This document shows positions 1-41,386 of a stretch of 41,386 nucleotides of DNA, one piece after another (position 1 is the first letter of the stretch; the number at the start of each line of letters is the position of its first letter). The notes beneath the pieces are model-generated. The model searched no databases. It saw only the letters and a program-made list of their open reading frames with translations, and was not told the DNA's origin. This stretch comes from an uncultured bacterium (GTDB lineage: Bacteria > Vulcanimicrobiota > CADAWZ01): the NCBI GenBank assembly GCA_902790465.1, contig CADASF010000015.1, forward strand, positions 1-41,386, written 5' to 3'. The translations under genes and the position numbers were made by a program.

Positions 1-10
1 TAATTTCACA

Positions 11-1135
11 ATGTCAAAAGAACTACCCAAAAATTTTAGCAAATTCTTTCTTACAAAAAAAGAGATAAAAGAGCTTATAAAAAACGATCCTGAATACATA
101 AAATATATCGAAAAAGTATTCAAGGAAAGAAAATTTAAATCTATCAAAGATTTGACTATTACTGATGGATACTTATTTGGTACTGTAATGCTAAATAAGG
201 AAATCTGCAAGGGTGTATTGGAAGCCATTTTGGAAATCAAAATAACAGATATTCAATTTGTTGAACTTGAAAAAACAGTACAAAATGGATATGAAACTAA
301 AAGTGTTCGCTTCGATGTCATTCTAAAAGATGATAAAGGGAATATCTACAATATAGAAATGCAGGTAAGTACAAAAGGGAAGAAAAATTTAGGCAAAAGG
401 ACACGCTATTATCAAATAATGATAGATAGTTTAATGCTAAAAAAAGGTGATGATTACAGCAAGCTAAAAAAGAGCATTATTATATTTATCTGTCCTTTTA
501 GATTATTTGATAGAAAAAGACAAATCTACACATTCAACACATATTGTAAAGAAGATAAAGAACTTCAGTTAAATGACGATACGACCAAAATTTTTATCTC
601 AACAAAAAATAAAAAAGATAAAAAGTTAAATGTCGATTTAGAGGCATTTATCAATTATGTAAATGGTAAAATAAACGAGGAAAATTTATTGATAAAAAAA
701 ATTGAAGATGAAATTGAAGAAATCAAAAATAGAGAAGAATGGAGGGTTGAGTATATGTTATCAGTATTACATTATTCAGATGCTCGCATGGAAGGTCTTA
801 TAGACGGCCGCAGAGAAGGTCGCAGAGAAGGTCGCAGAGAAGGCCGCAGAGAAGGTCGCAGAGAAGGTCGTAGAGAAGGTCGTAGAATTGGCGAAATGCA
901 AAAAACTGTAAATAATATAAAATCATTGATTGAAGGTTTAAATTTTTCAACCGAAAAATCAATGCAGATTTTAAAAATTCCGATTGAGGAACAGGAATTG
1001 TATTATAAACTTGTAAATGACCCTGTATTTTATGAGAAATATTTTGCTGATATTATGAAAATTTTGATGAAGATGACAAGGAAGAAGACGACGAAGAAGA
1101 AGAGTAAAATTCGACTTCCACAAAATAGCTCCTAA
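11..1135 (+). CDS. Rpn family PD-(D/E)XK nuclease (transposase_31/PDDEXK_2-like), probably frameshifted at 3' end
   Basis: This looks like a recombination-promoting nuclease of the Rpn/PDDEXK_2 family, proteins that nick or cut DNA and are often annotated as putative transposases. The N-terminal part has the family's opening motif ([10 protein letters not shown], residues 51-60). The probable catalytic core is D102 in VRFDVIL with E116 and Q118 in NIEMQ, followed by KRTRYYQ near residue 130. Residues about 265-292 form a GRRE tandem repeat, common in this family. The last ~26 residues are basic and overlap a terminator-like hairpin. The +2 frame at 1051-1107 encodes an acidic tail rich in Asp/Glu and stops at 1105-1107, before the hairpin. 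I infer an indel near 1045-1056, so the native stop is probably 1107. No ribosome binding site is visible in the ten bases before the ATG. Confidence 0.85.
806..889 (+). repeat. 12-bp in-frame tandem repeat encoding GRRE
   Basis: Six full 12-bp units (GGTCGCAGAGAA and close variants, 806-877) are followed by a diverged seventh. Each unit adds Gly-Arg-Arg-Glu to the Rpn-family protein. The repeat is locally much richer in G+C than its surroundings, and unit number could change by slippage without disturbing the frame. Confidence 0.95.
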
Positions 1136-1160
1136 ATGACATTTAGGAGCTATTTTGTGG
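1118..1160. terminator. Perfect 21-bp inverted repeat, bidirectional-type terminator
   Basis: Two 21-base arms (1118-1138 and 1140-1160) are exactly complementary around a single central base; in RNA the innermost pairs would open into a small loop. The arms carry AAAA/TTTT near their outer ends, and no further T-run follows. It lies just downstream of the inferred native stop (1107) of the Rpn-family gene. Confidence 0.75.
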
Positions 1161-1225
1161 CTCACTTCATTTATCCCCCCCTTTTATGAGAGAAGGACGA
1201 CCTAAGAGACAGAAGAGGAGAAAAA

Positions 1226-2707
1226 ATGGCAAAGAAAAAAGTTGAAGAGCTTACGATTGAGGAAAAATTAAATAATTCCATTATTCCAGTAGATAAACAG
1301 CCTTATAAAATACCTCCAAATTGGTGTTGGGTAAAAATAAATTCAATTTCAAATATTTATACAGGAAATAGTATAAATGAAAAAGTAAAAGCCGAAAAAT
1401 ATATAAATAACTCTAAAGGCTTATTATATATTGCGACAAAAGACATTGATTTTGATAGTTATATAAATTATGAAACAAATGTTAGAATAAGTGATTATGA
1501 AAATTTTAAAATAGCTCCTGCAAATACATCTCTTCTTTGCATAGAAGGTGGAAGTGCTGGGCGAAAAGTTGGATTCGTTGACAGATGTGTCTGTTTTGTA
1601 AATAAATTATGTGCATTTACTCCTAAAAAAATTAATTCAAAATATATTTATTACTATTTAAAGACAAATTATTTTTCAAATCAATTTAATTTGAAAAAAC
1701 ATGGTCTTATAGGTGGAGTTTCTTTAAAAGATTTAATAAATATAAATTTTCCTCTTCCACCATTAGCTGAACAGGAACGGATAGTAAGTAAACTTGATGA
1801 TTACATTTCCAAACTCAATGAAGCAAAAGAGAAATTAGAAAAAGTTGTTGATACTTATGAATTTAGAAAATCTGTAATTTTACACAAAGCATTTACAGGT
1901 GAATTGACTAAAAATTGGAGAGAAAAAAATCCAAATATTGAATCTGTAGATATTTTATTAGAAAAAGTTAATCAAGAAAAACAAAATTTAGCAAAAAAAA
2001 GACAAACAAGAAAAGATAAAGATTTTATAGATGAAGAAACTCCGTATAAAATTCCTAATACTTGGAAGTGGATAAAATTAAAAAATATTTGTACAAAAAT
2101 TGTTGATGGTTCTCATAATCCACCAAAAGGAGAATCTGAAAAAACAGATTATATTATGTTATCTGCAACCAACATAAAAGATGACAAATTTATTGATTTA
2201 GAAAAAGTCCGTTATTTATCTAAAGAAAATTTTGATTTAGAAAATCAAAGAACAAATATTCAAATAGGAGATATATGCTTTACTTCTGTTGGTTCTATTG
2301 GTAGAAGTTGTATTTTTAAAGGTGGTTTAAATATTTGCTTTCAAAGAAGTGTTTCCATAATTACAACTCCAATATCAAGTGAATATTTAAAAAATTTTTT
2401 TGATTCATTATATTTCCAAAATAAAGTTCAATTTGAAGCAAGAGGAAGTTGTCAAGTTGGATTTTATTTGAATCAATTAGCAATTTCTTTAATTCCTCTT
2501 CCACCCATTGAAGAACAGAAAGAGATTGTAAAAATCCTTGATTCTATTTTGACAAAAGAAAAACAGGTTAAAGAAATAGCAGAAAAAGAAATAGAAAGAT
2601 TAGAGAATTTAAGGGAAAATCTTTTAGCTCGTGCATTTGGTGGAGTTCTCGGAACAAATGATCCAAATGAAGAAAATTCAATCGAATTATTAAAAAGTGT
2701 ACTATAA
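1226..2707 (+). CDS. hsdS: Type I restriction-modification specificity subunit S (HsdS)
   Basis: This subunit reads the two halves of the bipartite DNA target for a type I restriction-modification enzyme and docks HsdM (methylase) and HsdR (translocase). The architecture is classical: target recognition domain 1 at about residues 28-180, opening at PYKIPPNWCWVK; a central helical spacer ending PLPPLAEQERIV and running on to about 235; target recognition domain 2 opening at PYKIPNTWKWIK (about residue 272); and a C-terminal helix after IPLPPIEEQKEIV. The two domains differ in sequence, as expected for an asymmetric target. A GAGGAG ribosome binding site precedes ATG 1226. HsdM and HsdR are not in the window, so it is either the 3' member of an operon interrupted by the Rpn-family gene or an orphan. 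The radical SAM gene follows after 17 bases. Confidence 0.93.
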   Translation: MAKKKVEELTIEEKLNNSIIPVDKQPYKIPPNWCWVKINSISNIYTGNSINEKVKAEKYINNSKGLLYIATKDIDFDSYINYETNVRISDYENFKIAPANTSLLCIEGGSAGRKVGFVDRCVCFVNKLCAFTPKKINSKYIYYYLKTNYFSNQFNLKKHGLIGGVSLKDLININFPLPPLAEQERIVSKLDDYISKLNEAKEKLEKVVDTYEFRKSVILHKAFTGELTKNWREKNPNIESVDILLEKVNQEKQNLAKKRQTRKDKDFIDEETPYKIPNTWKWIKLKNICTKIVDGSHNPPKGESEKTDYIMLSATNIKDDKFIDLEKVRYLSKENFDLENQRTNIQIGDICFTSVGSIGRSCIFKGGLNICFQRSVSIITTPISSEYLKNFFDSLYFQNKVQFEARGSCQVGFYLNQLAISLIPLPPIEEQKEIVKILDSILTKEKQVKEIAEKEIERLENLRENLLARAFGGVLGTNDPNEENSIELLKSVL

Positions 2708-2724
2708 AATAAAAGGATAAAAAC

Positions 2725-4518
2725 ATGAAATGGAATTGGATTCTTGAAGCAAAAAAGCAAGTCTCTGAAGAGAAGAGAATCTCTAAATTTGCAAATGGCG
2801 GTTCTCTTTCAGGAGTTCTTGTCTATCCAGATACATATTTTACAGGCATGTCCAATCTTGGATTTCATGCTGTCTATAGAATATTTAATGAAGAACTTGG
2901 AATAAGTTGTGAAAGAGCTTTTTATCCTGACAAAAAATATGTTGATTTTTTTAGAAATGAAAAAAATCTTCGTTCTTTTGAAAGTCAAAAAATATTACAG
3001 GAGTTTGATTTTATTGCTTTTTCAATTTCTTTTGAAATGAATATCCCTCTTGTTGTGGATATTTTAAAGATGACATCGATCCCTTTATATTCAGTTGATA
3101 GAACCGATTCCGATCCTCTCATTCTACTTGGAGGAGCAGTTTCTTATATAAATCCTGAACCTGTTGCTCTTTTTGTTGATGCTATTTTGATTGGTAGGGG
3201 AGAGGATGTTCTTCCAAAAGTATCTGAAATTTTGAATAAAAGACTTTCGAGAAATGAGACACTTGTCGAACTTTCAAAACTTAAAAATGTATATGTACCA
3301 TCATTAATGAAATTGTCTGATGTTGAAAGAGCTAAGTGTCGTACTTCTCGCTTTTTTTCTTCATCATTTTTAACATCAAATACTGAATTTGCAAATACTC
3401 TTCTTGTTGAAATAATGAGAGGCTGTCCTTTTATGTGTAAATTCTGCACTGTCTCAAATTGTTTTGGCAAGTGCATTTTTAATCATGCTTCGGATTTTAT
3501 AGACCATATAGAATCTATCAGAAAAGATATTGATATAAACAAAGTCGGTCTCATTGGTGGAAGCATAAATGCACATCCTGAATTTAATGAGATATTGGGA
3601 TATTTGAGGAAAAATAAAATCAAAGTTGGTTTTTCTTCATTGAGAGCAGATAGATTAAATGACGAAATTCTCGATTTTATAAAAAATGAGGGTGGGGGAA
3701 TTTTGACACTCGCCCCTGAAACGGCAAATGAAAAAATTAGGTTTGCAATAGGCAAAAAAATAACAGATGAATTGTTTTTTTCATCTGTTGAAAAGGCATT
3801 TTTTAATGGTGTATCACATTTGAGATTATATTTTATGATAGGTCTTCCAAATGAAACTGAAGATGATGTACGAGAAATTGGAAATATGATTTCAAAATTG
3901 AGAAAATTTAAAAATGGTTCAAAGGCTCGTATATCTGTTTCAGTTTCTCAATTTATACCAAAGCCATTTACTCCTCTTGAAAGAGAAAGGCAAGAAGATT
4001 TAAATTCAATAAAGAAAAAGTTTTCTATTTTAAAATCTGTCATGCCTTCTGGAGTTAAATTAAGTGGCGAAGCTCCAAATTCTGCAATGTTGCAGGGGAT
4101 TCTTTCAAGAGGTGATAGAAACCTCTCAAAAATTATAGCTGAAATTCCTGAAATGTCTTTGGGAAAATGGCAGAAAAAAGCTGAATCTTTGGGTATTGAT
4201 TTGGAATATTATCTCAGAAAAATTCCAGATGATGAGGAACTATTTTGGAAAAGTAGACAGCGTTATGTTGATGGAGAAGATATAACATTAGATATTAAAG
4301 AAATTGAAGAAGAAGAAAATTTTTTTAAAACAGAAGAGGATTATTTATATTTTCTTTTTTTAAAAGAAGAATATTATCCTTCTTTAGAAGAATTCAAAGA
4401 ATGGATAAGGTGGTCATTAAATCCTCAATTAGATAATTATAAAGAATGGAAAGATTTATTAATTAAACACGGCTACATAAATGAAAAAGAAGAAATAATT
4501 TATAAAAAAGATGAATAA
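2725..4518 (+). CDS. Radical SAM protein with N-terminal B12-binding-like domain
   Basis: This is a radical S-adenosylmethionine enzyme of unknown substrate. The N-terminal third (about residues 25-170) resembles the Rossmann-like cobalamin-binding region found before many radical SAM cores, with VYPDTYFTGMSNLGFH and a glycine-rich LILLGGAV stretch; I see no DxHxxG cobalamin ligand motif. The iron-sulfur cluster motif CX3CX2C is C234-C238-C241 (RGCPFMCKFC). It is followed by typical radical SAM elements, such as GLIGGSINAHPEF, a TLAPETANE strand and IGLPNETEDDV. The C-terminal ~100 residues are acidic and charged, with no family I recognise. An AAAGGA site precedes ATG 2725, and the gene lies 17 bases after hsdS, so the two are probably co-transcribed. 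A methylthiotransferase is less likely because no TRAM domain is seen. Confidence 0.85.
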   Translation: MKWNWILEAKKQVSEEKRISKFANGGSLSGVLVYPDTYFTGMSNLGFHAVYRIFNEELGISCERAFYPDKKYVDFFRNEKNLRSFESQKILQEFDFIAFSISFEMNIPLVVDILKMTSIPLYSVDRTDSDPLILLGGAVSYINPEPVALFVDAILIGRGEDVLPKVSEILNKRLSRNETLVELSKLKNVYVPSLMKLSDVERAKCRTSRFFSSSFLTSNTEFANTLLVEIMRGCPFMCKFCTVSNCFGKCIFNHASDFIDHIESIRKDIDINKVGLIGGSINAHPEFNEILGYLRKNKIKVGFSSLRADRLNDEILDFIKNEGGGILTLAPETANEKIRFAIGKKITDELFFSSVEKAFFNGVSHLRLYFMIGLPNETEDDVREIGNMISKLRKFKNGSKARISVSVSQFIPKPFTPLERERQEDLNSIKKKFSILKSVMPSGVKLSGEAPNSAMLQGILSRGDRNLSKIIAEIPEMSLGKWQKKAESLGIDLEYYLRKIPDDEELFWKSRQRYVDGEDITLDIKEIEEEENFFKTEEDYLYFLFLKEEYYPSLEEFKEWIRWSLNPQLDNYKEWKDLLIKHGYINEKEEIIYKKDE

Positions 4519-4520
4519 AA

Positions 4521-4570
4521 AAAACAAAATACTTAACTCAGTTATCACTTAGTTAGGTATTTTGTTTTTT
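4521..4570. terminator. Bidirectional terminator between convergent genes
   Basis: An imperfect inverted repeat (A-rich arm, ACAAAATACTTAACT, and its near-complement AGTTAGGTATTTTGT followed by T6) sits between the stop of the radical SAM gene and the stop of the minus-strand rtcB. The A-run on one side and T-run on the other would serve transcripts from both directions. Confidence 0.8.
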
Positions 4571-4593
4571 ATGGATTTTTCATTTTCACTACT

Positions 4594-5796
4594 TTATTCA
4601 GAGGCTTTGAAATTATAGACAGGTTTCATGACATCGACGATTTCGACTGTATCACCAATTACATCAATAATATCATTTAGTGATTTATATGCCATTGGAG
4701 CTTCGTCGAGTGTAGATTCATTGATTGAAGTCGTATAAATTCCAGCCATGACTTCTTTATAGTCTTCTAATTTTAGTTTATTTTTGGCTTCACTTCTCGA
4801 CATTATTCTTCCAGCACCATGTGGAGCTGAATAATTCCAATCTGGATTTCCTTTTCCTATAGCTAAAACACTTCCATCTCTCATGTTTATTGGAATAAGA
4901 ACTTTTTGATCTTTATAAGCAGGTATTGCCCCTTTTCTCAAAATCATATTTTCAATATCTATGTAGTTATGTACAGTGTGAAAACTTTCTACTGCTGTCA
5001 ATCCAGCACGCTCCAGTAATACTTTTGCCATTTGTTCTCTGTTTTTAATTGCAAATTCTTGGCTAATCTTCATGTCTTGGAGATATTGTTCAAAATATTT
5101 TCCATATAAAAAACATAGGTCTTTTGGAATAGATGTATTTTCTCTATTATCTCTTAGATTGTCCAATGCTGTCTGTATTTCTTTAAAACGCCCTGCTTCT
5201 TTCAATTCCCTTATTATTTTTTCTCTCTGTTCTGTGTAAGAAGCATTTCCAACATTTAAATCCATTGCTAATTGTTGATAATGTTCTGCAACTTGACAGC
5301 CTAAATTTCTGCTTCCACTGTGAATTACAAGATAATATATGCCATCTTTTGATTTTTCAACTTCTATAAAATGGTTTCCACCGCCAAGACTTCCAATGCT
5401 ATTTTCCAACCTTTTTATGTGTTTTAGTTGGTTATAGCAATTTAGACTGTTTAAATCAAAATCAACTTGTTTTTCTTCCCACACTTCTTTTCCAGAGGGA
5501 ATAAAATGTGCTGCTTCATCTAATTTTTCAAAATCTATTGTTGAATCTTCTAATTTTATTGTCAACATCCCACAACCAATGTCAACACCAACAATATTTG
5601 GAACTGCTTTGTCGAGAATGGTCATTGTTGTTCCGATAGTACAGCCTTTTCCTGCATGCACATCAGGCATGATTCTTATTTTGCTTCCATTTGTAAATTC
5701 ATGATCGCACATTCTTTTAATTTGTTGTTTTGCCAATTCATCAATCGTTTTTGCATAAGAAATTGCAGTGGTTACTTCTCCAATGATTTCTTCCAT
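4594..5796 (-). CDS. rtcB: RtcB family RNA ligase (3'-phosphate/5'-hydroxyl)
   Basis: RtcB joins RNA 2',3'-cyclic-phosphate or 3'-phosphate ends to 5'-hydroxyl ends, using GTP and Mn2+, in tRNA or rRNA repair. The 400-residue product carries the full motif series: MPDVHAGKGCTIGTT (residues 43-57), VGVDIGCGM with metal ligand C75, GGGNHF with H142, HSGSRNLG with H159, VHNY with H276, and APHGAGRIMSR, where H326 corresponds to the histidine that becomes guanylylated. These metal-ligand positions correspond to the established RtcB active site. No archease or RtcA gene is adjacent. The gene is divergent from the sirtuin gene with about 136 bases between starts. An AGAGGG site precedes ATG 5796. 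Confidence 0.96.
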   Translation of the reverse strand: MEEIIGEVTTAISYAKTIDELAKQQIKRMCDHEFTNGSKIRIMPDVHAGKGCTIGTTMTILDKAVPNIVGVDIGCGMLTIKLEDSTIDFEKLDEAAHFIPSGKEVWEEKQVDFDLNSLNCYNQLKHIKRLENSIGSLGGGNHFIEVEKSKDGIYYLVIHSGSRNLGCQVAEHYQQLAMDLNVGNASYTEQREKIIRELKEAGRFKEIQTALDNLRDNRENTSIPKDLCFLYGKYFEQYLQDMKISQEFAIKNREQMAKVLLERAGLTAVESFHTVHNYIDIENMILRKGAIPAYKDQKVLIPINMRDGSVLAIGKGNPDWNYSAPHGAGRIMSRSEAKNKLKLEDYKEVMAGIYTTSINESTLDEAPMAYKSLNDIIDVIGDTVEIVDVMKPVYNFKASE

Positions 5797-5819
5797 ATTA
5801 GCCCTCTTTATTTCTTGTT

Positions 5820-5848
5820 ATATTATAATTTTATAAAATTTTACTCAA
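5820..5848 (-). promoter_or_regulatory. Probable sigma70-type promoter of rtcB
   Basis: On the minus strand a TTGAGT -35-like element (5848-5843) is followed by overlapping AT-rich -10 candidates: TAATAT at 17-bp spacing (5825-5820) and TATAAT at 15-bp spacing (5827-5822). It lies a few tens of bases before the rtcB start. The region is very AT-rich, so the call is moderate. Confidence 0.45.
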
Positions 5849-5932
5849 AATGTAAAGGCTTTGAATAGATAGATTGAAAAGGAATGTTTTTTAGTGAAAA
5901 GAATTTTTATTGGAAAGTAAGTGAGGTAATTC

Positions 5933-6802
5933 ATGGACAATTTGAATAAATTAAAAGAGGTTTTATCAAATGCTGAATATGTCGTTATTGGTGCAGGAGC
6001 AGGTTTGAGTACATCAGGCGGATTTGTATATTCAGGAGAGAGATTGCAAAAATTTTTTTTTGATTTTCTAAAAAAATATCATTTTCCTGATATGTATTCA
6101 GGCGGTTTTTGTCCATTTGAAAAGAAAGAAATTTTTTGGGCATATTGGAGTAGATATATTTATATAAATCGTTATGCTCCGATTCCTAAGCCTGTGTATA
6201 ATATTTTATTTGATTTAATAAAGGATAAAAATTATTTTGTAATAACAACAAATGTCGATCATCAATTTCAAAAAGCAAATTTTGATAAAAATAGGCTTTT
6301 TTATACACAGGGGGATTATGGGCTTTTTCAATGTTCTGTTCCATGTTGTCAAAAAACTTGGGATAATGAGGAAATCATTATAAATATGGTTCTTTCACAA
6401 GATTGTTCTATTGATGAAAATAAAAATTTAATTGTTCCTAAAAAAGTGAAAATGGAGATTCCATCTGAATTGATTCCTAAATGTCCTGAAAAGAAAGAAG
6501 ATATTTCTATGAATTTGAGAGCTGATGATACTTTTGTCCAAGATAAAGGTTGGTATAAAGCCTCAGAAAGATATCATAATTTTTTGAGAAAATGCAAAAA
6601 TAAAAAAGTATTATTTTTAGATTTGGGAACAGGAATGAATACCCCAGCTATTTTTAAATATCCATTTTGGCAGATGACTTATGAATGGGAAAATGCAATT
6701 TATGCCTGCATAAATTTAGGAGAAGCATTTACTGCTAAGGAAATAGAGGAAAAATCCATCTGCATTAATGATGATATTTTTGGTGTATTACAAAAAATGT
6801 AG
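5933..6802 (+). CDS. Class M sirtuin (SirTM-like), probable protein ADP-ribosyltransferase
   Basis: This is a Sir2-fold protein, NAD+-binding, closest by eye to the microbial class M sirtuins, which ADP-ribosylate a lipoylated GcvH-like carrier rather than deacetylate. Visible marks are the NAD loop GAGAGLSTSGGF (20-31), the class-typical DMYSGGF and YWSRYIYINRY blocks (53-81), TTNVDHQF with N107 and YTQGDYGLF with Q126. The 19-residue Asn-Gln spacing equals that of the catalytic pair N118/Q137 described for streptococcal SirTM, and the classical sirtuin histidine is not evident. The first zinc-ligand pair region (CSVPCC) is present, but the second appears degraded to CPEK. The usual partners (macrodomain hydrolase, GcvH-L, lipoate ligase) are not here. 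It precedes the DUF262 gene by 33 bases. The site GTGAGGT lies six bases before ATG. Confidence 0.82.
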   Translation: MDNLNKLKEVLSNAEYVVIGAGAGLSTSGGFVYSGERLQKFFFDFLKKYHFPDMYSGGFCPFEKKEIFWAYWSRYIYINRYAPIPKPVYNILFDLIKDKNYFVITTNVDHQFQKANFDKNRLFYTQGDYGLFQCSVPCCQKTWDNEEIIINMVLSQDCSIDENKNLIVPKKVKMEIPSELIPKCPEKKEDISMNLRADDTFVQDKGWYKASERYHNFLRKCKNKKVLFLDLGTGMNTPAIFKYPFWQMTYEWENAIYACINLGEAFTAKEIEEKSICINDDIFGVLQKM

Positions 6803-6835
6803 ATTTCAAAAAAATATAAAAAAAACGAGGAATTT

Positions 6836-8866
6836 ATGAAGGGCGAATTTCAGGAACTTGTTCAATATATGAGAGAAACAAAGAAAATCATTGTTCCAAT
6901 CTATCAGAGAAATTACGAATGGACAAGGGAAAATTGCAGGGTTCTATATGAAGACCTCATGATGATAGTAAATGGAAATAGAACAAAACATTTTATTGGA
7001 AGTATTGTATCTGTAAAGACAAATGATTCAACAAATGCAAAAATAATCATAGATGGTCAACAGAGAATCATAACTGTCTATCTTATGTATTTGGCTATGT
7101 ATAATTTGATTGAAGAGGGAGAAATTGAAACTTCTATAAATGCCGAAGAGATAAAAGAAGAATTTTTGATTCACAAATTTTCAAAAGAAGATAATAAATA
7201 TAAGATAATCCCAACAGAAAAAGATGGTCATGACCTAAATTTACTGATAGATAATGACATTGATCTAAATAAAAAGTCAGAGTCAAATATAATTGAAAAT
7301 TATAAATTTTTTTACTATGAATTGAAATATAAAAGAGTTTCAATAGATAAATTATATAAAGCAATAGATAAATTGGGAGTTATATCTATTACTCTCGATC
7401 ATGACGAAAATCCTCAGTTAATTTTTGAGAGTTTAAATTCAACAGGTCTTGCATTAAAAACATCTGACAAAGTGAGAAATTTTCTTTTAATGCAGTTTGA
7501 TGAGAAAAAACAAAATAGACTGTATGAAAAATATTGGAAAAAAATAGAGCATTGTGTCGGTGATTCTTTTGAAAATTTTATAAAAGATTATCTGATTTTT
7601 AGATATAAAAAAATTTGTCTAAAAAGATTTTATGAAGAATTTAAGACTTTTATACTTTCAAGCAATATTGAAATAGTAGATATTTTGAAAGATATAAAAT
7701 ATTGTGCTGAAATATATAGACATATCTTAAATTTTGATACAGATAATGAAAATATAAATAAGTATCTTCAATATTTTAATTTTATTGGAATTAAAATCAT
7801 AAGACCGTTTTTAATTGGTATTCTCGATTTATATAAATCAAAAAAAATATCTGAAAAAGAACTTTTAAAAATTTTTGAGATTTTAGAAAGCTATCTTGTG
7901 AGAAGAATTATATGCAAAAATTCTTCTTCAAATTTGGGAAATATTTTTTATACTCTTCACAATGAGATCTTAAAAAGTGGTGAAAATTATTTGACATCAT
8001 TTAAAAAAATGTTTTTTGGAACAAAAATCATTGAAAATAGATTTCCAAATGATGATGAATTTTCGGAAAAATTTAAGTCAACTTTGATTGGAAAAAATAA
8101 AAATCAAATTTTATATATTCTTTCAAGATTGGAAAATTGCAATAGTAAAGAGTATCTCGATTTATTCCAAGTGATAAATGGTAAAAAGAAATATCAAATT
8201 GAGCATATCATACCACAGACACTTTCAGAAGATTGGATTGTTGATTTGGGGGCAAATTACGATAAAATTCACAACATATGGCTAAATAGAATAGCTAATT
8301 TGACATTGACGGCTTATAATCCAGAACTTAGCAACAAATCTTTTGGAGAAAAAAGATTGTTGTTTTCTGAAAGTTCTCTGAAATTGAATAAATATATATC
8401 AAATTTTAAAAAATTTGGTTTGGAAGAATTGAATGAAAGAAATGATTATCTTTTGAAAATTGCAAAAAAAATATGGGAATATCCAAAGGATATGATTTCT
8501 TTTGAAAATTCAATATCATTGACTTTGCGTGAAAATGAAAATATTTTTACTGCTTCAAAACTTATAAGTTTTTCTTTTAGAGGAGAGAGGTATGAAGTTA
8601 AGAGTTGGGCTGAAATGTTCAATATCATAATAAAATCACTTCATATTGAAGACCCAACAGTATTTTATGAACTTGTGAAAGACGAAAAATACAAAAATAG
8701 AATAACAGTAAATTCTGCTGATTTTGAAAATTTGAGAGAGATTGAGAAAGGAAAACTTTTTTATAATGCCACAAATTCGACATCTCAAAAAATACAGATA
8801 TTAAGAGATTTTTTTGAAAAATTTGATATTTCACAAGATGAATTGATTTTTGAAGTTACAATGTAA
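6836..8866 (+). CDS. DUF262/DUF1524 (GmrSD-like) nuclease protein
   Basis: This is a large two-domain protein of the GmrSD/DUF262 group, which includes type IV restriction enzymes against modified phage DNA and other defence proteins. The N-terminal DUF262 domain has IVPIYQRNYEW (19-29) and the ParB-like nucleotide-binding motif IDGQQR (72-77). FESLNSTG, near residue 200, is also typical. The DUF1524 HNH nuclease motif is YQIEHIIPQ, with E456-H457, followed by NRIANLTLTAYNPELSNKSF, which supplies the conserved Asn residues. After the HNH region about 120 residues form an extra C-terminal domain that I do not recognise. The site GAGGA precedes ATG 6836. The next gene starts 20 bases after the stop, so it probably forms an operon with the sirtuin and the serine hydrolase. 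Antiphage function is inference. Confidence 0.9.
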   Translation: MKGEFQELVQYMRETKKIIVPIYQRNYEWTRENCRVLYEDLMMIVNGNRTKHFIGSIVSVKTNDSTNAKIIIDGQQRIITVYLMYLAMYNLIEEGEIETSINAEEIKEEFLIHKFSKEDNKYKIIPTEKDGHDLNLLIDNDIDLNKKSESNIIENYKFFYYELKYKRVSIDKLYKAIDKLGVISITLDHDENPQLIFESLNSTGLALKTSDKVRNFLLMQFDEKKQNRLYEKYWKKIEHCVGDSFENFIKDYLIFRYKKICLKRFYEEFKTFILSSNIEIVDILKDIKYCAEIYRHILNFDTDNENINKYLQYFNFIGIKIIRPFLIGILDLYKSKKISEKELLKIFEILESYLVRRIICKNSSSNLGNIFYTLHNEILKSGENYLTSFKKMFFGTKIIENRFPNDDEFSEKFKSTLIGKNKNQILYILSRLENCNSKEYLDLFQVINGKKKYQIEHIIPQTLSEDWIVDLGANYDKIHNIWLNRIANLTLTAYNPELSNKSFGEKRLLFSESSLKLNKYISNFKKFGLEELNERNDYLLKIAKKIWEYPKDMISFENSISLTLRENENIFTASKLISFSFRGERYEVKSWAEMFNIIIKSLHIEDPTVFYELVKDEKYKNRITVNSADFENLREIEKGKLFYNATNSTSQKIQILRDFFEKFDISQDELIFEVTM

Positions 8867-8886
8867 GAAAATGAGAGGATTTGATC

Positions 8887-9669
8887 ATGATTATAAAAAT
8901 TGATAATAAAAATGTTGAAATTGAAGGGCAGGCTGGAAAATGTGCTTTTGCTGTCAAAAATTTCACAACAGGTAAAACATTTTTTTATAATGAAGCTGAA
9001 AAGTTTCATTCAGCAAGCATGATCAAGTTGCCTATTTTGAGTTGTCTTTATTTAGAGGCAGAAAATGGCAATATTGATTTAGATACAAAATATGAATTGA
9101 AAAAAGAAGATGTTGTTGAAGGCGGAATAATTCCTGAATTTCATTTTGGTTCTGTTTTTACATTGAGAGACCTTGCAAATATAATGATTGTTGTAAGTGA
9201 TAATACTGCTACAAATATTTTGATCGATTTTTTGGGATTTGATAAAATAAACAATCATATAAAGAAATATTTGGGCATGAAAAAAACAGAACTTGTAAAA
9301 AAATTAATGATTCCTGCTAAATCTCCTGATATTTTTAATTATACATGTGCTGAAGATATTTTACAATTTTTTGAATTGCTTTATTTAGACAAACTTGTTT
9401 CTAAAAAAGCCTCTAAAGAGATGTTGGACACATTATCTCGGCAAATGTTTATTGAAAAAATTCCTCGTTTTTTGCCTGATTTTGTTTTTACAGCGAATAA
9501 AACAGGTGAAGTCTCTGGAGTAAGACATGATGGGGCTATTGTGAAATCAAAATCTTTTGATTTTGGCATGTGTGTTTTGACATCTGAATCTGATGATGTC
9601 AATAAAGCAGATGATTTCATATCTTCTTTATCGAGGTATTTTTTTGACTTGTTTTCACAAAAGGAATGA
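8887..9669 (+). CDS. Cytosolic class A beta-lactamase-fold serine hydrolase
   Basis: The serine beta-lactamase-fold triad motifs are all present: S44-M-I-K47 (SxxK), S104-D-N106 (SDN) and K205-T-G207 (KTG). The length of 260 residues fits class A and the Beta-lactamase2 family. There is no signal peptide: the protein starts with a short beta-strand-like MIIKIDNKNVEIEG, so it is probably cytosolic and not a periplasmic resistance enzyme. A peptidase or esterase role is as likely as lactam hydrolysis. I chose ATG 8887 because GAGAGG at 8873-8878 is eight bases upstream; the in-frame TTG at 8881 is too close to it. The gene is the last of the putative sirtuin-DUF262-hydrolase operon and ends at a hairpin. 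Confidence 0.85.
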   Translation: MIIKIDNKNVEIEGQAGKCAFAVKNFTTGKTFFYNEAEKFHSASMIKLPILSCLYLEAENGNIDLDTKYELKKEDVVEGGIIPEFHFGSVFTLRDLANIMIVVSDNTATNILIDFLGFDKINNHIKKYLGMKKTELVKKLMIPAKSPDIFNYTCAEDILQFFELLYLDKLVSKKASKEMLDTLSRQMFIEKIPRFLPDFVFTANKTGEVSGVRHDGAIVKSKSFDFGMCVLTSESDDVNKADDFISSLSRYFFDLFSQKE

Positions 9670-9722
9670 CTGTTTTATATATAGAAGATAAATAATCAGT
9701 TTGAATAAGTCATTCTTTTTTT
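9659..9722 (+). terminator. Long-loop terminator after the serine hydrolase gene
   Basis: The arm AAAAGGAATGACT (overlapping the stop codon) pairs, with one mismatch, with AGTCATTCTTTTTT about 36 bases later. The T-run directly precedes the ribosome binding site of the HEAT-repeat gene. The loop is long, so efficiency is uncertain. Confidence 0.5.
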
Positions 9723-9737
9723 GAGGAGGTTTTTATT

Positions 9738-10949
9738 ATGCCAAGAGCAGATGTTGAAACAGTAAAATCTCTCGATTCGTCGTCCAAAAAATTTATTGAA
9801 ATGGTTCAAAAAAAGTTTGGCATTTTGCTTGATTTTTCTGAAGAAGCCCTTCTTGTATCAGATGATCTTTTTTCAATGTTTTTTAAATTGAGAAGAAATC
9901 ACTTTTTCATTGTCTCAGGAGTTATAGGAGCATATTTAGGTAATGTCATTATACAAAATATAGGTGGGCGTTGGAGTAAAGACCTTCATGTGGAAAAAGT
10001 TGGCAAAATAAAAACTATTGTAAATCCACTTTTGAGGGCTAAAAAAAGACTTGCCAATGGCAAACAAGATTCTTTTGTATTTTATTATCGTTCTCTTAAA
10101 TTGAGTGTAAATCAAGATTCTTCTTTTGCTCCTGACAAGGAAAAAATAGATTCATATTATTCTATTTTGAGAAAAAGAGGTTGGGACAAAATTTTACTTA
10201 CAAGAGTAATAGATTCATCTGAAAAAAAGTATGTAAGAGAAGAAGCAGCAGATATTTTGGGAAGGCTTGGAACAAGTGATATTGTTCCTGATTTGATTGA
10301 AGGTTTGAAATCTGCTAAAACAGCATATTATTCTGCTATGGCACTTCAGGGTATTCCTGATGAGCGTTCTTTTGAGCCTCTTTTAAAGATATTGAAAAAA
10401 ACTCGCTCTCCATTTTTGAAAATGCAGACGGCTCTTGCACTTGGTTCTATTGGAAATGACAAAGCTGTACCTTATTTAATGGCTCTTTTGAATGATGAAA
10501 ATGAGATTCTTGCTCATTATGCCTCAATGGCATTGGCAAGAATAAAATCTCCAAAAGTTACTGATATTATTTTGGAATCTGGTATTCTTCAAAATGTAGA
10601 TAGAGCTGTATATGCTATTTTTGTACTTGGTGAAGAAAAAGACGAAAAAGCTGTTCCTTCACTTATTGAATGTCTATTTTCAAGAGACGAACATATAAAA
10701 GAAGCTGCAACTGGAGCTTTTCAAAATTTTACAGATGAGCGTTCTTTTGAACCATTATCATATTTATTGTCAGATAAATCATATAAAATACGTACTTTAG
10801 CAGCTTATGCAATAGCAAGATTTGGAAAAGAAAAAGCGGTTAATTTGATTAGACCTCTCATAAAAGATCCTGTTCAATCAGTAAGGCTTCATGCGGAAAA
10901 ACTTTTATATTGGCTTGAACATGATCAGGTTCCGCCACATTGCATATAA
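9738..10949 (+). CDS. HEAT-repeat protein with unrecognised N-terminal domain
   Basis: The C-terminal two thirds (about residues 160-395) are HEAT/PBS-lyase-type repeats. Recurrent helices such as REEAADILGRLG, ALALGSIGNDKAVPYLMALL, HYASMALARI and RTLAAYAIARFGKEKAV each span about 31-35 residues. Such solenoids bind proteins or nucleic acids and have no enzymatic role by themselves. Residues 1-140 form a distinct domain with a hydrophobic segment (FFIVSGVIGAYLGNVII, about 55-71) that may be a buried helix rather than a membrane span; I do not recognise it. No signal peptide is seen. The start is well supported by GAGGAGG at 9723-9729, eight bases before ATG 9738. The gene stands between two hairpins and looks monocistronic. 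The specific function is unknown. Confidence 0.85.
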   Translation: MPRADVETVKSLDSSSKKFIEMVQKKFGILLDFSEEALLVSDDLFSMFFKLRRNHFFIVSGVIGAYLGNVIIQNIGGRWSKDLHVEKVGKIKTIVNPLLRAKKRLANGKQDSFVFYYRSLKLSVNQDSSFAPDKEKIDSYYSILRKRGWDKILLTRVIDSSEKKYVREEAADILGRLGTSDIVPDLIEGLKSAKTAYYSAMALQGIPDERSFEPLLKILKKTRSPFLKMQTALALGSIGNDKAVPYLMALLNDENEILAHYASMALARIKSPKVTDIILESGILQNVDRAVYAIFVLGEEKDEKAVPSLIECLFSRDEHIKEAATGAFQNFTDERSFEPLSYLLSDKSYKIRTLAAYAIARFGKEKAVNLIRPLIKDPVQSVRLHAEKLLYWLEHDQVPPHCI

Positions 10950-10998
10950 TATCTTTTTGAAACTCTAAATAGAGAAAAAACAACTATAATAAAAAAAA

Positions 10999-11022
10999 TT
11001 AAAAATTCATTAGAATTTTTAA
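10999..11022. terminator. AT-rich hairpin after HEAT-repeat gene
   Basis: TTAAAAATTC and GAATTTTTAA form a perfect 10-bp stem around a four-base loop. It is low in G-C pairs and not followed by a long T-run, so it may be a weak terminator or a structure in the leader of the next gene. Confidence 0.35.
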
Positions 11023-11096
11023 AAATTACCCCCTTCTGAAATATCCGCTCTTAATAAAATTTAGGAGAAAAAAATAGGGGGGAAGGAGTAAAAAAA

Positions 11097-12365
11097 TTGG
11101 AAAGAAAAATTAAAATCAATTCTTCAGCAAGACATCTTCATGTAACAAGAGAAGACCTTGATATTCTTTTTGGAAAAGGTTTTGAACTCGTAAAAAAAGA
11201 AAATGGTGATTTGATTCAACCTGGTGAGTTTGCTTCTGAACAATTTGTTAAAATTGAAGGTCCAAAAGGTTGTTTCCCAAAAGTCAGAATTTTAGGTCCT
11301 ATCCGTAAATATACACAGATTGAGATTTCTAAAACAGATACATATACACTTGGACTTAAAAATATTCCATTGAGAGATTCAGGAGATCTTGAAGGTTCAG
11401 GTACTGTAAAAATTACTGGTCCTTGCGGAAGTATTGAGACAAATGGAGTTATAATTGCACAAAGACATATTCACCTTGATGAACCAACAGGAAAAGCATG
11501 GGGATTCAAGAATGGCGATTGGGCTAAAGTATATGTTGATGGCGATAGAAAACTCATATTTGACAGAGTTTATGTAAGAGTAAAGAGTAATTTTGCACCA
11601 GAAATGCATGTCGATGCAGATGAGACAAATGCTGCTTATATAACTCCTGATACTTGGGGAATTGTTGAAAAAAGTGATTGTTGCTGTTGTTGTTCAAAGA
11701 AGAAATCAATAATAGCTTCTTATATAGATCACACATTGTTAAAACCAGAAGCTACACCAGAACAGATTGTAAAACTCTGTGGAGAAGCAAAAGAATTTAA
11801 TTTTGCTTCAGTATGTGTAAATCCATTCTATGTAAAATTGGCACATGCTGAACTCAAAGATTCTCCAGTAAAAGTTTGTACTGTAATAGGATTCCCTCTT
11901 GGTGCTTCTTCAACATTTGTAAAAGCTGAAGAAACAAGAGATGCAGTAGCTTTTGGAGCAGATGAAGTTGACATGGTTATAAATGTTGGTGCTATAAAAG
12001 CCAAAAATTATGATGTTGTCAAAAAAGATATTGAAGCTGTTGTTGACGCAGCTGCAGGAAGACTTGTAAAAGTTATTTTGGAAACATGTCTTTTGACAGA
12101 TGAAGAAATTGTAAAGGCTTGTGAAATTTCTAAAGAAGCAGGAGCTGATTTTGTAAAAACATCTACAGGTTTTTCAAAAGGTGGAGCAACCGTTGAAGCA
12201 GTCAGTTTGATGAGAAAAACTGTTGGATCAGACATGGGTGTAAAAGCCTCTGGTGGAATAAGAGATTATAAAACAGCAAAGGCTATGATTGAAGCAGGAG
12301 CTTCAAGAATTGGAGCAAGTGCTGGTATTGCTATCGTTGAAGCTGAAAAAGCTGAAATTGGATAA
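11097..12365 (+). CDS. PduL-type phosphotransacylase fused to deoxyribose-phosphate aldolase (DeoC)
   Basis: Two enzymes share one chain. Residues 1-190 are a PduL-family phosphate acyltransferase (acyl-CoA + phosphate to acyl-phosphate), with metal-binding histidines in SARHLHVT (H13, H15), QRHIHLDEP (H124, H126) and [11 protein letters not shown] (H171). Residues 204-422 are DeoC, which splits deoxyribose-5-phosphate into glyceraldehyde-3-phosphate and acetaldehyde; it has EVDMVINVG (D292), the Schiff-base lysine K354 in FVKTSTGF, and K383 in [10 protein letters not shown]. The linker contains five consecutive cysteines (195-199). The PduL part begins almost directly at its first strand and lacks the N-terminal encapsulation extension seen in microcompartment versions; no shell-protein gene is nearby. 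The TTG start is supported by AAGGAG at 11083-11088, eight bases upstream. A missing aldehyde dehydrogenase would be needed to link the two reactions. Confidence 0.92.
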
Positions 12366-12381
12366 TAACTAATTAGAGGTT

Positions 12382-12424
12382 ACAAAAAAACGGTGGAATT
12401 GGATTTTTTCTGCCGTTTTTTTGT
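12382..12424 (+). terminator. Terminator after PduL-DeoC gene
   Basis: ACAAAAAAACGG (12382-12393) and CCGTTTTTTTGT (12413-12424) are perfect complements enclosing a 19-base loop. The A-run and T-run make it plausible in both orientations, but it directly follows the pduL-deoC stop. Confidence 0.8.
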
Positions 12425-12532
12425 GAGAGTTATTTAGATTGTTATCTGCTTTCACAACTTTTTGGGTTCAAAGAGAAAGCACGGAAATCAATTTTTTAAC
12501 TGCCAATTTAATATTTTTTTTGTGATAGAGTT

Positions 12533-13267
12533 ATGACTTATAAGACATTAGGAATTGTTTTAAAAAAAATGCCTTATGGTGAAAAGCAAAGCATTGTATT
12601 TGTTTTTACACCTGATTATGGAAAAATAAAAATTATAGTTGACAAAAAGAAAGTAAAAAATAGATTTAGAGTTGAGGAACTTGAACTTTTTTCTGAATAT
12701 ATTTTTTTATTAAAAAAAGGTCGCAATTTTGATAAATGTATTGAATCAGATGTATTTTGTAGCTATTCAAAAATTATTGAAAATTACGATCAAATTTTGT
12801 GTGCTGAATATTTTTTGGAAATAATTTATATGATAACTCCATTTTTTATTCCAGATAAGAATATATATAATTTGTTGAAAAAAATATTTTTGGCACTTTC
12901 AATGGGAATGGGAAAAGAAATAATTCCAACTGTTCTCATGAATTTAATTAAAATTTTGGGATTAAAACCTTCTTTAAAATTATGTTCAAAATGTGGATTT
13001 AATGCAAATTTTAAGGGAGGATATCTTGATTTTCATGACGGAATTTTTACTTGCCATGAATGTGGTAAAAATAATATTTCCTCATTTTTTATTTCAGCAA
13101 AATTATTGAGTTTTTTAAATTCTTTAGATAATTATAAAGTGTCTGTTCTAAAGAAGAATTATTCAAAGATGATTTTTTTAGAGGCAGAGCTTTTTTTAAG
13201 AAAATATTTAATGTTTAATTTAGGAATTTCTTCTGAATTAAAATCGGCAAAATTGTTAATTTCTTAG
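12533..13267 (+). CDS. recO: DNA repair protein RecO
   Basis: RecO helps load RecA on SSB-coated single-stranded DNA in the RecFOR pathway and anneals strands. The N-terminal OB-fold begins at YKTLGIVLKKMPYGEKQSIV, a recognisable RecO opening. The helical middle precedes a four-cysteine zinc site, C151/C154 (CSKCG) and C174/C177 (CHECG). The length of 244 residues is normal. The ribosome binding site before ATG 12533 is weak (GATAGAG). ruvX follows after 21 bases, so a recombination-repair gene pair is likely. The 108 bases upstream hold a 7-bp stem (TGCTTTC/GAAAGCA) with a long loop and nothing else I can assign. Confidence 0.92.
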   Translation: MTYKTLGIVLKKMPYGEKQSIVFVFTPDYGKIKIIVDKKKVKNRFRVEELELFSEYIFLLKKGRNFDKCIESDVFCSYSKIIENYDQILCAEYFLEIIYMITPFFIPDKNIYNLLKKIFLALSMGMGKEIIPTVLMNLIKILGLKPSLKLCSKCGFNANFKGGYLDFHDGIFTCHECGKNNISSFFISAKLLSFLNSLDNYKVSVLKKNYSKMIFLEAELFLRKYLMFNLGISSELKSAKLLIS

Positions 13268-13288
13268 GCGGTTTGAAAGGCTTTTACT

Positions 13289-13732
13289 ATGTTGAAGAAA
13301 AAGATAATTGCTCTTGATGTTGGAAAAAGAAAGATAGGTGTTGCAATTAGTGATATTTTGGGAATTTCGGCAAATCCATCGGGTTTTATAAATGCTTCTA
13401 ATACAAAAAAAGCATTGGAAAAGGTAGGGGAGTTAATAAAAGAAAATGATATAGGAACTGTTGTTGTTGGACTTCCTAAAAATATGGACGGAACAATAGG
13501 ACCACAGGCAGAACACTGTATTTCTTTTGGTGAACAAGTTGCTAATCTTTATTCAATAGAGGTCGTTTGGCAAGATGAAAGATTGTCAACAAGAGAAGCA
13601 GAGAGAATGCTAATAGAGTCAGGTATGTCAAGGGCAAAGAGAAAAGTTGAGAATGATCAAGTTGCTGCTGCAATTATATTGAGAAGTTATTTAGACCGTT
13701 TGAGTAATTCGTCTTCTAATAGCGAAATTTGA
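13289..13732 (+). CDS. ruvX: Holliday junction resolvase-like RuvX (YqgF)
   Basis: An RNase H-fold nuclease-like protein, implicated in Holliday-junction resolution and, in E. coli, 16S pre-rRNA 5'-end maturation. The metal-binding acidic residues are visible: D10 in ALDVGKRKIGVA, E97 in WQDERLST and D123 in ENDQVAAAIIL. The GLPKNMDGT loop (61-69) is typical. The 147-residue length is standard, with a short Ser-rich tail. It is encoded 21 bases after recO and about 76 bases before udk. Confidence 0.95.
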   Translation: MLKKKIIALDVGKRKIGVAISDILGISANPSGFINASNTKKALEKVGELIKENDIGTVVVGLPKNMDGTIGPQAEHCISFGEQVANLYSIEVVWQDERLSTREAERMLIESGMSRAKRKVENDQVAAAIILRSYLDRLSNSSSNSEI

Positions 13733-13808
13733 TAATTTAAAAAAAATTAGCGGAGTTTTTACAAAAAAATAGAATTAAATATAAATAATATAATAACGGA
13801 GGATTATT

Positions 13809-14429
13809 TTGAAAAATACCGTTATAGGAATTGCTGGAGGTACAGGGTCTGGCAAGACAACAGTTGTAAAAAAAATAATTAGTTCTTTTCCAGATGATCG
13901 CGTAATAATGCTTCCACAAGATGCTTATTATAAAGACCAAGGAAATATTTCTTTAGATGAAAGAAAGTTGGTTAATTATGATCATCCTTCTGCTTTTGAT
14001 AATGAGCTTTTGAAAGAACATATAAAACAGCTTTCTTTAGGTCATTCTGTTGATTTACCCGTTTATTCTTATATAACATACACAAGACAAAAAGAATCTA
14101 TTCACATTGAGCCAGGTGAAATTATTATTGTAGAGGGAATTTTAGTCCTTGAAGACCCTATTTTAAGAGATCTTTTGGATATTAAAATTTTTGTTGATGC
14201 TCCTGCTGATGTAAGATTTATAAGAAGACTAAAGAGAGATATAATGGAACGTGGTAGGTCTGTTGACAGTGTTATAGACCAGTATATGAATGTAGTTAGA
14301 CCAATGCATATGCAATTTGTAGAACCTTCTAAATGGTATGCTGATATAATTGTACCTGAAGGTGGTCAAAATGAAGTTGCTATAGATTTGATAACAACCA
14401 AAATTCGTTCTTTATTGATGGGAATATAA
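13809..14429 (+). CDS. udk: Uridine kinase
   Basis: Phosphorylates uridine and cytidine in pyrimidine salvage. The P-loop GGTGSGKTT is at residues 10-18. Other family blocks are [17 protein letters not shown] (substrate site), [10 protein letters not shown], and the lid RDIMERGRS. Residues near [21 protein letters not shown] are also conserved. The length of 206 residues matches the family. The start is a TTG, chosen because GGAGGA at 13798-13803 precedes it by five bases and the first strand (TVIGIAGG) follows immediately. The YqeG-family gene starts six bases after the stop. Confidence 0.95.
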
Positions 14430-14434
14430 TAAAT

Positions 14435-15037
14435 ATGCTATTTAATCTAAAAATGTTTCTGCCAGATTTTTCTATTGATAGGGTAGAAAATATAAACCTT
14501 GAGAGATTAAAGACTTTAGGTTTTGAATCAATTATCCTTGATCTTGACAATACTCTTGTAAGTTGGAAAACAAAAGCAATAACTGAAGCTGTTAAAGATT
14601 GGATAAAAAAAGCCCAATCACTTGGTTTTAAATTGTGTATTGTTTCTAATTGTCTTTTGAGAGGAAGGGTAAAATTTTTTTCTGATCTCCTTAATATTCC
14701 TTTTGTTTTTAGGGCTATAAAACCAAGAAAAAAGGCTTTTATAGATGCCTTAAAAATACTGGATACTGTACCAGATAAAACAGTTGTAATCGGAGATCAA
14801 GTTTTTACAGATGTTTTAGGCGGTAATCGCATGGGATTTTTGACAATACTTGTGGTTCCAGTTGATAAAAGAGAATTTTATATAACTATTTTGCAGAGAA
14901 CCATGGAAAAAATATTGCTTTCAGGTCCAAGAAAAAAGGGATTGATTCCTGTTTTTGATGAGACTTCAGAATGTTCTGTTGATAAAAGACCTAAAACAAA
15001 TTTAACAAACGATTCAACAAACGAAGGAAAAAAATAA
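14435..15037 (+). CDS. YqeG family HAD IIIA-type phosphatase
   Basis: A haloacid-dehalogenase superfamily phosphatase of the YqeG group, related to mitochondrial phosphatidylglycerophosphatase Gep4/PTPMT-like enzymes. HAD motif I is ILDLDNTL with D36 and D38, motif II is VSN (70-72), the motif III lysine is K97 in AIKPRKK, and motif IV is GDQVFTD (D121, D126). The C-terminal 30 residues are hydrophilic and probably disordered. It begins six bases after udk with only a weak ribosome binding site, suggesting translational coupling. The physiological substrate is not known from the sequence; phosphatidylglycerophosphate is one candidate. Confidence 0.88.
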   Translation: MLFNLKMFLPDFSIDRVENINLERLKTLGFESIILDLDNTLVSWKTKAITEAVKDWIKKAQSLGFKLCIVSNCLLRGRVKFFSDLLNIPFVFRAIKPRKKAFIDALKILDTVPDKTVVIGDQVFTDVLGGNRMGFLTILVVPVDKREFYITILQRTMEKILLSGPRKKGLIPVFDETSECSVDKRPKTNLTNDSTNEGKK

Positions 15038-15041
15038 TTAA

Positions 15042-15070
15042 TTGCAGAAAACATATATTTAGATTAAAAT
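15042..15070 (+). promoter_or_regulatory. Candidate promoter ahead of the pilus operon
   Basis: TTGCAG (15042-15047) and TAAAAT (15065-15070) are separated by 17 bases in the short gap between the YqeG-family gene and the first pilus gene. The -35 match is poor and the DNA is AT-rich, so support is weak. Confidence 0.3.
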
Positions 15071-15084
15071 TTTTAAAAGGTTAA

Positions 15085-15852
15085 TTGAAGATTTTGCTTA
15101 AATTTTTGTTGGGATTATTTGGATTAGATAAGGTAAATTCTAGATTACAAGAATTAGAAGATATAAGAACTCAAGATTCAATTAAAAGCAATAAAATATC
15201 TTCAGATTGTGAATTTGTAGATTTAGATAGAATTAGGTTAGATGGCGATATTGTAAAATTAATACCAGATAGTCTTGCAAAAAGATATAATGCAATACCA
15301 ATAGGCATTGATGATAATCTGATTAAACTGGCTATGGCAGATCCATCAGATATTCTTGCTATAGACGATATTAGGCTTGTAACAGAATACGATATAGAGC
15401 CTCTAAAGGCTGAAGAATCTGCTATTAAAAGAGCAATAGATAGATTTTTTGGGGAATCTATGGAAGTAGATGAAAGCAATGAAATCGATCTTGATGAAAT
15501 TAGTGAACTTGTTGATGTTGATCCTGTTGTAAGGGTTTTTAGGCTTATTATTGATGTAGCAATGAAAGATAAGATTTCTGAAATTAGGATTATTTGTGAT
15601 GAAAAACCAGATTGTGGTGTTGTATATTATGTAGAAAATGGTAATAGACAAGAGGTTATGTCTATTCCTGAGGATATTAATAAAAGATTAATATCCTACA
15701 TAAAAACTATATCAAATCTTGATATTTTGAAGAAAAATATTCTTCAAGATGGAAGTATAACTTATAAGTATGAAGGAATTAGCTATAATATGTTGATTTC
15801 AATCCTTCCTTCATCAAATGTTGAAAATGTTATTATGAAAATCCTCAAATAG
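15085..15852 (+). CDS. PilB/GspE N-terminal-half paralogue lacking the ATPase domain
   Basis: The 255-residue product aligns with residues about 60-294 of the pilB product encoded next door: shared blocks include EFVDLD, IPDSLAKRYN, LAMADPSDILAIDDIRLVT and a diverged QDGS in place of QDGK. It keeps the later part of the N1 domain and the N2 domain, and ends exactly where PilB passes into its motor domain, so there is no Walker A, Walker B or zinc motif. PilB residues 1-59 are replaced by a short basic-hydrophobic start and a Glu-rich stretch. The frame is open and the ends are clean, which argues against simple decay. A TTG start with AAAAGG four bases upstream is used. Likely a regulatory or assembly subunit; it could also be an old partial duplication. 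Confidence 0.8.
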   Translation: MKILLKFLLGLFGLDKVNSRLQELEDIRTQDSIKSNKISSDCEFVDLDRIRLDGDIVKLIPDSLAKRYNAIPIGIDDNLIKLAMADPSDILAIDDIRLVTEYDIEPLKAEESAIKRAIDRFFGESMEVDESNEIDLDEISELVDVDPVVRVFRLIIDVAMKDKISEIRIICDEKPDCGVVYYVENGNRQEVMSIPEDINKRLISYIKTISNLDILKKNILQDGSITYKYEGISYNMLISILPSSNVENVIMKILK

Positions 15853-15904
15853 GGTTTTTTCAAAATAAAAAATAAAATAAATTTATAATTAAGTTGGTGG
15901 AATT

Positions 15905-17635
15905 ATGAGTTTAAGGAAAAAAGAAATAGAGGAGCTTCTCATTGAGAATGGGCTTATAACTGAGCGTCAGCTTTCAAGAGCACAGGATCAAGCAGCTAAG
16001 ACAGGTGATCCAGTTACAAAAATTCTTGTCGGTATGGGATTCGTAACCGATAAAGATGTAACTGAGATGATGGGACTTCAGTTAAATGTCGATTTTGTAG
16101 ATCTTGATAATATGGAATTAAATCCAGATATTGTTAAAACAATTCCAGATAATCTTGCAAAGAGATACAATGTGATTGCTATAGATCTTGTTGATAACAG
16201 AATTCGCTTAGCTATGGCAGACCCAGCTGATATTCTTGCAATAGATGATATCAGACTTGTAACAGGATATGATATTGAGCCTGTTATCGCTACTGAATCT
16301 TCTCTTAAAAAAGTAATTGGAACTCAATTTGGATCCACCGATCTTGCTGAAGTTGAAGATACGGTAAAAGATATTAGTGCTGCAGATTTTGGAGATATGG
16401 AAGTTGATGACAATGCAGAAGAAGAAGTTTCTCTCGATGAGTTGACAAAACTTGTTGATGAAGCTCCTATCGTCCGTGTTGTTAACCTTATCATTTCACA
16501 GGCTATAAATGATAAATCATCAGATATTCATATTGAGCCAGATGCAAAATCAGTTCGTGTTAGATATCGTGTTGATGGTGTTTTACATGAAGTCATGCAA
16601 CCACCTAAACATATTCAAGCACCTATGGTTTCTCGTATCAAAATTATGTCAAGTTTGGATATTGCAGAACGCCGTATTCCTCAGGATGGAAAAATCCACT
16701 TAAAACATGATGGTCGTGAGTATGACCTTCGTGTTTCAACATTGCCTTGTGTCCATGGTGAAAAGGTCGTTATGAGAATTCTCGATAGAGGTTCTGTCAT
16801 GATCGGTCTTGGAAAATTGGGTTTCTATCCTGAAATTCAGGCACAGCTTGAAAATATGGTCGATAAACCATATGGAATGGTTCTTGTAACAGGACCTACA
16901 GGTTCAGGAAAATCAACAACCCTTTATTCAGTTTTGAACAGGCTTAATACTGTCGGTGTAAACATCATGACTGTAGAAGACCCTGTCGAATATCAGATTG
17001 CTGGAATTAACCAAGTTCAGCAGAACAATAAAGCAGGTCTAACATTTGCTTCTGCTCTTCGTTCTTTCCTTCGTCAAGACCCTGATATTATCATGGTCGG
17101 TGAGATTCGTGATGGTGAAACTGCTACAATCGCTGTTGAATCTGCTCTTACAGGACACTTGGTCTTGTCAACACTCCACACCAATGATTCATCTGGTGCT
17201 GTAACTCGTCTTATTGAGATGGGTATCGAGCCATTTCTTTGCTCATCATCTCTTATCTGTGTTCTTGCTCAACGTCTTGCAAGAACTATTTGTCCAAATT
17301 GTAAAGAAGCTTATGTTCCTCCAATGGAATCAATTAGAAAGTTTGGACTTGCAGCATATACTGATTCTGAAATTACATTCTACAAAGGCAGAGGCTGTGA
17401 TACTTGTAAGATGTCAGGTTATAAAGGAAGAACTGGAATTCATGAACTCCTTGTTATGTCTGATAGAATTAGATCACTTATTCTCCAGAGATGTTCAACA
17501 GCAGAAATTCGTCAGTGTGCTATTGAAGAAGGAATGAAAACCATGCCTGACGACGGTCTAAGAAAAGTTCTCGACGGAATCACGACAATTGAAGAATGTC
17601 TCAGAGTCGTATTCATCGAAGGTCAGGAAATTTAG
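15905..17635 (+). CDS. pilB: Type IV pilus extension ATPase PilB
   Basis: The hexameric cytoplasmic motor that powers pilus polymerisation at the inner-membrane platform. The N1 domain (about 1-140) is followed by an acidic linker (about 145-180), the N2 domain, and the motor with Walker A GPTGSGKST (330-338), the Asp box VEDPVEYQ, Walker B DPDIIMVGEIRDGET and the His box LSTLHTND. A tetracysteine zinc site, CPNC with CDTC, lies at about 462-500, as in PilB/GspE. At 576 residues it is a full-length member. ATG 15905 follows GGTGG. It could be called GspE, but the adjacent pilT and pilMNOPQ make it a T4P motor. Confidence 0.95.
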   Translation: MSLRKKEIEELLIENGLITERQLSRAQDQAAKTGDPVTKILVGMGFVTDKDVTEMMGLQLNVDFVDLDNMELNPDIVKTIPDNLAKRYNVIAIDLVDNRIRLAMADPADILAIDDIRLVTGYDIEPVIATESSLKKVIGTQFGSTDLAEVEDTVKDISAADFGDMEVDDNAEEEVSLDELTKLVDEAPIVRVVNLIISQAINDKSSDIHIEPDAKSVRVRYRVDGVLHEVMQPPKHIQAPMVSRIKIMSSLDIAERRIPQDGKIHLKHDGREYDLRVSTLPCVHGEKVVMRILDRGSVMIGLGKLGFYPEIQAQLENMVDKPYGMVLVTGPTGSGKSTTLYSVLNRLNTVGVNIMTVEDPVEYQIAGINQVQQNNKAGLTFASALRSFLRQDPDIIMVGEIRDGETATIAVESALTGHLVLSTLHTNDSSGAVTRLIEMGIEPFLCSSSLICVLAQRLARTICPNCKEAYVPPMESIRKFGLAAYTDSEITFYKGRGCDTCKMSGYKGRTGIHELLVMSDRIRSLILQRCSTAEIRQCAIEEGMKTMPDDGLRKVLDGITTIEECLRVVFIEGQEI

Positions 17636-17640
17636 TATTT

Positions 17641-17667
17641 TATATAGTATATATAGTATATATAGTA
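17641..17667. repeat. Three perfect 9-bp direct repeats (TATATAGTA)
   Basis: Three uninterrupted copies of TATATAGTA lie between pilB and pilT. The sequence is pure AT apart from one G per unit; a related TTTAGTATATAA follows. It may be neutral or an AT-rich promoter-like element. Confidence 0.9.
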
Positions 17668-17710
17668 GAAATTTAGTATATAACAAAACAATTTAAAGGA
17701 GATATTCCAA

Positions 17711-18829
17711 ATGGCTGAGTCAATGTTAAAAGTAACAATGGAAGAATTGATGAGATTGACCATTGAGCGTAAGGCTTCAGATCTTCATCTTACAGTTGGA
17801 TTGCCACCTATTCTTAGATTGAATGGAAAACTTGTTCACACTGAATTTCCAAGATTGATGCCAGATGATACAAAGCGTCTTGTTTATAGTATTCTCAATG
17901 ATAAGCAGAGAGAAAAATTTGAGAAAACTTGGGAACTCGATTGCTCACATGCTGTAAGAGGTTTTGGTCGTTTTAGGGTCAATGTTTTCCGTCAGAGAGG
18001 TTATGTAGGATCAACACTTCGTTCTATAACTGGAAGTATTCCAACACGTGAAGAGTTGAGACTTCCTGAGCTTATCGAAGAAGTCGTTTCTCGTCCTAAT
18101 GGTTTGATTTTGGTTACTGGTGCTACAGGTGCTGGAAAATCAACAACAATTGCTTGTATGTTGGATATAATCAATTCAACAAGAGCAGTACATATCATAA
18201 CAATTGAAGATCCTATTGAATATGTACACCCACATAAAAAAGCCATGATTAACCAAAGAGAAATTGGTCATGACACTCAGAGTTGGACAAATGCTCTTAA
18301 AGGAACATTGAGAGAAGACCCAGATGTCATTCTAATTGGTGAGATGCGTGATTTTGAAACTGTGTCAGGAGCTTTGACAGCAGCAGAAACAGGACATCTT
18401 GTTTTTGGAACACTCCATACATCAGATGCTTCTCAGACAATCGACAGAATTATAGATATATTCCCTCCACACCAACAACAACAGACAAAAGTTCAGTTGG
18501 CTGGAGTTCTTGAAGCTGTATTCTGTCAGCAACTTGTTCCACATGCAAGTGGAATAGGTCGTGTTCCTGCAATAGAGATTCTCCTTGCAACACCTGCTCT
18601 TAAATCTCTAATAAGAGAAGGAAAATCACATCAAATTTATAATACAATTCAAACAGGTTCAAAATATGGAATGAAAACAATGGAGCAATCTTTACTTGAT
18701 CTTTGTACATCTAAACAGATTACTGAAGAAGAAGCTCTTGCTCGTACAACTCACCAAGATGAATTAAAGAGAATGATTGAAAGTGCTCTTGCATCTGGTA
18801 GAGGTCGTACAAGTTCAATGAAAAGATGA
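17711..18829 (+). CDS. pilT: Type IV pilus retraction ATPase PilT
   Basis: The motor that depolymerises pili and drives twitching or DNA uptake. Visible motifs are the PAS-like N-terminal block ASDLHLTVG (22-30), Walker A GATGAGKST (137-145), the Asp box IEDPIEY, Walker B DPDVILIGEMRD and the His box FGTLHTSD. ALKSLIREGKSHQ near residue 300 corresponds to the AIRNLIRE motif needed for retraction. The length of 372 residues is typical. It lacks the zinc cysteines of PilB, as expected. AAAGGAG precedes ATG 17711. Confidence 0.95.
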   Translation: MAESMLKVTMEELMRLTIERKASDLHLTVGLPPILRLNGKLVHTEFPRLMPDDTKRLVYSILNDKQREKFEKTWELDCSHAVRGFGRFRVNVFRQRGYVGSTLRSITGSIPTREELRLPELIEEVVSRPNGLILVTGATGAGKSTTIACMLDIINSTRAVHIITIEDPIEYVHPHKKAMINQREIGHDTQSWTNALKGTLREDPDVILIGEMRDFETVSGALTAAETGHLVFGTLHTSDASQTIDRIIDIFPPHQQQQTKVQLAGVLEAVFCQQLVPHASGIGRVPAIEILLATPALKSLIREGKSHQIYNTIQTGSKYGMKTMEQSLLDLCTSKQITEEEALARTTHQDELKRMIESALASGRGRTSSMKR

Positions 18830-18849
18830 TAAAAAGTAAGTCTTTTTAT
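18829..18849 (+). terminator. AT-rich hairpin after pilT
   Basis: ATAAAAAG and CTTTTTAT pair perfectly around a five-base loop directly overlapping the pilT stop. There are few G-C pairs, so it may act as a weak terminator or processing site before the small ORF. Confidence 0.35.
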
Positions 18850-18888
18850 ACTATTTTGTTTCATGAATAATTATAAGGAGGTGTTATT

Positions 18889-18966
18889 GTGGAACTTTTC
18901 GGTTCAATTTGGTGGTGGCTCGTTCCATTTGCTATTCTCGTAACAGCAAAGCTCACAAAAATTTAG
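18889..18966 (+). CDS. 25-residue Trp-rich membrane peptide in the pilus operon
   Basis: A short ORF starts at GTG and reads M-E-L-F-G-S-I-W-W-W, then LVPFAILVTAKLTKI, with stop TAG at 18964-18966. It has one of the strongest ribosome binding sites in the window (AAGGAGGTG, 18875-18883, five bases before the GTG), and its codons (CTC, GTT, GGT) resemble those of the well-expressed pilus genes. The product would be a single hydrophobic helix with a cluster of three tryptophans near the N-terminus and a lysine-bearing C-terminus, so a small inner-membrane protein is likely. It lies between pilT and pilC and is followed by a hairpin. I know of no named family. The strict operon location suggests a role with the motor or platform, but that is inference. 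Confidence 0.7.
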   Translation: MELFGSIWWWLVPFAILVTAKLTKI

Positions 18967-18975
18967 TCGTTTTTA

Positions 18976-19015
18976 TTTGACTGTAGGACTTCTATAAGAT
19001 GTTCCTACAGTCAAA
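18976..19015 (+). terminator. Strong hairpin between the small ORF and pilC
   Basis: TTTGACTGTAGGA (18976-18988) and TCCTACAGTCAAA (19003-19015) form a perfect 13-bp stem with a 14-base loop, followed by GATTTTATTTCTT. It could be an intrinsic terminator that separates pilB-pilT from pilC, or an attenuating/processing hairpin. Confidence 0.7.
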
Positions 19016-19057
19016 GATTTTATTTCTTAAAATATTGGCAAACGGAGGTTTGAAGTA

Positions 19058-20272
19058 ATGCCAATTTTTGTTTATGAAGCAAAAACCCGTGATGGGCAGA
19101 TGAAAAGAGATAGAATTGAAGCTCGAAATATTAATGAGGCAAATAAGATACTTCAGGATCGCCAATATGCCGTTATTGATATAAGAGAGAAGACTGATGC
19201 AAAGGGTGGTCCTTCCATTCTATCAGCATTCCATAGAGTTGATGAACAGGCTTTGACCGTTTTTTCTCGTCAATTTGCAACAATGATCAATGCAGGTTTG
19301 GCCATGGTTCGTTGTCTCGATATTTTAGGCGAACAGACAGAAGATAAAACTTTACAACAAGTTTTGATAACTGTTAGAAAAGATGTAGAAGGTGGTTCTA
19401 CTCTTTCAAATGCTTTAGGTAAACATAAAGATATTTTTTCTCCACTTTATATAAGCATGGTCAAGGCTGGTGAAATGGGCGGTGTGCTTGATGAAGTTCT
19501 CGAACGTCTTGCTGGCTTTATGGAAAAAGATTACAATTTAAAGAAAAAAGTTAAAGCAGCTCTTACTTATCCTGTCGTTATTTTGGTCATGGCTATAGGT
19601 ATTGTTATCTTTCTTGTAACATATATCTTGCCTACATTCGTCAACTTGTTTGAGGGCATGGCTCTTGATTTACCATTACCAACTAAGATTTTGATGAGTG
19701 TTACTAAAGCCTTCCAAAATATTTGGGTCATCGCTGGTTTAGTAGTTGGTATTTTCCTTATTTCTGTATTCTTGACCCAATTTGGAAAGACTCAACAAGG
19801 AAGAGAAATGTTTGATACTTTAAAATTGAATGTACCTGTATTTGGTATTCTCAATAAGAAAGTTGCTATTTCTCGTTTTTGTAGAACTTTAGGTACTTTG
19901 CTTTCTTCTGGTGTTCCTATCATGCAATCTCTTGAAATTGTAGGTTCTGCTTCTGGAAACGAAGTTATTGCAAAGACCATTAATAAAGTTAGAGATAGTA
20001 TTAGAGAAGGTGAGAATATTGCTGCACCTCTTGGAGCAAGTGGTATTTTCCCTCCTATGGTTACTCAAATGGTATCTGTCGGTGAAGAAACTGGTAACTT
20101 GGATGCTATGCTTTCAAAAATCGCAGATTTCTATGATACAGAGGTTGATTATATGCTTTCTTCTCTTACATCAATGCTTGAGCCTATAATGATTGTAGGC
20201 ATGGGTGGTATTGTAGGATTTATCGTTGTTTCAGTATTTATGCCTCTATATCAACTCGTTGGTCAAATGTAA
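19058..20272 (+). CDS. pilC: Type IV pilus inner-membrane platform protein PilC
   Basis: The GspF-family platform protein that the motors act on. It begins with the typical PIFVYEAKTRDGQ and has two related cytoplasmic GspF domains (about residues 68-190 and 270-392), each opening in FSRQFATMINAGL and ISRFCRTLGTLLSSGVPI. The membrane segments lie at about residues 170-195, 221-243 and 375-400. SMVKAGEMGGVLDEVLERLA and QMVSVGEETGNLDAMLSKIA are the duplicated signature. At 404 residues it is complete. GGAGG sits before ATG 19058. Confidence 0.95.
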   Translation: MPIFVYEAKTRDGQMKRDRIEARNINEANKILQDRQYAVIDIREKTDAKGGPSILSAFHRVDEQALTVFSRQFATMINAGLAMVRCLDILGEQTEDKTLQQVLITVRKDVEGGSTLSNALGKHKDIFSPLYISMVKAGEMGGVLDEVLERLAGFMEKDYNLKKKVKAALTYPVVILVMAIGIVIFLVTYILPTFVNLFEGMALDLPLPTKILMSVTKAFQNIWVIAGLVVGIFLISVFLTQFGKTQQGREMFDTLKLNVPVFGILNKKVAISRFCRTLGTLLSSGVPIMQSLEIVGSASGNEVIAKTINKVRDSIREGENIAAPLGASGIFPPMVTQMVSVGEETGNLDAMLSKIADFYDTEVDYMLSSLTSMLEPIMIVGMGGIVGFIVVSVFMPLYQLVGQM

Positions 20273-20301
20273 AAAAAAAATAAAAAAAGTTTGAAATTTA
20301 C

Positions 20302-20350
20302 TTGATTTATTTTTATTTTGTGTTATAATATGTTTGTGAGTTCTCTCACA
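20302..20350 (+). promoter_or_regulatory. Strong pilin promoter with 5' transcript hairpin
   Basis: TTGATT (20302-20307) and a consensus TATAAT (20324-20329) are separated by 16 bases. Transcription is predicted to start near 20335-20337, exactly at TGTGAG-TTCT-CTCACA (20335-20350), so the pilin mRNA would begin with a small stem-loop. 5' stem-loops of this kind are known to stabilise abundant bacterial messages. The AAGGAG ribosome binding site is at 20381-20386. Confidence 0.75.
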
Positions 20351-20394
20351 TCGTTATAATAATTTTATAAAATTTTTTTAAAGGAGAAACCAAA

Positions 20395-20850
20395 ATGAAG
20401 AAACTCAATAAAAAAGGTTTTACTCTTATCGAGCTCATGATCGTTATCGCTATCATTGCTATTCTCGCAGCTATCCTCGTACCAAACTTCGTCAAAGCTC
20501 GTGCTCAAGGACAGCTTACAGCTTGTAAGTCAAACTTGAAGAACCTTGGTACCGCTTGCGAAATGTATGCAGCTGACCACAATGGCAGATATCCAAGTGC
20601 GTATTCTGCAATCAGATCAGAAGGTTATATGAAAGTTCTTCCAGAGTGTCCTTTGACTCCAGGAACTTCTTACACATATACAATGAGATCAAACCCAGAC
20701 TACTACTATTTACTCTGCACATCAGGTGACCACAGACAAGCTGGCGTTAAGGCAACAAAGTTCCCACAATTCGATTCTCAAGTCGGTCTTGTTTGTCCAT
20801 TGTCAAGTGATAGCACAGATGCTGCTTCATATACAGTTACACTTCCTTAG
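20395..20850 (+). CDS. pilA: Type IV prepilin (major pilin candidate)
   Basis: The class III signal KKG^FTLIE places cleavage and N-methylation by PilD between G8 and F9, with the conserved E5 of the mature chain at E13. The hydrophobic alpha-1 helix runs to about residue 33. The globular part has five cysteines (44, 55, 85, 108, 134) and a Ser/Thr-rich C-terminus (about 137-149) that could carry O-glycans. The GspG-like helix ACKSNLKNLGTACEMYAADHNGRYP is seen in many non-proteobacterial pilins. Codon choice (many CTC, ATC, GTC, GCT) is clearly different from the AT-ending codons of neighbours, suggesting high expression. It has its own promoter and terminator. A pseudopilin is possible, but expression signals favour the major pilin. 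Confidence 0.92.
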   Translation: MKKLNKKGFTLIELMIVIAIIAILAAILVPNFVKARAQGQLTACKSNLKNLGTACEMYAADHNGRYPSAYSAIRSEGYMKVLPECPLTPGTSYTYTMRSNPDYYYLLCTSGDHRQAGVKATKFPQFDSQVGLVCPLSSDSTDAASYTVTLP

Positions 20851-20875
20851 TTGTTAGTATATTAGCTTGATTTTT

Positions 20876-20904
20876 AGGCAACGGTTTTATCCGTTGCCTT
20901 TTTA
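20876..20904 (+). terminator. Pilin terminator
   Basis: AGGCAACGG and CCGTTGCCT form a perfect 9-bp GC-containing stem with a six-base loop, followed by a T-run. It closes the pilin transcript just before the prepilin peptidase gene, so pilD and later genes need read-through or another promoter. Confidence 0.9.
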
Positions 20905-20911
20905 TATTATT

Positions 20912-21799
20912 ATGAATTTTAATTTGTTTTTGAATAATTTATATTTTATTCTTTTTACCCATGATTCTCCAGTGTCTCTTTTTTTTGCATTTATTTTTGG
21001 AGCTTTGATTGGAAGTTTTTTAAATGTATGTGCATATCGAGTTCCAGCAGGAAGGTCTATTGTTTCACCATCGTCTTCTTGTTTTTCATGTGGAGAGATT
21101 ATAAAATGGTATTTTAATATTCCAATTTTAGGATATATTTTTCTAAAAGGAAAATGCCATGACTGTGGAAGTTCATTTTCTTGTCGATATGCTGTTGTTG
21201 AATTTATAACTGCATGTTTGTCATGTTTGCTTTTTTATAACTTAGGTGGTTTTAGTCTATCATATTTTTATTATTTTTTCTTTTTTTGTTTTCTTATTGT
21301 TGTTTTTTTGATAGATTTAGACCGTTGGCTTATATTAGATTCTATTATATATCCTGCATGCATATTTGGTTTTTTGCTATCTCCGTTTATATCTCAAAGA
21401 ATTGACTGTAAAGATTTATTTTATTTATTTTCTTTACCTGTTCAAAATTTTCCAAATTGGACTTATATTTTAATTGATAGTCTATTAGGTGGATTTTTGG
21501 GATTTATAATTTTTTACGGTGTTGCTTTTTATGGTCTTCTTGTTTTTAAACAAGATGCTATGGGTGGAGGAGATATAAAATTTGCAATTTCTATAGGTTT
21601 ATTTTTGGGAATTGAAAAATCTATATATGCTTTTGTATTGTCTTTTTTCATAGGTGTTATATGCCTCATTCCTTTTATGATAATAAATAAAAAGTCAGGA
21701 AAAGAACCTATTCCTTTTGGCACTTTTATGGCTATAGCCTCTATGTTATCTTTTTTATTTTCTGGTTTTATTAGAAAATTTATTTTTGTTTTTTATTGA
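20912..21799 (+). CDS. pilD: Prepilin peptidase / N-methyltransferase PilD
   Basis: An inner-membrane aspartic protease that cleaves prepilins and methylates the new N-terminus. From ATG 20912 the product has 295 residues. It contains FGALIGSFLNVCAYRVP, two CxxC pairs (C57/C60 and C82/C85) for zinc in the methylase loop, the first catalytic aspartate in LIDLDRW (D135/D137) and the second in GGGDIKF (D221). About eight hydrophobic segments are visible. An in-frame TTG at 20867 would place the pilin terminator inside the gene, so ATG 20912 is preferred although no clear ribosome binding site precedes it. Confidence 0.92.
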   Translation: MNFNLFLNNLYFILFTHDSPVSLFFAFIFGALIGSFLNVCAYRVPAGRSIVSPSSSCFSCGEIIKWYFNIPILGYIFLKGKCHDCGSSFSCRYAVVEFITACLSCLLFYNLGGFSLSYFYYFFFFCFLIVVFLIDLDRWLILDSIIYPACIFGFLLSPFISQRIDCKDLFYLFSLPVQNFPNWTYILIDSLLGGFLGFIIFYGVAFYGLLVFKQDAMGGGDIKFAISIGLFLGIEKSIYAFVLSFFIGVICLIPFMIINKKSGKEPIPFGTFMAIASMLSFLFSGFIRKFIFVFY

Positions 21800-21909
21800 T
21801 TCTCTTTCTTTTATTAGATTTAGAAGGAGTTTAAGTCTGAAAGGCGAATTTTTATTTTCGAACTCTGAAAATGCTTTACTCTTATTTGAAGGGAGGTGAT
21901 TTATCAAAT

Positions 21910-23016
21910 ATGGAATTTTTTAAGCGATTCTTTGCAAAAAAATGTGCTGTTGGAGGATTGGATTTAGGATCAAGGTCTTTAAAGTTGGTTCAGCTTAGTG
22001 CTAAAAAAGATAAAACTTATGAATTGACTTCTTTACTTTTAGGTGATCCGCCAAACCAGACATTGAAAGACGGTTTAATTGTTGATTCGAGAGCATTAGG
22101 AGATCATATAAAGCAATTAATTCTAAGTTATAAGTTAAATATAAAAGAAGTTGTTGGAGTTGCTTCTGGTAAATCTGTTGTTTTGCGTCCAATACATATG
22201 CAAAAAATGGATGCCAAAGATGTAAACAATGCTCTTCGTTTTCATGCTGGAAATTATCTCCCTTATAATGCAGAAGATGCTATGATAAAAGGAGCAATAT
22301 TACAACCAGAATTAGAAGATGATCCAACACAGATGGAAGTTCTTTTAATCGCTGCTCCAAATGAAGTAGTGAAAAATGCTCAAGATGTCATACGTTTTTC
22401 AGGTCTTAATCCGAAAACTATTGATATGGAGCCTTTAGCTTTAGGTTATATTCTTGGAATTTCTGTAGAACCAGAAGTTTTAGCTAAGACTGTCGCTTTA
22501 GTTCATATAGGTGCTTCTTACACAAGCATAAATATATATGAGGGTGGTACATTAAAACAGAGCAGAGTTGTTGGAGTTGCAGGTAATAGATTTACAGAAG
22601 TTATTTCTCAAGCCTTTAACATCAGCTTTGAAGAGGCTGAGAAGATGAAAGAGGAGAAAGGTATAATACGGGTGGAAAAAGATGCCACACCTGTAGCACC
22701 TACTACTATGAGAATTTTTAATACAATAACTCCTGTTTTATCGCAACTTGTCACAGAAATTAGACGTTCTTTTGATTATTATATGAGACAATTTAAAGAT
22801 GGCTCTATTGATTATATTCTTCTTTCTGGTGGTTCTGCTAAGTTTAAAAATATCGATGCATATATATCAAATGAACTAGATATAAAGTGCTCAGTAATGA
22901 ATCCTTTTAGCAAGATAGATATATCTAAAGTACAGGGATATGATACAAATACTTTGAATGAATTAGCACCGTCGTTGACAGTTGCATTAGGATTAGCTTT
23001 GAGAAGTGTTATGTAA
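21910..23016 (+). CDS. pilM: Type IV pilus assembly protein PilM
   Basis: An actin/FtsA-fold cytoplasmic ATP-binding protein that binds the N-terminus of PilN. The first phosphate loop is GGLDLGSRSLKLVQL near residue 14. VALVHIGASYTSINIYEGG gives the second phosphate-binding region, and ILLSGGSAKFKNI the adenosine motif. The start is ATG 21910, ten bases after GGGAGGTGA (21891-21899); the resulting N-terminus MEFFKRFFAKK matches the family. An in-frame ATG at 21871 would put this site inside the gene. The protein is 368 residues, normal for PilM, and opens the pilMNOPQ block. Confidence 0.94.
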   Translation: MEFFKRFFAKKCAVGGLDLGSRSLKLVQLSAKKDKTYELTSLLLGDPPNQTLKDGLIVDSRALGDHIKQLILSYKLNIKEVVGVASGKSVVLRPIHMQKMDAKDVNNALRFHAGNYLPYNAEDAMIKGAILQPELEDDPTQMEVLLIAAPNEVVKNAQDVIRFSGLNPKTIDMEPLALGYILGISVEPEVLAKTVALVHIGASYTSINIYEGGTLKQSRVVGVAGNRFTEVISQAFNISFEEAEKMKEEKGIIRVEKDATPVAPTTMRIFNTITPVLSQLVTEIRRSFDYYMRQFKDGSIDYILLSGGSAKFKNIDAYISNELDIKCSVMNPFSKIDISKVQGYDTNTLNELAPSLTVALGLALRSVM

Positions 23017-23082
23017 AAGGCTGATGATAGTAGTTTTATATTGTTTATTTGGTTTATTTTTAATGGGAGGTGAAATATATAT

Positions 23083-23679
23083 ATGGCAATTAAAGTAGAT
23101 CTTTTGCCAACAGAGCGAAAAAAATTCGGTTTTGATATTGTTATTGCTCTAATGATTCTTTTAATTGCTGGTTCTGCTGTTGGATGTGTTTGGTGGGGAC
23201 AACAACTTGAAGAAAAAGCAAATAAGAAACAAGAGGAAGTTAAGGCTTTACAAGCACAGCTTAAAACAGCTGAAGATGGACTTGGCAATATTGCTGGATT
23301 GAGAAAGAAAGTTAGTGATTTAAAGGCTAATATTAATACTGTTAAAACTCTAAAACTTGACCCAGTAAGATATAGTAATCTTTTAGATGAATTGTCTTCT
23401 CTTCTTCCAAATAATATGTGGGTTAGCTCTATTTCTGTAGATACTCAGAGACATACTCTCACAATGTCAGGACTCGCTGCAGAGCAGCCTGGAGTAAGAC
23501 CAGTTGAATCTATTTCTGGTTTTATGAAAAGTGTAGCAAAGTCAAAATATTTCAAAAATGCTACTATTTCTAGTACTACAAGAGGTAGTATAACTGTTGC
23601 TAAGAACAATTATACAAGTTACTCTTTCAATATAGAACTTGAGTACGATCCAGATAAAGCTATTGGCAATGCAATTTAA
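23083..23679 (+). CDS. pilN: Type IV pilus assembly protein PilN
   Basis: A bitopic inner-membrane protein of the alignment complex. The N-terminal cytoplasmic segment IKVDLLPTERKK is the PilM-binding motif (INLLP in other species). One membrane helix is at about residues 17-38, then a coiled coil (about 42-85) and a small periplasmic domain. The 198-residue length and its position between pilM and pilO fit. GGGAGGTGA precedes the start by about ten bases. Confidence 0.93.
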   Translation: MAIKVDLLPTERKKFGFDIVIALMILLIAGSAVGCVWWGQQLEEKANKKQEEVKALQAQLKTAEDGLGNIAGLRKKVSDLKANINTVKTLKLDPVRYSNLLDELSSLLPNNMWVSSISVDTQRHTLTMSGLAAEQPGVRPVESISGFMKSVAKSKYFKNATISSTTRGSITVAKNNYTSYSFNIELEYDPDKAIGNAI

Positions 23680-23697
23680 TAAAGGAGTTAACAAAAT

Positions 23698-24315
23698 ATG
23701 GAAATTCCAAATTTTATGAAAATTTTCATAGGTCTTATCATAATTGTTTTTATGGTTGCTATATTTTGGGCTACTTCTTGGAGAACACCAATAGAGGTAG
23801 CAAATCAAGCTGATAAAGACATAAAAGAGACAAATGATAAGATTGCTGATGTAAATAGACAAAAAGCAGAGATACCTCAATTAGAGGCAGAGATAGAAAA
23901 GTTAAATCAGGAACTTCAGGCTACAATTCAACAGGAATTGACTCCTGAATCTGAAACAGATTTCGTTCCTTCATATATGGCTGATGTTGAAAAGCTCGTT
24001 GAACAACAGAGAATAAGAATGAACGATCCAGATTTTATTATTACTGCCATGACTCCAGAGGGTAAATCTGATAGTCAATCTTCTCCAAGTGTTCTTTCTT
24101 CTTATCCAGCAAGAAGTTTCCAGATGTCTTTGACAGGTAGATATACAACTGTTATAGATTTCTTGAGACAACTTGGAGCATTAAAGTTGAAAAGACTTGT
24201 TACTGTTAGCAAATTGACACTTTCAGGTTCTCCAAACGCTGAAAATTATAGTCAATCTCCAATGCTTACAATTACAATGCCTATTTCTGTTTACTTAAGA
24301 AAGGAGGGCAATTAA
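23698..24315 (+). CDS. pilO: Type IV pilus assembly protein PilO
   Basis: Partner of PilN in the inner-membrane alignment complex. A short cytoplasmic start is followed by one membrane helix (about residues 9-29) and a coiled coil with Glu/Lys/Gln heptads (about 40-80). A ferredoxin-like periplasmic domain contains SFQMSLTGRYTTVIDFLRQLGAL, a PilO hallmark. The stop codon is immediately followed by the ATG of pilP (TAAATG), indicating translational coupling. Confidence 0.93.
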   Translation: MEIPNFMKIFIGLIIIVFMVAIFWATSWRTPIEVANQADKDIKETNDKIADVNRQKAEIPQLEAEIEKLNQELQATIQQELTPESETDFVPSYMADVEKLVEQQRIRMNDPDFIITAMTPEGKSDSQSSPSVLSSYPARSFQMSLTGRYTTVIDFLRQLGALKLKRLVTVSKLTLSGSPNAENYSQSPMLTITMPISVYLRKEGN

Positions 24316-25110
24316 ATGAGAGATATTTTTAGATTCATTGGAAAAATTGGACTTCTTTCTTTTGCTTTCGCTTGTTTGACAACTTCATCTTTTGTCGCAA
24401 ATGCACAAGAGTCATCTGTCACATCAGGCAAAATACAAATAGATAGTGAAAAAGCAACAACAGCTTCTGATTCATCACAGACATCAGGTTCTGTTTTTAG
24501 AGCTACAGATTCTGCTCCTTATAAATTCAAACAAGGACAGAGAGATCCATTTGTTCCTTTTGGAGGAAATGTTGCACCAACTCCATTAGCACCTAATTCT
24601 TTGAGCAATTTACCTAATGCTAAGGATAATAAAATTATCGAAAAAAAGAAGGTAGATGAAGAAGAAAAAGTTGTAGAAGAACCTATAGTTCTTCCAGTTA
24701 TGGTTACTGGTGTTCTTCTCGGTGGAAATCATTCTTTTGCTATTCTTGCTCCAGCAGGAGATAGGAATGGAGAACCAGGTAAAGCATCTGCAGATAGCTT
24801 TTTAGTTAGTGTTGGTGATAAAGTTGGAGAATATACTGTACAGAGTATAACAAATGATAAAGTAGTTTTGATATGGCAGGGAAAACCTTATAGTATTCCT
24901 GTTCAAAAATATACTGGCAAGTCAAAGGACGGAAAAGTTGTTGTAGGTGAAGCACCTGTAAAATCAACTCTTCCAGTTCCTCAGATAAAGAAAAAAGAAG
25001 AAAAGAAGGATGTTGCTGAACAAAAGGATTCATCAAAGAAAGATGAAGACAATGGTGACAAGAATGCTCCTTCTGATAAAGAACAGAAAAACGAAAAAGA
25101 AGCAAAATAG
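24316..25110 (+). CDS. pilP: Type IV pilus assembly protein PilP
   Basis: A periplasmic protein that links PilN/PilO to the secretin. A signal peptide covers about residues 1-31 (hydrophobic core then SSFVANAQ). C20 follows AFA, so a lipobox is possible but not canonical. The RDPFVPFGG motif (near residue 75) is typical of PilP, and the beta-rich HR domain spans about 130-205 (VTGVLLGGNHSFAIL to PYSIPVQKYTG). The C-terminal ~50 residues are highly charged Lys/Glu/Asp and probably disordered, an extension not usual in characterised PilP. GGAGGG lies within the end of pilO. Confidence 0.88.
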   Translation: MRDIFRFIGKIGLLSFAFACLTTSSFVANAQESSVTSGKIQIDSEKATTASDSSQTSGSVFRATDSAPYKFKQGQRDPFVPFGGNVAPTPLAPNSLSNLPNAKDNKIIEKKKVDEEEKVVEEPIVLPVMVTGVLLGGNHSFAILAPAGDRNGEPGKASADSFLVSVGDKVGEYTVQSITNDKVVLIWQGKPYSIPVQKYTGKSKDGKVVVGEAPVKSTLPVPQIKKKEEKKDVAEQKDSSKKDEDNGDKNAPSDKEQKNEKEAK

Positions 25111-25178
25111 TAGTATATTGGTTTTAAGATTATCAAAACAATTATAAAAAAAAAATTTTAGGAGGTTTTCTCTGAATT

Positions 25179-27002
25179 ATGATTAAGGTCGAAGGATTGA
25201 AGAATGCTTTTTTCAGTCTTCTAAGTTTTTCTCTTGTTACTGCAGCTGCAGCTCCTGCAATAGCAGCTCCTGCTGCAAATTCTACTCAGGTAAAAGTAGT
25301 ACAGAAGTCTGACGCAAAAGTAGCAAAAGCAGAAAAAACAGAAAAGAAAGTTGTAAAATCAGCTAAATCTGAAGTAAAGAAAACACAAAAAAGTGCTTGT
25401 TCTAAAAATGCAAAAGTATCAAAGAAGAATTCTAAGAGTGCATACAATGCTTCTGGCAAAACAGTTGCACCTGCAAAACTCGTATCTCTTGATTTGGTAA
25501 ATGCAGATTTGATCTATGTTCTCAAAATTCTTGCTAAAGAATTGGGAATGAATATTGTAACAGATCCTACAGTACAGGGTTCAGTAACAATGACATTGAA
25601 AGATGTTCCAGCATCTGGTGCATTGAACATTGTCGTAAAAATGAGTGGATATGATTACAAGAGAGTTGACAATACAATTGTTGTAGGAGATCCAAAGCTT
25701 CTTGCTACAATTCCTACAAATATAATGAATGTCAAAAAAGGTTCTGAAATAACACAGGCTATTCCTCTTGAACATGCTAAAGCAACAGATATTTCAAGTA
25801 TGGTATCATCATCTTATCCTGATGCTAAAGTTCAGGCAGACCCAAGAGGTACAGCTCTTATCGTAAGTGCAGACCCAGAGAGTATGAAAGCTATTCGTTC
25901 ATTCGTTTCACAGCTTGATTACGATGTACCTGCACCAGTTCCACCAAGAACAGAAATTATTGCTCTCAAAGGTGCTAAAGGCGAAGAAGTTTTGCCAATT
26001 CTTCAAAAATTAGTTCCAACACTTTCTTATGATGTTGACAAGAGATTGAATTCACTCATCATAACAGGTGATGAAGGTAGTCTTTCACTTTGTAAAGATT
26101 ATCTTGAACAGCTTGATGCACATTTACAGCAAGTTGCTCTTGATTTGAAGGTTGTTGATTTGACAGAATCAGGTTCAAAATCATTCGGCGGTCAATGGGG
26201 TACTTCATCAGATAATATGGGTGGCGGTATGCTTGTTGATACACAGATGGTAGAATATCCAAGCAACAGAAATGGTGCTGGTGATTATGTTACAAACCAA
26301 TATACCCAAGCAGTAACATCTTATGATGTTCAGCAACTTCAAACTCCTATTGCAACTCCAGATGGTTGGGCTGATCACATTGCAACAAATGTTCAACAGT
26401 TACCTTACAATACAGTATATCCACAAGCACCTGTATATAGTAAAGAAGGTAAAGGCACAGGCTATCCATTCTCAATTGGTTACTTCACAAGAACAGGTTT
26501 GACATTGAACTTCCAGCTTCAAGCATTGGTAACAGCAACAGAAGCTAAGGTTCTTGCATCTCCAAGACTTACAACAAAATCTGGAGAAAAAGCTGAAGTA
26601 CATATCGGTGAAAGATATCCAGTAGTTTACTACGATCCAAGAGCTGGTCAATATCAAGTACAGTATGTTGATATCGGTACAAACGTCGAATTGACAGCAA
26701 CAGTTCTTCCAGATGGATATGTTGAATTGAATATGAAACCAGATATTTCTAACTTGCTCGGTCTCGTAAATGATCAATATCCAAGAACAGCAAATAGAAC
26801 AGTCAATATCACAATGAGAGTAAAAGATGGAGACACAATGGTTCTTGCAGGTCTTCTCAGAGAAGATGAAACAAAGAACACAAGTAAGATTCCTCTCCTT
26901 GGAGATATTCCATTAATTGGACACTTGTTCAAACAGGAATCAGTCCAGAAATCAAAGAACGAAGTTGTTATCATGGTAACTCCTCAAGTTCTTGTTGACT
27001 AG
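25179..27002 (+). CDS. pilQ: Type IV pilus secretin PilQ
   Basis: The outer-membrane pore for the pilus. A signal peptide covers about residues 1-29, with an alanine-rich end. A Lys/Ala-rich, probably disordered stretch (about 35-95) takes the place of the usual AMIN peptidoglycan-binding domains. An STN/N0 domain (KLVSLDLVNADLIYVLKILAKELGMNIV) and two N1-type domains follow (to about residue 310). The secretin domain has VLASPRLTTKSGEKAEVHIGE, the VPLLGDIP-like KIPLLGDIPLIGHLFK and the terminal VVIMVTPQVL. A Gln/Tyr/Pro-rich insertion lies at about 345-430. GGAGG is 13 bases before ATG 25179, rather far, but no other start fits. Confidence 0.94.
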   Translation: MIKVEGLKNAFFSLLSFSLVTAAAAPAIAAPAANSTQVKVVQKSDAKVAKAEKTEKKVVKSAKSEVKKTQKSACSKNAKVSKKNSKSAYNASGKTVAPAKLVSLDLVNADLIYVLKILAKELGMNIVTDPTVQGSVTMTLKDVPASGALNIVVKMSGYDYKRVDNTIVVGDPKLLATIPTNIMNVKKGSEITQAIPLEHAKATDISSMVSSSYPDAKVQADPRGTALIVSADPESMKAIRSFVSQLDYDVPAPVPPRTEIIALKGAKGEEVLPILQKLVPTLSYDVDKRLNSLIITGDEGSLSLCKDYLEQLDAHLQQVALDLKVVDLTESGSKSFGGQWGTSSDNMGGGMLVDTQMVEYPSNRNGAGDYVTNQYTQAVTSYDVQQLQTPIATPDGWADHIATNVQQLPYNTVYPQAPVYSKEGKGTGYPFSIGYFTRTGLTLNFQLQALVTATEAKVLASPRLTTKSGEKAEVHIGERYPVVYYDPRAGQYQVQYVDIGTNVELTATVLPDGYVELNMKPDISNLLGLVNDQYPRTANRTVNITMRVKDGDTMVLAGLLREDETKNTSKIPLLGDIPLIGHLFKQESVQKSKNEVVIMVTPQVLVD

Positions 27003-27023
27003 TTTTGATATTTAGTATATAAT
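26995..27023 (+). promoter_or_regulatory. Near-consensus promoter driving the tandem membrane-protein array
   Basis: TTGACT (26995-27000, overlapping the last codons of pilQ) and TATAAT (27018-27023) are separated by exactly 17 bases, the best sigma70-type match found in the window. The predicted start site near 27029-27030 falls at the first bases of the pilQ terminator stem, so the array mRNA would begin with that hairpin. Confidence 0.7.
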
Positions 27024-27027
27024 AATT

Positions 27028-27056
27028 GAGCCATCTAAATAAGATGGCTCTTTTTT
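27028..27056 (+). terminator. Terminator at the end of the pilus operon
   Basis: GAGCCATCT (27028-27036) and AGATGGCTC (27042-27050) form a perfect 9-bp stem around a five-base loop and are followed by six T residues, a classical intrinsic terminator just after pilQ. Confidence 0.9.
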
Positions 27057-27084
27057 ATTATGAAATTTTTTTTTGGATATATTT

Positions 27085-29145
27085 ATGGATAAAATTTTTG
27101 AATATATAAAGAAATATGATATTTTAATATTGGTTATTTTGGGAAGTTTATTATACTATCCAACATTATTTTATGATTTTGTGTATGATGACATTCCTGC
27201 TGTTATTAACAATGAATCTTTGAATGGAATTAAACAGATAAATTTTTTTCAATTTTTTATCCCAAAATTTGTGATAGAGGCTGTATATACTCCAATTACT
27301 TTTATTGTTTATTGGTTAATAATAAAAATATATGGTGCGAATGCTTTTGCATTTCATTTTATAAATATATTTTTTTATATATCATCTTCAATAGCTTTAC
27401 TTTATTTGTTAAAAAAGATAATAAATAATTATTCAATAGCTTTTTTTGCAGTTATTTTGTATATATTATATCCTTGTCATATAGAAAATACTGTTTGGAT
27501 ATCAGCAATGGGATATAATATAGCTACATTATTTTTCTTTTTGTCATTTTTGTATTTTATAATTGCTTTTGATGAAAATAAGGGTTCAAATTACATATAT
27601 TCTGTTGTATTTTATATATTGGCAATATTAAGCCAGCCCATGGCTGTTACTCTTCCTGCTATTTTGGTATTATGGGTATATTGTTTTAGACGAGAGAGAT
27701 TGAAAGAATTAATAAAATATATTTTTGCTTATATTCCATTTTTATTAATATATTTATTTTTATTTAGAAATAATGTTTCAAATTCTTATAGATTTAGTGA
27801 ACAAATTTCTCATTCTTTTATTGAAAAATTGTCTGTCTTTGGAAAATATTTAGTACATTCTATATTTGCCTTTGATTTAAATCCTTTCTATACTAATATT
27901 TCTTCATTTTATATAGTTTTTATTATTCCATTTCTTTGTTTTCTTTTTGTTGTTATTCATAAAAAAAATAAAATTTTGGAGTTTTTAGTCGGTTCTTATT
28001 TAATTTCTTTATTTCCCTATTTAGGAATATTTTTTGATAATGTTCTTTTACTTTCTGATAGATATTTATTATTGGCTTCTGTTTCGTCCTGTATTTTAAT
28101 ATCTATGTTTTGTTTTTGGATATTTGAGAAATTAAAAGAAAAATCTTTATTAAAATATATGTCTTTTTTCATCTTTATTGTTTTGTATTTTTCTTTATCT
28201 TTAGCTTATTTGCCAGTTTGGAATAATAATAGTTCTTTTTGGAGTTATTCTTATGAAAATTCTTCAAAGAAAGATATTAATATTTCATCGAGTTATGGTA
28301 CTATTCTTTTGAATAATGGTAAATTTGTTGAAGCAAGTAATGTTGGAGATGAATTAATAAAATTATCTCCTAAAAATAAAGAGGGATATATACTAAAAAT
28401 TCATTCTTTACTTGCATTAAATGAAATAGATAAAGCTATAGCTGTTTGTTCAAAATTTAAAGAAGCTATGCCAGAATCTTTTGAATCTTATTTGTATTTT
28501 TCAGATATTAATTTTAAATTACAAAACTATGATAAGTCCATGGAATATCTTAAAGAAGCTCATGGTAAAGCTCTAAAATATGCTTCTTATACTGCTTTTG
28601 ACAATAAATTATTTACTGATAGAATGATGAGGTTATATTATGTAAATTCAGATTCAAATAAGTTTATTGAGAGTTTAGAGGAAAGTTCAAGACAATTTAA
28701 ATTGTTGAATGATGATGGTGAATTTTCTAAAATTTTAAAGGAAAAAAAATATAGTGATAGGGAAGAGATATGCTTAAATTATTTGAAAAGAAATAACAGT
28801 GAATATTCAAGATATATTTTGATGCTTTTAAGTTGTCTTTATATGAAAGAAACTTATAAAGAAGATGCTCCACAAGTTATGAGAGAGCTTTTAAAAGAAA
28901 TGAATAAAGCTGAAGAGTTTATAAAAAAAGGTGATAATAAGTCGGCTGAAAATATTTATTTATCAATAATTTCAAAAAATAAATATATTTGTGAAGCATA
29001 TTATAATTTAGGATTTTTATATTTACGAATAAACAGACAAATTGAGGCAAATAAAATTTTTAATAAAATTTTGGAAATAAATCCAAATGATGATCAGATA
29101 AAACAAATATTAGTAAATTTAGGTTTGAATACAAAACATGAGTAA
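27085..29145 (+). CDS. TMTC-like GT-C membrane protein with C-terminal TPRs, array copy 1
   Basis: A 686-residue protein with about ten hydrophobic segments in residues 12-380 and a soluble helical tail. The first external loop carries VYDDIP, whose Asp-Asp fits the catalytic acidic pair of GT-C glycosyltransferases. Further TMTC/PMT-like marks are YPCHIENTVWISAMGYN (the first His of the HPCHIE block is Tyr here), SQPMAVTLPAI and SDRYLL. The tail has TPR-like helices, the last one being EAYYNLGFLYLRINRQIEA. The family is thought to transfer sugars from a lipid carrier to exported proteins; that is inference here. Copies 1 and 6 form a subtype sharing VSNSYRFS and FPYLGI. ATG 27085 is chosen by homology with the other copies; a TTG twelve bases upstream is open. 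No good ribosome binding site is visible. Confidence 0.8.
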   Translation: MDKIFEYIKKYDILILVILGSLLYYPTLFYDFVYDDIPAVINNESLNGIKQINFFQFFIPKFVIEAVYTPITFIVYWLIIKIYGANAFAFHFINIFFYISSSIALLYLLKKIINNYSIAFFAVILYILYPCHIENTVWISAMGYNIATLFFFLSFLYFIIAFDENKGSNYIYSVVFYILAILSQPMAVTLPAILVLWVYCFRRERLKELIKYIFAYIPFLLIYLFLFRNNVSNSYRFSEQISHSFIEKLSVFGKYLVHSIFAFDLNPFYTNISSFYIVFIIPFLCFLFVVIHKKNKILEFLVGSYLISLFPYLGIFFDNVLLLSDRYLLLASVSSCILISMFCFWIFEKLKEKSLLKYMSFFIFIVLYFSLSLAYLPVWNNNSSFWSYSYENSSKKDINISSSYGTILLNNGKFVEASNVGDELIKLSPKNKEGYILKIHSLLALNEIDKAIAVCSKFKEAMPESFESYLYFSDINFKLQNYDKSMEYLKEAHGKALKYASYTAFDNKLFTDRMMRLYYVNSDSNKFIESLEESSRQFKLLNDDGEFSKILKEKKYSDREEICLNYLKRNNSEYSRYILMLLSCLYMKETYKEDAPQVMRELLKEMNKAEEFIKKGDNKSAENIYLSIISKNKYICEAYYNLGFLYLRINRQIEANKIFNKILEINPNDDQIKQILVNLGLNTKHE

Positions 29146-31189
29146 GATTTTTGAATATATAAAAAAATATGATATTTTAATATTACTTGTTTTTGGTTTT
29201 TTAATATATTTTCCATCTTTATTTTATGATATTTTATCTTATGATGATTTACCTTATATTATAAATAATGAATATTTAAATGGGCAACTATCAGTTCGTT
29301 TCATTGATTTTTTTATTCCAAAATTTATTAGAGATGATATTTATACTCCATTAACATTTTTAGTCTATTGGTCGATAATAAAAATATTTGGTATAAACGC
29401 TTTTGCATTTCATTTTGTCAATGTGTTATTTTATATATTGTCATCAGTTGCTTTATTCTATTTGTTGAAAAAGCTGATAAGTAATTATTCATTAGCTTTT
29501 TTTGCAACTATTTTGTATATCTTACACCCTTGTCATATAGAATGTACTGCTTGGATATCAGCAATGGGCTATAATATTGCTGGTTTATTTTTTTATTTAT
29601 CATTTTTATATTTTATATTGGGATTTGACGAAAATAAAAATATAAATTATATATATTCTGTTATATTTTATATATTGGCAATATTCAGTCAGCCAATTGC
29701 TGTTACTCTCCCTGCTATTTTGGTATTATGGGCATATTGTTTTAGACGAGAGAGATTGAAAGAATCGATAAAATATATTTGTGCTTACATACCATTTTTG
29801 TTTATATATATTTTTTTGTTTAAAAAGACTGTTTCAAATTCAAGATTTCATGACCTGTTTGAGTATAATTTTTTAGAAAAAATATCTTTTTTAGGTCAGT
29901 ATGTGTTTAATTCCTTTATTCCAATAAATTTATGTCCTATTCAGCCTATACCATCTTTATTTTCTATATTATATTTTATTATTTTTATTATTATATTGTT
30001 TCTTTTTAGAAAAAATATTATTTTTCTTTTTTTTGCTTCATATTGGTTTATATCTATTCTTCCTTATTCTAATATTTTTTTCCCAACCGCTATTCCAGTT
30101 GCTGACAGGTATTTATTATTATCTTCAATTTCATCTTGTGTTTTAATATCTTACATATCTTTTTATATTTTTAATAAATTTAAAGATAAAATGTTGGTAA
30201 AATATATATCATTTTTCTTTTTCTTGATGATTTATTTAATATCTTATTTTATTTATCTTCCTGTTTGGAAGGAATATTTAGCTTTGTGGAATTATTCTTA
30301 TAGAATTAATCCAACAGATGTAAATATAAAGCAATATTATTCTAAATGTTTAATTTTATTTGAACGATATGATGAAGCAATTATTTTGGCAGATGAAATA
30401 ATTAAAGATAAACCAGATTTATTTGATGGATATGAAATAAAAATATTGGCTTTAATGAAAAAGAATGCACTAAAAGATGCTATTGATGTTTGTTTTATTG
30501 TTAAAAATATCATGCCCAATAATTATATGAATTATTTATATCTTTTTGATATTTATGCTATGCAAGAAGAATATGACAAAGCCTCTAAATATTTAGAATA
30601 TGGATATATGACAATTAATAAAAATAATTTATACAAGAATGAAAGAAAATATTTATTGGCTAAAAGATATTTGACTATATCTTATGTAAATGCGGATATA
30701 GATAAGTTTATTGAAAATTTAAAGATTATTTCTAATGATTTTAATTTGTTTGATGATAATTGTGAGTTTTCTAAAATTTTAGGAGAAAAAAAATATAGAT
30801 ATAGGGAAGAGATATGTTTAAATTATTTAAAGAAATATAATACACAATATTCAGTGTATGTTATAAACCTTTTGAGTTGTTTATATATGAAAGAGACTTA
30901 TAAAGAGGATGCTCAGAAAGTTATGAGATCTCTTTTAAAAGAAATGAATAAAGCTCAAAATTTTATAAGTAAAGGTGATAATAATTCAGCAGAACATATA
31001 TATTTATCAATAATTTTAAAAAATAAATATATGTATGAAGCATATTGTAATTTAGGAATTTTATATTTACGAACAAATAGACAGATTGAGGCAAAGAAAA
31101 TTTTTGATAAGGTTTTGGAAATAAATCCAAATGATGAACAGATAAAACAAATATTAGTAAGTTTAGGTGAAAATACAAAAAATGAGTAA
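29138..31189 (+). CDS. TMTC-like GT-C membrane protein with C-terminal TPRs, array copy 2
   Basis: The 683-residue second paralogue overlaps copy 1 by eight bases (ATGAGTAA), so translation is probably coupled. It shows the intact motif set SYDDLPY (D36, D37), HPCHIECTAWIS (H130, H133, E135), SQPIAVTLP (about 185-193) and DRYLL (323-327). Residues 1-375 hold the membrane region and about 400-683 the TPR-like tail, ending in a clear TPR (EAYCNLGILYLRTNRQIEAKKIF). The variable external segment is mosaic: it starts like copies 1 and 6 (FKKTVSNS) but continues like copies 4 and 7 (NLCPIQPIPS). Extremely AT-rich. Confidence 0.82.
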   Translation: MSKIFEYIKKYDILILLVFGFLIYFPSLFYDILSYDDLPYIINNEYLNGQLSVRFIDFFIPKFIRDDIYTPLTFLVYWSIIKIFGINAFAFHFVNVLFYILSSVALFYLLKKLISNYSLAFFATILYILHPCHIECTAWISAMGYNIAGLFFYLSFLYFILGFDENKNINYIYSVIFYILAIFSQPIAVTLPAILVLWAYCFRRERLKESIKYICAYIPFLFIYIFLFKKTVSNSRFHDLFEYNFLEKISFLGQYVFNSFIPINLCPIQPIPSLFSILYFIIFIIILFLFRKNIIFLFFASYWFISILPYSNIFFPTAIPVADRYLLLSSISSCVLISYISFYIFNKFKDKMLVKYISFFFFLMIYLISYFIYLPVWKEYLALWNYSYRINPTDVNIKQYYSKCLILFERYDEAIILADEIIKDKPDLFDGYEIKILALMKKNALKDAIDVCFIVKNIMPNNYMNYLYLFDIYAMQEEYDKASKYLEYGYMTINKNNLYKNERKYLLAKRYLTISYVNADIDKFIENLKIISNDFNLFDDNCEFSKILGEKKYRYREEICLNYLKKYNTQYSVYVINLLSCLYMKETYKEDAQKVMRSLLKEMNKAQNFISKGDNNSAEHIYLSIILKNKYMYEAYCNLGILYLRTNRQIEAKKIFDKVLEINPNDEQIKQILVSLGENTKNE

Positions 31190-33218
31190 AATTTGTGAAT
31201 ATATCAAAAAATATGATATTTTAATATTGATTGTGTTTGGAATAGTATTATATTTTCCAGCTTTTTTTTATGATATTCTATCTTATGATGATTTACCTTA
31301 TATAGTAAATAATCAATATTTAAATGGTAGCCTTCCTATTAAATTTTTTGATTTTTTTATTCCAAATTTTATTATAGATGATATTTATAGTCCGATATTG
31401 TTTATACTGTATTGGTCAATTATACATATATTTGGAATTAATGCTTTTGCTTTTCATTTTGTAAATATATTTTTTTATGTTTTGTCAGCAGTTGCGTTAT
31501 TTTATTTGTTGAGAAAGATAATAAATAATTATTCAGTAGTTTTTTTTGCTGTTATTTTGTATATATTACATCCTTGTCATGTTGAATGTACAGCTTGGAT
31601 ATCTATAATGGGCTATAATATTGCCGTTTTCTTTTTTTATTTATCTTTTTTATGTTTTATAATTGCTTTTGATGAAGATAATAAGTTAAATTATCTATAT
31701 TCTGTTGTCTTTTATGTATTTGCAATATTGAGTCAACCGATTGCAGTTACGCTTCCTGCTATATTAGTGCTATGGTTATATTTTTTCAGACGAGAAAGAC
31801 TAAAAGAATCAATAAAATATATTTGTGGATATATTCCTTTCTTGTTAATATATTTATATTTGTATAGTCATACTATATTGAAAACAGATAGATTTGATAT
31901 AGTCAATTATAATTATTTTGAAAAATTGAGCATTCTAGGGTATAATATATTGAATTCTTTTATCCCTATTAATTTATCAGTTGCTCCATTATTTCCAAAT
32001 TCATTTTCTATTATATATGTATTTATTTTAATCTTTTTAATCATTTATTTTAGAAAAAATAATAATTATTTATTTTTTATTCTTTTTGGAATAATTTCTA
32101 TTCTTCCTTATTCCAATATATTTTTTAATATTGCCATAGCTTTTGCAGATAGATATTTGTTATTATCTTCTGTTTCATCTTGTGTTTTAATATCTTATTT
32201 ATCTTTTTATATTTTTGATAAGTTTAAAGAACAAAAAATAATTAAATATTTAGGTTTTGTTTTTTTTATTGTATTTTTTCTATTTTCTTTTTTATTATAT
32301 TTTCCAGTTTGGAAAAATGATGAAAAATTTATTAATTATACTTATAATTCTAACCCAGATCATGTAGTGTCTTTGGTTTGTTATTCTAATTTTTTAGTTA
32401 GTCATAATAGATATGATGAAGCTATAATTGTTGTTGATAAATTAATTGAAAAATTTCCAAGTGTTTATGAAGGATATGATTTGAAGTTTAGAATCCTTGT
32501 AGAACAAAAATTTTATGATAAAGCATTAGATTTTTGTAAAAAAATAAAAGAAAATAATCCAGAATACTATAAAGCATATTTGTTTATGTCTGATATTTAT
32601 ATGTTGTTGAGAGATTATGATAAATCTAATGAATATTTGAGTATGGCTGAAGAAAAATGTAAAAAGTACAATTTGTTTAAAGGGGAAAATTTATTTCTTT
32701 TTGCAAATAAAAAAATGTTATTGTCATTTTTTACATCTGATTTGAAAAGTTTTATTGAAAATTTAAAGATTGTTTCAAATGATTTTAAATTATTTGGAGA
32801 TGACAGTGAGTTTTTTAAAATTTTGGACACAACTGATTATAAGAGTAGGGAAGAGATTTGTTTAAATTATCTAAAAAAGCATAAAAGTCAATATTCAAAT
32901 TATATTTTTATGTTGCTTAGTTGTCTATATATGGAAGATAATTATAAAGATAATGCTTCAAAAGTTATGAGATCTATTTTAAAAGATATTCGCAATGCAC
33001 AAGAAAATATAAATAAAGGTGATAATATTTCTGCTGAGAAAATATATTTATCAGTAATTTCAAAAAATAAATATATATATGAGGCATATTATAGTTTAGG
33101 ATTTTTATATTTACAGACAAATAGGCAAAATGATGCAAAGAAAATTTTTAATAAGATTTTGGAAATAAATCCAAATGATGAGCAGATAAGTCAAATATTG
33201 TTGAGTTTAGGAAACTAA
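31182..33218 (+). CDS. TMTC-like GT-C membrane protein with C-terminal TPRs, array copy 3
   Basis: The 678-residue third paralogue starts at ATG 31182, inside the same ATGAGTAA eight-base overlap used between copies 1 and 2. An in-frame ATG at 31167 would add five residues but breaks the MSK-x-x-EYIKKYD start shared by the family. The motifs SYDDLPY, HPCHVECTAWIS, SQPIAVTLP and DRYLL are intact. The variable loop (YSHTILKTDRF then NLSVAPLFPNS) is its own type. The TPR tail ends EAYYSLGFLYLQTNRQNDAKKIF. It is separated from copy 4 by only the three bases ATA. Confidence 0.82.
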   Translation: MSKICEYIKKYDILILIVFGIVLYFPAFFYDILSYDDLPYIVNNQYLNGSLPIKFFDFFIPNFIIDDIYSPILFILYWSIIHIFGINAFAFHFVNIFFYVLSAVALFYLLRKIINNYSVVFFAVILYILHPCHVECTAWISIMGYNIAVFFFYLSFLCFIIAFDEDNKLNYLYSVVFYVFAILSQPIAVTLPAILVLWLYFFRRERLKESIKYICGYIPFLLIYLYLYSHTILKTDRFDIVNYNYFEKLSILGYNILNSFIPINLSVAPLFPNSFSIIYVFILIFLIIYFRKNNNYLFFILFGIISILPYSNIFFNIAIAFADRYLLLSSVSSCVLISYLSFYIFDKFKEQKIIKYLGFVFFIVFFLFSFLLYFPVWKNDEKFINYTYNSNPDHVVSLVCYSNFLVSHNRYDEAIIVVDKLIEKFPSVYEGYDLKFRILVEQKFYDKALDFCKKIKENNPEYYKAYLFMSDIYMLLRDYDKSNEYLSMAEEKCKKYNLFKGENLFLFANKKMLLSFFTSDLKSFIENLKIVSNDFKLFGDDSEFFKILDTTDYKSREEICLNYLKKHKSQYSNYIFMLLSCLYMEDNYKDNASKVMRSILKDIRNAQENINKGDNISAEKIYLSVISKNKYIYEAYYSLGFLYLQTNRQNDAKKIFNKILEINPNDEQISQILLSLGN

Positions 33219-33221
33219 ATA

Positions 33222-35258
33222 ATGAGTAAAGTTTTGGAACAAATAAAAAAATATGATATTTTAATTTTAGTTATTTTTGGCTTTTTATTACATTATTCAT
33301 CTCTTTTTTATGATTTTGTTGGCGATGACATTGTTTTACTTATAACAAATCAATATTTAAATGGAGAACTTCCGATCAATATTTTTGATTTTTTTATTCC
33401 TAATTTCATTATTAATGAAATATATACTCCATTGACTTTTATTGTCTATTGGCTAATTATAAAAATATTTGGAATAAGTTCTTCTGCTCTTCATTTTGTA
33501 AATGTTATTTTTTATATATTGTCTTCAGTTGCGTTATTTTATTTATTAAAAAAGATAATAAACAATTATTTTGTTGTTTTTTTTGCAACTATTTTGTATA
33601 TATTACATCCTTGCCATATAGAGTGTACTGTTTGGATATCTGGAATGGGATATAATATATCGGCATTATTTTTCTTTTTATCTTTTTTATATTTTATTAT
33701 TGCATTTGATGAGAAGAAAAAGTTAAATTATATTTATTCTGTTATATTTTATATTTTAGGAATATTAAGTCAACCTCTTGCTGTTATATTGCCTGCAATA
33801 TTGTTTTTATGGGTGTATTTTTTTAGAAAAGAAAGATTAAAAGAATCAATAAAATATATTAGTGCCTATATTCCTTTTTTGTTGTTATATTTATATTTAT
33901 ATCGTCAAACAGTTTTAAAAGATTATAGATTTGTAGCAACAGATTATAATATTTTTGAAAAATTTAGCATTATAGGCTTTGACTTTTTTAATAGTTTTTT
34001 CCCTGTAAATTTATGTCCTGTTCAGCCAATGCCTTCTTTATTTTTTATATGTGGCTTTATTGGTTTTATTATTTTGCTATATTTTATAAAAGATAATAAA
34101 GAATTATTGTTTTTTGGTTTTTGGGGAATAATTTCAATACTTCCTTATTCTAATCTTTTTTTTAATATGGTCTTTCCTTTAACAGATAGATATTTATTAT
34201 TAATTTCTGTCTCTTCAAGTGTATTGATTTCTTATTTTTCATTTTATTTATTTAATAAGTTTAATGATAAAAAAATATTTAAATATATCTGTTTTATCTT
34301 TTTTTTGATATTGTATTTTTTATCTTTTATTTCTTATCTTCCTATTTGGAAAAATAATAATGTTTTGCATATCTATACTTATAATGTAAATCCAGATAAT
34401 TCTTATTGTGCAGGAGTATATGCTCAAATTTTAATCAATGATAAAAAATATGATGAAGCTATGCAAATAATTGATAAAATTATTAGTAAATATCCAAGTT
34501 ATTATGAGGTCTATGAGTTAAAAATAAAGATTTTGATTGAAAAGTCTTTATTTGATGAAGCTATTGCTATTTGTTTTAAGTTAAAAGAAATAATGCCAGA
34601 ATATTATAAAATATATTTAGACCTTTTTGATATATATATGTCTTTACAAGATTATGATAATGCTTCAAAATTTCTTGATTACGCTTATGTTAAAGCTAAA
34701 GAACATAATTTATATAAAAATGATAAAGTAGATTTATTTGCTAATAAAAGATTGGTTTTGTCTTATGTGAATGCTGATATAGATAATTATATTGATAATT
34801 TTAAAATTCTTTCAAATAATTTTCAGTTATTAAATGATAGTAGTAAATTTTCAGAAATTTTAAATGAGAATGATTATAAAATTAAAGAAAGAGATATACT
34901 TGAATATTTGAAAAAATATAATAATAATCAATATTCAAGATATATAATAAATTTATTGAGTTGTTTTTATATGAAAGAGACTTATAAAGATAATGCTTCT
35001 GAAGTAATGAGATCTCTTTTAAAAGAAATGAATAAAGCACAAGATTTTATAAATAAAGGTGATAATAATTCTGCAAAACAGATATATTTGTCAGTAATTT
35101 CAAAAAATAAATATATGTATGAAGCATATTATAATTTAGGAATTTTATATTTACAGACAAATAGACAAATTGAGGCAAAAGATATATTTAATAAGATTTT
35201 GGAAATGAATCCAAACGATGAACAGATAAAACAAATATTAATGGGTTTAGGAAACTAA
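33222..35258 (+). CDS. TMTC-like GT-C membrane protein with C-terminal TPRs, array copy 4
   Basis: The 678-residue fourth paralogue is the most divergent in the first loop: FVGDDIVLLITNQ replaces SYDDLPYIVNN, although the Asp-Asp pair is kept. HPCHIECTVWISGMGYN, SQPLAVILPAI and TDRYLL are present. Its loop reads YRQTVLKDYRF and then NLCPVQPMPS, similar to copies 2 and 7 in the second half. The ribosome binding site is the TTTAGGAAAC at the end of copy 3, about nine bases before the ATG, within the terminal Leu-Gly-Asn codons of the upstream gene. The tail includes RYIINLLSCFYMKETYKDNASEV and a final TPR. Confidence 0.82.
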   Translation: MSKVLEQIKKYDILILVIFGFLLHYSSLFYDFVGDDIVLLITNQYLNGELPINIFDFFIPNFIINEIYTPLTFIVYWLIIKIFGISSSALHFVNVIFYILSSVALFYLLKKIINNYFVVFFATILYILHPCHIECTVWISGMGYNISALFFFLSFLYFIIAFDEKKKLNYIYSVIFYILGILSQPLAVILPAILFLWVYFFRKERLKESIKYISAYIPFLLLYLYLYRQTVLKDYRFVATDYNIFEKFSIIGFDFFNSFFPVNLCPVQPMPSLFFICGFIGFIILLYFIKDNKELLFFGFWGIISILPYSNLFFNMVFPLTDRYLLLISVSSSVLISYFSFYLFNKFNDKKIFKYICFIFFLILYFLSFISYLPIWKNNNVLHIYTYNVNPDNSYCAGVYAQILINDKKYDEAMQIIDKIISKYPSYYEVYELKIKILIEKSLFDEAIAICFKLKEIMPEYYKIYLDLFDIYMSLQDYDNASKFLDYAYVKAKEHNLYKNDKVDLFANKRLVLSYVNADIDNYIDNFKILSNNFQLLNDSSKFSEILNENDYKIKERDILEYLKKYNNNQYSRYIINLLSCFYMKETYKDNASEVMRSLLKEMNKAQDFINKGDNNSAKQIYLSVISKNKYMYEAYYNLGILYLQTNRQIEAKDIFNKILEMNPNDEQIKQILMGLGN

Positions 35259-35261
35259 ATA

Positions 35262-37295
35262 ATGAATAAATTTTTAGAATATATAAAAAAATATGATGTT
35301 TTAATATTACTTATATTTGGATTGTTAATATATTATCCATCTTTATTTTATGATGTTTTATCTTATGATGATTTACCTTATATTGTAAATAATGAATATT
35401 TAAATGGACGAGTTTCAGTTAATTTTAGTGATTTTTTTGTTCCAAATTTAATCTGTAAAGATATTTATACTCCTTTGTCATTTATAATATATTGGTTAAT
35501 TATACATATATTTGGAATCAATGCTTTTGTTTTTCATTTTGTAAATGTATTATTTTATATATTATCTTCAGTTGTTTTATTTTACTTGTTGAAAAAGATA
35601 ATAAATAATTATTCGATCGTTTTTTTTGCAACTGTGTTGTACATATTACATCCTTGTCATGTAGAATGCGTGGCTTGGATATCTGCAATGGGATATAATA
35701 TAGCAAGTTTATTTTTCTTTTTATCATTTCTATATTTTATGTCTGCAGTTGATGAAAATAAGAAATTAAATTATATATATTCTGTTGTATTTTATATATT
35801 TGCAATATTGGGGCAACCTGTTGCTGTTACTCTTCCTGCTATTTTAGTATTATGGCTATATTGTTTTAGAAGAGAGAAATTGAAAGAATCGATAAAATAT
35901 ATTTGTGCTTATATACCTTTTTTATTTGTATATTTATATCTATATAGTCAGACAATATTAAAAGCGAGATTTAAAGAAAATTTAAATTATACTTTTTGGG
36001 AAAAATTTAGTATTTGGGGATTTGATTTATTTAATTCTGTTATTCCAATTAATTTATGTGTATATAAATCTTTTCCGTCATTTTATTTTATTATAATTTT
36101 CGTTATATTTTTATTTATAATTTATCTTTTTAGAAAAAATATTTATTTTATTTTTTTCCTTGGATTTGCAGTAATTGGCATTTTACCTTATTCCAACATT
36201 GCTTTTAATCTATATGATCCTATATTAGATAGATATTTATTGTTCCCATCTGTTTCAGCTTGTATTTTAATATCTTATTTATCTTTTTATCTATTTGATA
36301 AATTTAATAATAGTAATTTATTAAAATATATGTCTTTTATATTTTTTATCGTTTTGTATTTTGTGCCTTTTATTACTTACCTGCCAATTTGGAAAGATGA
36401 TAGGAGTTTTTGGCTTTATAATTATAATGTTTCTGGAAATTTAATGTCTGCTTCTGCTTATTCAAAAATTGTTTTACTTGAAGAACATAAATATGACGAA
36501 GCTTTGATTTTGGCAGATAAATTGATTAAAAAATATCCAAGGGCTTTTGATGGCTATGAAATTAAAATGAAGGCTTTAATAGGAATGGGATATTTAAATG
36601 ATTCATTGAGTGTTGCTTTAAAAGTAAAAGAGTTGATTCCTGAAAATTATTCAATTTATATTTATCTTTTTGATATTTATATATCAATGCAAGATTATGA
36701 CAATGCTCAAAAATCGTTAGATATAGCTTATATTAAGGCTAAAGAACAGAATTTATGCAAAAATGAGATTCTTAATTCTCTTCTAAATAAGAGTTTGATC
36801 TTGAATTATGTTTTAGTTGAACCAGATAAATTTATTGACAATTTTAAAATTATTTCAAATAATTTTAAATTAATGAGAGACAATGGTGAATTTTCTAATA
36901 TTTTAAATGAAAAAGATTATGGAATTAAAGAAAAAATTTGTTTGAATTATTTAAAAAAATATACAGAATATCAAAATTCAATTATTAGACTTTTGAGCTG
37001 TTTGTATATGCAAGAAACTTATAAAGAGAAGGCTCCTAAAATTATGAAGTCTCTTTTAAAAGATATGAATAAAGCAGAAGAATTTATAAAAAATGGTGAT
37101 AATAATTCTGCAGAAAAAATATATTTATCAGTAATATCTAAAAATAAATATATATATCTTGCATATCAAAATTTGGGAATGCTATATTTAAATAGCAATC
37201 GTCAAAATGAGGCAAAAGAAATTTTTAGAAAAATGTTGGAAATAAATCAAAATGATGATCAGATTAGGCAAATATTATTGAGTTTAGGAAACTAA
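35262..37295 (+). CDS. TMTC-like GT-C membrane protein with C-terminal TPRs, array copy 5
   Basis: The 677-residue fifth paralogue begins three bases after copy 4, with the same embedded TTTAGGAAAC ribosome binding site. SYDDLPY, HPCHVECVAWIS, GQPVAVTLPAI (Gly for Ser in the SQP block, shared with copy 7) and LDRYLLF are seen. The variable loop has YSQTILKARF then NLCVYKSFPS. The tail is slightly diverged: the end TPR is LAYQNLGMLYLNSNRQNEAKEIF and the usual NPND reads NQND. Confidence 0.82.
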   Translation: MNKFLEYIKKYDVLILLIFGLLIYYPSLFYDVLSYDDLPYIVNNEYLNGRVSVNFSDFFVPNLICKDIYTPLSFIIYWLIIHIFGINAFVFHFVNVLFYILSSVVLFYLLKKIINNYSIVFFATVLYILHPCHVECVAWISAMGYNIASLFFFLSFLYFMSAVDENKKLNYIYSVVFYIFAILGQPVAVTLPAILVLWLYCFRREKLKESIKYICAYIPFLFVYLYLYSQTILKARFKENLNYTFWEKFSIWGFDLFNSVIPINLCVYKSFPSFYFIIIFVIFLFIIYLFRKNIYFIFFLGFAVIGILPYSNIAFNLYDPILDRYLLFPSVSACILISYLSFYLFDKFNNSNLLKYMSFIFFIVLYFVPFITYLPIWKDDRSFWLYNYNVSGNLMSASAYSKIVLLEEHKYDEALILADKLIKKYPRAFDGYEIKMKALIGMGYLNDSLSVALKVKELIPENYSIYIYLFDIYISMQDYDNAQKSLDIAYIKAKEQNLCKNEILNSLLNKSLILNYVLVEPDKFIDNFKIISNNFKLMRDNGEFSNILNEKDYGIKEKICLNYLKKYTEYQNSIIRLLSCLYMQETYKEKAPKIMKSLLKDMNKAEEFIKNGDNNSAEKIYLSVISKNKYIYLAYQNLGMLYLNSNRQNEAKEIFRKMLEINQNDDQIRQILLSLGN

Positions 37296-37298
37296 ATA

Positions 37299-39356
37299 AT
37301 GAGTAAGTTTTTTGAATATATAAAAAAATATGATATTTTAATATTTGTTATTTTTGGATTTTTGTTATACTGCCCATCATTGTTTTTTGACTTTTTATAT
37401 GACGATGTTCCATATATTGTTCAAAATGAATATTTAAATGGGACTTGTTCTGTTAATTTGTTTCAATTTTTTATTCCAAAATTTGTGTTAGAAACAGTTT
37501 ATACTCCTTTGACATTTATTGTTTATTGGCTTATATTGAAAATATTTGGCATAAACTCTTTTGCTTTTCATTTTGTTGGTATCTTTTTTTATGTATTCTC
37601 ATCTGTTGTTTTATTCTATTTGTTAAAAAAGATAATAGATAATTATGTTGTTGCTTTTTTTGCAACTATTTTGTATATATTGCACCCTTGTCATGTAGAA
37701 TGTACAGCTTGGATATCGGCAATGGGATATAATATATCGGCATTATTTTTCTTTTTATCTTTCTTATATTTTATAATAGCGTTTGATGAAAATAAGAAGT
37801 TAAATTATATATATTCTGTCATATTTTATATATTTGCAATATTGAGTCAACCTGTTGCAGTTACTCTTCCTGCTATTTTATTTTTGTGGGTATATTGTTT
37901 TAGAAAAGAAAAATTAAAAGAATCAATAAAATATATTTGTGCCTATCTACCATTTTTGTTTTTATATGTCTTTCTGTTTAAAAATACTGTTTCAAATTCT
38001 TATAGATTTAGTGATTTTATAGACCATTCTTTTTTAGATAAACTATTGACATTTGGTCATTATATTTTTAATGCCTTTTTGCCAGTAAATTTAAGTCCTT
38101 TTTATGTTTCTTCGCCTTTTATTTGTTTAATTTTTACTATTATTGGATTTATTTTAATATTTTTTATTATTTATAAGAAAAATAATTTTTTTATTTTTTT
38201 CCTTGGATTTTATTTGATAACAATATTTCCATATCTTGGAATAGTTTTTGACAATATGATTTTAGTATGTGATAGATATTTATTGTTATCTTCAATATCA
38301 TTTTGTTTTTTTATTTCTATTTTTAGTTTCTATTTATTTGAAAAATTAAATAATAAAATTTTATTAAAATATATTTCATTCGTAGTTTTTATGATTTTGT
38401 ATTTTGTTTTATCTTTTGTTTATTTGCCAATTTGGAAAAATAATGAATCTTTTTGGACTTATGCTTATCATAATTCTTATAAAAAAAATATTTCAATTTT
38501 AACTAGTTATGTAACAGTTCTTTTAAATAATGGTAAATATGATGAAGCAAGTATTTTAGCAGATGATATAATAGAACAATATCCAAAATTTGCAGAAGGA
38601 TATGTGACAAAAATACAATCAATGATGGCTTTAAATGATATTGAAAATAGTTTAAAGGTTTGTAAAAAATTTAGAGATAATATTCCAGAATGTCTTGATG
38701 TTTATATTTATTTTTTCGATATATATATTAATTTGCAAGAATATGATAAGGCTTTAGAATCTCTTAAATATGCTTATTATATAGCTAATAAATATAATTT
38801 GTATAAAAATGATAAAGTTTATTTATTTGCTAATAAACAGCTTACATGGTCTTATATAAATGCCGAATCAAATAAATTTATAGAGAACTTTAAAATTATT
38901 TCAAATAATTTTAAGTTATTAGATGATAATGGCAAATTTTATGAAATTTTAAATAAAGATGATTATAAAAGTAGAGAAGATATATGTTTAGATTATTTAA
39001 AAAAATATAAAAGTCAATATTCAAATTATATTTTTATGTTACTTAGTTGTCTATATATGGAAGAAACTTATAAAGATAATGCCTCAAAAATTATGAGATC
39101 TTCTTTAAAAGAAATTAATAAAGCACAAGAATCTATAAAAAAAGGTGATAATATTTCTGCAGAGCATATATATTTAAATATTATAAAGAAAAATAAATAT
39201 ATGTATGAAGCATATTATAATTTGGGTATTTTGTATTTGCAGACAAATAGACAAGTTGAGGCAAAAAATATATTTAATAAGATTTTGGAAATAAATCCAA
39301 ATGATGAGCAGATAAGGCAAATATTGTTGAGTTTGGGAGTTTGGGAAACTAAATAA
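37299..39356 (+). CDS. TMTC-like GT-C membrane protein with C-terminal TPRs, array copy 6
   Basis: The 685-residue sixth paralogue belongs with copy 1: FLYDDVPY, FKNTVSNSYRFSDF, NLSPFYVSSP, FPYLGIVFDN and FWTYAYHNSYKKN are shared patterns. HPCHVECTAWIS, SQPVAVTLP and CDRYLL are intact. Its end differs from all others: an 8-bp duplication (39331-39346) changes the terminal Leu-Gly-Asn-stop into Leu-Gly-Val-Trp-Glu-Thr-Lys-stop and makes the stop overlap the next start by one base (TAATG). Its last ~160 bases are nearly identical to those of copy 7. Confidence 0.82.
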   Translation: MSKFFEYIKKYDILIFVIFGFLLYCPSLFFDFLYDDVPYIVQNEYLNGTCSVNLFQFFIPKFVLETVYTPLTFIVYWLILKIFGINSFAFHFVGIFFYVFSSVVLFYLLKKIIDNYVVAFFATILYILHPCHVECTAWISAMGYNISALFFFLSFLYFIIAFDENKKLNYIYSVIFYIFAILSQPVAVTLPAILFLWVYCFRKEKLKESIKYICAYLPFLFLYVFLFKNTVSNSYRFSDFIDHSFLDKLLTFGHYIFNAFLPVNLSPFYVSSPFICLIFTIIGFILIFFIIYKKNNFFIFFLGFYLITIFPYLGIVFDNMILVCDRYLLLSSISFCFFISIFSFYLFEKLNNKILLKYISFVVFMILYFVLSFVYLPIWKNNESFWTYAYHNSYKKNISILTSYVTVLLNNGKYDEASILADDIIEQYPKFAEGYVTKIQSMMALNDIENSLKVCKKFRDNIPECLDVYIYFFDIYINLQEYDKALESLKYAYYIANKYNLYKNDKVYLFANKQLTWSYINAESNKFIENFKIISNNFKLLDDNGKFYEILNKDDYKSREDICLDYLKKYKSQYSNYIFMLLSCLYMEETYKDNASKIMRSSLKEINKAQESIKKGDNISAEHIYLNIIKKNKYMYEAYYNLGILYLQTNRQVEAKNIFNKILEINPNDEQIRQILLSLGVWETK
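39178..39338 (+). repeat. Near-identical 3' segment of copy 6 (matches 41226-41386 in copy 7)
   Basis: These 161 bases differ from 41226-41386 at only two positions by my reading, far closer than the rest of the two genes. This indicates recent duplication or gene conversion. Confidence 0.85.
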
Positions 39357-41386
39357 TGAGTAAATTTTTTGAATATATAAAAAAGTATGATATTTTAATA
39401 TTAGTTATTTTAGGAATAATATTATATTTTCCATCTTTATCTTATGATATTTTATCTTATGATGATATGCCATTTATTATAAAAAACAATTATTTAAATG
39501 GAAATTTATCTATAAATTTTTATCAGTTTTTTATTCCTAATTTTGTGATGGAGTCTATTTATACGCCTTTAACATTTATTATTTATTGGGCTATTATAAA
39601 GATATTTGGTCTAAGTTCTGTTGCATTTCATTTTGTAAATATATTATTTTATATATCTTCTTCTATTGTTTTATTCTATTTGTTGAAAAAAATAATAAAT
39701 AACTATTCTGTAGTTTTTTTTGCAACTGTTTTGTATATATTACATCCTTGTCGTATAGAATGTACTGCTTGGACATCGGCAATGGGCTATAATATTGCAA
39801 CATTATTTTTCTTTTTATCATTTTTATATTTTATATTGGGATTTGATGAAAATAAAAAGTTAAATTATATATATTCAGTTGTATTTTATATATTTGCAAT
39901 ATTAGGTCAACCTATTGCAGTTACTCTTCCTGCTATTTTAGTATTATGGGTGTATTGTTTTAGACGAGAGAGATTTAAAGAATCTATAAAATATATTAGT
40001 GCTTATGTCCCATTTTTGCTTTTATATCTTTATTTATATAGCCAGACAATATTGAAAACTTTTAGATTTAATTTAAAAGATTTTAGTTTTTTAGAAAAGT
40101 TGAGTATATCTGGATTTTATGTATTTAATTCTTTTGTTCCTATAAATTTATGCCCAATCCAGCCTATACCTAATTTGTATTTTATAATTCCTTTATTAAT
40201 ATTTTTATTATTTATCTATCTATTTAGAAAAAATAATATATTTATATTTTTTGTATGTTTTGGATTAATTACTATTTTTCCTTATTTGAATATATTTTAT
40301 TCAATGGAAATTCCAATATCTGACAGATATTTAGGTTTATCATCAATTTCGTCTTGTATTTTTATTTCTTATTTATCTTTTTATTGTTTAGAAAAATTTA
40401 AAGATAAAACAATAATTAAATATATGCCTTTTATATTTTTTGTTGTTTTGTATCTATTTTCTTTTTTGTTCTATCTTCCTATTTGGAAAAATGATAAAAT
40501 ATTATGGATATATGCCTATAATATAAATCCTAATCATATTATAGTTGCTGATTCTTTTGGTAAAGTATTGATATCAGATAAAAAATATGATGAAGCTGTT
40601 ATTTTATCTGAGAAAATGATAAAAGAAAATCCCTTTTTTTATGAAGGTTATGATTTAAAAATAAAAGCATTAATGGCAGATAATAAATGGAAAGAAGCAT
40701 TAGCTTTTTCTCTACAAGTTAAAGATATTTTTTTAAGGAATTTTAATACTTATTTATATTTATCCGATATATATGTTTTTTTACAAAATTATGATGAAGC
40801 TGAAAAAAGTTTGAATATTGCCGAAGAAATATGTAAAAAATATTGGGGCTTAAAACATGAAAAAATAGAGTTTTTTGCTTATAGAAGATTAATTTTAGAT
40901 TATGTTTCTTCTAATACAGATGATTTTATTAAGAATTTTCAGATTATTTCAAATAATTTTAAATTATTAGGTGATAATGGTGAATTTTATAGTATTTTAA
41001 ATGAAAACAGTTATAACAATAGAGAAAAAATATGTTTAAATTATCTGAGTCATTATAATACGACATATTCAAGATATGTGATAAATTTATTGAGTTGTTT
41101 GTATATGAAAGAGACTTATAAAGAAGAATCTGCAAAAATTATGAGTTCTCTTTTGAAAGAAATGGATAAAGCACAAGAATCTATAAATAAAGGCGATAAT
41201 AATTCTTCTGAGAAGATATATTTAGATATTATAAAGAAGAATAAATATATGTATGAAGCATATTATAATTTGGGTATTTTGTATTTACAGACAAATAGAC
41301 AAGTTGAGGCAAAAAATATATTTAATAAGATTTTGGAAATAAATCCAAATGATGAGCAGATAAGGCAAATATTGTTGAGTTTGGGA
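39356..41386 (+). CDS. TMTC-like GT-C membrane protein with C-terminal TPRs, array copy 7 (3' end cut by window)
   Basis: The seventh paralogue reads open from ATG 39356 for 677 codons to the window edge, ending at the Ser-Leu-Gly that precedes the final Asn and stop in copies 3-5, so almost nothing is missing. SYDDMPF, GQPIAVTLPAI and SDRYLG are present, but the histidine block reads HPCRIECTAWTS: the second histidine, conserved in the six other copies, is Arg. The variable loop is YSQTILKTFRF then NLCPIQPIPN. The array may continue beyond the window. Confidence 0.8.
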   Translation, partial: MSKFFEYIKKYDILILVILGIILYFPSLSYDILSYDDMPFIIKNNYLNGNLSINFYQFFIPNFVMESIYTPLTFIIYWAIIKIFGLSSVAFHFVNILFYISSSIVLFYLLKKIINNYSVVFFATVLYILHPCRIECTAWTSAMGYNIATLFFFLSFLYFILGFDENKKLNYIYSVVFYIFAILGQPIAVTLPAILVLWVYCFRRERFKESIKYISAYVPFLLLYLYLYSQTILKTFRFNLKDFSFLEKLSISGFYVFNSFVPINLCPIQPIPNLYFIIPLLIFLLFIYLFRKNNIFIFFVCFGLITIFPYLNIFYSMEIPISDRYLGLSSISSCIFISYLSFYCLEKFKDKTIIKYMPFIFFVVLYLFSFLFYLPIWKNDKILWIYAYNINPNHIIVADSFGKVLISDKKYDEAVILSEKMIKENPFFYEGYDLKIKALMADNKWKEALAFSLQVKDIFLRNFNTYLYLSDIYVFLQNYDEAEKSLNIAEEICKKYWGLKHEKIEFFAYRRLILDYVSSNTDDFIKNFQIISNNFKLLGDNGEFYSILNENSYNNREKICLNYLSHYNTTYSRYVINLLSCLYMKETYKEESAKIMSSLLKEMDKAQESINKGDNNSSEKIYLDIIKKNKYMYEAYYNLGILYLQTNRQVEAKNIFNKILEINPNDEQIRQILLSLG

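Follow-up and report, generated by a model that had tools for sequence, protein, structure and literature searches.

The window, that is, the whole 41,386-nucleotide stretch analysed, is contig C15 of the genome of a rumen-type bacterium. Positions 27085–41386 are filled by seven consecutive, intact paralogous ORFs of 677–686 residues, all on the forward strand, homologous over their full length and 53–62% identical in pairwise comparison. Neighbouring ORFs overlap or are separated by a few nucleotides. With the end of each ORF given first with and then without the stop codon, the copies are A1 (27085–29145/29142; 686 residues; an alternative TTG start at 27073 is possible), A2 (29138–31189/31186; 683 residues), A3 (31182–33218/33215; 678 residues; a GTG start at 31167 is listed mechanically), A4 (33222–35258/35255; 678 residues), A5 (35262–37295/37292; 677 residues), and A6 (37299–39356/39353; 685 residues). 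Copy 7 (A7; 39356–41386; 677 residues) is cut by the contig end just 5′ of its stop codon. None of the copies contains an internal stop, and all are open. With copy 2 as tblastn query, every window copy is matched at E ≤ 2e-239, indicating that the array is not a chance arrangement. The blocks on which the first-pass annotation had based the family are all present, namely a shared Asp-Asp loop, an HPCHIE block (YPCHIE in copy 1 and HPCRIE in copy 7), an SQP/GQP..LP block, and C-terminal TPRs.

The array had been described as seven-copy. Seven copies are real and consecutive, but the count is understated. Contig C12 of the same genome carries six more copies at its right-hand end, all in one orientation (60833–72940; L017:7816–19941, reverse strand), the outermost of which is cut by the contig end. 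On its far side, the C12 array is followed by a very stable hairpin (z −13.2), three convergent tRNA genes in opposite orientation (tRNA-Val/Asp/Phe), and rpoB-rpoC. Both arrays run into assembly breaks, as would fit a single array, and the C15 and C12 copies are probably one array. No overlap between the ends of C15 and C12 was found that would join them. Therefore, the genome total of at least 13 copies (seven on C15 and six on C12) is a minimum, and we infer contiguity.

The predicted topology comprises 11 TM helices, with the N-terminus inside and the TPRs outside. The K/R content per residue is 0.16–0.34 in inner loops and 0–0.08 in outer loops. Helix number and loop charge together indicate that the TPR half is periplasmic. 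The acidic site, DD, is located in the first loop (EL1), which is external in the predicted topology. PMT_2 (PF13231), covering residues ~70–223, scores above the Pfam gathering cut-off in four of the seven window copies (copies 3–6) and, in a genome-wide search, in 11 of the 13 genome copies. The TMTC/DUF1736 Pfam model gives no match with the seven copies at 0.001 or with copy 2 at 0.01, and a sequence-profile search of the PDB returns no matches.

An AF2 model of copy 2 has a pLDDT of 91.8. A fold search with the full-length model matches only TPR proteins. As TPR proteins swamped this search, the membrane half was folded separately (pLDDT 85.4, pTM 0.89). All nine PDB matches of the membrane half at E ≤ 1e-3 are GT-C enzymes (OST/STT3, PglB, and ArnT chains), with TM-scores of 0.49–0.62 by query, and AglB and Pmt4 rank just below the cut-off. 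The GT-C assignment made in the first-pass annotation is borne out by this search, and the N-terminal half of the copies is predicted to be a GT-C fold. ArnT (5f15) and the PMT family (Pmt4) resemble the array proteins in fold, in an acidic EL1 site, and in the polyprenyl-phosphate-sugar donors that the array proteins would use. However, ArnT has no TPRs, PMT enzymes have a MIR domain instead, and identity in the fold alignments is 10–14%.

Seven motifs have been described for TMTC proteins (PMC7801869), and we scored the copies against them. The DD of M1 is conserved in all 12 copies that have the region, and the EL5 arginine of ERxxY (M7) is conserved in 13 of 13, as DRY, ERY, or NRY. In contrast, RxD (M3) is replaced in every copy, by M-G-Y or, in the last C12 copy, by L-G-Y, and K-E of KE(T/Q)xxT (M4) reads Q-P throughout. 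Most of SHKSYRP (M2) is missing as well. Relatives in a genome of the same family (G003) carry the same kind of M3/M4 change (Q-P or Q-Q, and G-Y), whereas some GT-C/TPR relatives in genomes G004 and G007 retain ERKD and K at these places. The array proteins thus share with the animal ER O-mannosyltransferases TMTC1–4 an 11-TM GT-C half followed by C-terminal TPRs on the outer or luminal side, the DD in EL1, and the ERxxY-region arginine in EL5. They differ in being bacterial, in their at least 13-fold tandem repetition, and in having no TMTC-specific Pfam match. The earlier label "TMTC-like" therefore holds for the two-part build, the periplasmic TPRs, the DD, and the arginine, but not for M3 and M4. 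With DD and arginine kept and RxD and K lost in all copies, the proteins are, judged by their motifs, a divergent subfamily of TMTC-like build.

The replacement in all copies of the motifs that contact sugar and phosphate in TMTC (RxD, and K of KE..T) makes both the donor and transferase activity itself uncertain. The copies could instead be dead or degenerating GT-C/TPR paralogues that act as scaffolds or lipid-carrier binders, or the product of neutral tandem expansion. A related single gene conserved in the genus, in which the whole DD loop is missing, would fit this reading in addition to the M3 and M4 changes. However, neither DD nor the EL5 arginine has been lost anywhere in the set, every copy is open, and the median dN/dS of the core is 0.29; we consider this explanation highly improbable.

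Divergence between the copies is uneven. In the first 240 columns of the alignment and at the last TPRs, mean pairwise identity is ~0.56–0.75, but it falls to 0.3–0.45 in EL4 and a large part of the middle TPRs. Median dN/dS values beyond the core are 0.59 in EL4–TM9, 0.42 in TM10–11, 0.66 in the middle TPRs, and 0.35 in the end TPRs. EL4 and the middle TPRs both face the periplasm in the predicted topology, which suggests that they may serve acceptor recognition. Selection for new acceptors need not be the cause, as relaxed constraint could also explain the faster change of EL4 and TPRs. The proposal that copies differ in acceptor or sugar choice gains on the acceptor side, since divergence sits where an acceptor could be read.

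The closest pair of copies shifts along the gene. A1 and A6 form a 100/99 clade in the middle-TPR tree and are disfavoured as a clade at the C-terminus (p 0.043), and A6 with A7 is rejected in the middle TPRs (p 0.0002), the tested clades having been picked post hoc, after inspection of the data. Yet the last parts of A6 and A7 share an exact run of 99 nucleotides at the 3′ end. The conflict between segment trees for A1, A6, and A7, together with the shifting closest pair, indicates sequence exchange between copies, and we read these patterns as signs of gene conversion.

The genome encodes a DPMS-type GT2, a polyprenyl-phosphate-mannose-type synthase (5mlz, E 2e-66). Such a synthase is found in 128 of the 149 phylum genomes. 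Being near-universal in the phylum, it supports the feasibility of a lipid-linked donor only and is not specific to the array. In G007, several related GT-C/TPR genes adjoin GT2-like genes, which fits the reading of the copies as transferases using lipid-linked sugars. Two other PMT_2 proteins are encoded on contigs C5 and C67, and a Pfam search of the genome finds neither Wzy_C-type (PglL/TfpO-like) nor STT3-type transferases.

The acceptor need not be a protein. The array might modify a surface polysaccharide, an LPS-like lipid, or another non-protein acceptor, with the TPRs serving as an assembly platform or scaffold. GT-C folds also serve lipid and polysaccharide acceptors, and ArnT is among the fold matches. 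In addition, the related genes in G007 sit, as read by eye, among genes resembling those for GT2 enzymes, methyltransferases, and nucleotide-sugar enzymes. However, no polysaccharide cluster accompanies the array, the long periplasmic TPRs suggest protein binding, as in TMTC, and the strong TPR divergence between copies is less expected with one common glycan acceptor. Therefore, we regard a non-protein acceptor as unlikely.

Upstream of the array lies a type IV pilus operon on the same strand, with pilB, pilT, pilC, pilA, pilD, pilM, pilN, pilO, and pilP at 15905–25110, for which membership of the array is unsupported, and the secretin gene pilQ at its end (25179–27002). Directly 5′ of full-length pilB, a short MshEN protein with a partial T2SSE ATPase domain (15085–15852) appears to be a truncated pilB paralogue. 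The array does begin directly after pilQ, as had been noted, with copy 1 starting at 27085. However, an intrinsic terminator is predicted between them on the forward strand at 27028–27050 (9-bp stem and T tract; fold z −4.65), and the description of the array as attached to the operon is therefore an overstatement. In the same-genus MAG (G001; contig of RUG13696), pilQ is likewise followed by a hairpin and T tract and then by a copy cut by the contig end, indicating that both the adjacency and the separation are kept within the genus.

Pilins are known O-glycosylation targets, and PglL, PilO (TfpO), and TfpW are membrane transferases that act on pilins from the periplasmic side, some of them encoded near pilus genes, as the array adjoins pilQ. 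The array could then belong functionally to the pilus locus, its copies acting on the pilin or on further pilus proteins and differing in the sugar added or the site modified. Consistent with this, the pilQ adjacency recurs in two species of the genus, and the Pfam search of the genome finds no PglL-like or STT3-type enzyme. The array differs from the PglL group in that Wzy_C is not matched in this genome and its adjacency is broken by the terminator, which is predicted in both species. Outside the genus the linkage fails. The genome G002 (98% complete; same family) has pil genes with an opposite-strand gene after pilQ, and a genome-wide search finds no array copies in it. G003 has three tandem copies between DnaJ-like and ExbD-like genes, one copy after rplA, and none after its pilQ. 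In G004, the copies are scattered and pilQ is unlinked. The Ser/Thr-rich tail of the pilin, previously taken as a hint, does not track the array: G001 carries an array copy but its pilin lacks the tail, and the pilin of the copy-free G002 has it. A survey of relatives thus upholds pilus linkage within the genus, but other genera of the family have pilus genes and no array copies, or copies that are not next to pilQ; with linkage limited to the genus and a terminator between, neither co-transcription nor conserved linkage with the pilus genes is found. With a predicted transcription stop between the array and the pilus genes, the pilus reading is weak. Adjacency, its sole support, hints weakly at the pilus as one possible target, and we consider variable pilin glycosylation distinctly improbable.

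In G003, the single GT-C/TPR copy (L051:4864–6915) lies directly after tuf-nusG-rplK-rplA, an odd site for a glycosyltransferase. Clear homologues of the array proteins (E ≤ 1e-20) occur in only nine of the 149 phylum genomes, and among these 149 a multi-copy array of such size is found in this genome only. A scan of contigs for relatives of the array returns one locus, that of the same-genus rumen MAG RUG13696. One-to-one orthology of the copy in that MAG with copy 1 was not seen, as most copies are at about the same distance from it. A GC content of 21% had pointed to recent horizontal origin, but this was rejected; GC at fourfold sites is 0.08–0.11, the same as in the pil genes and rpoB, indicating that the low GC reflects amino-acid composition. 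Bacterial single-gene GT-C/TPR proteins (for example in G004 and G007; L054, L055, L056, and L057) share the two-part architecture and a homologous membrane half. Unlike the array copies, they are mostly scattered, apart from two nearly adjacent genes in G007; several keep ERKD and the K of M4, and some have longer and more regular TPRs. A related membrane protein encoded beside a dtd-like gene is also kept in both species of the genus (L019:10119–11426 on C14; L053:1624–2937 on C89 of G001). Neither the DD loop nor the TPRs remain in this protein, and it may be an inactive GT-C relative under constraint.

Taken together, we think it reasonably likely that the locus is a self-standing tandem set of at least 13 GT-C transferases that use lipid-linked sugars, each with a periplasmic TPR solenoid and diversified acceptor-facing parts. 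Each copy would most likely take a sugar from a polyprenyl-phosphate carrier, possibly of the polyprenyl-phosphate-mannose type, and use the Asp-Asp site in EL1 for transfer to an acceptor, presumably protein, outside the inner membrane. With a constant catalytic core, and with EL4 and the middle TPRs diversified and reshuffled between copies, the outcome would be a repertoire of transferases varying in acceptor, not chemistry. No linked acceptor gene was found at the array. A more specific version, in which acceptor-specific periplasmic transferases form a genomic repertoire with a fixed core, EL4/TPR modules shuffled by gene conversion, and an altered (MGY/QP) donor pocket, is a tentative and rather doubtful proposal. 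If the copies are transferases, ~26 kb of the genome is given to diversified surface or periplasmic glycosylation.

The large tandem GT-C/TPR expansion is real and unusual. In the literature searched, on bacterial TMTC-like proteins, GT105, TPR-linked pilin glycosylation, and tandem expansions, such an array is undescribed and bacterial TMTC relatives are uncharacterised. Its 13 naturally occurring versions share a constant core but vary in a loop and in the TPRs, and offer a comparison set for acceptor choice in GT-C/TPR proteins.

Elsewhere in the window, genes resembling an orphan type I specificity subunit, Sir2, and GmrSD restriction proteins lie within 8 kb (1226–8866) and may form a small defence cluster. 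They are followed by a gene for a class A beta-lactamase-like protein (8881–9669), which scores well under family cut-offs. In addition, a single ORF at 11097–12365 fuses phosphate propanoyltransferase (PduL/EutD-like) and deoxyribose-phosphate aldolase (DeoC) domains.
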